The position numbers and the translations under genes are program-made. A stretch of DNA of 64,000 nt, from NCBI RefSeq assembly GCF_026151205.1, contig NC_087077.1, positions 12,064,983 to 12,128,982 on the forward strand, in the 5' to 3' direction. The notes beneath the pieces were generated by a model, which did not search any database, was not told the origin of the DNA, and saw only the letters and a list, made by a program, of their open reading frames with translations. The DNA is from Bolinopsis microptera (taxonomy: Eukaryota; Ctenophora; Tentaculata; Lobata; Bolinopsidae). Position 1 is the stretch's first letter. Each line of letters begins with the position of its first letter. Shown in pieces: positions 1 through 64,000 of this stretch.

Positions 1-1773
1 CAAGATCTAATCTGGAAAGAGAAATTAGATGTTTTATGCCTGAATGAAACAAATCTTAAGTCGGATATTGACTCAGCCAGTCTAAACCTACCCAAGAATT
101 TTACTTTTATCCGCAAAGACCGTCATAACGACAATGGTCATGGGGGATGTGGCATTCTCATCAGTGAGCACATAAAGTTTAAAATGATTCAACTAAACTT
201 AGTTTTGCAATATGACCAAATCGAGGCTATTTGGATCCATCTTACAGATTGCAATATTTTCATCTGCTGTTTCTACAGATCTGAGTTGTTTAGTCCTCTT
301 GACAAATTTTTAGATTATATGACAGACTGCATGATGAGTATAGGAAGTAAGAATGTTATTTGGCTGGGTGATGTAAATGTAGACCAAAACAACATCAGCA
401 GTATGAACTATAAGAAATTAGACATTACAATGAAAATGTTTGGAATGGTACAGGTAGTTCAGGATATTACCCGCATTGCTAAACTAGGAAACAGAATCAC
501 AAAGACCACAATCGATGTTGTCATAACAAACACTTACTCCAAGTTTCTTGACTGCAAAGTCCTTGATGATTGTATAGGGGATCATCAGGTCGTAAAGTTC
601 ATTGTCGATTTCAATGTGCATAAGGCCTCAAAATTCAAGAAGTTACTAATAAGAGATCACAGCAAAATGAATGTTACTGCTCTTAAAGAATTTTTGGAAA
701 CTTGTGATTATAGACCAATAATAGATTCAACTAGTCTGAATGATGCAGTTGATGGTTTAAACGAACATATTGATCACTACTATGATCACTTCTGTCCAAT
801 TAAACAAATTAAGTGCCATAGTGATTACATCCATAAGCCATCTCCAGAATTTTTAGAAAGTAAGAAATTGAAAGGGAAACTTTACCGTAAATTTTTAACA
901 CACAACAAGAACAGACGTATACATCCAAATGGTCTTATACACTGTAATAAATGTGACTCATTATGGATGGCATATAAACGGCAGAGAAACTATTCAACCT
1001 ATTTGTCTAGAATTAATAGGAAGACTAACTTAGCAACAGAACTGAAAGCCAAGTGTGCCATGAATGATCTAAAGGGTGTATGGAAAACGATAAAGACAGC
1101 ATCAAATCTGCCTGTTAAAGCTAACAATATCAATAACAATCTTGATGCTGAAACCACCAATAAATATTTTGCTGAAATAGGTCCAAAGATCCAAGCAGAA
1201 GTGCAGCTGGAAAATAAAAATGAATTTCTATCTTATCTACAAAATGAGCAGATTGACAACGATACCAGCTTGAATAGCTTTACTGAAATAACTGAGTCCA
1301 ATATCTTAGACTATGTGGCAAGTATCCCTTGTAGCAAATCCACTAATGATCATATACCATTGAGAGTGTTTAGACAAATTTTACCTGCATTTATTGCTCC
1401 ATTAACACATCTTGTAAATTTGAGTTTATCCAGTGGCATCATGCCAAACAGCTGCAAGGTTGCAAAAGTCACCCCAATCCATAAGGATGGTGATACTGAG
1501 AATCCTAGTAATTATCGACCAATCTCAATTTTACCGATTCTTGGAAAGTGCATCGAATTTTGTGTGAACTCCCAACTGACTCAATATCTTGATGAAAAGG
1601 GAATACTTTCAGAGCATCAATATGGTTTCCGTAAAGATCACTCTACAACTTATCTCATGTTAGATCTGTTTGATCGTATATTTACTGCTAAGAACAGTGC
1701 CAAGCATCCTGCAATTATCTTCCTGGACATCAGAAAGGCATTTGATACCATGATATTCTCATTCAAAAGCTGA
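1..1773 (+). pseudogene. LINE A ORF2, endonuclease and N-terminal RT part
   Basis: Reading frame 1 is open from the window edge to a stop at 1773; an internal ATG lies at 184 but the endonuclease motifs begin upstream of it, so it is not the true start. It covers the endonuclease core (cleaves target DNA) and RT fingers up to motif A (FLDIRKAFDT). After GAT-AC at about 1750 the expected sequence continues in another frame (HDIL, then LKHYGIK), which points to a loss of a few bases rather than a designed frameshift. Confidence 0.85.
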
Positions 1774-1799
1774 AGCATTATGGAATAAAAGATACTGCA

Positions 1800-2867
1800 T
1801 TGAGCTGGTTTAGGAGCTTCCTCACAGATAGATTACAGCAAACTAGAGTTGGGAGTAGGATAAGCAGTTTACATTCATTGAACTCTGGAGTGCCTCAAGG
1901 AAGTATATTAGGACCAATTCTATTCAGCATTTTTATCAATGACCTGCCTAATGCATGCCTATTTTCTAAACCTTATCTATTTGCTGATGACGGTGCATTA
2001 TATTTTGACAATATATCTAGAGGAAACTATGGTAACATCAAACAAGAGTTGAAATTAGTTATCAGATGGCTTCAGGCTAATAAACTATCCCTGAATAATG
2101 AAAAAACAAAACTAATGATCCTTGACTCTAAGCCTAACCTTGATGCCATCCTTGTTGAAATTTGCGATGACCTTACTTTGGTAATCTGTGAAACTAAATC
2201 CCATAAGTACCTTGGACTTATAGTTGACAGCAGATTGACATTTAATGAACATATTGATAACATTAAGAAAAAGATATCCAAAAGAATTGGTGCTATGTAT
2301 AGATCGAAAAAACTTCTCCCTCTTAAGTTCAGGAAGATGTTTGCTAATGCACTATTGTTGCCACATTTTGACTACTTAGACACCATCTGGTCAAGAACAT
2401 ATAAAAAACGACTAGGAGAGTTAGATATCATGTACAAAAAGGTTGCTAAAATAGCCCTAGATGTAAACATCAGAGAGAGGTCGGTTAATGTATACAAAAA
2501 TATGGGATGGCTTCCTCTCCATTTGAGACGACAGGTTCATCTTAGCTCATATATGTACCGTATAATCAATGAAACATGTCCAAAGCATTTTATCGGGAAA
2601 TTCTCGTATATTTCTGGTGGATCACGTGAGGCAGAAAACTGCAATCTTTATACTCCTAAATCAAGATCTCACAAGGAGTTTAACTATCTAGGAACTAAGG
2701 CCTGGAACATATTACCAAAGTCCCTTAGAGAGTGTGACGACGTTAAGAAATTTTCTAAGTTATACAAAGAAACTCTTATGAATATGGTGCTAACTGATGA
2801 GAATTACCAAGGGGATAACTCTTACGATAAATTCATGATCCCACCCAACACTAGCCAATGTATCTAG
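1800..2867 (+). pseudogene. LINE A ORF2, C-terminal RT part
   Basis: Continuation of the reverse transcriptase after the frame break, 355 aa. It has the GVPQGSILGP motif, catalytic FADDG (most LINEs have FADDT/A), the KTK(L) and KYLG motifs of the palm/thumb, and the usual LINE C-terminal region ending near the stop at 2867. Its first ATG is incidental; translation in an intact copy would run through from the upstream frame. Confidence 0.85.
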
Positions 2868-3340
2868 GCAGTTATGTTATTTCGGTTAAGTTATCTCAGT
2901 ACATAGGTGAATCCAATCTATCCCCTGCAATCAAAGTATTTCCATGCCTATTAAGCTATTACAGGAAATTAGGAACATCAGTGGAAAGGTGCACTGTCAA
3001 TCATTATTGCTCCATACCTCCAGTCCTCCTGTTATGTGCAATTCTCACTGCTATGTATGCTCCTCATTTGTATCAATTATATTGATGCTACATTGTTATT
3101 GAATATGAAATAATTTTCAACCGTATTAATTTATTAACTTATTGTAAATAGCAAGTTTGACAAAGGGATTACGTTTATTTTACCCGGAGTTCGTTTAAGT
3201 TTAGTATTGTAAATAGTTAATTTGACGAAGGGAATACGTCTATTTTACCCTGAGTTATGTTTTAGTTCAATCTTGACACAATTTTAAAATTATAATTTAA
3301 TTATTTTATATATATGTATTGTCCATAACTAGGGTGGCCT
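2868..3340 (+). repeat. LINE A 3' tail with two 65-bp imperfect repeats
   Basis: Non-coding AT-rich stretch after the RT stop. Two imperfect copies of a block starting TATTGTAAATAG and ending near TTTTACCC lie at about 3140 and 3205, a 65-bp period. Such 3' UTR repeats are common in LINE tails. The exact 3' end of the element is not visible. Confidence 0.55.
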
Positions 3341-3867
3341 GCTAACAGAACCATGATCTGCCTTGATTCATCCTTCAGCACAGAGAAAAGCTCCTTTTTT
3401 TATACATTATGATTACAGAGGATCTGATATTTAGATATATATTGCTGTGCTGTAAAAATTGACTTTATTTATTTATTTTATTTAAATCTATAAATAATCA
3501 AGTACGTTCTCCTCAGTATACTCAAGCTCAGTGCGATAGTCCCTTATTACGTAAACGCTACAAACAAATTAAATACAAATAACACCTCACAAAACTACAG
3601 AACACAAAAGCAACCACTTTATTCGATTTCTATTTTTTAGCCAAATCAGTTATTTAAATCATACTGATAAGGCCCTAGATAAGTACACTTTATTTCACTT
3701 AATTATCCGATTTTAGCTTAAAATAATAATATAATTTACTTTTAGATCTAGATAGAAATCATATCACGATTCTGTAGCATACAGGACCTCCGGTTCTCGT
3801 GAAAGAATCTGATTTGAACTATAGTTTTATATACTATCGGTATCACAATCATAATATTTAGCTCCAA
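3341..3867. other. Non-coding, probably 5' region of LINE B
   Basis: AT-rich sequence with no convincing ORF. It leads directly into the ATG of LINE B at 3868, so part is probably its 5' UTR and promoter; the boundary with LINE A is not visible. Confidence 0.4.
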
Positions 3868-5063
3868 ATGGAACCCACTGTTACATCTGAAAACAAAGTC
3901 AAGATCAAATGTTCAAGCTGCAGCGGCTGGTGTTACTCTATTAAAAATATTCGCACATGCTCATGGTGCCAAAGTAATGTCCATGTCAAATGTTTTAAGG
4001 ATAATTTAGGCTGTACGAGTTGCTGTGAAAGTATCATTCCTGGATTTCACGCAACCTACTATGAAATCTATGACGACTACAGTAATCTTAATAGTGACAT
4101 ATTTAATCCGTACGATCAGAATAGTCGATTTAATCTTATTGGCGACGCCATGACCAACGAAGAGCATCAAGATTCAACTTGGAGCAATATTTCATCTTTC
4201 CTAACTAGTTGTCAGTACAAACAACAACGTAACGTGAAAAAATCTACCTGCTCTCAGCTTAAAACATTTTCTATGAACATAAGATCCCTTATTAAGAATA
4301 TAGATCAACTACGTGATGATATTGAGACTTATGATAAGTATGATATATTGTGTTTTAACGAAACTAATTGTACTTTAGGGAAATTACCGAACGGAATAAA
4401 CGATGTTACCTTAGATGGATTTCATGAACCATTTATCCAGGATCCAATTCGCCCATCTGGAAAAGGTGGGGGGCTAGCCATTTATGTACACAAACGTGTA
4501 GTCGATTATGATAAAATTGATATTTTCACTCCAAACCCTGAACCAACTAATACTAGTGGCGAATTCCAATTTATTAAGCTCCATCAGTGCAAAGGATACA
4601 ACAGAACGAAAATAATTGGCAATGTTTACCGTTCTCCCGCTAGGAGACCTGAAGCGTTTCTAGAAATTTTCAAAAATACGCTGCACAACCTAGGGAGACA
4701 CACCCGTAAACATATGACGCTTCATGGAGATTTCAACCTTGATTTACTGAAGCACAGCAGCGACCAAGCATGTCAGAACATTATAGATATTGCTTCCTCT
4801 TACGGTTTTATTCAAATTGTATCACGCCCAACTCGCCTAACGGACCATAGTGCCACGCTTATTGACCACATCTACACAAACAATCTTGAGGATACAATAA
4901 GCTGTAATGTCTTAACGACAGATATGTCGGATCACTTAGCAGTAGTCACTACAATAAATCTTGATAACACGCCAACCAGCAGCTACCGCTCTGCGTCTAA
5001 CTCACAAAATGTATCTCAAACTGAAACACGTAGATTTAACGACACCAACAATCAACAAGAATT
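3868..5063 (+). pseudogene. LINE B ORF, part 1: PHD-like zinc finger and endonuclease
   Basis: Begins at ATG 3868. Residues about 10-50 form a Cys/His-rich finger (CSSC, then CSWC, HVKC, CTSC) of PHD/ZZ-like spacing, as seen in some CR1-type LINEs where it may bind nucleic acid or chromatin. An AP-type endonuclease follows from about residue 130 (SMNIRSL, CFNETN, HGDFNLDLL, DHIYTN, SDHLAV), which nicks target DNA. The frame then runs into the short insertion and stops at 5118, so the last ~18 residues are not LINE sequence. Confidence 0.85.
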
Positions 5064-5601
5064 GCGCCCGTTGTTTTGTTTTGGCGGACGCTACATTTCC
5101 ATTTCACATTTACTATAAATTTAAGTATAAGCTCCAATCAGCTCACTTCAATCTTCATGATAATAATATTGATAAATTATATTTATGCATCAAATACGGG
5201 AAACACTTGAAATTCAGTTCAATTGCCGTAGAACTTAACTTGTATCTGTAATTCAAGAAATTATCAGCAAAGGTAAACTATACTCGTGTACACATCAATA
5301 CACTATGCGTGCCACGTACTAATTGGGCGTATTACCTAATAGTAATATTATACATTACATGCATCATATACATTAAAACACAGTCGCGCCGCGCATTCAT
5401 AGATCACAGGCTATCTATACATCACATCTCCGCAAGCAATCCTCGCGCGCGCGCAACTTTTTCGTTGCATGGTAACGGACGGAATGACATCATATTCAGA
5501 CCCGCCTACTGCTATCTCCAAAATCCACGTTTTTCTGCAAAAACCTCCATTCGTAACCTTTCACTATTGCCTTTTTTCAAAAGGGTGAAAAGGAAAAAAT
5601 T
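5064..5601 (+). mobile_element. Short non-autonomous element, copy 1, inside LINE B
   Basis: This 538-bp block has no coding capacity of its own (frames through it read fortuitously into the LINE) and interrupts LINE B between GAA-TT and C-AGA. AATT flanks both sides (5060-5063 and 5598-5601), a likely 4-bp target duplication. The block begins GCGCCCGTTG and ends near AAAAGGGTG-AAAAGG. A ~400-bp inverted copy lies at about 13155-13552. No clear terminal inverted repeat was found, so MITE versus SINE is undecided. Confidence 0.65.
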
Positions 5602-7003
5602 CAGAGACTTAATTATAGATGAAAGTTGGCCAGAAATTTTTAACAATACCAATGATGCCAACGAACAGTTCAATAATTTTAATACGGCTTATAATAAGAT
5701 TTACGAGTCTGCCTATCCTACAAAAAGACAATCACGAAGACAAAATGAACGTGTTAATCCGAAACCATGGATGCTGCCCTGGCTGGAAGAAGCTATAGAA
5801 CGTAAAAATGAGTCATATTATGATTTTGTTAAGGAACCATCTGATAGCAACCGCAGTAAATATGACCGTCTGAAGAAGTTTTGTAATAAACACATCGATA
5901 AAGCTAAAAACAAGCACTTCAACAAATTTTTTGAGCAAAACAAAGAAAATTCTAAGAAGCAGTGGCAAATGATAAACAGTCTTCTAAATAGGAAAAAATC
6001 TAAACCTACTTCAATAAAACTGACTGACGAAGACGGCTCAATCAGCACTCCGGCAGCTGTAGCAGAAAAATTTAACGATTACTTCTCAAACATCGCTCCA
6101 AAAATTAAGTCTGAAATTAGTAGTAGGACCACTTTTGATCCTGGTGGAACCCAGAGCACACTTCGCAACGCCACTCCAAGTAGTATTTACTTAAAGCCAG
6201 TTACTGCCACTGAAATTGAGGACGTCATAAACCTGCTTAAGAATAAAGCCACACTAGACACTAAAATTGAACCTCTAAAAATCGCTAACAGTTGTCCCAG
6301 TTTTACTAGTGTACTAGCCCACGTTGTCAACAGTTCTTTTGAACAGGGGATCTTTCCACAGGCTTTGAAAGAAGCGAAGGTGGTCCCAATTCACAAAGGT
6401 GGATCTAAATCTGACATAAAAAATTACAGACCAATATCTCTTCTTGCTTCATTCTCTAAAGTATTTGAAAAGCTAATGCATAACCGAGTTTTAAGTTTTT
6501 TAGATAAATACAGCATACTATGTGAAAACCAATACGGTTTTCGCCCGGGTAGGTCTTGTGAACATGCTCTTCTCAACGCAAAAGACACCATTCTTAATTC
6601 AATGTCTAAAAAGCAGGTAACTTTACTTCTTTTAATCGACTTCAGCAAAGCTTTCGACCTTGTGGATCATTCCATACTCTTGCACAAGCTGGACCATTAC
6701 GGCATAAGAGGTCAAGCCTTAAACTGGTTCAAGTCATATCTCACTAACAGGAAACAGTTTGTATCAATTGGCTCGTCAAAATCTTCAACCAACCAAATTT
6801 TATACGGCGTGCCTCAAGGGTCAATATTAGGACCTTTACTCTTTATAATCTACATAAACGACCTGCCTCAAATATCAGATATAGCCAATTTCATTATGTA
6901 CGCAGATGATGCCAACATCTTCCTGATAGGAGAAAATCTTAATGAAGTTTACGATAAACTAATAACTCTTAGCGATGCTTTAGTTAAGTGGGTAGATAAT
7001 AAT
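5602..7003 (+). pseudogene. LINE B ORF, part 2: reverse transcriptase
   Basis: RT domain of LINE B: connector after the endonuclease (WPEIFN, PKPWMLPWL), then NYRPISLLASFSKVFEK, QYGFRPGRSC, IDFSKAFD, GVPQGSILGPLLF and the catalytic YADD. The frame reaches KWVDNN at 7003 and is then cut by the LTR element, whose LTR adds a few foreign residues before a stop at 7021. The ATG at 5309 seen in the same frame belongs to the short insertion and is not the LINE start. Confidence 0.87.
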
Positions 7004-7132
7004 TGTTTTGAATCGTTGTGACAAGGTAAACGCAAGACTAAAAGCTAAAAGCTAAACCAAAACCAAAACCCAGGTAGTCATCCTGAATAGTATATCGGTT
7101 AATCATACAATAAATTACTAGAATATATAACA
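7004..7132 (-). repeat. 3' LTR of LTR element 1
   Basis: 129 bp, TG...CA, identical to 11821-11949. On the minus strand it follows a short purine stretch (GAACGGGA, complement of about 7133-7140) that could act as polypurine tract. Confidence 0.93.
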
Positions 7133-7500
7133 TCCCGTTCAACTAAAAAGTGTTAAAAACAATATAGATTTAATAATTTAACTGAATTCGTAAAAAAATG
7201 TGATATAAATCAATCGTACAAAATTTAAAATGTTTGAAAACGTGGTCAAAATGAAATCTACAAAAGTGTGAAGTGAACTCACGTGAAAATAGTGAAACGT
7301 GTTGCGCTCGCTACACGATTTAAAACTTAGCGCATTCCGTTTAAAACAAAAAATAACGTGTTTCTCTTCAAAACATAAACGTGACAGGGAATATTTATAA
7401 CTTTATGTTTGATCTGGATAATTTAACTGGATTAATGTGTGGTTAGATTTACACATTCAAAATAAAACAACTGTCATAAAATGTGATAATGAAACGTGTT
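7133..7500 (-). other. 3' untranslated region of LTR element 1
   Basis: Between the gag-pol stop and the 3' LTR; no ORF, AT-rich. It should hold the polypurine tract near its end at 7133. Confidence 0.6.
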
Positions 7501-10500
7501 TTATGTTCCTCCCAGTTTGCGGTAACTTAGCCTATCTGGTGGTTTACTATCACGTGCAAAGTTTGCTGGCAGAAGCAAATTAGGTTGTTGCAATTCATGC
7601 TCTCTAACAATGTTAGGTTTCATAGTGCTACGTTTAATTTCTATGGCAAGCTCACGTGGTTTAAGTACAGGTTGTGCATTGATTATAGGTTCAACGGCTG
7701 CCTTATGGTCAGGCTCAGCTGGTAGATTTGGATTATTACCAACTATAATCGAAGTTTCCGGCTCTGTACTCTCAGGTAAGCTAGCTGTCTTCTTGAAATC
7801 ACCCTCAATAGCTGTAGAGCTCTGCTCATCTCTTATCTCCAGCTCAACTCGTGGTGTATCCGGATCTGTTTGTTGCAACGGTTCTGACACAACAGATCTC
7901 TTGATTACCTGGTCCAAATGCTTGCGGTAGACTCCATCAGGTGTCTTGATCAGTAGCACTTTGGTACCTTCCTTACCCTCGATAACACCGTTTCTCCAGC
8001 ACTTCTTGTTCTCATCATAGAACGATATAGTGTCATCAATCTTCAGATCACGAAGTCTCGATTCAGCAATCGTGTTCTGATCGTTTAAAGCAACTTTGGC
8101 AAACTTACTACTCGAACTCGGGTGTAGAAAACTCAAGGCGTTTCTCGTCCGTCGTTTCATCATCGCAACTGCAGGCTCTACTCCGGTAGTGGTGTGTGGT
8201 GTGTTGCGGTAGTTTAGCAGCCAATCAGCCAGGTTACACATAACGTCAGGGTTTTTCAAGATCATCCGTTTCATAGCTCTTTTAAACAGTCCGACTGCAA
8301 CTTCTGCTTGTCCATTACTTGCAGGTGAGTAAGCAGGAATAAGCACGTGTCGAATCTGGTTATTATTCGTGAATACTTTAAACTCTTCTGAAGTTAAACT
8401 CGATCCATTGTCTGACACTAGTATCTTGGGTAGTCCCCAACGGCTAAAGATATCTCGTAACTCTTGAATCACTCTCTTACTTGTAATGTTCGTCATTCTA
8501 ACAACTTCTAACCATTTTGAATACGAACAGATAACTATCAGCCACATAGATCCAAGAAAGGGTCCACAGAAATCTAGATGAATCCGCTCCCAAGCCTCCA
8601 TAGTTTTAGCCCATGGGTGTGGTGTAGATCTAGCGGGTTTCTTCTGGTTTAGTTGACATGGTTCACATAGTTTAACCATTTTCTCGATCTCAGCATCCAT
8701 GTTTGGCCAATAAACATAGCCTCTCGCTAGTGCTTTTGTCTGTGAAATGCCCATGTGTGTTGCATGAAGCATTGAAAGCACGCTCTTTCTCATACTCTCT
8801 GGAATAACAACTCGAGATCCCCAGACAATACAGTTCTGGTCTACTGACAACTCGTTTCGACGTGTGTAAAACGGTTTCAGCTCGACATCAACAGGGGGTT
8901 TCTCGTTCCAGCCGTCTTTAACAAACTGTAACACTCGACCAAGTGTCTTGTCTCTTCTTGTGTGACTAGCTATTAACTCAGCGTCAATCAAAGGTTTGTC
9001 ATCACCGAAGTAGTGCACGCTGAAAACAGTATCTAGAGGTTTCATTTCAAACTCCTCTGTTAACTCGTCATCAAACTCTCTCGTCTCTGCCGATGTGTCT
9101 AAAGGCAGTGGAAAACGGGAACATAGATCAGCATTACAATGTTTACCAGTGGGTCGAAACTGGATCTTGTAAGTGTAACCGCTTAGGAACAATGACCATC
9201 GTTGTAAACGACCTGCCACCATGCTAGGAATCCCACGACTAGGGTGAAAGATAGATTCCAGCGGCTTGTGGTCTGTAACTAGGGTAAACGGTCGTCCAAA
9301 AAGATAACGGTGCAGTCTCTTAGTCGCCCAAACTATTGCCAATGCTTCTTTTTCTATCATGGAATAGTTTCTCTCAGATTTCGTCAGAGTTCGAGATATA
9401 TACTCGATCGGTCGCTCTGTCCCATTTTCATCAATATGTGACATAACAGCTCCTAAACCAACGGATGAAGCGTCCGTGTCAAGCTTTAACTCCAGCTCAG
9501 GGTTGTAGACTGTTAGAACCAAGTCAGACGATAACAGTGCTTTTAACTCATCAAAAGCTCTCTTTTCTCTATCTCCAAAGTGGAAAATACTGTCAGCGGG
9601 TCTTAAACGGTTAAGTGGTTCAACAACTGTTGACATGTTGGGAATAAAACGTGAATAGTACTGTGCACCACCAAGAAATGATATCATCTCCGCTCTAGTA
9701 GTAGGATACGGTGCTCTCACTATGGTTTCAACTTTCGAACTCAGCGGTCTTATCCCGTCAGCAGATACTTCATGGCCAAGAAATGTAACCTTAGGCTCCA
9801 TGAAAACACACTTGTCTAGCCGGCATTTGTAGCCTTCTTTCTCTAGTGCTGTAATCACCGTTCTCACGTTCTTCATGTGACTCTCATCATCAGGTCCAGT
9901 TATTAGAATGTCGTCAACACGCCATGCTGTGTTCTCTGTCTTTCTCAAGGTATCATCAATCTTGCGTTCAAATATCGGTCCGGCAGATGAAATACCGAAT
10001 GGTAGAGAAGTAGGACTGAACAATCCTTTGTGTGTGTTCAAAGTCACAATCTTTTGGTCACATTCTCTCAACTTCAAACTATTATAAGCGGCTCTAATAT
10101 CCAGCTTAGTAAACAGTTTACCTCCGACAATCTTACTCAAGCAATCTTCTATCGTAGGAAGTGGGTAAATAGCTGTGTCAAGATTAGGATTTACGGTAGT
10201 CTTGTAGTCACCACATATGCGAATCGTACCATCCGCTTTCATGACAGGAACTATGGGTGAAGCCCAGTCTGAGTGCTCTGTTGGAATCAGCTGTCCATTC
10301 TTCACTAACTCGTCTATGGCTTTCCCAACCTTGTCTACGATGGCAAATGGGACCTGCCTTGCCTTGCAAAACTTTGCTCTCGCATCAGGCTTAAATTGTA
10401 GACAAGCTTCGAATCCTTTAACAGTTCCAACACCAGGATCGAACACAGGACTGCGGAGTATCTCACTAACAAATTCATCTCTCTGAAACTTGGAGACAGC

Positions 10501-11820
10501 GTAAGATTGCTCAACATCAACAAGTCCTATCATATGATCCAACCAGTCTTTACCAAACATCTGGATGATCCACTCTCGACCTAGGAGTGTGGGAAACCGA
10601 CAATCGACTACATATAGTGGTAAAATCCATTTCTTGCCTCTAAATTCAACGTTTACAAGGGCCTTGCAGTGAATGCTTTCACAATTAAAATTAGCTACTC
10701 GCAATTTCTGGGAACATGGAACAATCTGGCAATCAGTTAGTCCTAGTCTAGCAAAATCAGACTTACTTATACAGCTTAAAGATGAACCAGTATCTAACTC
10801 CATTTTCAAAATCTTATCATTAATCTTAACTTTAAGAAATGGTTTCTGATTACAATCAATACAACTGGATAAATTACTAACAACTGATGCAGGAAGAGTA
10901 CCATCGGGAACAGGAGTCTGTACTGGAATCTGGACAGGATCAGCCGTCTCCACGCAGTACAACGTGTTCTCCGACTCTTGATGTGTGTACCCATAATCAG
11001 CAGCGCAAGCGTTGCCATCATCATGATCACCAATCCCTTCAACACAATGGGATTGCTTCTTAGCTGAACGACAGTTCTTCGCGATATGTCCGGGTTTGCG
11101 ACAGTTTCTGCAACGAACTTTGCAGTTTTTCGCAACATGACCACGAACAGTACAACGTGAACAAACAATGCTAAGGTCGGCCTTCTGATGGAACTTAGAG
11201 TTTTGAGGTTTTTGAAACTTCCCGGGTTTTTGAACATAGTGTGTTGTGACTGACATTGAACTTTGCAGAGCATTCTCCTTCGTCTGAGCTTTATCAAACA
11301 GGCTGGCAGACGTGTCGTTGGTAGCAGATTCTGATATGAGTTCAGCACGTATCCTATCAGAGGATAGTCCAGCCACAAAACGTGTACGCACCATTAAATC
11401 AAACAAATCACCGAACTGACAAACATTAGCAGCTTCCTTCAATCGTGACATAAAAGTACATAAGGATTCACCAGCAATCTGATTCAAAGTCATAAACTTC
11501 TGCTGTTGAGCTACAATGTTTGTTTTGGGTGATAACCGATCAACAAGAGTTTTTCTCAGGGTAGCGTAGTCAGTGTCTTTAATTTCAGCTGGAAATGTAA
11601 ATGCACGCAACTTCTTCAACGCGTCAGGCCCCAGATTGACTGTTAACAGTGTTCTCATGAGTTCTGCAGTTTTAGCAGTTTTCTCGTTTGCGTCATCTGG
11701 TAACTTATCTGCGTGTGCGAAAATGAACACAGAAGCGGCGTTTTCAAAGATTTCCAGCCACTCTCTGACACAATCAGTTTCCTTGGATAAGCGTAAGTTC
11801 GAAACCAGACTCGTCGCCAT
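7501..11820 (-). CDS. Gag-pol polyprotein of LTR element 1
   Basis: A single 1439-aa frame from ATG at 11820; an upstream in-frame TTG lies inside the LTR and is not a likely start. Domains in order: gag capsid-like region (about 1-215); two CCHC zinc knuckles (CSRC..H..C and CRNC..H..C, about 220-255); aspartic protease (LDTGSS, about 345); reverse transcriptase (YPLPTIEDCL, KLDIRAAYN, LPFGISSA, then RVDDIL at the catalytic site); RNase H (LDTDASS, IVWATKRLHRYL, TDHKPL); integrase zinc region (H..H..C..C ending LCEPCQ) and DDE core (HLDFCG, VSDNGSS, NGQAEVAV). All catalytic Asp/Glu residues are present, so it may be active. The usual Tyr before the two catalytic Asps (Y-x-D-D) is Arg here. 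Confidence 0.95.
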   Translation of the reverse strand: MATSLVSNLRLSKETDCVREWLEIFENAASVFIFAHADKLPDDANEKTAKTAELMRTLLTVNLGPDALKKLRAFTFPAEIKDTDYATLRKTLVDRLSPKTNIVAQQQKFMTLNQIAGESLCTFMSRLKEAANVCQFGDLFDLMVRTRFVAGLSSDRIRAELISESATNDTSASLFDKAQTKENALQSSMSVTTHYVQKPGKFQKPQNSKFHQKADLSIVCSRCTVRGHVAKNCKVRCRNCRKPGHIAKNCRSAKKQSHCVEGIGDHDDGNACAADYGYTHQESENTLYCVETADPVQIPVQTPVPDGTLPASVVSNLSSCIDCNQKPFLKVKINDKILKMELDTGSSLSCISKSDFARLGLTDCQIVPCSQKLRVANFNCESIHCKALVNVEFRGKKWILPLYVVDCRFPTLLGREWIIQMFGKDWLDHMIGLVDVEQSYAVSKFQRDEFVSEILRSPVFDPGVGTVKGFEACLQFKPDARAKFCKARQVPFAIVDKVGKAIDELVKNGQLIPTEHSDWASPIVPVMKADGTIRICGDYKTTVNPNLDTAIYPLPTIEDCLSKIVGGKLFTKLDIRAAYNSLKLRECDQKIVTLNTHKGLFSPTSLPFGISSAGPIFERKIDDTLRKTENTAWRVDDILITGPDDESHMKNVRTVITALEKEGYKCRLDKCVFMEPKVTFLGHEVSADGIRPLSSKVETIVRAPYPTTRAEMISFLGGAQYYSRFIPNMSTVVEPLNRLRPADSIFHFGDREKRAFDELKALLSSDLVLTVYNPELELKLDTDASSVGLGAVMSHIDENGTERPIEYISRTLTKSERNYSMIEKEALAIVWATKRLHRYLFGRPFTLVTDHKPLESIFHPSRGIPSMVAGRLQRWSLFLSGYTYKIQFRPTGKHCNADLCSRFPLPLDTSAETREFDDELTEEFEMKPLDTVFSVHYFGDDKPLIDAELIASHTRRDKTLGRVLQFVKDGWNEKPPVDVELKPFYTRRNELSVDQNCIVWGSRVVIPESMRKSVLSMLHATHMGISQTKALARGYVYWPNMDAEIEKMVKLCEPCQLNQKKPARSTPHPWAKTMEAWERIHLDFCGPFLGSMWLIVICSYSKWLEVVRMTNITSKRVIQELRDIFSRWGLPKILVSDNGSSLTSEEFKVFTNNNQIRHVLIPAYSPASNGQAEVAVGLFKRAMKRMILKNPDVMCNLADWLLNYRNTPHTTTGVEPAVAMMKRRTRNALSFLHPSSSSKFAKVALNDQNTIAESRLRDLKIDDTISFYDENKKCWRNGVIEGKEGTKVLLIKTPDGVYRKHLDQVIKRSVVSEPLQQTDPDTPRVELEIRDEQSSTAIEGDFKKTASLPESTEPETSIIVGNNPNLPAEPDHKAAVEPIINAQPVLKPRELAIEIKRSTMKPNIVREHELQQPNLLLPANFARDSKPPDRLSYRKLGGT
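11809..11819 (-). promoter_or_regulatory. Primer-binding site of LTR element 1, overlapping the gag start
   Basis: Minus-strand sequence directly after the LTR is ATGGCGACGAG. TGGCGACGAG equals the complement of a tRNA-Ser(GCT) 3' end (CTCGTCG plus CCA; animal tRNA-Ser acceptor strand GACGAGG). The site starts at the second base of the gag start codon, so the primer site is also coding sequence. Confidence 0.75.
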
Positions 11821-11949
11821 TGTTTTGAATCGTTGTGACAAGGTAAACGCAAGACTAAAAGCTAAAAGCTAAACCAAAACCAAAACCCAGGTAGTCATCC
11901 TGAATAGTATATCGGTTAATCATACAATAAATTACTAGAATATATAACA
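11821..11949 (-). repeat. 5' LTR of LTR element 1
   Basis: 129 bp, identical to the 3' LTR. On the minus strand it ends ACA, immediately followed by the gag ATG and primer-binding site. Confidence 0.93.
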
Positions 11950-11954
11950 ATAAT

Positions 11955-12833
11955 GGTTTAGCTCTCAACCTTAAGAAAACAAATTATATGATCTTCTCTC
12001 GACAAAGGAATCTTAATTATCGTGATGTGACAATTTCTGGTGTCACAATTGAGAGAAAAACAGAAGCCCGTTTTTTAGGAGTTATAATAGATGATAAACT
12101 AAACTGGTCCTATCATATCTCTGCCATGAAAATGAAAATGTCCAGATACATAGGAGTCATGTACAAACTTAAAAAATATCTGCCTCTCGAAGCACGTCTT
12201 CAAATTTATCAAAGTTTTGTGCAGTCACACCTTAATTATTGCAGCCTTGTATGGGGTTTTGCTGCTAAGTCTCATATTGAATCACTTTTTGTAAAACAGA
12301 AAATGGGCCTTCGTGCAGTATTACCTGGTTTCGTCAATTACTGGTACAAGGACGGTATCCCCCCAGCAAGTACTAAGTCTGGCTTTTATTTACATAAAAT
12401 ATTGACAGTACACAGTATCATTGTAAAGAACGCACTCATTTTAATGCATAAATTGAAAAACTTTCCTAATCTAGTACCATTGTCTCTCAAGAAAACAATT
12501 CCCAAAAGCGCACCATTATTTAATACTAACACGGATTCTATTCTCACTACACAATGGTCAGAAAAGTATGGTCAACACCCCTACAACAACTCAGTATTTT
12601 TTAAAGGTCCATTATTAGCAATAAACCGATATAATGTTGCAGCAACTTCCCCGCCTAGTCTATTTAACCTGAACATTTACAAAACTTGTATAAAAACTAT
12701 GCTCATCGATCAGCAAAATGAAAACATCGAAGACGAATGGCCTAATTTCATGTTATTTTGTATAACAGGACTAAGAAAATCAAAGGGTAACATAAACCAA
12801 AATGCCGATAATAACCTTGTCTCTACATCTTAG
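11955..12833 (+). pseudogene. LINE B ORF, part 3: RT thumb and C terminus
   Basis: Picks up exactly where the RT stopped at 7003: GLALNLKKTNYMIF, then FLGVIIDDKLNW, YKLKKYLPLEARLQIY and HLNYCSLVWG, the standard LINE thumb and C-terminal motifs. It starts right after the second copy of the ATAAT duplication (11950-11954) and stays open to the stop at 12833. The ATG at 11988 is internal to the protein. Confidence 0.87.
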
Positions 12834-13154
12834 ATTATATGCACACACTTATGCATCACTCAATAAACGTCGCATATCTCATCATTTACACTGCCAACAT
12901 TGGACATTCTTTTTTATCGCCGCGTATTTCAAATCAAGTTACAAATTCTACAAATTTTGAAGTGCTCAGTCTTGTTTTACTGTTTTTAATCTTTACCTAT
13001 TAACCATTAGAAAATTAAACTTTAAGTTATAAACCTGCATTGCATACTTTACCGGTAGAGTCTAAATTGAATAGTTTGAGATTTCCTTAACATTTTATAT
13101 TTATGCATGTGCCCCACGGGGATGATTTTCTTATTACCATTGATATTATATATA
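12834..13154 (+). other. Probable 3' tail of LINE B
   Basis: Non-coding AT-rich sequence after the RT stop and before the inverted short element. No repeat tail or target duplication could be fixed. Confidence 0.4.
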
Positions 13155-13552
13155 TTTTTTCCGTTCACACTCTTTTGTAAAAAGACAATAGTGAAAGGTT
13201 ACGAATGGACGTTTTTGCAGAAAAACGTGGATTTTGGAGAACGAGATAGGTGGGTTTAAATATGTCGTCCGTCCTTTCGTTAGTTACCATGACAACTAGC
13301 GCGCAGTGCAGCGCGCGAGTATTGCTTGCGGAGATATGATGTATGTGTAGCTAGCATGTCAATAAATGCGCGGCGTGAGTGTATTAATTAATGTATAGTA
13401 TTAGGTAATGAGCCCAATTTGTACGTGGCATGCGTACTCGTAGTATAGTGTACTATGTGTATATTATTATTATGCAGTGAGCTGATTAGAGCTTATATTT
13501 ATAAATATAGTGAACGGAAATCTAGCGTCCGCCAAAACGAAACAACGGGCGC
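13155..13552 (-). mobile_element. Short non-autonomous element, copy 2 (inverted)
   Basis: Reverse complement matches 5064-5601 over both ends (GCGCCCGTTG end near 13552, GTGAACGGAAAA end near 13160) with shared inner blocks such as the CGTAACCTTTCACTATTG region. It is about 140 bp shorter because an internal AT-rich part of copy 1 is absent. The two copies lie 8 kb apart, head to head. Confidence 0.65.
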
Positions 13553-13565
13553 AATTCTTGTTTGA

Positions 13566-14834
13566 GTAAACATTGGCTGGTACCACGGGCCAGTCCCCAA
13601 CAAAAAAATCAAAATCTTACGGTACAATTATTAAATGTGTGCTGACTCCACCACCTATGTATTTTTGTAGGTTTACAACCTACCAGGACGCACGCCGAGT
13701 TGGACTCGTCCAATATATGGAACAGATATTTGGAATATATGGAACAGATATTTTACGAGTATCACCTGTTAAATGTATTTAACCTAATATTTAGTGTTTT
13801 ACAGGTAGACATTGACTAGGTATTTTTCTCTTAGGTAGATATTAAGAATTTGGTAAATTTCTTAATTGTATGACTATTTCCATTATTGAGACGTTTTTAA
13901 TATTTAATTTAACAGGGTTTTTGAAATTTTTATAGGACTGGTTTACAGTGTGAACAGATTCCAGATTTATATATTTTTAAACTGATATTTAATAAATGAT
14001 TAAAAGAACCAATTTTAAAGTTGCCATACTAAAGCCTTTAGGTCCAAAAATATACCCATTATGCTCACTTAAAATATAGTAGACCTGAATGAATAAATTA
14101 CATTCAATTTCAGCAATGGCCAATTGGCTGACTATTAGGTCATGGCCTGAACAAACAATTTTTTTAAAATAGTCAAGTGATGCTAAAGCAGAGCACAAAT
14201 GTGTAATAAGTTAATAGATTAAAAACTGATTCATGTGATGCATTACGCAGAGCACAGATAACAAGAAATGCGGCCGCTTTTCTTTTGTGGATGGCCGCTC
14301 AATTTCCCGATCCGTGTTTGAGTATTTGATCATATTCCATACCATCTAGGGACCCCAGTCTTTACTGTTTATAAGCATGCAGATATGGCGGAGTGACAGG
14401 CCGAGCGCCGCCCAGTTGATATAATTCCATATTTAATTTGAAAATCGTGTATATTTCTATGTAACCATATGACTATGTTTATTGTTTATGCAACCTGACA
14501 CGGACCTGTGCAAAATAGTAATACTAACTCAAAATAATAATACTATGCTATCAATTAGTCCCTAGCGGCATGCGTACCTGGTGAAATTAACAATGTACTT
14601 GAACATTTCAGCACCGCGCGCCAACAATTGTTAAATTCAGATTTTCGCGCAAAATAACTTTGCGCAGGCAGACACGTGGGCGACACGTACGCTCGCTCGC
14701 AGGCACGCTCGCAGGTACGGACGAAAGCTACCATATACAAAAAAACCTCGTTCGCTAACCCTTGTCCTTGACTCTTTTGTGCCTTCGGCACTTTGAGTCA
14801 TGGATCGGGAAAAAATACTGATTCAATGATTAAA
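13566..14834. other. No gene recognised
   Basis: Only short frames without recognisable motifs. AT-rich with a GC-rich patch near 14640-14720 that has repeated CGCTCGC words. It ends at the target duplication of the large TIR element. Confidence 0.4.
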
Positions 14835-14879
14835 ATTATAGGGGGGGGGGGGGGGTGTCACGTCCGTCTATGTCCGCTT

Positions 14880-15010
14880 GTCTCATAGAATCCAAAAAGG
14901 ACAGGACATAGGCGGACATAGGCGGACATAGGCGGACATAGACGGACATAGGCGGACATAGGCGGACATAGACGGACATAGGCGGACATAGGCGGACATT
15001 AATGGACACC
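14880..15010 (+). repeat. Subterminal decamer repeat (GGCGGACATA)n, left end
   Basis: About ten head-to-tail copies of a 10-bp unit alternating GGCGGACATA and GACGGACATA. The matching right-end array (25553-25700) has the unit in opposite orientation. Confidence 0.9.
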
Positions 15011-15180
15011 TAAATTGCTAAATAAAATGTTCAATTTTTGCTGTTATAGGGGGATCATGTTTTTTGTCCGTTCGGTACCCTATATTTTCAAAACGGACAT
15101 AAAATAGAGCGGACAAAAACGGACAAAAATGGACAAAAACGGACAAAAATGGAAATAACATTTAGATGCTTCCTCCTCTT

Positions 15181-15532
15181 ACCACCCTACGCGCGTGGGG
15201 TGGACTCCTGGGGTGGACTTTTATTCAGCGCGTATTTTGTAGCCTGTTCAACTTGACGTTTTGAATCGTTACTATCTCAATGTCACAGATACACAGAATG
15301 TGAGGTGATCATCTTAAAGAGAAACGTCTCAGCTTTCACCTGGTGTAAAGTTTATCTTTGTTCTCAAAATATAGCTCGCTCAGTGTGCAACAGAAGTTGA
15401 CATTACAATAACCACGTCCCCGACCGGTCGTCAGATACCGGAGTCTTGCACAAAATTGGGTCCCTAAATTAAAATTTTATGACACAGTTACGATGAACTA
15501 GTGTCTAGGGAAACATTTGGTGAAAATTTGAA
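15181..15532 (+). repeat. Inner inverted repeat, left arm
   Basis: Begins near CCCTACGCGCGTGGGGTGG and runs to about GGGAAACATTTGG. It matches the reverse complement of about 24340-24700 almost base for base, so it is part of the long TIR of the 10.9-kb element. Confidence 0.85.
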
Positions 15533-16200
15533 GGGTCTACTGTTAATATTGCAAAAGTTATTGAAAACAAACTAGCTTAATCAGAAGTTTTTGGGAAAAT
15601 TTCAAATTTTGCATTGTACGTAGTGGGGTGGACTCTCGTGACGCGCATCTGATGGCGTGGCTTTTTCAACAGCAGTCAGTACGGCCAATATCAGAGCACA
15701 AATTATTGTGAGTAAGACCTTAATGGTCAGCTATGAACCCCTCACTAGAATAGTAACCGTATCTAAAAACAAGGAAATGTTATTCCGTCAAAGCTCAAAT
15801 TTTTTACTCTTCTCAGTGCAGTTACTATGAATGTACTAGCTAAGTATCGTTGATCGTAGCTGCATTACACAGTAGAAGGTAACCAATACAAGGAACAATA
15901 TACAAGGAAGACTGCTGATTAACGAAGCAATATCAACGTGAACAGTTCCAAAATACATAATCATGGCGACGATAGTTCAACTTGAACCTTTATAGTTTTT
16001 ACAGTCTAAGATCACAATAAAATCACGTGAACTGCGAATCACAAAATCAAATCCCTCAAATCTGATACAGTCCCGTTACAGTACGCTTTCGTGACAACCT
16101 CAACGCTTAAAAAATAAATATTCTGCAGTCTTGTGACCACCGATGGCCCTAACTCTCCCTTGTCCGCGAGGAGCATCGTTGCGACCATGGGTTTCAGTTC

Positions 16201-17190
16201 TTAGTTCTTCCCACTCGGCTTCGATAGATCGAATTGGCTGGAAGTCAATCTATCAGAAAGACCTTTGTCGGTCTCAGGGGCGTGGTAAATTGTGGATGTC
16301 GGAGTATAAAGCTTCCTGAAAAGATTGAGACATTCACTCGGTCTGTTGTAAATATCGAATAGTCCTTGTAGGCAGAGATTTAATTTATGTTGGGTTTGAT
16401 AACTAGAGAAGGCGATTTGATATTCATTGATAGTATAAGAGTATAAGCATATAAGCATAAGTGATAAGTTTATATACCCTTTTTATGGTACCTCGATATC
16501 AGTATTGAGTAATCATCACTCAAAATCTACTTATTAAATTTATTAACTAAACAAGTTAATGTATTACCGTCCTAGAGAGGTTTTCCTGAGAATTTGAAGT
16601 CTTTGTAGGTAGCTGACATGTCTACTAAGCTCTTCGATTGAGGAGTTTTGGACCCCTCGGCGGTCCAAATGATTTATAATGCTGTGGGCATTTTCAACAT
16701 CTATCGAGCTAAACGCCCTCGCAGCATAACCTGTAGAGAATGAACATGTCATCAATGCAAAGTTCAATGATAAAAATCAGAGTGGCCGATTTCAACGGGC
16801 AGAATTCGAATATCATGGCCTTGGGGAATGGACTATTTTTTGTCGACTTTACTAACCAAACTGGCAAACGATTGTTGATTTTCGTCACTAGTCTAAAATG
16901 AAAGCAAACGTTCGGCCGAACATTTACATGATTAAAAACTTACCGCTTTCTTTCGTTATTATGTACAGACATAGCCGGGCTTGGGTTCCGCATAGATATC
17001 TTCTATCAGATTAAAGTTGAACCCACACTTTGTACTGCTCGTGGGAGGAGGAAAGCAAACTGATACCTTTTCCATGAGCATCTCGTGTAGTACCATCATC
17101 ATTTCGATTCTGATATCAGCTGCAAAATTCGTCTATTACTAAATGCAAGCTTTTCGAACTTCGTATCTTGGAAATAACAACTTCTATGAA

Positions 17191-17255
<65 letters not shown>

Positions 17256-18488
17256 TTCACTTCAGTACACTACATTACAATTACAGACACACGCAGTACA
17301 ATCAGAGACACACACTCGATACAAAGACAGACACAGGCACAAACACACAGAGTACACTTCAGTACAATCACAGACGCAGGCACAAAGACACATACAAGAA
17401 GAGCAGATTGAAGTACCTTCATTTGCAGATGTTGACGCATTGATCTGTGGGATATGTTCTTCAGTCTGTAACTGATCATCTGCTAGAACTGTCTCATCTG
17501 GATCAACCGGAGGAGTATCTTCCGGCAGGAGTCTGAGTGGGTCTATCGGGACAGCCATGGATCGCTCTCCGTACCTTGCTGAAATAAAGACAAAGGTCAA
17601 CGACGGATGTCGCATGTCAGTCCTGTAACTAAATGTAATGCAAAATAGTGAATAAATAATTTTTACATCTGAACGATTGTTCATTGATTCTTTGAATCTG
17701 TTCATTGATTCAAAGAATCAATGAACAAAAGTTCAGGATTTTACCTTCTGTTAAGCTGTTAGCACTGACTCTAGCCCCCTCTCCCTACAAAACGACCATA
17801 TCTCGGGCTGGAGCTTTCAACCGTCTTGCCTCAGCAGCCATCTAGCACAGTCGACCTGTCCTGTTAATTATGTGATCATCAAGTTACCAAATTTAATCCT
17901 TCAATATTCGAATAATTGATTATCAGACAAAACAGAGTTTAGAGCTCGACGTATGCTTCAGGGTTTCACACTGTGCTGTAATCAAACGCATGACTAAAAC
18001 CTCTTGCTACTATTACCAATGTTAGATAAACCCATATTGTTAAGGCGGTCAAATGATTTACCTGAGTTGATCGCGTCCATGAAAGGGTTCATCTGCGCTC
18101 TGTCCAGCTTGTTAATGTCCGCTCCAGCAGCCAGCAGTGCCTCCGCCTCCGTCACTTTCCCTGCTTTGCATGGCCAGTGAAGCGTAGAGCTCCCCTCTAA
18201 GCTCTGTGACGATCCGACGAAGGATCCAGATTCCCTTCTTTTCTCTTGAGATTGCTTCAATTCTTCCTGGAGTATGCGGATTACCATTTTTATACTTCCA
18301 TACAGGGCGCGTGAACAATCAGCAATGAATTATCAATTAATCAATCTAGTTTTTGAGTAAAAAGTCCACAGATTGTGATACATTGGATTTATTATTGGAA
18401 AAGACATGGCTTACCAAGTACCTTTTCATGTGCTTTTTGGAGGACAGGGATGACTTATTCCTGCGTGCCATTTCACCATAACTATCTG
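16201..18488 (-). CDS. Ankyrin-repeat-type protein, five exons, inside the TIR element
   Basis: Minus-strand exons, all joining in phase: 18488-18422 (ATG at 18471), 18294-18062, 17578-17417, 16730-16568, 16315-16201 (stop). The product from this ATG is 240 aa. Exon 2 carries an ankyrin-like repeat (STLHWPCKAGK..EAEALLAAGADIN) after a charged helix. Exon 3 is acidic and Pro-rich (PIDPLRLLPEDTPPVDPDE), exon 4 helical (ENAHSIINHLDRRG). The first exon also has a good acceptor just upstream (TTGCTGTTACAG), so earlier exons may exist beyond the nested LTR element. Ankyrin repeats bind partner proteins; no enzyme domain or transposase was seen. It could be a host gene captured by the transposon, or element-encoded. 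Confidence 0.6.
17194..17252 (+). repeat. (CA)n microsatellite
   Basis: About 29 CA dinucleotides, followed by degenerate CA-rich sequence to about 17400, in the ankyrin gene's third intron. Confidence 0.95.
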
Positions 18489-18561
18489 CTGTAACAGCAA
18501 AAATTAGAATTATGTCGGACATAATTCTAAAAAATTGGAACATTGTAGTTAATCAGTGTGG

Positions 18562-18690
18562 TGTTATAAATTGATACTATATTTTATATTTAGACTGATA
18601 ACTGATCACCTATTATATTTTGTAGGGTCTAGGTTTAGATCCTGATTCACGATTTCCCTGTTTCTCTTGTACCACGGCTAAGACGTTACA
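18562..18690 (+). repeat. 5' LTR of LTR element 2
   Basis: 129 bp, begins TGTTATAAATTG and ends GACGTTACA, directly followed by the gag ATG. Confidence 0.93.
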
Positions 18691-21600
18691 ATGGCGACGA
18701 GGATTATTGGACAGTTGGAACTCTTAACATCAGATGCAGATTGCAGAACATGGTTTGAGAGGTTTGAGTTGTTCGCTCAAGCCAATCAGCTATTCAGAGC
18801 GGTACCAGCAATACCGGAACTCGTTAATGACAACAGCAACGCTGCAGCAGTGGAAACAGCAAGGACGGATGCGCAGAATGCGACTCAAGGAAATACCGCA
18901 GTTTTCCTATCGTACTTGGACAGTGGCATGTATGGGCTAATCAAGAGTTTGAGCAACCCAGATGAAGTGAGATTGTGCACCTATGACACCCTGAAGAAGA
19001 GGTTAGTAGATCACTTGATGCCGCAACCTGCAATACATCTTCAGAGATATAAGTTTTCTTCCTGCAAACAAGTGAACGAGACAGTTGGTCAATACATCAA
19101 CAAACTGAAAACAATCGCAACCTTTTGTGACTTTGAGAACTTTCAGGAGAGAATGCTTGATCAATTTATTGCTGGAATGAAGAGTGTGAAAATGAAGAAA
19201 AGGCTGTTAGGGGAAGCCAACTTAACTTTTGAGAGAGCGGTAGAGTTAGCTTTAGCTGCTGAGAAGACAGAGGAGGAAGCAGCGCAGATGAACATGAGCG
19301 AGAGTGATGTTAACAGAGTATCATGGGAGAGACGGGAGCCGAACAAATTCAAAGCTTCAGTTGTATGTACGAGATGTACATTGAGTGGACACACTAAGGA
19401 CGACTGCAAAACTAAATGTTTCAAATGTAAGAAAACTGGACATATCAAGAAGAACTGTTATGTTGTGAAGAAAACTCACAATGTTGAAGAGCAGAGTGAA
19501 ATTGAGAGTCAGAGTCCAGATGTCAATAGTTCTTTGGAGTGGTCAGTGAGACACGTGAATGTGTCAGGTAACGTTACGGTGTCAGGTAATGTTATTGAAC
19601 CACTTGAAATTGGAATTGATAATGTTTTTTGTCAGAAACCAATGGTTAAAGTTACTATTAATGATGATATTTTTTTGAATATGGAGTTTGATAGTGGCAG
19701 TAGTGTGAGCGTAACAACGGTACAAGCTTTGTGTGAGAGTGCTCGTGTGAGTTCGTCAGTTGTGTATGATGCACTGGTAAAGACGAAGAACACTCTGAAA
19801 GTTGCCAACGGCGAGATTAAGTCTATACTCGGGAAGATGAAAGTTAAAGTGAATTTTAAAGGTAAATGTAGAGAGAACATGGAGCTGTATGTTGTGGAGG
19901 AACCGTTTCCGACTCTCTTTGGCAGAACTTGGATTCAAGTTTTCTGTGGTTACGATTGGTTGGAACAGCTATTCAATGGAAAAGACCGTGTTGTGTCTAA
20001 TGTACCCTCTAAATGTAGTAAGTTATGTAGTAGTGTAGTGAAGTGTGATCAGTCATGTAATTCTCAATGTTCAGTAGATGTTTTAGGTGAGATGAGAGGC
20101 GAGTCGTCTTGTGTAATGTCTGTTGTTGACAAAGACGAAGAGTCAAAGATTGGTAAAGACGAAGAGCCAAAGATTGACAAAGACCTTCAGAGTGAAGAAG
20201 GATACCCTCTCAACCAAGTCTCTGAAGGAATAGTAACTGAGAAGATGATCACGGATTACGTGGAAAGTTTAAAACACGACAAGATATTCAAACCTGGAAT
20301 TGGACAGATCAGTGGAGTCGAAGCTAAATTCACGCTGAAAGAAGAAGCTCAACCCGTATTCTTAAAGGCTAGGAACTTGCCGTATTCTCAACGAGAGAAA
20401 GTCAAGAATGAGTTGATGTCCTTGGTTGATCAGAATATCTTGGAGAAAGTTGAAAGCAGTACCTGGGCTACGCCTATAGTAGTTGTCGAGCGTGGGCCAA
20501 AGTTAAGGATATGCGGTGACTACAAAAGTACCCTCAACAAGCACCTAGAGACAAAGATGTATCCTTTACCGAGTACTGAAGAATGCTTTAATTCAATGGT
20601 TGGAGGACAGAAGTTTTCAGTTATCGATGTGAAGTCTGCTTACAATCATGTGAAAGTCAGAGAGAAGGACAAGAAGCTTACAGTGATAAACACTCATCTC
20701 GGTCTATTTCAATGGAATAGATTACCCTACGGTGTGTCAAGTAGTAGCGGTATCTTTCAGGAGACCATGGACAACACGTTGAAAAACATTGATAAAGTTT
20801 GCTGTAGGATCGATGATATTTTGATATCAGGAAAAGATGACCGGGAGCACTTGCAGAATCTTCAAGAGGTAATACGACGATTGCAGGAACGAGGATTTCG
20901 GTGTAACCGGGCTAAGTCCAAGTTTTTTCAGGACTCAGTTGTTTATTTAGGTCATCAGATATCAAGACATGGAATACAGCCAGTAAAATCCAAGGTGGCA
21001 GATTTGAAAGCAGCTCCAGCACCGACTAACCTGGCCGAACTAATTTCATTTCTGGGTGCGGTCAACTACTATCGTAGATACCTGCCCAACTTAAGTTCAG
21101 TTATTGAACCTCTAGATAGTTTGAGATCATCACCATGGAAATGGACCAAAAAGGAGGAAGTAGCATTCAAAGAATTAAAAGACATGCTCTGTTCTGATGC
21201 AGTGTTGACGCTGTATGATCCTAACAAGAAGTTGAAGCTTGACACTGATGCCAGCAGCAGAGGACTTGGAGCGGTGTTGAGTCACGTGGACAAAGAAGGA
21301 GAAAGACCGATCGAATACATATCACGAACTTTATCGAAAGCCGAGAAGAACTACAGTCAGATTGATCGTGAAGCCCTAGCTATAGTATGGGCGGTCACAA
21401 GATTTCATGTGTATTTGTGGGGAAATCATTTTGAGTTAGTGACGGACCACAAGCCATTAACATTTATTTTTGACCCAAAGAAGAAACTGCCAGAGATGGC
21501 CACAGCTAGAATAACTCGATATGGATTGACCTTAATGAGTTATCAGTATAGCATCAAGTACAGACCTACCAAAGATCATGCCAATTGTGATGTACTTTCT

Positions 21601-23082
21601 AGGCTGCCAGCGCCTACTAAACACAAGGAGGAGACCACTATTTATGACACAGTCCTCAAGGTCACGATGGAAGAAGCATTGTTAGATGCAGGACTAGTGG
21701 TCAGAGAAACGATGAAGGATCCGATTCTATCTCGTGTGTTTGCTTACACTATGGAGGGATGGCCAGCAAAACTAGACTGTACTAACGAAGAGATGAAAGA
21801 ATTTCAGAAAAGGAAGACCGAACTATCTACGGAGCAAGGATGCTTGATCTGGGGAAATCGAGTGGTAATACCTGTGAAACTGAGGCAGTCAGTGTTAGAC
21901 ATGTTGCACTTGACTCACTCAGGGGTTAGCGGTATGAAGACAATTGCGAGGAGCTATGTTTGGTGGCCTAATCTTAATCAAGACTTGGAGAACATGGTAA
22001 AGACATGTGTGGAATGTAACAAGTTTGGTAGATCAGCACCAGCTTTAACAGACCATCCGTGGTGCCGACCCACTGGACCATACCAGCGCATCCACATGGA
22101 CTTTGCAGGACTATTCCAGGGACACATGTGGTTACTTGTTCAGGACGCCTACTCTAAGTGGCCTGACATTGTTAAGATGAACTCAACGAAAACAGGAGCA
22201 CTGATTACAGTTCTAAGACACATATTTGCTAGAACTGGGTTACCATGTGTCGTTGTATCAGACAACGGACCCCAGTTTACTTCAGAGGAACTCAGAGTTT
22301 TCTTCAAGCAAAACGGAATAAGACACATTCCAACACCGACATACCACCCTAAATCTAATAGCATCGCAGAGAGACTGGTACAATCGTTCAAGAATTCTAT
22401 GAAAAAGATGTGGAATGACTCTAAAGACTTGGACAAGAATCTCAATAATTTCTTGTTAACTTACAGGAACACTCCGCACGCAACCACAGGTCAGACACCA
22501 GCAATCATGATGTACAATCGGACATTAAGATCTAAGTTACACATGCTCACGCCGCATGACAAGGAGAAAGTGGAAAACTTGCAAGCTGACAAACAAGAGC
22601 AAGTGTTGCAGAGCAATCCTAGAATATTTTGTCCAAAGCAGCCAGTACGTGTCCAGATTGATGGAAAAGAATGGAGACCAGCCACAGTAGTGCGAAGACT
22701 GGGCGAATCATCCAACACATATGATATTGAGCATGAAGGACGCATCATCAGGAAGCATGCTGATCACATTCAAAGCCTGAGAAGACCTATTATCTCTCTT
22801 CAACAAGATAACGTATCTGACAAAGACCCTGTTTCAGTGAGAGGTGAGACAGTGAGTGAGCAGCAGGATGTTAGTCCGTTAGTTGAACCTGGTATAGTTG
22901 ACCCTGATATTGAACTGCCAGATAATTTACGAGATAATAATGATGAACCTTCTGAGATTGATATTAGAGATGACGTTATTGCTAGACAGCAAACTGATGA
23001 TGAAAATGTTAATGTTAGAAGAGCAAATCTGAGAGATGTACCTCGGGTAAATTACAAAATGTTAAACAGATATGGCAAGTAA
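18691..23082 (+). CDS. Gag-pol polyprotein of LTR element 2
   Basis: A 1463-aa single frame starting at the first base after the LTR. Domains: gag (about 1-215), two CCHC knuckles (CTRC..H..C, CFKC..H..C, about 225-258), protease (FDSGSS, about 335), a spacer with repeated acidic words (KDEES, KDEEP), RT (YPLPSTEECF, VIDVKSAYN, LPYGVSSSSG, RIDDIL), RNase H (LDTDASS, IVWAVTRFHVYL, TDHKPL), integrase zinc region (H..H..C..C) and DDE core (HMDFAG, VSDNGPQ, NSIAERL). The ORF ends 309 bp before the 3' LTR. No inactivating change was seen. As in element 1, Arg replaces the usual Tyr at the RT active site. Confidence 0.95.
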   Translation: MATRIIGQLELLTSDADCRTWFERFELFAQANQLFRAVPAIPELVNDNSNAAAVETARTDAQNATQGNTAVFLSYLDSGMYGLIKSLSNPDEVRLCTYDTLKKRLVDHLMPQPAIHLQRYKFSSCKQVNETVGQYINKLKTIATFCDFENFQERMLDQFIAGMKSVKMKKRLLGEANLTFERAVELALAAEKTEEEAAQMNMSESDVNRVSWERREPNKFKASVVCTRCTLSGHTKDDCKTKCFKCKKTGHIKKNCYVVKKTHNVEEQSEIESQSPDVNSSLEWSVRHVNVSGNVTVSGNVIEPLEIGIDNVFCQKPMVKVTINDDIFLNMEFDSGSSVSVTTVQALCESARVSSSVVYDALVKTKNTLKVANGEIKSILGKMKVKVNFKGKCRENMELYVVEEPFPTLFGRTWIQVFCGYDWLEQLFNGKDRVVSNVPSKCSKLCSSVVKCDQSCNSQCSVDVLGEMRGESSCVMSVVDKDEESKIGKDEEPKIDKDLQSEEGYPLNQVSEGIVTEKMITDYVESLKHDKIFKPGIGQISGVEAKFTLKEEAQPVFLKARNLPYSQREKVKNELMSLVDQNILEKVESSTWATPIVVVERGPKLRICGDYKSTLNKHLETKMYPLPSTEECFNSMVGGQKFSVIDVKSAYNHVKVREKDKKLTVINTHLGLFQWNRLPYGVSSSSGIFQETMDNTLKNIDKVCCRIDDILISGKDDREHLQNLQEVIRRLQERGFRCNRAKSKFFQDSVVYLGHQISRHGIQPVKSKVADLKAAPAPTNLAELISFLGAVNYYRRYLPNLSSVIEPLDSLRSSPWKWTKKEEVAFKELKDMLCSDAVLTLYDPNKKLKLDTDASSRGLGAVLSHVDKEGERPIEYISRTLSKAEKNYSQIDREALAIVWAVTRFHVYLWGNHFELVTDHKPLTFIFDPKKKLPEMATARITRYGLTLMSYQYSIKYRPTKDHANCDVLSRLPAPTKHKEETTIYDTVLKVTMEEALLDAGLVVRETMKDPILSRVFAYTMEGWPAKLDCTNEEMKEFQKRKTELSTEQGCLIWGNRVVIPVKLRQSVLDMLHLTHSGVSGMKTIARSYVWWPNLNQDLENMVKTCVECNKFGRSAPALTDHPWCRPTGPYQRIHMDFAGLFQGHMWLLVQDAYSKWPDIVKMNSTKTGALITVLRHIFARTGLPCVVVSDNGPQFTSEELRVFFKQNGIRHIPTPTYHPKSNSIAERLVQSFKNSMKKMWNDSKDLDKNLNNFLLTYRNTPHATTGQTPAIMMYNRTLRSKLHMLTPHDKEKVENLQADKQEQVLQSNPRIFCPKQPVRVQIDGKEWRPATVVRRLGESSNTYDIEHEGRIIRKHADHIQSLRRPIISLQQDNVSDKDPVSVRGETVSEQQDVSPLVEPGIVDPDIELPDNLRDNNDEPSEIDIRDDVIARQQTDDENVNVRRANLRDVPRVNYKMLNRYGK
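18692..18702 (+). promoter_or_regulatory. Primer-binding site of LTR element 2, overlapping the gag start
   Basis: TGGCGACGAGG lies one base after the LTR end. It matches, over 11 bases, the complement of an animal tRNA-Ser(GCT) 3' end with CCA. Its first base is the T of the ATG. Confidence 0.8.
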
Positions 23083-23391
23083 GCAACGTGATATTTCAAT
23101 AACCAGTCACGATGACCAGTTTTTAAGAAATTGTTTTTTAAATTAAATTATAACTTTTATACAGTAATCCAAGTTTATAATTAGCCGGGAGCACTAAGTT
23201 TGTTTTTAGATCACTCGAGTTCTGACAGTGAAAACACGAAATTTTTGATTTTGCGCCTCACAGAAAGTTGTTTGCCGGCCGAACTGATAATCTAAGTGCA
23301 GTGCGGCGCGGCGTTAGCATTTAATAAATGCGCGTTTTCGGGAACGAGACGCATTTTAACATGTGCTTTCCGATCTAACGAGAGAGAGAGC
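23083..23391 (+). other. 3' untranslated region of LTR element 2
   Basis: Non-coding stretch between the gag-pol stop and the 3' LTR, ending in the purine-rich tract. Confidence 0.7.
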
Positions 23392-23520
23392 TGTTATAAA
23401 TTGATACTATATTTTATATTTAGACTGATAACTGATCACCTATTATATTTTGTAGGGTCTAGGTTTAGATCCTGATTCACGATTTCCCTGTTTCTCTTGT
23501 ACCACGGCTAAGACGTTACA
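23392..23520 (+). repeat. 3' LTR of LTR element 2
   Basis: 129 bp, same sequence as the 5' LTR. It is preceded by a purine run (ACGAGAGAGAGAG, about 23378-23390) that fits a polypurine tract. Confidence 0.93.
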
Positions 23521-23525
23521 TGTGG

Positions 23526-24339
23526 TGCTAACAACAGAGAGCGATTTGAACGGTAGGCAATTTCATAAATTTCATTAACTCGATATAAGGATGATTGGAA
23601 CAGGCTAAAATCTACAATGTGGCATTAATAACTGGCTATATCGCTGCATTAAACGATTAAAGTATTGCTAACTATGGATATTCTAAGTGATCTAGGCAGA
23701 GGGGAACCGGCACAGCCAGATTGCGTTGTCTTCACTTTCAGTGACTAAGTTTCACGATAGAAAAATTGACCTAATGTATTTAAAAAAAAGGATGCACAGT
23801 TCAAGCAATAAATCGATCGGCTGCTCATATGATATTTGCATTTAAAGGAGGGCCTAGTGCAGTGACCAGTAAGTCTGTTAAGGCAAAGATAAGTGAGTTT
23901 CGAGAAAGTGCACACGGATAAAGTTATCAAGTGACAATGATAAGACTAAGTTAGGGTCAAGTCAACAGAATGGCAGCTGTAACAGAAACAGTTCATTGGA
24001 TAGGGGAGTAGGGGATTATGACGGAGTGAAATTTATTTAGCAGGGCAAACAAAAAACAACTGACAGCACTGAGCAAGTGAACTGGAAAATTGAGGAACGA
24101 AAATAACAGTGGTTGTCAGCCCTTTCCGTAGCAATCAGGATTTCCCACCAGATCGATCAGGCAATCAGGATTTCCCACGAGAATGTTCGAGCCAACGCGC
24201 GCACTTGTGTCACGTGACGGCCACGTGACGCTCTAATCGTTGTCACGTGGTACAGAAGGGAGGTTCCTAGAGCGTTGATCTCGACAAGAGGGAGTTTCTC
24301 ACGGTTTATCTTCAATAACTATCGCTATTTTTATAGTAG
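23526..24339. other. Interior of the 10.9-kb TIR element, no gene recognised
   Basis: Only short frames. A tandem 21-base phrase around CAATCAGGATTTCCCAC occurs twice (about 24133 and 24161), and CACGTGA-type words cluster at 24210-24250. Confidence 0.4.
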
Positions 24340-24700
24340 AGAGTTGAAACTTTCACCAAATGTTTCCCTAGACACTAGTTCATCGTAACTGTGTCATAAA
24401 ATTTTAATTTAGGGACCCAATTTTGTGCAAGACTCCGGTATCTGACGACCGGTCACGGACGTGGTTATTGTAATGTCAACTTCTGTTGCACACTGAGCGA
24501 GCTATATTTTGAGAACAAAGATAAACTTTACACCAGGTGAAAGCTGAGACGTTTCTCTTTAAGATGATCACCTCACATTCTATGTATCTGTGACATTGAG
24601 ATAGTAACGATTCAAAACGTCAAGTTGAACAGGCTACAAAATACGCGCTGAATAAAAGTCCACCCCAGAAGTCCACCCCACGCGCGTAGGGTGCTTACTC
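24340..24700 (-). repeat. Inner inverted repeat, right arm
   Basis: Reverse complement of 15181-15532 with few differences. It ends at the start of the CCT-rich microsatellite. Confidence 0.85.
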
Positions 24701-25535
24701 TTCCTCCTCCTCCCCCTGGGTCTTCCTGATCTTCCTCAGTCCTCTTCCTCCTCCCCTCCTCAGTCCTCCTCCTACTCCTCCTCCTCGTCCTCAGTCCTCC
24801 TCATCAGTCCTCAACAGTCCTTCTCCTCCCCAGTCCTCCTCCTCCTCCTGAGTCCTCCTCCTGGGTCCTTCTCCTGGGTCCTCCTCCTCCTCTTCATCCT
24901 CCTCCTCTTCCTCCTCAGTCCTCAGTCCTCCTCAGTCCTACTCCTCATCCTTCTCCTCATTCTTCCATCCTCCTCCTCAGTCCTCCCCCAGTCCCCCTCC
25001 TCCTCCTCCTATTCAGTCCTCCTCCTCCTCCTCCTTCTCAGTCCTCCTCAGTCCTCCTCCTCCTCCTGAGTCCCCCTCCTCCTCCTCCTCCTCCTCTTCC
25101 CTCTCAGTCATCCTCCTCAGCCATCCTCCTCAGTCCTACTCAGTCCTCCTCCTCACTCCTCCTCCTCCTGGGTCCTCCTACTCCTATTCATCCTCCTCCT
25201 CGTTCCTCAGTCCTCCTCCTGGGTCCTCCTCCTCATCCCTCTCATCAGTCCTCCTCCTCCCCAGTCCTCTCCCAGTCCCCCTCCTTCTCCTCCTATTCAG
25301 TCCTCCTCCTCCTCCTCCTCCTCCTCACTTCTCCTCAGTCCTCCTTCTCATTTCTCCTAAGTCTTCCTCCTGAGTCCTCCTCCTGAGTCCTCCTCCTCTT
25401 CCTTCTGAGTCCTCCTCCTGAGTCCTCCTCCCTCTCAGTCATCCTCCTCAGTCATCCTCCTCAGTCATCCTCCTCAGCCATCCTCCTCAGCCATCCTTCT
25501 CAGCCATCCTCCTCAGTACTCTTCAGTACTCTTCA
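24700..25535 (+). repeat. CCT-rich microsatellite/minisatellite, ~840 bp
   Basis: Irregular array of CCTCCTCCT and CAGTCCTCCT units. Its left counterpart is only a short CTTCCTCCTC at about 15170, so the array expanded in the right arm only. Confidence 0.95.
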
Positions 25536-25552
25536 GTCCTCAAAATGTTTGT

Positions 25553-25700
25553 CCGCTAATGTCCACCAATGTCCGCTAATGTCCACCAATGTCCATCCAA
25601 GTCCGCCAATGTCCGTCCGGGTCCGCCAATGTCCGTCCGAGTCCGCCAATGTCCGTCCGAGTCCGCCTATGTCCGTCCGTGTCCGCCAATGTCCCAAAAA
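25553..25700 (+). repeat. Subterminal repeats, right end of the 10.9-kb element
   Basis: Head-to-tail GTCCGCCAAT and GTCCGTCCGA-type decamers, complementary in style to the left-end GGCGGACATA array. Confidence 0.85.
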
Positions 25701-25782
25701 ACACGTCCGTTGTCTCATAGAATCCAAAAAGGACAGGACATAGGCGGACATAGACGGACATGACACCCCCCCCCCATTATAG

Positions 25783-25985
25783 CTGTGAGTGTCAATAAAT
25801 TACTGTGTCATAAAAAAAGGAACGATGTACACGTGATCTGAGATACCAATATCTCAATATCTAAAGGATAGTGTCTAGAAACATTCATAGTCCATGGTGA
25901 TTGGTGGCAGGTATCAAGTTAAACGAAGTTACACTGACTGGCAATGTATACGATTGCCGTCTCCCTCTCTCACCCCTGACCGCTA
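25783..25985. other. No gene recognised
   Basis: Short spacer between the TIR element and a retroelement fragment. Confidence 0.4.
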
Positions 25986-26381
25986 TCAGGGTGCTCCTGA
26001 GGATTGAGAATCTAATCCTGGTGCGCATGTAACACATAATAGCCGCATAGTCTTCTCCTTCTGGGATAGTTTTTCAGTGAGTCTCTTGTGGTATCTTGAG
26101 GCTTGTGGACCCCATCCGCCATTTGTTGAGTATATAAGTGGGGTAAAGGTGCCTTTTTCCACCTGGATGATTCTGTTGTTGTACTTTTTCATTTTCCTCA
26201 TTTCATGAGCTTTATAGATCTGTTCCATATCTTTTTTGTCATATGTGGGTGAGTTGGGGTGGGTAACACAGACATCAAAGAATGTTCGTTCAAATGTGCT
26301 CCAGAGACCTCGTGAGGATACATCAGGTGCAGCTCTATCAGCATTGGTACCAACAATTTCTTCATGCTCACTTAAAAACAA
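25986..26381 (-). pseudogene. Retroelement fragment, C-terminal domain after an RT
   Basis: A 131-residue frame (its start is not an established ATG) with FFDVCVTHPNSPTY, then HEMRKMKKYNNRI, VEKGTFTPLIYSTNGG and YHKRL. This series resembles, from memory, the region that follows the RT in some animal retroelement polyproteins (DVRV-HPNA, GTFTPLVFST-GG). No RT domain is attached here, so it is a broken remnant. The family is not certain. Confidence 0.5.
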
Positions 26382-26704
26382 CTCTAAATCAGTAGGCTGT
26401 CACTGTATTAATGCACCACACCGCCACCTCCACTGCACTAAAAGTTATTCAATAAATTCTACAATCCTAATTTTGTATCGTGATGGAGACTGGTGTCCAT
26501 ACAAAACATTTACTAGGTTGCCATTTGGTGTGAGCAATAGCGAACAGCACGCACACTCTTTTGCCACGTCAACTTATATCTAATCTATTTAAAGAGTGAC
26601 AACCATACTACACATTTGTGGCAAATCTCATAGTATAAAGATTACAGGAAATGTCAAACAGTATATATAGGGGGGGGGTACCACTGTCCATTTTATCCCT
26701 GCAC

Positions 26705-26940
26705 AAAAACAACTGAAAAAAGACAAAGACAAGAGGGACAAAAGGGACAAAAAAAGATAATAGGGACAAAAAAGACAAAAAAGACAAAAAAGACAAAAAA
26801 GACAAAAAAGACTGGGACAAAAAGGACAAAATAGACAAAAAGACAGGGACAAAATGGACAAAAAGGACAAAAAGGACAAAAAGGACAAAAAGGACAGGGA
26901 CAAACGAGACAAATAGACAGGGACAAAATAGACAGTAAAG
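26705..26940 (+). repeat. Subterminal (GGACAAAAA)n array, left end
   Basis: More than 20 copies of 9-10-bp units GACAAAAAG/GGGACAAAA. The Phe/Leu-rich minus-strand frames here are just translations of this repeat. Confidence 0.9.
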
Positions 26941-27059
26941 AAAATAAGGTCAATTATCCGTTGAAATGCAAAAAATAAGTTCAGGCACAGTTCCAACAAG
27001 CTAATAAGTTGGGTAAATTCAGACAGAAGTAGAACAGTAAAGTCAATCTTGGTTATATA

Positions 27060-27200
27060 TCCACCAGCGTGCGCTTTTTCGCATAGCGGGCTCTCACCAG
27101 CCCGCTGTCAAAGGGCCCGATATCTCTACAGCCCGCTCATGATATAGCCCGCTAACAAGTGACATTTAATTTGACCAGTAGCAATATAGCCCGGAGTTCT
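27060..27200. repeat. Cluster of AGCCCGCT words
   Basis: AGCCCGCT or AGCGGGCT occurs about six times in 110 bp, in both orientations, inside the 3-kb TIR element. Possible protein-binding array; function unknown. Confidence 0.5.
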
Positions 27201-27924
27201 CTAAAATATTTTCAGTTTCTGTATCGTCTCCTGATGATACATCTCGCTGATGATACATCTCGTGAGCAGATGACATGAAATCTGAACACTGAACAGTGTG
27301 ATTGATCCACACTTACACACTACACAGTACACTTTAATAGTTCCCACGGAAATATGTGGATTTAAAGAATGTATCAACTCTGAACTGTGAGCTCACCAGT
27401 CACCTTATGTTATATCGGATGCTATATCATATCAGTTTTCACGCAGATTGCCATGATTGGCTCATAATTAACACGTGACACACTGTTACTATGGTTACCA
27501 AATTCGTGGAGACGTTAAGTCTAAGCCTGTGATATCCATTAGTGTCGATAATTGTTTTGTGTTTACCATTTTCAGTTCACTATTTCAGTTGATAAACCTT
27601 GAAATTTAGGCCGACATTTTACGTGTTATTCTATTATGTTCCCAAAAGATATTTTGCCCTGTTTTTGTTTTGAAACTGCCATTTAAATTGATGTTATAAA
27701 TTTGATCTTTAACTTTCATATTCAATGTCCATTGTCCATGATCAGACTGTGATCTCGAGCTCTCTGGGTTACTACTTTTGATTGTCCAGTCACTCAGTAG
27801 CTGCTACAGAAACTCTAGTAACTGGTTACCTGGGTAACCCTGGTTACCCTGGTAACTGATAATGACAACTCACGTGGTATAAGTAGCAGCTGCTCTGTGG
27901 CGACTGGCGGTGCTTGTTCTGGTT

Positions 27925-28130
27925 CCAGGGAGGGAGAGAGGTAGAGAAGTAGAGAGGGAGAGAAAGAGAGGGAGAGGAGGAGAGAGGGAGATGAGGAGAG
28001 ATGGAGATAAAGAGAGAGGGATAGAGGGAGAGAGGGAGGTAAGGAGAGTGGGAGAAGGAGAAAGGAAGATAGGGAGAGAGTGAGAGAGTGAGAGAGGGAG
28101 AGAAGGAGATAAGGAGATTCAGGGAGAGAG
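27925..28130 (+). repeat. GA-rich microsatellite
   Basis: Purine-only stretch of GAGAGAGGGAGA-type units, about 200 bp. Confidence 0.93.
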
Positions 28131-28499
28131 GGCCTATATTTTGATTGTTTACAATAAAATTATATGTACATGAAACAATGAGCTGAAACATTGTTTGATA
28201 GCAGCCGGTTTTTCGTTCTATAGTCAGTCATTTTGGCCTGTTTTACATCTTAAACCAAAAGCAACATGATTTTTTCGTAACTTTTCTGAAATCTTGTACA
28301 TTAATTTGCTGTGATTGTTGCAAACTGAAGCTTCGTGATAAACGCCCGCTGATGGATATACACGATATCATTCCTCGCCTCGAGGGCGGAACTATCGTAT
28401 TAGAAACATGTTGAGAGTAAAAGTGAAACTAAATTAAAAAAGGATCTCTTGAAGAAACTAAAGTAAAAACTAATATCTGTAAGAAAAAGCTCACGCTGG

Positions 28500-28697
28500 T
28501 GGATATAATCCACATCACCTCGACCCGCGGGCGGAAAAATCGTATAGCACTCGGGCCCGATGGGCCCTCCGTGCTATACGAAAATATGTCCTCCTCGGGC
28601 TAGCGCCCTCGGGGACATATGAAATATTGCACGCCCGTGCGCGTGCAATATTTTGTTCCGCCCGCGAGTCTCCGGTGATATGTATATATATCAGCCT
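28500..28697. repeat. DNA cloverleaf: outer inverted repeat enclosing three hairpins
   Basis: Three perfect or near-perfect hairpins stand side by side: CGTATAGCACTC.../...CGTGCTATACG (about 28541-28580), ATATGTCC.../...GGACATAT (28586-28621) and AATATTGCAC.../...GTGCAATATT (28623-28653). They are enclosed by an outer inverted repeat (GACCCGCGGGCGGAA, 28520s, against TTCCGCCCGCGAGTC, 28650s-60s) that continues imperfectly outward through ATCACC/GGTGAT. Partly similar sequence (GGATATACACG, then GAGGGCGGAACTATCGTAT) lies at about 28350-28400. Confidence 0.8.
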
Positions 28698-28883
28698 TAG
28701 TGTGCTCACTGTTCAAGACAACTTGGTCTAGTGCCTGCTCACTGATTCACATTTGAAGTTTGAGCTGAACTTGCATTGCAAACAACACTCAAAAAGCAAG
28801 ACAACTAATATTGCACTGAGGGGATACAGAGGAAGAGATATAACTACTCTGTTTAGTGAAAGAAGCAGTTTCATGAGCCTGAT

Positions 28884-29291
28884 ATGGGCGTTAAAAACTT
28901 TGTTAAGAGTAAAAAGAAAGAAGATTGTACTACAAAGAATTTAACGTCTCTAGTGAATTTCTATGGTCAAGGTGGCCGGACAACTCTCCCGCCTTCAAAT
29001 AGGCTGGACAGATTCACTGCCCATCATCTCAGAAGTTCCTATCAGTTCAGCGTAAACTGTGACGAATGTGACTCTCAAATGATTCGTCCTGGAGACACCA
29101 TCATGTTCAGGAACAAGAGGAGGAATAAGAAAATCTTTATTAGAGGACGGGCATGCTTTTTCTCCTACTTCATAGGAAAAAGCAAATACCCATTAGCTCG
29201 ATATTGTCGGCATATTGTTAATGGAAAAGTAATTGTGTGGGTCTGGGTATCTGCTTCTGGCCGCTATGAGCGTTATGATATTAAAAGATGA
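28884..29291 (+). CDS. Orphan protein, 135 aa, inside the TIR element
   Basis: Single frame from ATG 28884 to a stop at 29291. Not recognised. It is basic (Lys/Arg-rich), with a CDEC pair near residue 58, a strand-rich middle (GDTIMFRNKRRNKKIFIRGRA) and hydrophobic-aromatic patches (VIVWVWVSAS) near the end. No signal peptide or transmembrane pattern. It is the only sizeable ORF in the 3-kb TIR element, so it could be an element protein such as a DNA-binding factor, or a captured exon. A spliced upstream part is possible. Confidence 0.45.
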   Translation: MGVKNFVKSKKKEDCTTKNLTSLVNFYGQGGRTTLPPSNRLDRFTAHHLRSSYQFSVNCDECDSQMIRPGDTIMFRNKRRNKKIFIRGRACFFSYFIGKSKYPLARYCRHIVNGKVIVWVWVSASGRYERYDIKR

Positions 29292-29514
29292 TGACTTTTT
29301 TGATATCACCACTTGATTAATGGGATTAATGAAATATTGACTGAACCGTGTACACATTTATTTATGTGATGCCGTTGATGAATTCTGCTTATTTCAGTCC
29401 CTTCAGTGGTTTCAGTTGATTCTAAGTACAGCAAAACACTGACATGAAAATCCAAATTGTTGATGTCGAGTAGAATATTATATATACATTCTCTACATTT
29501 GAGCTTGTCTAATT

Positions 29515-29640
29515 TTTTGTCTCATTTGTCCAAAATTTTTGTCCCTTTTGTCCCTAGTATTGTCCATTTTGTCCCCAAAACACTGTCCTTCACAAAAAAA
29601 TTTAAAAAAAGACAAAGACAAATTGGACAAAATGGACAGT
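29515..29640 (+). repeat. Subterminal repeats, right end of the 3-kb TIR element
   Basis: TTTGTCC / GGACAAA-type units in both orientations next to the right terminus. Confidence 0.75.
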
Positions 29641-29661
29641 GGTACCCCCCTATATACCATA

Positions 29662-29970
29662 CTACACATTGAATTAGGATTTCTTTAAATATCAAATTTA
29701 TTTATTGTAAACTTGTTTACTCTGTAATAAATGGCATAAAAGTGAAATTTTTGTTTAACTGAAATTTTTGTTTAACTGAAATAATTCTTTCTGTTATGAC
29801 TTACTACCACCACTGGTTCAAGGAATTTGTGATCAATTTTTAAAGCAGTAAGAAGCTTCTGGTTGCTTTCACTGTCGTCTTTCAGATAATATGGTCTTCT
29901 AAATATTACCGGCCCTGGCAAGTGCACATTAACTTTCATAATAAGTCATTTTGAGATTTAAGGGTTAGTT
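29662..29970. other. No gene recognised
   Basis: AT-rich spacer. A 20-bp phrase (GAAATTTTTGTTTAACT) is tandemly repeated at about 29741 and 29762. Confidence 0.4.
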
Positions 29971-29974
29971 CAAG

Positions 29975-30130
29975 ATCACTGGCTCAGTGGCTAAGATGGT
30001 TAATCTGCTTGTGCCTTGTCTACTGGTCCTGAGGTTGTGAGTTCGAATCCCAGTTGGGCCAAGATCTCAAAACTGAAAGGCAGCTGTCACTCACCAAACC
30101 ATGGTGTGAATGGTAGTGGCCCTCAGAAAT
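29975..30130 (+). mobile_element. tRNA-derived SINE, copy 1
   Basis: Has an A-box-like TGGCTCAGTGGCTAAGA and a B box GAGTTCGAATCCC at tRNA spacing, followed by a body (CAGCTGTCACTCACCAAACC, ATGGTGTGAATGGTAGTGG) shared with copy 2 at 33925. The 3' end of this copy is not clear. Confidence 0.75.
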
Positions 30131-30722
30131 AGTACCTACAGTGAGTTTAAGAACTTGGCCCTCAACCCTTGTTTTGGTTTTGCGGCTGGGGTTCGTTTGT
30201 TGTTCAGCATTGCCCATTCCATTTTCATTGGGTTGGGTCTCACCACCAACATGAGTGGAATAATGGTACTTTCTCTTTTTTGTCCTCTTTTTATTAAAAA
30301 GAAATCTTTGTACATGAGAACTTTGTTTGTCATCAGCATATCAAATGGTCTTAAAGAGCAAGCTTGCTTTTTCCTCTATTATTTTACTGGTCACGTGTAT
30401 GGTTAAGAGTTTTATGACATTGAATGAATCTATTTGTTACGAGTATTAAGGACTGTTAGTATTTTTATTTATTTGTTTTCACTTCTAATTCTGCACGTTT
30501 AGGCAGTTGCTCTTGTGACCAAAGTTTTAGAGTTATATATATATATATATAATATATCCTCTATTGTGATGCTTTCGAATATTAAGGTCATTGAAATTTG
30601 CATCCTCTTAAAACCATTAAAACATTTTGATTCTTTGAATTATGTTTTTTACACGATTTAAGATATTGTTTAAAACTAAATATAAAATTCAGAAATGGTG
30701 ATCTCAGAACTGTAATCAGACT

Positions 30723-31846
30723 TTATAGGTCAAATTGATGACGGTAATAGCAGTAATAGTTTCCACAACACCAGCAAAATTCTGAGTTGCTTGGACAGAA
30801 AATCTGAAAATAAGTTGTTTTAATATTCATACATCCAGCCAAATTTGTATTGTGAACCATTATAATATAAATATTAAATAGTTCTGTCACCAACACAATT
30901 GAATCATGTGGACACTTTTTGACTTTTTATCAGTGCTATGTTGTGTTAGGGGGGAGCCAAGTGGATATTTGTAGATATTTGGATAATGTCATCCACTTTT
31001 TTCGTGAATTATCCATTACAATAATCTACAAATATCTACATTTATCTACAAAAAATGTATATCTCAAATATGTGCCCAGAAATTCTACTGAATTTTTGGA
31101 GATAAATGTATAAATTTGTAGAATTTGTAGAATTTTCGTGAATTATCCATTGACAATAATCTACAAATATCTACATTTTTCTACAAAAAATGTAATCTCA
31201 AATATGTGCCCAGAAATTCTACTGAATTTTTGGAGATAAATGTATAAATTTGTAGAATGTCATCCAATTTTTTCGTGGATTATCCATTCTTCATTAATCT
31301 ACAAATATCTACAAATATCCACTTGGCTCCCCCGGCCCCCCCTGTGTTATAATTATAAATTGCAACAGGTTATATTTCCACACAAATTTACAGGCTACTA
31401 ACTATTACTCACTCTGAAAGTATACCCAGCAGGACAGCAGTGGCTGATTTCCTCAGACCCACTCAGTTCACCAACCTCTGAGATATTTTATGTTAGAGTT
31501 GTTTGAATTCAATCAAATGGCAGAGGTGCGATTATTATGCATCATGCTCCCTGGACCCTGGAAGTCTATCACCAACTGGCCATGGCAATTGTACTGATAA
31601 TTATACATGGTGTGCCAGAATAAATAATAATATACCTAAATTCGCAGTTAATGGTTTTCGGGAGATGAGTAACCCTGATTATATTTTAATTCTTGTTCTA
31701 CCATGCAATATAATATCAAATGATAATTTCTTACCATTATAAATGTTCTTTGTCCCTCGCATTTCCTTACAATCACCCTCTGCTGCGGGAGCACTTGCCA
31801 CCATCGCCAAAACTACACCAAATGTCACCAAACCAAGCAGCTTCAT
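30723..31846 (-). CDS. Small secreted cysteine-rich peptide, three exons
   Basis: Minus-strand exons 31846-31735, 31477-31413 and 30803-30723 join in phase to an 85-aa precursor. The ATG at 31846 has A at -3. Residues 1-20 form a clear signal peptide (MKLLGLVTFGVVLAMVASA). The mature part has eight cysteines: one near residue 27, then a CC pair (SHCCPAGY), FCPS, FCWCC and YYC near the end. It is very rich in Tyr and Cys at the C terminus. No family is recognised; a secreted signalling, defence or matrix peptide are all possible. A TIR element (30949-31342) lies in its second intron. Confidence 0.6.
30949..31342. mobile_element. 394-bp TIR element with G-run ends
   Basis: The left end GGGGGGAGCCAAGTGGATAT is mirrored at the right end (ATATCCACTTGGCTCCCCC plus a further C-run). 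TGTGTTA flanks both sides (30942-30948 and 31343-31349). The subterminal unit ATATTTGTAG repeats at both ends and an internal ~125-bp stretch is duplicated. It sits in an intron of the secreted-peptide gene. Confidence 0.85.
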
Positions 31847-31849
31847 TTT

Positions 31850-32334
31850 TAATACAGAACAAACTTTATTCAAATGAAAATGAAATGTTTAATTTCTGAC
31901 AAGTTGGAACGTTTGTTTAAATGTGTGGATCTGTGAGATGTAGCACCGGTGACAATCTGATTATCTTCATTTAGCACAACAGATGTCTTTGTGCTATTTT
32001 TGACACGGCACTTATTGAGCGAATAAATTAGGTTAATTGCGAGTATCCAGGGTATACTGTACCATTGAAATTTAACGTAGACAATTTAACATTGCCAAGA
32101 GCTGAGTAGCCAAGAATTAGGGTGGCAGATGAATTCTCTAACGCCATGGGTGGGAGGCAAATATTCTTGTTGTGAAGCCTATCTTATCGAAAGGTGGAAT
32201 ATTTAGGGACACGCCAGGCTAGGTAATATTCTAAGCTGTTTACTGTATGATATGATGTTTGGACAAAAAATCGACAACATAAAAACTAAACCGTGTCTAA
32301 CTTTACCCAGTATATTCCTGATTGTAGCTGTTAG
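31850..32334. other. Intergenic region between two divergent genes
   Basis: About 490 bp between the starts of the secreted-peptide gene (minus) and the kinase gene (plus), so it probably holds both promoters. No clear TATA box identified. Confidence 0.5.
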
Positions 32335-35300
32335 ATGAATATACATGAGAGGTTAGGTGCAAGGAGATTGTCACCCTGTGCACGTGAGTTCTACATTGAC
32401 GGAGTAACTTACGCCTCCTCAGCTTCTGATTTTCAAGCAACTGGGAGTGTTATCTACAATGGGGAGTGGTCTAAGGTGAGTGGATTTTAGGTGACGTCAC
32501 AATTTGTGTGATGATCTCAGATAACACATTGTAATGACATTACTTGTTTAAATTACTTTTTCAGGTACCGTATAACGTCACATTGTTTTTCAATTTATGA
32601 GTTACAGAAAAGTTTGAATCTTTATCGTACGTGTTGGCTGTGAAACAAATTTTAACACCAACTTTGGTGAACAGAGATAAACGAGTATTTTAGGTTTCAA
32701 GCCTGCTGGATTTCTTGCCAAAACAACAGTCACCGTCATATGTCATTATCAGACATCACTTAAAGTCGCATTATTCATTCTAAATTTAGGCTTACTTACG
32801 ATCAGGTTACAGTCAAACGACACGGCCCCTCCAACAAAGAACTGATCGAGAAGAAGATACGGAAGAAGGATAATAGGAAGAAATATGTCGATATTGAAAG
32901 AGACATGATCAATAAAAGTAACTCCGAATATATTGTCAAATATTTTGGATTCCTCGAAGATCAGGTAATTTATGATTGTATTTAACGCGAAGTACATATA
33001 AATCTTTAAACTGGTAGGGTTCGCCTCCCTATAAAGATCTAATAACGTAGATATTTTGCCCCATTTGTTCTTGTAAACTCCGATCCTGGCCCCTACGGCA
33101 TGACCCTACGGCAATGACGCCTTCTACCTCTACTACGGCCCCGTAATCATTAAATTAAAGAATTAAGCAAGACACTTAAATCCAGTTGAAAATACACTCT
33201 GTGGGTAAAAGTCAGTTTTACAATTGTTTTGACTTTGTGAGTGTAATGTTGCATTGGCTTGTTGGCCTTCTGTCAATTGGTTATGATTTCACTGTTTGTC
33301 ATCTTCTGTGTTTGTAAGGCTGCAACTAGTAGTTTCACGTACGTAACACTGTAACTTAGATCATGTGCTGCTAATGAAAGGATGACAGTGCACAATTTGT
33401 TATACACGCTGACACTTGCACTCTCAGATTTGATATAAGGTCATAGAATTCCACCAATATAGTGCCAAAACAACTGTTATTATTTACCGAAGACGGAAAG
33501 TTTTTACTAACTTCTAAGCCAAAATATATTACATTACTCTCCGGCCGGTTTATCGCGTTTACATTCTGACACACAACGCAATCCTCACATGTAATACTTT
33601 ACAGGTAGATTTGTTCCTGTACATGGAAAAGATGGCATGCTGTTTCAGACAGCTACTAAACAAGACCCTCCAACAAAACACCACATTCCCCACACTTCTA
33701 CTCCACTCAGTGGCCTTCAGTGTGGTTAAAGCGCTGCAGTTCCTCAAGGAAAACAGCATTCTTCATAGAGACATCAAGCCTTCCAACATTCTGCTTAATT
33801 CTGCGGGTCAGATTAAGCTGGGTGACTTTGGGTTGTCCAAGGAGTGTGAAGATGGAACAGCGAATTCGAAAGGTGTGACTTAAAATAAACGTTAAATAGG
33901 TTAATAAATGTTACTATAATGGTACTGGCCTGGACGTTGCGAGTTCGAATCCCAGTTGGGCCAAAATCTCAAAAACTGAAGGGCAGCCGTCACTCACCAA
34001 ACCATGGTGTGAATGGTAGTGGCTTTCATTAGAGCTGCGAAAATAACACGAGTGTATATGCCTGGGGTTGCTTCCCGACTATACTGCAGGGAAATCTGTA
34101 CCGAAAGGACCGTGGCCGAAATGCAATTAGACAGGGAAATCGGCTCCCCGACTGCGGTCGATCAAATTATTATTATTATTATTATAAACATAAAGTGATC
34201 TCAATTAGTTTCTTTTTTCCATGCTTCAATGGTTTCATTAATTCAACATACGCCTGTTTTCAATCTCTGTTTGCTAAATGAGCAAATACTAGTATAAGAT
34301 TTGAAACCAAGGTTTTCAAAACACATTCGACTTTTTGATTCGAATTCATTACTTCTTATTTCAGGTATTGGTACGTACGAATATAATGCTCCAGAAAGAT
34401 TGGGTCCTGATCGGAAGAACCACAGTTACCCTTCTGATATGTGGAGTCTTGGTGTAACCCTTCATGAGCTAGCCTGCAAGGAACATCCAATCAGGTAACC
34501 TAGCTTTCAAATATCGGAATTTTATGCAATTAATAAAATAGTCTGAGTGGGGGATATAAATTATAATCAGCCTAGTGATGCGGCAAATCATGTTTTGTAC
34601 ATGAAGCTGTGATGTTTCAAAGCATACTTCATCAGTTATACTCTAGTGACTAATCTAGATAGTTTTATTCATGTGTTAAATAATATAATATATAACAGCG
34701 TCTGTTAGATTTTCAAACTTTTCATGCCTGGAGTTGATGAATCCATATTTTTGGAACATTTTTGGAACATTTTTGGAACATGTCCCAAAATTGTCCCAAA
34801 AGTGTCCCATGCATTTATTTGCCCTAATAAGCTCTAAATAGTGCCAAAAATAATTGTAAATGATGGATATAGGTAAAAACTAGGCCTAAGAGCCATCAAA
34901 ACTCAAATAACATTACCCAGGTTCATGGAATGAACGAAAATGAACAAAAATGAATATTGTCCTAAAAATGCTCAGAACGGTTTAAAATTGGTCGGAAAGT
35001 GTTTATATTGGTCCTGGGACCACTCAAACCAAGTTTGGGAATCACTGCATGTCTAGAACCGATGTTACCTATGTTCCAAAATGTTCCAATTTTGGGACAA
35101 TAATCCTCCTGAGAATCCAGATTTTTGGAACATGGGCACATCGAAGTATTGGCTGTATTTAAGTGCTGGGAAGCCTCAATTCGGTTTTCTAAGATGGATA
35201 TAGGTAAAAACTAGGCCTAAGAGCCATCAAAACTCAAATAACATTACCCAGGTTCATGGAATGAACGAAAATGAACAAAAATGAATATTGTCCTAAAAAT

Positions 35301-38300
35301 GCTCAGAACAGTTTAAAATTGGTCGGAAAGTGTTTATATTGGTCCTACGACCACTCAAACCAAGTTTGGGAATCACTGCATGTCTAGAACCGATGTTACC
35401 TATGTTCCAAAATGTTCCAATTTTGGGACAATAATCCTCCTGAGAATCCAGATTTTTGGAACATGGGCACATCGAAGTATTGGCTGTATTTAAGTGCTGG
35501 GAAGCCTCAATTCGGTTTTCTAAGATGGATATAGGTAAAAACTAGGCCTAAGAGCCATCAAAACTCAAATAACATTACCCAGGTTCATGTAATGAACGAA
35601 AATGAACAAAAATGAATATTGTCCTAAAAATGCTCAGAACAGTTTAAAATTGGTCGGAAAGTGTTTATATTGGTCCTACGACCACTCAAACCAAGTTTGG
35701 GAATCACTGCATGTCTAGAACCGATGTTACCTATGTTCCAAAATGTTCCAATTTTGGGACAATAATCCTCCTGAGAATCCAGATTTTTGGAACATGGGCA
35801 CATCGAAGTATTGGCTGTATTTAAGTGCTGGGAAGCCTCAATTCGGTTTTCTAAGATGGATATAGGTAAAAACTAGGCCTAAGAGCCATCAAAACTCAAA
35901 TAACATTACCCAGGTTCATGGAATGAACGAAAATGAACAAAAATGAATATTGTCCTAAAAATGCTCAGAACAGTTTAAAATTGGTCGGAAAGTGTTTATA
36001 TTGGTCCTACGACCACTCAAACCAAGTTTGGGAATCACTGCATGTCTATCTAACCGATGTTACCTATGTTCCAAAATGTTCCAATTTTGGGACAATAATC
36101 CTCCTGAGAATCCAGATTTTTGGAACATGGGCACATCGAAGTATTGGCTGTATTTAAGTGCTGGGAAGCCTCAATTCGGTTTTCTAAGATGGATATAGGT
36201 AAAAACTAGGCCTAAGAGCCATCAAAACTCAAATAACATTACCCAGGTTCATGTAATGAACGAAAATGAACAAAAATGAATATTGTCCTAAAAATGCTCA
36301 GAACAGTTTAAAATTGGTCGGAAAGTGTTTATATTGGTCCTACGACCACTCAAACCAAGTTTGGGAATCACTGCATGTCTAGAACCGATGTTACCTATGT
36401 TCCAAAATGTTCCAATTTTGGGACAATAATCCTCCTGAGAATCCAGATTTTTGGAACATGGGCACATCGAAGTATTGGCTGTATTTAAGTGCTGGGAAGC
36501 CTCAATTCGGTTTTCTAAGATGGATATAGGTAAAAACTAGGCCTAAGAGCCATCAAAACTCAAATAACATTACCCAGGTTCATGGAATGAACGAAAATGA
36601 ACAAAAAATGAATATTGTCCTAAAAATGCTCAGAACGGTTTAAAATTGGTCGGAAAGTTTGGGAATCATGTCTAGACCCGATGTTACCAATGTTGTCACA
36701 ATAATCCTCCTGAGCATCCAGATTTTTGGAACATGGGGACATCGAAGTGCTGGGAAGCCTCAATTCGGTTTTCTAAGATGGATATAAAAAAAACTAGGCC
36801 TTATAGAGGAGCCATCAAAAGTCGAATAATATTACCCAAGTTTATGGAATGAACAACGAACATGAAAATTTTCCTCAAAGCACTCAGAATGGTTAAAAAA
36901 TGGTGGCAAAGAGTCAATATTTTCGTCCAACAGGGTCTTAAAGTTGCATTCAGAATTATGTACAATTAAACAGAAATTATTTTATTGGGCAAATATTTTT
37001 GTTTTAATAATCCTCCAATATTTTGATATAAATGCTTCCCAGCACTTAAATACAGCCAATACTTCGATGTGCCCATGTTCCAAAAATCTGGATTCTCAGG
37101 AGGATTATTGTCCCAAAATTGGAACATTTTGGAACATAGGTAACATCGGTTCTAGACATGCAGTGATTCCCAAACTTGGTTTGAGTGGTCCTAGGACCAA
37201 TATAAACACTTTCCGACACATTTTAAACCGTTCTGAGCATTTTTAGGACAATATTCATTTTTGTTCATTTTCGTTCATTACATGAACCTGGGTAATGTTA
37301 TTTGAGTTTTGATGGCTCTTAGGCCTAGTTTTTACCTATATATCCATCTTAGAAAATTCGAATTGAGGCTTCCCAGCACTTAAATACAGCCAATACTTCG
37401 ATGTGCCCATGTTCCAAAAATCTGGATTCTCAGGAGGATTATTGTCCCAAAATTGGAACATTTTGGAACATAGGTAACATCGGTTCTAGACATGCAGTGA
37501 TTCCCAAACTTGGTTTGAGTGGTCGCAGGACCAATATAAACACTTTCCGACCAATTTTAAACTGTTCTGAGCATTTTTAGGACAATATTCATTTTTGTTC
37601 ATTTCTGGTCATTCCATGGGTAATTTTATGCGACTTTTGATGGCTCCTAGGCATAGCTTACGGCTATATCCATCTTAGAAAACCGAACTGAGCCTTCCGA
37701 GCACTCAAATACGGCCAATACTGCGATGTACCCATGTTCCAAATTTATGGATTCATCTACTGCATGCCTGATAAGGTCTACCGCGCTCACGTGCGCGCGC
37801 AAATTTTCCGCCTTGTTTTGATGAAAGCACTTCTGTTTATAAAGCGCGCGATTTCCTCCAAAACAGTACATGACATGACAGATGGGTTTATTTTGCAAAA
37901 ATAAACCCATCTGTTATTATTATATCGTTCAGACTTTCGTATCGGACTTTCATATTGGATTGGCGCTATCGCCTTGAAGCTCGGCGGTTCTCTAAAATGA
38001 TTTTAATTTCCATATTTCCTCTATCTGCCAGGAAGTTGGCTCTGGAAGATAACGAAACATGCTCTAAGTTCGAGTTGATGATTGTCGTCACTCAGTGTGA
38101 ACCACCACAACTAGATACTACTCAGATTAACTCTCCACATTTCTGTGACTTTGTCAACAGGTTCGCTTTTATTTGTTTTCATTGTATAGATTCGGTTATG
38201 GGGGATTTAATAGTTTCAACCCAAACAATATTTCGATCCTTGTTTTCATTTCAGGTGTTTACAGAAAGTTCCCGAAGAACGGATTCCTCTGGAAAACATT

Positions 38301-38375
38301 GTCCTACACAAAACCTTTTCTGAAATGTTAACAGAAAAAGATGTGAGGAAGTGGTTGGAATCACAGCGTGAGTAA
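32335..38375 (+). CDS. MAP kinase kinase (MEK)-like protein kinase
   Basis: Six exons join in phase to 315 aa: 32335-32475, 32806-32964, 33605-33872, 34365-34494, 38032-38160, 38255-38375 (TAA). An in-frame TAG directly precedes the ATG. Motifs: ATGSVIYNGEWS where the glycine loop should be, VTVKRHG (ATP lysine), LHRDIKPSNILL (catalytic loop), LGDFGLS (metal-binding DFG), an activation loop with the MEK-like ANS word (GTANSKGIGT), NAPERL (APE) and YPSDMWSLGVTLHELA. The short C-lobe ends in KDVRKWLE. MEKs phosphorylate MAP kinases on Thr and Tyr in the cytoplasm. The whole protein is nearly only a kinase domain, shorter than typical MAP2Ks (~330-400 aa), and the loop glycines are reduced. A divergent MAP2K is the best call; a related STE kinase is possible. 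Confidence 0.8.
33925..34198 (+). mobile_element. tRNA-derived SINE, copy 2, in kinase intron 3
   Basis: Begins near the B box (GAGTTCGAATCCCAGTTGGG), shares the body with copy 1, and ends in an (ATT)n tail at about 34168-34189. 5'-truncated, without the A box. Confidence 0.75.
34729..37764. mobile_element. 3-kb inverted-repeat element with 331-bp satellite, in kinase intron 4
   Basis: Outer ends are inverted copies of TGSAGTWGATGAATCCATA (34729 and 37764). Inside are about five direct copies of a 331-333-bp unit, with the word AAGATGGATATA at 35191, 35522, 35853, 36186 and 36517, plus a diverged one at 36774. Two units in opposite orientation follow (37020-37690). Near the left end the word GGAACATTTTT is repeated. 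No coding capacity. The splice sites of the host gene on both sides are intact. Confidence 0.75.
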
Positions 38376-39172
38376 TTGCTGAGAATTGTGAGCGTTTGAT
38401 CGTTTTTAAAGAATAAAGAGGGATGGTTTTATCCAGCAACTTTAAAGAGTGTTACCAATTTACCCAGCAATGGTGATATCTTGATATAGCATTCGATTCT
38501 TTTATTACTGCGGTTATTTTTATCTGATTTTGTGACTTTTCAACGAACATTTTTCCGACCCCATGCATACAGGCGGAAAGAAGGTCTCGAAAACTCATTG
38601 CTTTAAAGAAAAATTGTTTCATTAAAAAAGTTATTGATAATGATAATGACGCGACGGTATTTACAAAAACCTTACTTCGTATTATTACATTTTTTATTGA
38701 TTTTAATTTGGGTTTTGTTGGATGTAAAGTTTGATAGTTTTGTGTACAATAAAGGCAATAGTATGAGCCATCTATGTAGTAATTTTGTGGATAAATCGTT
38801 TTTTATTTGTGTAGGTACAATGAATTGTACAATTACATAACACTTTTCTTAATTTTGTTTGTAGCTATATAGTAAAAAGTTTATGTCTAGATACCTTTTT
38901 TGGTGACCCTTTTGTGATGTTTTTCTCTCGGCCAAAATCAATGTGTTTGATCATTATATAAGTTAAAAACTGGGTTTTTGTAGTTTGGATGCTACTGGCC
39001 TAAATTTGTCACATGCTCATTGTTAACAAGGTGAGTCAGCTTCAAGTTTTGCTAATTTAATAGCATGATTTACTGATCATGGCCTTTCTCGAAAACATAA
39101 CGATTTTTTATCAAGGAGGTTTTAAGTCTGCCAACAGATCGGCGTACCGGTGGGTAGAAAACCTTATTTGTT
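38376..39172. other. No gene recognised
   Basis: AT-rich stretch downstream of the kinase stop. No convincing ORF; it should hold the kinase 3' UTR and polyadenylation site. Confidence 0.4.
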
Positions 39173-39173
39173 T

Positions 39174-39226
39174 TGACACGTGACAGTGATTCTGGGTTGT
39201 TATTGGTTGATCACTGTCACGTGTCA
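39174..39226. repeat. Perfect hairpin with CACGTG cores
   Basis: TGACACGTGACAGTGAT is followed about 19 bp later by its exact complement, ATCACTGTCACGTGTCA. More GTCACGTGTC words lie at 39328-39350. Confidence 0.85.
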
Positions 39227-39522
39227 GAAAAGAATATGGTCACCTCCCCACCAGTATCCAGACCAATAATAAACCCACAACACTGAGTTACCATTACCGC
39301 TAGGTGATTGTCCGGATCGGTATGTGTCACGTGTCAGGTCACGTGTCAGCTCCATGTTATCCAGGGTCTGGTCTAATCCTCTCTTTGTGTGTGGATGAGG
39401 CTCCAACTTACGAACCCTTGGTACTGCATTCAGGACCGGACTACCCGTTGCAGGAGCTACATTCTTACATTCCGTATAGAATTGCTCCACCCTCGGACGT
39501 TTAGTCTGGTCCTGATGTCTCC

Positions 39523-39640
39523 TTGCGGTTCACCAATCCGCATTACCAAAGTTTGCGGTTTCTCAATCCGCATTACCAAAGTTTGCGGTTTCTCAATCCG
39601 CATTACCAAAGTTTGCGGTTTCTCAATCCGTATTACCAAA
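39523..39640 (+). repeat. 30-bp tandem repeat, about four copies
   Basis: Unit GCGGTTTCTCAATCCGCATT-ACCAAAGTTT. It reads as a 10-aa repeat in frame, but the host frame has no other protein character. Confidence 0.9.
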
Positions 39641-39869
39641 GTAGGGCCACAGACTTTGGGTATATTTTATACCATACGTATCATGTATTTATCTATGTTA
39701 TTATTTTCGATCCGTATCGGCCATTTTGATGCATGTAGTTAGTGTTTATATTCTAACGTTTTTACTGTTTATAATTCTTTTTATCGCGATTATCGTACAG
39801 CTTGGACGTTGTTGGTTGGTTTTTCGATTTATTTTTTGACATCGCGTGTCTTTTTGAAGTCATGTGGTA

Positions 39870-39947
39870 CAGTAAAACCCCCGATCTACCGGGGAGTTTG
39901 GGGAAAGAAAACATCCGCGGGGTTTGCGGTAAATCGGGGTTTTACTG
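39870..39947. mobile_element. 78-bp MITE with pogo/Tigger-like ends
   Basis: CAGTAAAACCCCCGATCTAC at the left and its near-complement GTAAATCGGGGTTTTACTG at the right, flanked by TA on both sides (39868-39869, 39948-39949). Ends and TA duplication fit Tc1/mariner (pogo-type) MITEs. Confidence 0.85.
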
Positions 39948-39949
39948 TA

Positions 39950-40468
39950 CGTATCTCTACAGTGTACTGACTTACAAGTTATGGGATTCATTCTATTCAG
40001 CAGTTACGCTAACTCCAGCTCTGTCTAATTTGTAAATTCTCCAAAATTTTGATCATGAATTATAATCTATATAGCGTCTGATAAAGCCTTTATTGAATAG
40101 AATTTTACCGAATGTTCAATTATTCAATAGTCATGGAAAGTGATGGAGTTAGCAACATTTTTACTTTAACTTATTGATTTTACATTTTCCTTACTATTAA
40201 CTTATCAACAGCGTGTTTCACTGTTTTCTGATAATGCAATACTGAAGAGAGACCCTTAGCATTAAGAATCACAACTGTGAAATGATTATCAATGAGTACT
40301 GAGTAGGAACACACAAGTATTTTCTGGTTCCCGCGAAAATTAACATTGTCTCAACTGACTCATAATTCAACGAAACAATTTTAGAATGACAAACTGGCAG
40401 AGGCTAATAGTATGATCTAGAACAACAAGTACAATGACGCTGCATCAGAGATAAACGGTGTTATAAGA
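39950..40468. other. Intergenic, probable promoter region
   Basis: No ORF with protein character. It lies upstream of the orphan gene starting at 40469. Confidence 0.4.
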
Positions 40469-41611
40469 ATGTCTGGATCCGTCTCTCGTCTGAGGACACG
40501 CTTTTTAAACCGCTACCGGCAGTGTTACTACCACTTCAACTTGTTCAGGTAATATTTTGTATGAATCTCCACATTGGTTATAATCTAAAATCTTTTTCTA
40601 ATTTTTTTCCCGAAGAATGTCAGGAATCTGACCCCCAGTCCAGGCCGTAATTCATTAGCATAGAAAGTTATTATCTAGAATACAGAATACCTTTAAATCG
40701 TCTCAACACCATACATTTGGTCAGGTACAATGCTTCGAAAGATTGGAACGAATGGTACCGTCTCCCCGGATTAGACAAGATATGTAGTTTACGGAGTAAT
40801 GGTTGGAGAGAGAAAGCGTTCTACATCAGAGATCTGGCTAGACCAAGAATACACGGTTCTGTTAAGAGCGAGGATACCATACAATCTGAAGGTTCTGCTG
40901 CCAAGGTACATCATGTGTTTTTATTGGCTTCAAGAATTGTATCCTTTATTCAGTCTCAATGTGTGTGGTACATGTTGCATTTCGTCATTGAGATATTATG
41001 ACTCGACTTATGGGCTGTTGAAAATGTCATGACGTTTCCTTACATGGTTTTGCAAAACATGGGAAAGAAGCAAGAATTCTTTTGATTGCTGTACATTCAA
41101 CATTGCCATGTGATCTGAGAAGCCATACAATTTTATTGGAGTGATATTTTATTCGGTCGAAAATGCTATGCGTATGTTTATATTTTATACTATTTCATTC
41201 AAGTAATAGAATCTATTTCAGGTCCCGTTTATGATAACAAAGCAGATGAAGCTTAACCTATTGGACTTGGGCTACACGATAAAGGATATCAATGGTCTCA
41301 CACCCCTTGAAGCACATCAGATTCTTTCTGATGGAATTAGTGTTACAAGATCTCTTTCTGAAGAAGAAATTGAAAAAGAAAGCACATCTAATCCTGGTGA
41401 TGTTATAAGTTTAACAGAAACTTTATCTGATAACCCACGCGACCAAGAACTACCACCGCATTCCCAGGAAGATCTCAGAAAACATCTGTTAAATGTTTAT
41501 AGAATCCAATCAGGTCTTGGTAGCGTCAGGTTGAAAGTTAACTCCACGCTAGTCTCCATTGACAGGGCTAACTCAGCGATATCAGCAGCTCTGGAAGCAA
41601 TCCAAAAATAG
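40469..41611 (+). CDS. Orphan 216-aa protein, three exons
   Basis: Exons 40469-40548, 40725-40905 and 41222-41611 join in phase. The N terminus (MSGSVSRLRTRFLNRYRQ) is Arg-rich without acidic residues and could be a mitochondrial presequence. The middle is tryptophan- and basic-rich (DWNEWYRLPGL). Exon 3 starts with VPFMITKQMKLNLLDLGYT and LTPLEAHQIL, a compact helical segment that looks like a small UBA-like or 'LGY..TP.EAH' domain. The C-terminal third is acidic then helical (SALEAIQK at the end). I do not recognise the family; a mitochondrial assembly or translation factor is only a guess. Confidence 0.65.
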
Positions 41612-42646
41612 TCTCGAGCTGGTATGTTTATATATTAGTATATTTCCCACGACCATCAACTTGGTAATTTGAGCAGATGTTACTTGACTCCACAGCAAAT
41701 TATGTCCACGAGCGGAATATCAAAATGCCCTTATTAGGGAGCAACTCCCTTATACGGTATTCATAATTGCTATATAAGGCATTCCTAAATGCCCATTTTG
41801 GGTATCGGGGGAGTACGTTGTAGTTATGTGGGTTCTCGCCGTGTGTGCAAAGTCCGGACCATGCTCGACAGATTTAAATCCTGGATCCCAGTCACGCTAA
41901 CAGCTAGTAGTACTCGTTAACTTGTTGTATGTTTTCTTTGTGATGATTCTCGATTGCACTTTTTGTATGTATTTAGGGTATTTACTGTATTTTCCGTGAG
42001 TTCGTGATAGTACGACGCGATGAAATATATCGCTGGTTCGTACCAGCAACTATCAAACGTATTAATTTATCAAACATTGATCTATGATACTATAATTTCT
42101 ATTTATTTACGTTCTTGCCAGTATGTTTACTACGTTTTTCCACGAGGCCTCATTGTCCCGACTACTACCCGTGTAACTTCACTCCAAACTAAAATATTAG
42201 TCTTTTTTCTCAACAGTTATTGGTAGATCACCTAATTCCTGATCACATTCCACAATGGCCAGGGTTTGGACACCATGGTATTATACTGTTAAGGTTTAAG
42301 TTTTGTGGAAGGTCTACTGGAGATTAAGGTGAGGTCCAAATAGGAATCGTCCATTATAGTTTTCAGTTCTCAGAATCCTACTTAGTAACGGTTATATAGG
42401 ATAAAATATAATAGTGAGACTCTTGTATTATAATATATACAACGTAAAATGTGCATCAAAATAGAAAACCAAATATAGGAAAAAAACGAAATGACTTAAT
42501 CAAAAACCGACAACTAAGAAAAGTTAATCACAAAATCTTGCACAGTCCACTCTTTATTAGTAGAAATATTTCGAAAACGATTCGCAACACATAAACTTGC
42601 TAGAAAATATCAGAAAGGTAAATCTCTCACGTTTTGACAAAATTTC
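41612..42646. other. Intergenic, no gene recognised
   Basis: Between two convergent genes. AT-rich, no repeats of note. Confidence 0.5.
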
Positions 42647-43048
42647 TCACTCTATGGTTTGATAAGGACCCCCTTCATTCACAAAGTTCCTCTTGATCCA
42701 ATTGCAGGACATGCAGCTCACCATACCACCCCAAACTCTCCCAAATGTACGATCAAAACAATCAGGAAACTTCCACCAGATGAAAAAAACAAATCCAGCG
42801 ACCAATGCAATTCCTCCATAAACAAAATAACGCCACACATTCTTATCACAGCACCACTCCAGGTAATACCCGTCTTCATGACCACTGCAACAGTCAGGCA
42901 GATCCCCCGAACACCGCGTATGAGACCTACCACAATTGTCAGAGTCAGCCCGGTATTTCAGGAAGGGTTCAGGTGTTCTTCCTAGTGTTACAGCTGCTGA
43001 TTGGAGGAACACAATTGCTGAAAGCAGGGCTTTATTTTGTAGTGCCAT
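42647..43048 (-). CDS. Small type I membrane protein, VOPP1/WBP1-like
   Basis: Intronless 133-aa frame from ATG at 43048. Residues 1-23 form a signal peptide (ALLSAIVFLQSAAVTLG). A short ectodomain with paired cysteines (CGRSHTRC, PDCCSG, EWCCDK) is followed by one membrane segment (YFVYGGIALVAGFVFFIWW, about 73-91) and a short tail with more cysteines and a final GPYQTIE. This layout (signal, CC-rich ectodomain, one TM, short tail) resembles VOPP1/WBP1/Shisa-type proteins, which act at endosomes, lysosomes or the cell surface. Orthology is not shown, and a lineage-specific protein is possible. Confidence 0.65.
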   Translation of the reverse strand: MALQNKALLSAIVFLQSAAVTLGRTPEPFLKYRADSDNCGRSHTRCSGDLPDCCSGHEDGYYLEWCCDKNVWRYFVYGGIALVAGFVFFIWWKFPDCFDRTFGRVWGGMVSCMSCNWIKRNFVNEGGPYQTIE

Positions 43049-43758
43049 GTTGTGGTGTCCTCGGTTGATTAAAGCTGGATGTTTAAGGAGCTGTTAACAT
43101 TAATCGCAATTGCTACGTGTTATGTGTATAATGGGATTATTTATAATTATATGGTTGTTATATGCACAGTGTTTTTATAAGGTATTTTTACAGGGTATTT
43201 TGTCAGAAGTTTATGTGGAATAATATGAAATGCAAATGAAAGTACAGATATACGCGCTGTATACCAAGTGTATTATTAGACTGATTCGGCTGATTAAAAC
43301 TACGTATAGCAAATAATTGAAACGGAGAGCATAAGTGGGCGAGAAAGTGAGTAGTAGAAAGCAGAAGTAAACCAATATATCGCTGCTGAAGGAAGCTTCA
43401 CTAACACATGTTACATCAACAGCTAGTATCCTGGAAGAGTAGATAAAAGAAAATATTAACGTTGACTTTTCTTGTAATTTGAGACGGGTTGTGTGTTTTT
43501 TAAAAAGGAAGTACATTTTGATCCCTAGACCACACCTGATATACGATAGCTGACTACATCACTGTCTTTTTACTTTCACAAACAAATAATTTATTCATTT
43601 AATAAGAAACGTTAAATTCTTTTAATTCTATGTCAGTATAATGCAAATAATATGATACTTAAATAAGAGTCATTTTAACCTGTTTTTAAATTCAAGAAAA
43701 ATGACCATTCTCCACGTTAACCGTTTGTTAACAGAAAACCTTGTGTATAGAAACCATA
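43049..43758. other. Intergenic between divergent genes
   Basis: Should contain promoters of the small membrane protein (minus) and HAUS3 (plus). Nothing specific recognised. Confidence 0.45.
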
Positions 43759-46700
43759 ATGTCGAACTCTGCACGTGTTGGTACGCGCATCAGCACACGT
43801 GTAAACAAGTTAGCGGCACGCAAAGTAACAGACAGGGACGCCGTCCAGCAGATATGTGACCAGCCAGCTGCCCGAAAATTCATGAGCTGGCTAGATACCG
43901 TCCTCCAGGTAAATCTGCTCAATTTTATTTGAATACCTGATAAAATTAGAGCCGGACCAAATTAATTTGTTCCGAGAAATCTTCAATTTACATAAAGATT
44001 TTGAGCGGATATTTATAATGCAAGATCCACCAGTCTTTACTGAACTTGACATTTAAAATTTGCTAATTAACAGTTTGCTAATTTTTAAATAATAGTGTAT
44101 TAATTTGATAATTGCTAGTTTACTAATTCTTTAAATGCTAATTTACTAATTTGTTAAGTGCTAATTCACTAATTCAGTTAATTGACTACAGGAGGAGACT
44201 CTAACAGAAGTGGAGTATGAGAAGTACGAGGAGATGTGTACTAGTGAGATAGACGACCTGTTCGCTGAGGAGGACGTTAAACTGCCCAGGTTATTGCTCA
44301 TTAGTTGACTGTTAAGTGTAGAACCGTTGGGCCAGGTGGAATCGCGTAATTTGCAGTAAATATTATGCATTTTTGTGTATTTATGCGATAAAAATGAGGA
44401 AAGATGCGGAATTGTGTAACTGCGGTTATGTACCGCTCACAGAGGACGCCTCTTGATATAATATCTTCATTGGCCATTACTTAAGTGTTATTCGTAATTT
44501 CGTATACATACTGTAGATTGTTTTTTGTTTCAAAAAGTTGACGAGATTAATCTGTAATAAATATTTACTGCAATTAAGCGCATGGGAACCAAGTATGAGC
44601 ACTAAACAAAGAAGACGCTGGAATGTTTAACTGAATCTAAAAAGCAAATAACAATACACACACATTGACATACTATCTGCATTCTGCAAACTGTAACGGC
44701 AAACATCCGTCAGAGCGATAATATGTACGTATAATTATAACTTATAACTTAAAATATGCATCAGCTAGAGCTTTATCCGTCTAGAAATTTCTCTGGAAAT
44801 AGTAACATAATACATAATAAAAGCTAAAATAGCTTAATTTGTGGTTCCTAGCTCCTTCCCCTGCTTACATGTACATTCCTAAATACCAGGTTACGAAGTG
44901 AGAAGTCAGGCCTGGAAGCGGAAGTAGCAGCACTACAGCAGGAACTGCTGGAATGTCAGGACAGCGAGAAAGTTTTCAGCAGACAGTACAACATTTTGTC
45001 TGGTAATTATTAGTTTAAGTGCTGATAATTGATTAATCGTTTTTTTATTATTTAGCAAGCAGCAAAAGGACAGAAAGAAGTTGGAACTAAGCAACAGATT
45101 ATTTAAACTAATTTTTACCACCGAACATCATCAAAAATCAAAAACTGAAAGCATAGTTTTTAACCTGTAATCAATTGACTGAATAGTTCCAGCCTACTGT
45201 ATGTCCCCTGCCCTGTCTTCAGGTGCACACTGCAAAGTCTCTATGTTCCTGACCTCGTCTTCAGGTGCACACTGTACAGTCTTTATGTTCCTGACCTCGT
45301 CTTCAGGTGCACACTGAACAGTCTCTATGTTCCTGACCTCGTCTTCAGGTGCACACTGTACAGTCTTTATGTTCCTGACCTCGTCTTCAGGTGCACACTG
45401 AACAGTCTCTATAGCTCTATGTTCCTGGCCTCGTCTTCAGGTGCACACTGAACAGTCTTTATGTTCCTGACCTCGTCTTCAGGTGCACACTGAACAGTCT
45501 CTATGTTCCTGACCTCTTCTTCAGTTGCACACTGTAAAGTCTTTATGTTCCTGACCTCGTCTTCAGGTGCACACTTCTCAGTCTCTATGTTCCTGACCTA
45601 GTCTTCAGGTGCACACTTCTCAGTCTCTATGTTCCTGACCTAGTCTTCAGGTGCACACTGCACAGTGCACAGTCTCTATGTTCCTGACCTCGTTTTCAGG
45701 TGCACACTGAACAGTCTCTATGTTCCTGACCTCGTCTTCAGGTGCACACTGCGCAGTCTCTATGTTCCTGACATCGTCTTCAGGCTCACACTGCGCAGTC
45801 GTCATGTTCCTGACATCGTCTTCAGGCTCACACTGCGCAGTCGTCATGTTCCTGACCTCGTCTCCAGGTTCACACTGCACAGTCTCTATGTTCCTGAACA
45901 TCTCGAGATGACTAGATTCTTGGTTATCCCTGATCATGTTTACCAACCATCTCCATCTTGCCCATATGCAATCAACAGCCTTTTTGTATCGGTCACTATA
46001 GAATACGGGATTCAAGAAACTGTTGACGGGGATGACCACTAGAGCGAAAACCTCGAAGACTGAAGGTGGTGCTGATTGTTTGGGGAAGAACGCGTAGTAG
46101 ACTGTTGCCATGATGAAGAGTATCCAGGCTATGAGTTGACTTCCGATCATCAGAACTACTTTTAGTGTTAGAGATTTTGTAATATCCGCCTTTTGATCTC
46201 CTACACCGCCGGCCCTCTGGCCCCCCTGTGCCAATTGTGCTTGTCGTAGAGCCGCGACACGTACTTTACTCTTTCTATCTTCCAGCAATATATTGGTGTA
46301 TGTAACAAGTACTGTGACCAACATGTTGCAACAGCAGTGCCAGAGTTATGCAGTAGAGAAGTTTGTAGATCTGATAAGATTCCTGGTGTTTGAAGATGTT
46401 GTGAACACATAATCCGATGTTGCCGTAGTAGCCTATCTCCTCACTATCGAACATGCTTCCCTTGGAAGTCGTGTTTCTGAGCTTTTCAAGCATTGTGTTT
46501 GTGTTACTTTCCATGGCGAATGCACCGTGGTACATTCTCGTAATTCTTGACATGTTGATAGGGTTCTTGCTGAAAAATGGATTTTCATCAAGATTAGTGA
46601 AGAATATTTCCGTCCTAAAAATATCCTGTACGTCAGAAATTGGTAGGAGCGGAAGAATAGCATGAGCTACATTTAGGAGAAGACCTAAAGCGGATCCTAA

Positions 46701-49700
46701 GACAATCCATCTTGTTTTTATATCACAAACCATACTGGTGCAATTCAGCCATCTGATCACACTGACAAATGCGACCGTTAACAAGGAACCATGAGAGGAT
46801 ACAGAGAAGAGCACACCAAAAATAGAGCACAAGATGCTGACTCGCCACTTTCTCTCCAACAAGCAGTAGTCGCCTTTGAATCGGAGCATTGTTGCGGCTA
46901 TGACGATACAGCACAGATACACTCCCATCAGCAAATCGAAAAAGAATATTTGGAGACGAAAAATTCTGTCAATTTGACCGGTCTTTGAATTCATTTGGGA
47001 GCGATAGCATTTGTATCCCTCTACAGAGTTGATGATGACGATGAAGAGCCCCATGAAAATTGTGACTACTAGAACCGGTATGGATTGAATAAGGAACTTG
47101 GAGGAGGACACAAATCCGTGATCACATGTCCCACATTCATCACTACCGTCAGCACAATCCTTCACATGATCACATACTTTGACAGGATCAATCCACACTG
47201 ATGTTGAGTTTGGGCTGCAATAGAACCTGCCCGGACATCCAATTTCATCTGCCCCATTTTCACAGTCTTGCTTTTCATCACACAATGCTGTCACGTGGAA
47301 AGACTCCGTTCCAGATCTAAATGGATCTTTCTCACAGTTGAAAACAAAGTCCGCCTCTGACCACATATCCCAAAATATATGGTCACAAAATTTTACCCAA
47401 TTTTCCACCACGAAATCTGTCTCGTCAGTGCAATTATATTTGCAATAAGATTGTATGGAACTAACAGGATGTTCATGCACTAATTTCATAAATGACTTCC
47501 GGTTATGTCTGTATTGTCTTTCCAGACACGAGTACAAGGGACTAAGTTTATTTCCCTCCTTAATCCGATTCCGAACAGCCTCACATTTATCAGCGTCACT
47601 CTTATCTGAAATAATGCATTTAAAACGAGTTAACTTGGTATCCAGGCCTTCGCACGTCTGCCAAACAGCAGGCAAACAAATAGGAGTGCTGCTGATTAGC
47701 GGGCAAAAAATCTTGATAACATCTTCACAGTAACACTCATCAGACCCATCAATGCAGTCCCGGGTACCATCACATAGACCGTCGAACGAGATGCAGCCTG
47801 AGCCGTCAAAGCAGTAGAAAACTTCAGTCAAGTTATTTTTGCAGCTACACTCATCAGTGAGGCACTGAGACACTCCATCACAGACGTTGTTATCAGCCAG
47901 AGCACAGGTCCATTCTGCATCTTCATCATTTGCTGCCAGGACTACCTCTTCGACATAGAATCTATCGATGACATTGACGTGGTAAGGCCAAGGGTCGAAG
48001 TTGAACCGACAGATGGTGGCACTATTTCCTATTTCTTGGGTTACCCCTTGTATAATATCTTCCAGCAGGAATCTGGCATATTGGTAGCAGTTTGACAATA
48101 TGCTCTCTCGGTCTTTGGCTAGAATAAGAAAGCTGAGAAATGAAGGCTCTCCGGCGACCTTCCTAAAATCAACTGCAAACTCTTTCCCCTGAGGACTAGT
48201 ACCCGGAACTTGGGATGGACAGAGCGTCAGAAGAAGCGGCAAGAAGGCACGCCAAAATGAGATATACCTCATTTTCCCTCTATTCAAGTGTACCTGGGTT
48301 GACTTACTTGAGAGAACAGCTGGGTTGACTTACTTGAGAGAACTGAAAAGGGCTGAGGATCAGGAGGACTGCTTCTACCGAAAAATGTCCACCTTTTATA
48401 CGCTAATTTGTGTCGCTGTAGCGAATGGCCGTGATCGAACTCTAAGAGATATCGTCGAAAGAAATTGATGCCTTCATTTTGTCGGAGCTTAATTATTGTT
48501 ACCTGGGGACCCCAGGCTATTATGTTCATTTAAACATATAAAGATCGGCGGAATGACAGACTGATCGCGGGACAGTAAAAATATTGTAGTGTACTGAATT
48601 GGCTGCACAGAGGTCACGCTATTGATTTCTGCCAATAGAATGAAGTCGTGTCAGGGCTCTCGTGACAGATCGTGATTGTAGATACTTGTTATGTTAATGA
48701 GCAGCAATTGTTTCCTGGGCATCCACTTACTAAATATTGGGAGAACAGACAAAGTCTTCAACTTCATTACTTTCTAGTCGAAATTTATACTATAATTCGA
48801 AAGATTTATAATATGCATGGCAAATAAAGGTAAATTCGGTAAAAAGCAAAAGATTGAATATTAACCATGGTAACGGCGTTGGAACGCGCACGTGCACGTG
48901 CAATGCTTTTTGGGACGGCATTTTGATCGGTTTTGTGATAATTATGTTGTGTTTAAAGTTTTTTTACATTTAAATCGGCTGTATCTTCGGTTGGAATGGA
49001 TATTTTTGGATGCGATTAAACCTGTTTCAAAGAATACCACTAGCTTCCTCCTTGTTACCACGGGCTTTCTAGTTAATATTATAATTCGAAAGAGATTCTC
49101 TTTGTATGTCTGTCTGTAAGACCGCCCACGTGTAAATTAGGTAAACAAATACAAGTTGCGTACTAACCATGGTAATTGGTAACGGTGTTGAAACGCGCAC
49201 GCGCAAAGATTTGCGAACGACATTTTGATCGGTTTTGTGGTAATTACGTTGTATTTCGTGCTAGCAACATTTTAATTGGCTGTATTTTTGGTTGCTGATT
49301 TTTTGATGCGATAAAAACTTACTATCAAAGAATACTATTAGCTTCCTCCCTGTGACCATGGACTTTCTAGTAAATATATAAATTAGTAAAGTATATAGTA
49401 ATTAAGCTAATAATCTAATAATCAGATCGTGATCAGAAAGTGAGAGAAACAGCGGGGAGATGCGGTTCCAGGTTAGGAGATGAAAATAATCTAAACACTG
49501 CCGCTGCTAGCAAGGTCCTCCAACACAGGTGGGGCTACATTTAAAAACTATCTTAATAATCGATTGGGGGGGGGGGGGGGGGGATCAACCTCATAAATAC
49601 CTATTATTCCCTCCGATTTCAAAATAGGTATAGGTATTCATGTATATTTATGAGGTTGATGCCCCCCCCCCCCCCCCAAATCAATTACTTAATTAACTAT

Positions 49701-52700
49701 TAATTAACTCTGTATGCATACAATGATAACAAATCTGTCTGTATAAGTTCTTAAATTACAAATTTGCAAGGTTCGAGAAGCAGTTAGAAGCACTGGACAC
49801 AGTTATCAGGAATCACATCAAACTCCACCAAGAAGACCAAGGTGCTGCCAATTTTCTCGCTTCTTTTCCGTTCGAGGATTACATAGAGACAGAGCTGGAC
49901 TTTACTAAAGCTTTGGGAAAGTACGCCGAGAAGCTATTCTTTCCCGGTATTAACCGAGTTCATGGAAACCCTCGGGATTGCGCTCTGGTGGGAACGGATG
50001 GGGAGGATAAAGAGAATTCAAGACGGTCACTTACCGGGAATTATAGGTACACTCCTTATAGGTACACTCCTTAACCTGATGTTTGTGTGGGATGACCTGG
50101 GCACTGTTATACTACTATATCATTAAGTTCTAGTAGTAAACTTCTGGGGGGGGGGGGGGGGGGGGGGGGGGGATCAGGTACCAAGTGCCGTACGTGACGT
50201 CGACTAAGTGCAATTTTGGAATTTTTCAAAAGATCCACCCACCCCCTTCGCGCTACTAACTGTTTCTCCGGATAATTATAAAGACACTCACCCCTTTTGC
50301 CGGCTTTTGTGGTACTAACTGTTGAGAAATCACGGTACTAACTACTAACTGTGCCTTGGTATATAAAATAAGATACCCACCCATAAATTGCTTTAAACAG
50401 CTCATTAAACATTGGAAATGGGCAAATTATACCCACTATTTAGTAGGGGTTTTGTTTTCAATGTACGGTAGTCGAATTAGATAAAAAGTTACAAACAAAT
50501 TTTAAAAATTACAAAAACCAAAAAAACCTCAAAACCCATTACCAAAATTGAAATTTGAGGTAAAATGGGTTTTTTGGGGTTGGACACCCCCTTTAGTACC
50601 ATGTACTAAATGTTTTTCTGGGAAATAAGCAGCAGACCAACCACTTAGTAAGTACTAACTGTGTTTTGGAAGAAAATATGACCCACCACCACAACGTCAC
50701 GTACGATTCTGACCTTATGATCCCCCCCCCCCCCCCCCCCCCCGAAACTTTAGGGCTTACATTATAATTAATCTATACCTAGACAACATCTTCAGGAAAG
50801 TCTAAATACAAGGCTATGTTGACTAATTAACTAGACAAAATCTTCAGGAAAGTACGGGATACTGTTCGCAGAGTAAAAAGCACATATTTGGAGAGACAAG
50901 AAGAGACAATAGCAGAGACAGTGAATATGGCCGCCAGTCAGGCCAAGATAGAAGCTCTGAAATCACTTATAGTGGACTTGACGGGAGACAAATATCCGAA
51001 GGATGAAGAAACACTGAATACAATGGCACAAGAGTACAGCATAGCGTGTATCAGAAAAGAGGATGATGTAAGAAAAACGTTCTAAAATTATCGACGTTAT
51101 CATTTATAGCTTGTTGGTGTCGGAGAAACATTTGATATATTGCTTATTCTTATATTATTATTATGTAAAATATTAATTTAACATTGGCCAATTAAGTAAG
51201 TACTAATTAAGGTAGTACTCTGAAATTGTATTACTCCTCGCAGATAAAGATGCTGTGGCACACTGAGTGTGTACCCCTTATGAATCAGCTGAAGAATTTA
51301 CTAGACGTTTCTATCTTGTGTGGTAATCCTATTTCATATAATTAGATTTGTTTATATTTATAGTTAATCATTTGGAGGCCGTACGGTATCATTTCTGTTC
51401 ATACCAGAAATTTCAATTACGATGTAGAGGTGAGCAATAATTGCCTTTAGGCTTTTCCTAGTTTCAAAGAAACCTCGATTGAAAAATAAAATCATTCTGT
51501 CTCAGGAAACTATAAATTGAAGCTGGCCAGACAGAACTACTTTATATCAAGACAAGACAAAATAATAGATAACCTGCTGTCTCAGCTCTCACGACAAGAG
51601 TTGTTACAGTTAATGTTGGAACACGAACACAGGTAACGTGACGTCACATCATATGTGCCATGACGTCATAATCATAAAACGTAATGGCAGCACATCACCA
51701 CTGCTGCCTCGATAGTTTATAGGTAAAATGTGGAATTATTTTCAAAACTTCACATATATGTATAACCTTCGACCACGTACTACATTATCAGTTATCACGT
51801 GGTACATTAAAGGAGTCGTTAAGATATTACGTAATCAACCGAGGAGGAGGGGGGTTTCCAAATCATAACGCTACTGATTACGGACGGGGGGGGGGGGGGG
51901 GGGGGGATTGTTTAAAAAAGTGATTACGAAATGTGTGAACGACCCCTTATGTCCCACACCATTAAATTGACGGGAACACAGGACACACAAAGAGAGCGTG
52001 GATCTACTACAAGAAGTCTTAGGTCATGTGTCTCTGCTAAACAGGACTATGACACAACAGCGTTCCTTGGTAAACGGAGACGACGCTGTCCGCCCTGTCA
52101 AGGTAACGAGCTGATCTCAACTTTACTATTAGCAGTAATTCCAAGTTCAATCAGATTACCCCTCCGTTTATCAGATGATAACACTGAACAACACTACTTT
52201 TACTACATGTCACTGAACAATACCACACATTCCGATCCAGGTAAACAAGCTGTGTCTGTGTCCCAACGACAAGACCCTCAACTCCACGATAACAATGTTA
52301 CGGACCTACCTTAAACAAGACTCTCACAACATCTTCCACACGTTCGAGGACCTAGCTGGAGCTATCAGCGCTCTGGTTAAAGAGGTGGGGGAAGCGAAGG
52401 AGGACTCGTCTGTTGCGACCAGCACTGTTTCTAATATAACAGCGTCTCTGGTGAGTTCTTTAATTATAGCTGATTTGTTGACTGAGTAATGGAGGTATTT
52501 AGAAATAGGGTACCGTGTAGTGATTCATGATTTTCGTGGAATATCAAGATGTTAACTCAAGCATATTTTACTTATCAAGTTATTACATCAGGATCAGGAC
52601 TTGTCAGGATGTGCTAAGTGTATAGATAAAGGTTTCACCAGCACAACCCACGAAGAAGACAGACTTGGTAAAGAAATAGAGGAGCTCGAACACCTGGCCT

Positions 52701-52837
52701 CCAGTCTCAGGGACAATTTCAGTAGTAAGACTGAGGCTATTAAGAGTAGTGATACGGTGGGCGTGGCAAGGAAACTCTTTGTCTGGTTCTTCACTGATCC
52801 CACTAAGTTGAATGAGATTCTTCATGGTGAATTTTGA
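43759..52837 (+). CDS. HAUS3: HAUS augmin-like complex subunit 3
   Basis: Eleven exons, every junction in phase: 43759-43908, 44192-44289, 44890-45002, 49426-49471, 49771-50046, 50848-51067, 51244-51322, 51506-51632, 51982-52102, 52241-52450, 52592-52837. The product is 561 aa (human HAUS3 is 603). HAUS3 belongs to augmin, which recruits gamma-tubulin to spindle microtubules to nucleate new ones. Matching segments include the N-terminal FMSWLDTVLQ, DFTKALGKYAEKLFFPGI, KLKLARQNYFISRQD, and the C-terminal RKLFVWFFTDPTKLNEIL. Most of the rest is coiled coil. Exon 4 is only 46 bp and was placed by phase. Intron 3 (4.4 kb) contains a GPCR gene on the other strand; introns 4 to 6 and 8 carry small TIR elements. 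Confidence 0.9.
45199..45896 (-). repeat. 42-bp minisatellite forming the GPCR C-terminal tail
   Basis: About 16-17 head-to-tail copies of a 42-bp unit. On the minus strand, the first six or so code for a 14-residue repeat (RNIETVQCAPEDEV-like). A ~10-bp irregularity near 45655 shifts the frame to a stop at 45647, leaving about ten more copies outside the ORF. Confidence 0.92.
45647..48272 (-). pseudogene. LDLa-repeat rhodopsin-type GPCR with a frame break
   Basis: Minus strand, intronless, inside HAUS3 intron 3. ATG at 48272 begins a signal peptide (MRYISFWRAFLPLLLTL). The long ectodomain holds about four LDL-receptor class A modules (for example DGLCDGTRDCIDGSDEC and KVCDHVKDCADGSDEC). A seven-helix region follows (from LIQSIPVLVVTIFMGLF) with NSFLNPVFY matching the NPxxY motif of helix 7. 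At about 46318-46325, between LLLQH and MLVTV inside one helix, the frame shifts by one base; both frames clearly belong to one receptor. It may be a pseudogene or a sequencing indel. LDLa GPCRs (such as molluscan GRL101 and relaxin receptors) bind secreted peptides or lipoproteins; the ligand here is unknown. The tail is a 14-aa tandem repeat. Confidence 0.82.
48864..49380 (+). repeat. Diverged tandem duplication, ~300-bp unit
   Basis: Two related copies starting at AACCATGGTAA (48864 and 49166), sharing blocks such as CATTTTGATCGGTTTTGTG and AGCTTCCTCC. It lies in HAUS3 intron 3, upstream of the GPCR start. Confidence 0.7.
49566..49677. mobile_element. 112-bp TIR element with G-run ends
   Basis: G-run then ATCAACCTCATAAATA; the right end carries the complement before a C-run. 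AATCGATT at the left and AATCAATT one base past the right end are probable 8-bp target duplications with one change. Lies in HAUS3 intron 4. Confidence 0.75.
50146..50743. mobile_element. 598-bp TIR element with G-run ends
   Basis: A run of 27 G, then ATCAGGTACC...CGTACGTGACGT; the right end has ACGTCACGTACG...GATC and a run of about 22 C. Flanks AAACTTCT and AAACTTTA are possible imperfect target duplications. Lies in HAUS3 intron 5, just before exon 6. Confidence 0.65.
51809..51950. mobile_element. ~140-bp MITE in HAUS3 intron 8
   Basis: Ends AAGGAGTCGTTAAGATATTA and, as complement, AAGGGGTCGTTCACACATTT, both continuing into CGTAATCA. It contains a G-run and lies 30 bp before exon 9. Confidence 0.65.
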
Positions 52838-53424
52838 AATTAAGTGGAGAATAAATTAAATCCGACAAAGAGAAAGTGAAACTTGCATCAAAGAATGGAT
52901 GTCGTTACGGTCTAGTACAGCAGACTTACACCTATCAAAGCTTGCATCTCTCCATAAATACAGCTATACACAGTTTACAGTGTACACTGTACAGTATACA
53001 TTTTAATTAATGTTTGTTTTGGTAAGGGTTGAATATTTCGAAGGTTTTCTAATGTAAGTAGCGCACATTTTTATATAATGTAAAGAGTTTATTTGACACT
53101 GTTTTTATAATTTGATAATTAATTTAATATTTAATACACAATATACACATGACATTATATTATGCAAATATAAGTGTTACTTCATATTTTATTAATCTGT
53201 GCATAGCTATGCTCATTTCGTGCATTTCAATGAATATTGACTCTTAATAAAACAGCGTTTAAACTTGAATCCTATTGGTTCTTATCCTTTTTAAAAATCT
53301 CTCGCGAAGCTTTTTATAATTAATGATCCCAGAAACCTTTGTGACCACATAAACCCAATAGTAGTGTGTGATGTAGTGTTAGAGATGTTGATCAAGAGAA
53401 GACGGTGTTAGAGCTCCCTAAAAT
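52838..53424. other. Intergenic between HAUS3 and the PIX gene
   Basis: AT-rich; AATAAA-like words after the HAUS3 stop (AATAAATT near 52851, AATAAAAC near 53246) could serve polyadenylation. The PIX promoter should lie at its right end. Confidence 0.45.
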
Positions 53425-56400
53425 ATGTTGTCCGAGCAGGATATTGAGAAATGGCTAGAAGAATTAGGTACTGATATATTATTGTTATTAACTAATTGTT
53501 AACTTTTGACTTTTGACAAACCTTACCACAATTGACGCCATGTTATGACCTCACACCTGCACCACGTGTTATGACCTCACACCACGTGTTATGACCTCAC
53601 ACCACGTGTTATGACGTCATGTTCCCAAGGTGTACTGATAGGATACGAACTACACCGCATAGCAGCGGGAGAGGAGACGGCTCTTCAACAGATTCTCAAG
53701 GACGGGATCGTCTGTTGCAGAATAGTGAATTGTATCATTCCTAATAAAATACCCAAAGTTAGAATAATTACATATTTGTTGACTTATCGTTGAGACTTGC
53801 AGCTAACGTCCCATTGCTTCATAGAGTCCAAAAAGGAAATAACACAAAAATAAAAATACGTTTCAATTAACGAAATGAGAGGCTATGAATCGGTAAAAGG
53901 TCAGAAACACGTGCCTTACTTCTTGTTTGTTGCAGGTAACAGCTGACAAGTCTGCGGATGGGTTCAGAGAAAACTTCAATTACTTCACCACTGCCCTTAC
54001 TGAACTTGGGGTCAACCCGGTAGGTTTAATATCTTTTGAGTTTAATATAACAATAATACGCATTTTCAATTGTTGATGTATTTGGTCTGAAAATACTGTG
54101 ACTGGATAAGAAATAGTGACAGTTAACACTATAAACTGTTAATAGTTAATATTAATAACTATTAATAATAGCGTAGTGCCCAATTTACCGCGTCGTATAT
54201 ACTGTATGTCCACCCTATACAGTTCACAGTTCCACGATAATAGAGCCTGACCAGAGAGTTATGTGTGTCAGGCTAAAGGCTCGTGGGAACAAGAAACTGT
54301 GTTTAACACCGATGTTAGGTGCATTTTGTACCTATCTAGCGATATAAACACACAATTTTATAATAGAATCTTTAAATAATAAGTATACCTCTATAATACA
54401 GGATGTATAACACAATCTGTATTAATTTTAGGATCTACTTTTTATTTAACACCGAATTGTTTCCTCAGTTGTGTAGAAGTGAAGATGTGATGGACGCTGT
54501 AGAGCAGGTCCAGGAGTGTATAACAGCTCTCAAATCCTTTGCAGCCAGTAAGATATTATAATAACAGCTCTCAAATCCTTTGCAGCCAGTAAGATGTTAT
54601 AATAACAGCTCTCAAATCCTTTGCAGCCAGTAAGATATTATAATAACAGCTCTCAAATCCTTTGCAGCCAGTAAGATATTATAATAACAGCTCTCAAATC
54701 CTTTGCAGCCAGTAAGATATTATAATAACAGCTCTCAAATCCTTTGCAGCCAGTAAGATATTATAATAACAGCTCTCAAATCCTTTGCAGCCAGTAAGAT
54801 GTTATAATAACAGCTCTCAAATCCTTTGCAGCCAGTAAGATATTATAATAACAGCTCTCAAATCCTTTGCAGCCAGTAAGATATTATAATAACAGCTCTC
54901 AAATCCTTTGCAGCCAGTAAGATATTATAATAACAGCTCTCAAATCCTTTGCAGCCAGTAAGATATTATAATAACAGCTCTCAAATCCTTTGCAGCCAGT
55001 AAGATATTATAATAACAGCTCTCAAATCCTTTGCAGCCAGTAAGATATTATAATAACAGCTCTCAAATCCTTTGCAGCCAGTAAGATATTATAATAAGTT
55101 AACAAATATAATATTATTACGATTACTTCAGCTTCAAAGTATACGCATCATGTTTGAGATTAAATTCAGAAAATGTATTATTATGCAGAAATACCTTATT
55201 GAGACAAACATCGGCTACGAAAATTCTTTCAGCTGTATGATACATAATAAAGAGAGAAATAAAACTTAATTTAAGTTAGACGAGTTACTGCTAGTAATAT
55301 AAACTATTAGTTATAATATCACCTTCACTTGTTCAACACCCAGATCGCAACACCAAGAAGTACGACGAGTCATTTGGACCTGACTTTAAGGGTTCCGACG
55401 GGAAGGCTCTCACTGTAATGGCTACTTTCGATTACGAGGCTCAGAACATGGACGAACTTACTTTTGCTAAAGGTAAAACTTTAGATATTATTTAACTTAA
55501 TTTAAATATAAGATATTATATAACTTAATTTGTGATGAAGTTCTTGATTGCAATACCGGATGTTTTGTTGCCACCTTTTTTAAATTTAATAATTATTATT
55601 TTTGCTGCTATTAATAGTAGCAGCAGTACTTGAGATCGCGTGTTGAAATATAACATTAATTACTTCATAAGTTTCCACTGTCCAAGCATTGCATTTGATA
55701 GGCTGTTTTAAAGTAATCTTTAACAAACAGCAATAACACCCATGACCCAGGTTCTATAATAACAATAACACCCAGGTTCTATAATAACAATAACACCCAG
55801 GTTCTATAATAACAATAACACCCAGGTTCTTTAATAACAATAACACCCAGGTTCTGTAATAACGGTAACACCCAGGTTCTGTAATAACAATAACACCCAG
55901 GTTCTGTAATAACAATAACACCCAGGTTCTATAATAACGGTAACACGGGCAGGTTCTATAATAACAATAACACCCAGGTTCTAAAATAACAATAACACGG
56001 ACAGGTTCTATAATAACTATAACACCCAGGTTCTATAATAACAATAACACGGACAGGTTCTATAATAACAATAACACCCAGGTTCTATAATAACGGTAAC
56101 GCAGATGGTGGACGGTGGTTGGTGGGAGGGTGAACTAGATGGAGATACCGGCTGGTTCCCTAGCAACTTTGTAAAAGAGTTCGGAGTCATGGATACCGGT
56201 TAGTTAGCAGCCCTCTGTCATAGAACAATAAACTTAAGTTGATTACCCCCCCCCCCCTGTTCACAGTTCCACGACAATAGAGCCTGACCAGAGAGTTATG
56301 TGTGTCAGGCTAAAGGCTCGTGGGAACAAGAAACTGTGTTTAACACCGATGTTAGGTGCATTTTGTACCTATCTAGCGATATAAACACACATTACATAAC

Positions 56401-57029
56401 TATATAGTGAAAATCCTGCGCACTTTTCCGCTTACAAAAGCCAGAAGTATCAAAATGTAAAATAATGTTCATAATTAATGCTCTTAAAACATTTTCCCGA
56501 ACTTGATCACACCAAAAAATCCCCCAGGACACACAGTAACAAAGCGGGTGTCAGCTGTCCCGGTGGACATCAACCCAAATGACTACGAGTTCTACAAGAC
56601 AGTTGTACAGGATATTATCGACTCAGAGAAGGAGTATCTTGGAGACATTAAGAACCTGACTGACAGTCTTCTGGTGTCCCTGAGACGCGCTAAAAAGTGA
56701 GACAATTGCTTTATTTCTTTATTCAATACTTTTTTTTTGAGATTACAGTGAGTGTCACTTATTTTAATATTTTAGGAGAACTCCGCTATCAGTCATTTTG
56801 CAGAGAACTTTTGATTTTATATTTTACCTCTTTAAAAAATGCTTCACACTTCTTCATAGTAGTCATAATTTACTATATAATCGGTATAATCGTCGTGTTT
56901 AACTGCTCACATCCACTAAATACCTATTATCAGGTTAAAACCAAGTGACGTGGAGGTAGTGTGTAGATACACAGCCGAACTAAAGATGCTACACACTCAA
57001 CTACTACAGAGTTTATCTACTCAGCAAAG
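53425..57029 (+). CDS. ARHGEF7: PIX-type Rho GEF (ARHGEF6/7 homologue), 3' part not in view
   Basis: Eight exons in phase: 53425-53467, 53630-53757, 53936-54019, 54469-54547, 55344-55472, 56082-56198, 56528-56696, 56934-57029 (ends in phase 2). They give 281 residues in PIX order: calponin-homology-like domain ([32 protein letters not shown]), SH3 ([20 protein letters not shown], then [20 protein letters not shown]) and the start of the DH domain ([20 protein letters not shown]). PIX proteins activate Rac/Cdc42 and tie PAK and GIT to focal adhesions through SH3. The rest of DH, PH and GIT-binding regions were not found before 64000, so either they lie beyond, with the MFS gene nested in an intron, or this copy is truncated. 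Exon 6 starts at 56082, inside the last copy of a repeat array. Confidence 0.85.
53566..53617 (+). repeat. 21-bp repeat (CCACGTGTTATGACCTCACA), three copies
   Basis: Short tandem repeat at the end of PIX intron 1, with a CACGTG core in each unit; it ends 12 bases before exon 2. Confidence 0.85.
54229..54354 (+). ncRNA. Candidate H/ACA snoRNA, PIX intron 3
   Basis: Fits hairpin-hinge-hairpin-tail. Hairpin 1: outer stem GTTCCACGA / TCGTGGGAAC, internal loop, upper stem AGCCTGAC / GTCAGGCT. The H box ACAAGA (fits ANANNA) starts at 54289, 14 nt after the upper stem. Hairpin 2: outer stem TGTGTTTA / TAAACACA, internal loop, upper stem TAGGTGC / GTACCTA with an ATTTT loop. An ACA lies 13-15 nt after it. 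Same strand as the host gene and within an intron, as for most animal H/ACA RNAs. The target of its pseudouridylation pockets was not identified. Confidence 0.7.
54517..55097 (+). repeat. 41-bp minisatellite copying the PIX exon 4 splice donor
   Basis: About 14 copies. The first unit includes the last ~25 coding bases of exon 4 (ATAACAGCTCTCAAATCCTT) and its donor (A|GTAAGAT). All later copies repeat exon end plus donor in the intron. Confidence 0.93.
55738..56106 (+). repeat. 25-bp minisatellite copying the PIX exon 6 splice acceptor
   Basis: About 14 copies of CCCAGGTTCTATAATAACAA-TAACA. Exon 6 starts after the CCCAG of the last copy, so each copy carries an acceptor-like AG and the first bases of the exon. 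Confidence 0.9.
56266..56391 (+). ncRNA. Candidate H/ACA snoRNA, PIX intron 6 (copy 2)
   Basis: Same 126 nt as 54229-54354 with a single change seen (T to C, just after the ACGA of the first stem, in the left pocket). Both stems, the H box and the ACA are kept. Similarity stops within a few bases of the predicted RNA ends, so the duplicated unit is the RNA itself. Confidence 0.7.
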
Positions 57030-58015
57030 GTAATGTTTTTACAAGAAGCAGATAAATATTAAGGGGACATACACTAAAACCGTTTTATTTATGATTTGGC
57101 CGAGGATTTGACTTCATATTCGGAAAATATAGATAAAAACAATATTTATGAAATAATATTTGAAAAAAAAAAAAAAATCTTAAATAATTTTCTAGCTCGA
57201 ACAAAAGACTTCTGATAGGGTGTAAAATAACTTCTACTGACTTATTCTTATATAAGTTACTAGGAATAAACATATCATCGTTACACTTATATTATTATTA
57301 GTATTATGAATAGATAATTGCTATGTATACGAGCCTCTTCAAATATAACTCGCCGACTCTGTGTTTTTCCATCTGCTTTGTTTTGTACTGTTCGGCAGGA
57401 TGCTCCGTTCATCAAGTTAGGTTGAGAAATAATAATAATTCAAACCCCACGAGGGGTAATGGTTAACTTCTCCATGTTACGTTAAAAAAATGAAATATAA
57501 ATAAATTCTAACATTTATTACACGCCTCGATATTAAAATATACCCAACAATATGTTCAAGCGAGACTTAGTATGGAAAAAATCAAGATCATGCGCTCCTA
57601 TCCTTTTTCTACAACCTTGTATTGCTAAAAATAGCGAGTTTTTAACTCCATATTTGCAAGCTAAAATTGATCAGGACGAAGGGTCTGTTTTTGGTAGATT
57701 TTCAGTGTTTTTTTGCACTGTGGAGATTTCGTCAAGTTTAAAATATAATATTGAGATCATGAAAATTTCGATTTCTCAACAATTTCCCGGTAAATCAAGA
57801 ACATTTCCCGGTACAATCGCGATTTAGCGTACCGAGCATACCCACTTTTTAAAAGGTAATTATATTGCCATAATTTATCATATAATTGTGTTTTCAATTT
57901 GATTTATAATATTTCTCCGGATTAACGGAAATAATTTAAACACGGTCTCCCTGAGTCGCGTATAATCAACCTAAAAAGAGTTATTAATTAAAATCGTCCA
58001 ACATTTGTTCACTTT
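57030..58015. other. No gene recognised
   Basis: AT-rich stretch between the last visible PIX exon and the end of the MFS gene. One 91-aa frame (57552-57827) shows no domain or splice logic. Confidence 0.45.
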
Positions 58016-59920
58016 TCATCGAACAAGTTTGCAAAAGACGAGACTGATCGTCACAACAATAAAGGCCCCTCCAGTTGTCCCTAATGCCGGGATCTCACTC
58101 TCTCTGGAGAGAGTAAGACCTGAGAGGATGGTTCCAGTCGCAGCTGCAAGATTGTGCACCAAGTTGTTCACTGCCGTGGATCTTGCTCCTAGTCCCGCGA
58201 CAGACTCGCCCCATTTCTCGTACAACACAAATTTGCTCATAATCGCTAGGTTTATTATTGCTGCATCTCCAAAGCCAACTAACACTGATCCCACTTCAAA
58301 GTCAGACGGGAAGTGTAAAAATTTAGTTGTTGATCCGAATGCTAGGATGCAGCCAATGTAAAATAGTGTGTTCCCAAAGATCATTATGTTAAAAGCATTG
58401 AACATTTTCTCAGCAAGGTATCCTAATGTAATAGCTGATAAGAATGAGAACACGTTAAGCAAGTTAGTAAAAATAACAGCTGTTTCTAAACTTCGTCCTG
58501 TGTACATGACCATCCTAGCTGGGATGACATAAATAAATAGGTTAAAAATTGCGTTGTTAATAAAGACAGCTACTTCAGGCATGTAATATGCTAATCTTCT
58601 CAATATTGTGATCTTGTTATTCTTCTGAGGTTCTTCTTCCTGTTCATAATCTTCGGGGTTATTTTTACTGTCTGTAGTATCTCTTACTGGAACCTGGCTT
58701 TGTATCCGCCTCATAACAGGGAGCATTAACAGTAAGGGGGGAATGTTCATCGCTGCTACACCAGGACCAACTAAGACCCAACCTCCGTGCATATAAAGCC
58801 ATACTCCCAGTATGCTACATATGATAGAAGAAACGTGCATGGCGCTACTGATGATAACTATGAACATTTTGTGTTCTTTGAGATACAGGTCCACTACCTC
58901 ACCCTGAATTAATTCATTAAATGTTACTACGCAGACACTAACATGTACTAATCATTGTTCAATAGCTAAATTTGAAATTGTGAGCATTTAAAAATGTTGA
59001 AGATTTTCGGCGATATTTATTTATCCCCCGAATGAAAGATTGATTTACCTGAACTATCTGAAATAAAAGCCCAACTGCAAATCCTTGAAGTGACCTCAAC
59101 ACGAATATTATCACAAAGACACGCCCTCCGTTTGGATACCTTTCAAGAACAACATCCACCGATCCCATAAGCGCGAGGAAGATAGCGTTGGACACGAACA
59201 ATATTGTACATCTCTTGGCTAGTGATATTGTTCTTATTGAGTTAGGAAGGCATTTGAGGAGGTAGGGACTGGCAGCTGAAGTAATCAGGGTCATCGAAAT
59301 GCAGACCGCACCTGAAAATTGTATTTTTAGAGACATATCATTATATAATACTGAAATTGGGAAAGCAAGTATGAAGGAAAAACAAGGATCACTACCATTT
59401 TCTGTCTGCTGTATTAGCGGGAGATTGTCTCTACTGCTTCATTCCGTATCAAAATGTTTTTTTTTGCATGAATTTTTTAAATCATAATTGTCAGGATATT
59501 TAATCTAGCAAACTGATAATTATTACTTATTTCCTTACCAAATGTTTTGTTGAGGCCTCTCTTCTCCAAAAAATCTATGTAGAATCCAGAAGGAAATGAC
59601 CTGGTAGCCAAACAGGCGACATTTCCAAGACAAGCGAAAACCAGCACTAACAACAGGTCCCTAGTCCTTGGTTTCGAAACTGAAAGTTGTACTGCTGTTA
59701 GTTTGTTAGTCAACTCATTAGATGCAGGCCACTTAAAGGGACAGGTCGCTCTTGAACTCGTAAAAACCATTTGCACCCCGCCCACTTAATAGGTCTGCTA
59801 TATCACACAAGACTGGTGATTCCTCAATTATGTCTTACCCTTTTCAAAATAAGCTTTTTTGTCATCATTATCCTCAAGAGCGAGGTCTAGTGTTTGATTC
59901 GCTATGACTATGTCCTCCAT
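58016..59920 (-). CDS. Major facilitator superfamily transporter, four exons
   Basis: Minus-strand exons 59920-59839, 59679-59539, 59311-59049 and 58903-58016 join in phase to 457 aa, a usual MFS size. About 12 membrane segments split into two halves by a charged loop (about residue 230-260, EDYEQEEEPQKNN). The hydrophilic N terminus (MEDIVIANQTLDLALEDND) is followed by KPRTRDLLLVLVFACLGNVA (TM1). The C half contains a glycine-rich GARSTAVNNLVHNLAAATG helix. The size and layout recall SLC18-type vesicular transporters (SLC18B1), but the substrate cannot be read from sequence. Two further copies of its first exon lie upstream. Confidence 0.82.
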
Positions 59921-59976
59921 CCAAATCTACTGTCTATCACGCTCACTTGAAATCCGACCCTTTATTGATGATGATC

Positions 59977-60466
59977 ACTACCTTATCGGACTTTATTTGG
60001 ACGGACATTAATTGAACGCTGGAGGCCCTAACGTTCATCTTAATGTCCGTTCAAATAAAGTCCGTTCATTTAAGGTCCATCCAAGTTAAAGTCCGTTGAA
60101 TTTTTTCAAAAATTTTTCCACTTCGAACTTTTGGTCCAGAATATGACAACTATGAGAACTTTATTGTGCCGTAAGTTAACGACGGAAAGGTTCTCCTTGG
60201 TCTGCCGGAGGCACAGAAAACTCTGATGATATGTGATATTAGACACTGATCATGTACACATATTTTAACATTTTTACTGCTTAACAACTGCTTTTCTTAC
60301 TTACTGTATAAAAATGGATTTAAAAATCATTTGCCGAAATAAAAAAAGGTCAACAAAAATACTGATTTTTGATGGTTTTGAATGCCTTCTAGCGTTCATA
60401 TTAATGTCCGTTCATAATCATGTCCGTTTATGTAATGTTCGTCCAAATAATGTCCGATAAGGTAGT
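59977..60466. mobile_element. 490-bp TIR element with GTCCGTTCAT-type subterminal repeats
   Basis: Left ACTACCTTATCGGACTTTAT and right, as complement, ACTACCTTATCGGACATTAT. Inside are GAACGGACATTAAT-like repeats at both ends. No target duplication was found and there is no G-run. Related half-copies lie at 61320-61534 and 63130-63220. Confidence 0.65.
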
Positions 60467-61319
60467 TATTCAGGACCAGCTAGAGAATGGGTTTAAAAAG
60501 TCACGTGATTTAAAAAGTGTAGAGTGATTAATCATCATCCCATAAAACAACCTGCTGTACAGCTGCCCTAATGGAAATTATTTGCTGAACTAGAGAATGA
60601 ATAAAGGAATAAGCCAGCAGCGATGCAATTGGATAAAAGTTCAAAATGTTATACATAATTATGATAATTGAAGTTCGAGCGAAAATAGCAAGTTTTAAAA
60701 AGTTACGTTCAGCACAATTTGATGGACGGAGAAAATTGAAAATTGAAAATAAGACACAAGTCCTGAAAGGATTTTCAGGGATCAAGAGCTGGCGGTGGGA
60801 TTGAATGATAAATTAGATTAGCCGACTGAATGATTCGATGAAACAAGAAACATTTTAAGACTGTATAATTGGTGTGGAACAGCCCTTAAACATTCTTGAA
60901 TTTATGGAGGATTTCTGGAATTTATGGAGGGTTTCTGGAAATGATCTTACTTTACCTCACGTTTGCACCCCGACACTAAGTAGACCGACAATGGTATAGG
61001 GGTCACGACAGTGGTATGGGGGTCACGACTTCATACAAATCTTAATCAGGTAACCGAAAGTTAAACCAGTAGAGGAATCCCATGAGCTAGTCCCCACCAA
61101 CATGACAAACTTGTTCCAGCCTCTTGATATTACGGTAAATCGTGTTGCCAAGGACATTGTCCGACGTTGTTATAGTTCATATTACTCAGGGGAGGTAATG
61201 AGACAGTGCTAGGAAAGCTCCACGTGATGTTAAGGTTAACCTAAAGTTGTCTAAGATAAAACCACTTCACGCCGAATGGTTTGTAAAAGTTAACACTGAA
61301 ATGCAGGACCGGGATAGTT
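60467..61319. other. No gene recognised
   Basis: AT-rich; a 20-bp phrase (GAATTTATGGAGGATTTCTG) is repeated at about 60899. Confidence 0.4.
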
Positions 61320-61534
61320 AGTCCAAATAAGGTCCGATAAGGTATTTATATTCCTATCGTCTAGCTATTCCAAGTTGTTATTTTTAATTTCGGTCAATTT
61401 CAACTTCTATCAACAAAAATGATCTGCTAAATTTTGAAAAAAAAACGCCCAAAAAGATGAAATGTCTTCGAGCGTTCATTTTAATGTCCGTTTAAAAATA
61501 TGTCCGTTCACGAAATTTCCGGTCAAATAACGTC

Positions 61535-62336
61535 GGGGGTGATGCAACGTCAATTAATGTCAGTATTCCATAAAAACCCCAAACTGACATTGACATTAAT
61601 TGACATTAATTGACATTAATTGACATTAATTGACATTAATTGACATTAATTGACATTAATTTGTCTTGAAATTTGAGATTATCATTATTCGATAAATATT
61701 CAAGATATTCACGTCTATGTAAGTTAGACCGGTTCAAAAAAACAAAATGTCCTTGAATAATTATGAGTATGTTCTTATCTGTTGATCCTTAGGTTCAAAG
61801 ACCACAAAAAAAAATGTCAGCTTCCAACTCTTCCATCTTCGGTCCCCACCGGCCACGCCCATATTTTATTGGTTTCTTATACAGGTAAAATATCTAGAAT
61901 CGGCTTTTTTAGTATGAAGGAGTAATGTTAGCTGTTTAAGATTCGTTATTCAAATATAAATGTCATGAAGGCATTTCGTTTAATGTGGGTTTTAAGTTCT
62001 GATGATGTTGAGAACCACGCCCTTGGATGGCCACGCCCATTTAAGAAAATTAAATTTCGGGAAACCGTATTATTTTAGTTTTATTGTTTAATGATCTGAA
62101 TTTTTTTCACATTTCACATTTCCATATGTGATAGTAGTGAATAAATTGATGATATAAACGTTCTAAAGTGCTAAAAATATGGTAGAACTACATAATCTCT
62201 GGTCGAAAAATATCGTGTCAATTAATGTCAGTATTCCAAAATTTTGCAAAACTGACATTGACATTAATTGACATTAATTGACATTAATTGACATTAATTG
62301 ACATTAATTGACATTAATTGACGTTGCATTCCCCCC
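61535..62336. mobile_element. 802-bp TIR element with G-run ends
   Basis: Left end GGGGGTGATGCAACGTCAAT and right end, as complement, GGGGGGAATGCAACGTCAAT. Perfect 8-bp target duplication ATAACGTC (61527-61534 and 62337-62344). Subterminal decamer TTGACATTAA repeated about eight times at 61595-61660 and about six at 62255-62325. No coding capacity. Confidence 0.92.
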
Positions 62337-62831
62337 ATAACGTCCGATGAGATGTCGAAAAGTGGTGCTCTAGATGCTGTTGCCAAACAATCGGAGAAAA
62401 AACTGAGTGTTCGATAACTTTATTAAACTGATCATCTTAACTGATCCTAGCTTGTATCTAATATCGTATTCGAAGATAACGGTAAATTAAAAAATGATTT
62501 AATCACCTCTTCACCCATTCTTATCTAATCATCCCCAGCCGAAGACGGTTCACACTTAATATATCCGAATCCTGATGGCAGTCTCGCGGCACTCTCTTGG
62601 CATCCTCGAGGCACTCTCGTGGCTTAGTGCCAAATTTCAATCATGTTCCTTTAAAAACATAAGACAATCATTATAATCTTTTCGCAATTACCAAGTTGTC
62701 ATAAAAGCTCTATCCTCTATTTACTAGCCTTGTCAAAGCCTTGTGATTTACAATGCTCATCTGGTGACGTGTCAATCATTAATAGGTCTGCTATATAACA
62801 CAAGACTGGTGATCCCCAACTTTTGTCTTAC

Positions 62832-62913
62832 CCTTTAAAAGATAAGCCTTTTTGTCATCCTTATCCTCAAGAGCGATGTCTAGTGTTTGATTCGCTATGA
62901 CTGTGTCCTCCAT
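62832..62913 (-). CDS. Second copy of the MFS first coding exon
   Basis: An 82-nt ATG exon, the same length, frame and GTAAGAC donor as 59839-59920. It encodes MEDTVIANQTLDIALEDKDD plus seven residues. It could splice to the MFS body as an alternative first exon, or be a leftover of partial gene duplication. Confidence 0.65.
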
Positions 62914-63429
62914 CCAAATCTACTGTCTATCACGCTCACTTGAAATCCGACTTAATATTGATGATGATCACTATTTATATTTATATATCGTCTAGCTATT
63001 CCAGGTTATTATTTTTAATTTCGGTCAATTTCAATTTTTATCAACGGACTAAATCAAATCAACATTTTTACTGCTTAACGACTGCTTTTCTTGCTTATTG
63101 TATAAAAAATGATCTGCTAAATTTGAAAAAAAACGCCCAAAAAGATGAAATGTCTTCGAGCGTTCATTTTAATGTCCGTTTAAAAATATGTCCGTTCACG
63201 CAATGTCTAGACTCCGGTCAAATAAGTGGTGCTCCGCCAAACAATCGGTGAAACAACTGAGTGTTCGATAACTTTACTAAACTTATCATCTTAATCGAAC
63301 CCAGCTTGTATCAAATTTCGTATTCGAAAATAATGGTAATATAATAAATTAAAAAATGATTTAATCACCCCTGCACCCCTTCTTATCTAATCATCCCCAG
63401 CCAAAGACGATTTACACTAATGTATTTTT

Positions 63430-63792
63430 ATAATTTCCGTACTGTAGTGCGTCACGTACCCTAGTCCGACACGTACCCTAATGCGAAAACCTCCAAGATC
63501 GACACTGTCGTACTTCAGTACGCTACCTGGACTGCAGTAGTGCGACATGAACTGAAATACGACAAAGAACTTTACACAGCTCCTGCTAATAAAACCTTTC
63601 GTGTCATTTATATGTTCATACATCCGGATCCTGATGCAAGGGTCAACCGAGGGCAGGATTTGCGACCGAGGCCGAGGAAATTTTGCTTTGATAGAACCGA
63701 GGCCGAGGACAACCGAGGTTTCATTTTGTTGGCCGAGGCCGAGGAAAAATCGCTATTCCTCGGCACTTAGTACCTGATCCCCCCCCCCCCCC
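63430..63792. mobile_element. Probable insertion with one C-run end
   Basis: Breaks the tandem MFS unit 3. It contains GTAC-rich inverted words (63440-63560), then CCGAGGCCGAGGA repeats (63660-63760) next to GATC and a 14-C run. It looks like one end of a G-run TIR element; the other end lacks a G-run. Confidence 0.4.
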
Positions 63793-63837
63793 GCTGCTAT
63801 ATCACACAAGACTGGTGATCCCCAACTTTTGTCTTAC

Positions 63838-63919
63838 CCTTTAAAAGATAAGCCTTTTCGTCATCCTTATCCTCAAGAGCGAGGTCTAGTGTTTGATTCG
63901 CTATGACTGTGTCCTCCAT
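63838..63919 (-). CDS. Third copy of the MFS first coding exon
   Basis: Again 82 nt with ATG and GTAAGAC donor; encodes MEDTVIANQTLDLALEDKDD then EKAY. All differences from the other two copies keep the frame. Confidence 0.65.
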
Positions 63920-64000
63920 CCAAATCTACTGTCTATCACGCTCACTTGAAATCCGACTTAATATTGATGATGATCACTATTTACATTTATATCGTCTAGC

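Follow-up and report, generated by a model that had tools for sequence, protein, structure and literature searches.

Introduction

Tandem repeats that span exon-intron borders are known from lancelets as 'mirages', where they have been described in Branchiostoma in the genes Adh3 and TnC and in those of the globins Gb6 and Gb9 (PMC3087553). The Adh (Canestro 2002) and TnC (Yuasa 1998) mirages are considered here as cited by PMC3087553 and PMC3902484. Units of 10-72 bp are given for Adh3 and of 150-160 bp for the globins, and both 5' and 3' borders are affected (PMC3087553). The lancelet arrays are reported to be compatible with regular splicing (PMC3087553, PMC3902484), and in the account of PGBD5 the authors omit the splice-site repeats from the reconstructed protein (PMC3902484). 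The traits of mirages given in these published accounts include a cephalochordate host and variation in copy number, somatic variation included. In the open-licence PMC literature, no mirages were found outside lancelets; an earthworm paper describes duplications of a fourth exon which are absent from the transcript.

We analysed a stretch of 64,000 nucleotides (hereafter, the window) containing a PIX (ARHGEF6/7-like) gene in which two minisatellites coincide with splice junctions. We consider it likely that both arrays are mirages, or splice-junction minisatellites, which would have grown by tandem duplication and would be tolerated via their exon-side copies.

Results

Domain matches point to a PIX gene

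The gene model, whose exon borders were read by eye, comprises eight exons encoding 278 residues without a stop; all seven introns are GT-AG (Table 1). Pfam analysis of the predicted protein returned SH3 (1.3e-15) and CH (1.4e-08) domains, together with a RhoGEF match (1e-04) that covers profile positions 1-63 of 180 only and lies below the cut-off (23.0 bits against 27.6). The last residue of the CH match, residue 110, lies one or two residues before the exon 4 junction formed by the first donor. A search for PDB sequence matches, using as query an early model from which five exon 2 residues were absent, returned the SH3 domains of ARHGEF7 and ARHGEF6 as its best five matches and intersectin-1, matched over SH3 and DH, as the sixth. 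The PIX identity put forward in the original prediction was borne out: the CH-SH3-RhoGEF order (RhoGEF remaining below its cut-off) fits PIX, and the SH3 is of the PIX type.

The remainder of RhoGEF and the PH domain were not found downstream in the window, where four plus-strand fragments were searched with Pfam and others were read by eye; the four fragments gave a single match, unrelated and below the cut-off. Of the DH-PH and GIT-binding region expected in a complete PIX, the part located was thus RhoGEF profile positions 1-63. This could be taken to mean that PIX is a decaying pseudogene and that the arrays lie there without constraint. Such decay is very improbable, as the eight exons form an open frame interrupted by seven GT-AG introns, the SH3 match is strong and the exons that were not found may be located outside the window. 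An MFS gene (Pfam) is located downstream of PIX on the opposite strand, and a HAUS3-like neighbour of PIX matched the Pfam family HAUS-augmin3 at 1.5e-05, below the cut-off.

Table 1 Features of the PIX locus, with positions in the window (a slash within a motif marks the splice border)
Feature	Position	Strand	Description and basis
PIX (ARHGEF6/7-like), exons 1-8	53425..57029	+	CH, SH3 and first third of RhoGEF; Pfam and PDB sequence matches
3 x 20-bp array, intron 1	53560..53619	+	Ends 10 nt before exon 2
Exon 4 (79 nt)	54469..54547	+	End of CH domain; gene model, CH match
Array 1	54520..55097	+	41-bp unit, made of the last 28 nt of exon 4 and the first 13 nt of intron 4; donor A/GTAAGA
First donor GT of 14 (productive)	54548..54549	+	Sole donor with a stop-free product
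Exon 5 (129 nt)	55344..55472	+	Start of SH3 domain; gene model, SH3 alignment
Two-copy 28-bp duplication (86% alike)	55476..55531	+	Starts just past the exon 5 donor, whose GT is just outside the repeat
Array 2	55745..56094	+	25/27-bp unit, 13.8 copies; acceptor and first nucleotides of exon 6
Last acceptor AG of 14 (productive)	56080..56081	+	Sole open-frame acceptor; gapless SH3 alignment to human beta-PIX over the joint
Exon 6 (117 nt)	56082..56198	+	Remainder of SH3 domain; gene model, SH3 alignment

Both arrays repeat an exon-intron border

Tandem Repeats Finder and unit-by-unit reading showed that the two junction minisatellites originally described are real. Array 1 consists of 14 units, every one exactly 41 bp long, plus a 4-bp partial copy (14.1 copies with 99% matches by the program), and its 14 GT donors lie at positions 54548 + 41k. 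The sole variation is an A or a G at a single position, G being found in units 2 and 7 only, and the five-unit gap separating these two units would be consistent with several units having been duplicated together. At the repeat joint the sequence is ATATTATA-ATAA-CAGCTC, and its ATAA is shared by GTGT-ATAA-CAGC on the exon side and TATA-ATAA-GTTA on the intron side; this fits a 4-bp microhomology between exon 4 and intron 4.

Array 2 was found by the same program as a 25-bp unit with 90% matches. It contains 14 CAG/GTTCT sites (55748-56081), mostly in the context CACCCAG/GTTCT, with the last AG base running from 55750 to 56081 and the first exonic base from 55751 to 56082. The 25-bp unit originally proposed holds for ten of the spacings between these sites, the other three being 27 bp. 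The copy adjoining exon 6 differs from every inner copy at 2 to 6 of 23 positions. A 4-bp overlap, TAAC, could have founded this array; it is compatible with copies 5 and 8 only, and is a less certain founding overlap because most copies read AATAACAATAAC. The 25-bp units contain AG/GT, in which GTTCTA makes a poor donor as judged by eye. The units of both arrays have TATAATAACA in common, a likeness noticed post hoc; random windows of the contig share at least 10 letters in 0.46% of pairs.

Comparison of the unit sequences with the gene model confirmed that the arrays copy PIX's own exon 4 donor and exon 6 acceptor, and the unit of each array spans an exon-intron border. The arrays stood as described, with their limits corrected to a start at 54520 for array 1 and to 55745-56094 for array 2; exon 6 starts at 56082. 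The near-uniformity of array 1 would also be expected if a short duplication had been misassembled and its copy number inflated, and one lancelet mirage is said to have been aberrantly assembled in a draft genome (PMC3087553). We nevertheless regard an assembly artefact as highly unlikely, since the copies of array 2 carry several distinct variants and are spaced at both 25 and 27 bp, and since the variant base of array 1 is confined to two of its units.

A 133-bp element occurs at 54222-54354 and 56259-56391, in PIX introns 3 and 6, the two copies being 99% identical, in the same orientation and bracketing both arrays. Its first copy has a strong predicted RNA fold (z -4.9). An Rfam search of this element gave one match, far below the cut-off; the window gave no Rfam match, and a tRNA search of the window found none. 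Exact-match scans of a prokaryote contig collection, with a repeat word and with part of the 41-bp unit, and of a viral contig collection, with a repeat word, gave no match; these collections have no bearing on an animal host.

Position and unit length of the arrays

A chance origin of the repeats themselves was rejected on the basis of Tandem Repeats Finder and the unit-by-unit reading. Their position was assessed with 11 arrays (units of at least 8 bp, at least 5 copies), hand-merged from 57 repeat-finder rows, and with 25 known plus-strand junctions. When the 11 arrays were placed at random, at least two fell on the known junctions in 0.6% of trials, or in 11% when 75 further random junctions were added. 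Leaving out a 331-bp array reduced these values to 0.2% and 2.9%, respectively. A random start within the gene-dense region 49700-57000 covers a junction in 13% (41-bp) and 8% (25-bp) of cases. The junction position of the arrays is less striking than the repeats themselves.

Three hand-picked arrays in open frames have unit lengths of 42, 30 and 24, all divisible by three, whereas the 41 and 25 of the junction arrays are not. This contrast is anecdotal because mechanical open frames likewise contain a 43-bp array (17264-17392).

Further repeats were observed elsewhere in the window. A 42-bp array of about 16 copies (45207-45897) lies at the 3' end of an apparent minus-strand receptor gene, and a portion of the array reads through as a 14-residue repeat within a 232-aa open frame (45647-46345); LDL-receptor class A domains lie in a separate overlapping frame (46275-48329), joined to the 232-aa frame by eye only. 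Two perfect 10-bp arrays (61589-61661 and 62257-62322), both with the unit ATTGACATTA, start about 670 bp apart. By eye, 49568-49678 and 50146-50745 appear to be inverted repeats ending in G and C runs, similar to small mobile elements whose termini are homopolymers, and the open frames 7501-11868 (1455 aa) and 18682-23082 (1466 aa) look like Gypsy-type retroelement polyproteins.

A single donor-acceptor pair keeps the frame

As originally predicted, units of 41 and 25 bp shift the reading frame. The accompanying statement that only particular copies keep the frame was right about the restriction and overstated the choice, which comes down to one donor and one acceptor: when all 14 x 14 combinations were tested, 1 of the 196 pairs was open through exon 8, namely donor 1 with acceptor 14. 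Donors 2-14 of array 1 all led to a stop at one identical place. The 13 acceptors of array 2 other than the last all led to an early stop, and these included acceptors 2, 5, 8 and 9, where the length added is divisible by three. When the last acceptor was used, the predicted SH3 domain aligned to that of human beta-PIX with 31 of 58 residues identical, and the alignment was gapless over the exon 5/6 joint, where the human sequence reads SKG/DVIHVTR. Since every other donor and acceptor leads to a stop, the arrays would behave as intron.

With one open pair in 196, a one-step splice choice yields no protein variety and was rejected as a source of protein diversity. The original prediction had left it open whether the arrays generate or tolerate splice-site choice; of the two, toleration is favoured.

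Inner copies rival the productive copies in score

Splice sites were scored with a small weight matrix built from 12 introns of PIX and its HAUS3-like neighbour; the donor set omitted intron 4 and the acceptor set intron 5, which left 11 sites each. The array 1 donor scored 7.6 bits, and its copies ranked 8-21 of the 205 GT in 53400-57100. Five PIX donors, the array donor among them, were found among the best 25 matches listed (6.9-8.5 bits), and the real PIX donors at 53468 and 53758 were absent from these best 25 of 205. Some decoy GTs, three of them inside array 2, scored above the array donor.

The productive last acceptor scored 9.3 bits (rank 8 of 245 AG), the seven PIX acceptors spanning 8.3-11.3 bits with six of the seven in the training set of the matrix. 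The acceptors of array 2 ranged from 1.2 to 9.8 bits; ten of the 14 scored at least 6.8, nine of these being inner copies, and three inner acceptors (9.8, 9.6 and 9.4) scored above the productive copy. Because inner copies rival the productive ones, site strength does not explain which splice sites would be chosen.

The same scores bear on stepwise splicing within array 1, in which donor 1 would be joined to the TTTGCAG/CCA acceptor of unit k and a 3-nt CCA exon would be left ahead of the following donor, each step adding one Thr and keeping the frame. All 13 simulated routes were open, each with one additional Thr, and the joints between the units of array 1 contain 13 occurrences of TAATAAC, a word resembling a branch point. 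Splicing in such steps is nevertheless extremely unlikely. The CAG/CCA acceptor scored -0.8 bits, and the four of its 14 copies that are among those listed ranked 125-128 of 245 AG; this poor score weakens the case for mini-introns of 38 nt and CCA exons. The intron nearest by would measure merely 38 nt, and 3-nt exons are poorly recognised.

GAA, GAG, GGA and AGA words act as splicing enhancers. The exon bodies adjoining the productive copies contain nine of these words in 51 nt on the exon 4 side and 13 in 94 nt on the exon 6 side, compared with one in the 41-bp and none in the 25-bp repeat unit. Exon definition aided by words of this type would be the favoured mechanism for an exon-side choice. 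By reasoning, a nearest-pair rule would take the last donor and the first acceptor, the wrong ones, and this counts against the exon-side reading.

Discussion

How the arrays would have arisen and be tolerated

We infer that a short tandem duplication over each exon-intron border founded a unit with a splice site, joined at ATAA in array 1, and that slippage or unequal exchange then expanded the founding units. Expansion was probably more recent in array 1, given 99% matches against 90% in array 2. Growth of the arrays would have been tolerated because the exon-adjoining copy still works. The spliceosome would most likely define the exons by their bodies, taking the first donor and the last acceptor, and both arrays would as a result be removed as intron sequence. 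Several lines of evidence lead to the mirage reading: the anatomy of the arrays, a productive pair out of 196 that is made of the exon-side copies, the gapless SH3 alignment, the site scores, the word content and the ATAA microhomology.

Compatible with a mirage would be a splicing rheostat, in which transcripts using inner copies stop early and are destroyed, so that the number of copies sets PIX dosage and differs by allele. All 14 donors have a single core sequence in common, the scores of nine of the 13 inner acceptors lie between 6.8 and 9.8 with the productive acceptor at 9.3, and every inner copy leads to a premature stop. In addition, two haplotypes of the lancelet globin Gb6 are described, one with 6 units and the other with 3 (PMC3087553). 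We consider such a rheostat unlikely, as lancelet mirages are reported to occur without aberrant mRNAs (PMC3902484). It is quite improbable that the arrays form a copy-number-tuned splicing fuse in a lineage outside lancelets, in which inner copies compete and run into stops and PIX output drops as the arrays grow.

Under the mirage reading, PIX presents a natural contest in which the spliceosome chooses among near-identical sites, 14 per border, with the exon-side copy as the only productive one; the productive choice would be the reverse of the nearest-pair rule. Junction minisatellites can occupy two borders in one conserved signalling gene. A host other than a lancelet would extend the range over which mirages are known.

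Comparison with known systems

Two models of intron change resemble the PIX arrays in part. In intron gain by tandem genomic duplication (the Rogers model, PMC3443670), a short duplication makes a new GT and a new AG, and the units of array 2 likewise contain AG/GT; the PIX sites that were duplicated, however, were already a splice junction. Human internal tandem repeats are similar in that expansion of a border minisatellite may form novel introns, and differ in that they concern paralogs in segmental duplications (PMC2812944). For 66% of the human intron changes, a transcript retaining the repeat in an exon is also reported (PMC2812944); in PIX such a transcript would carry a stop.

The amplification of two junctions in one gene, originally called unusual, has a precedent in lancelet PGBD5, where two arrays, of 60-bp and 108-bp repeats, lie at the splice sites of two exons (PMC3902484). 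The PGBD5 copies are fewer than those of PIX and imperfect, and their number depends on the assembly, with 2 or 7 copies of 60 bp and 3 or 6 copies of 108 bp (PMC3902484).

The PIX arrays look like a further example of the mirages known from lancelets. In both arrays, as in the lancelet mirages, a minisatellite unit spans an exon-intron border (PMC3087553), and the exon 6 copy of array 2 seems to escape homogenisation as edge copies do in lancelet Gb6 (PMC3087553). Regular splicing is backed by RT-PCR in the lancelet (PMC3087553), whereas that of PIX is predicted from its sequence. The PIX arrays further differ from the lancelet mirages (PMC3087553) in their gene and possibly in their host, and in that two borders of one gene carry 14 copies apiece.
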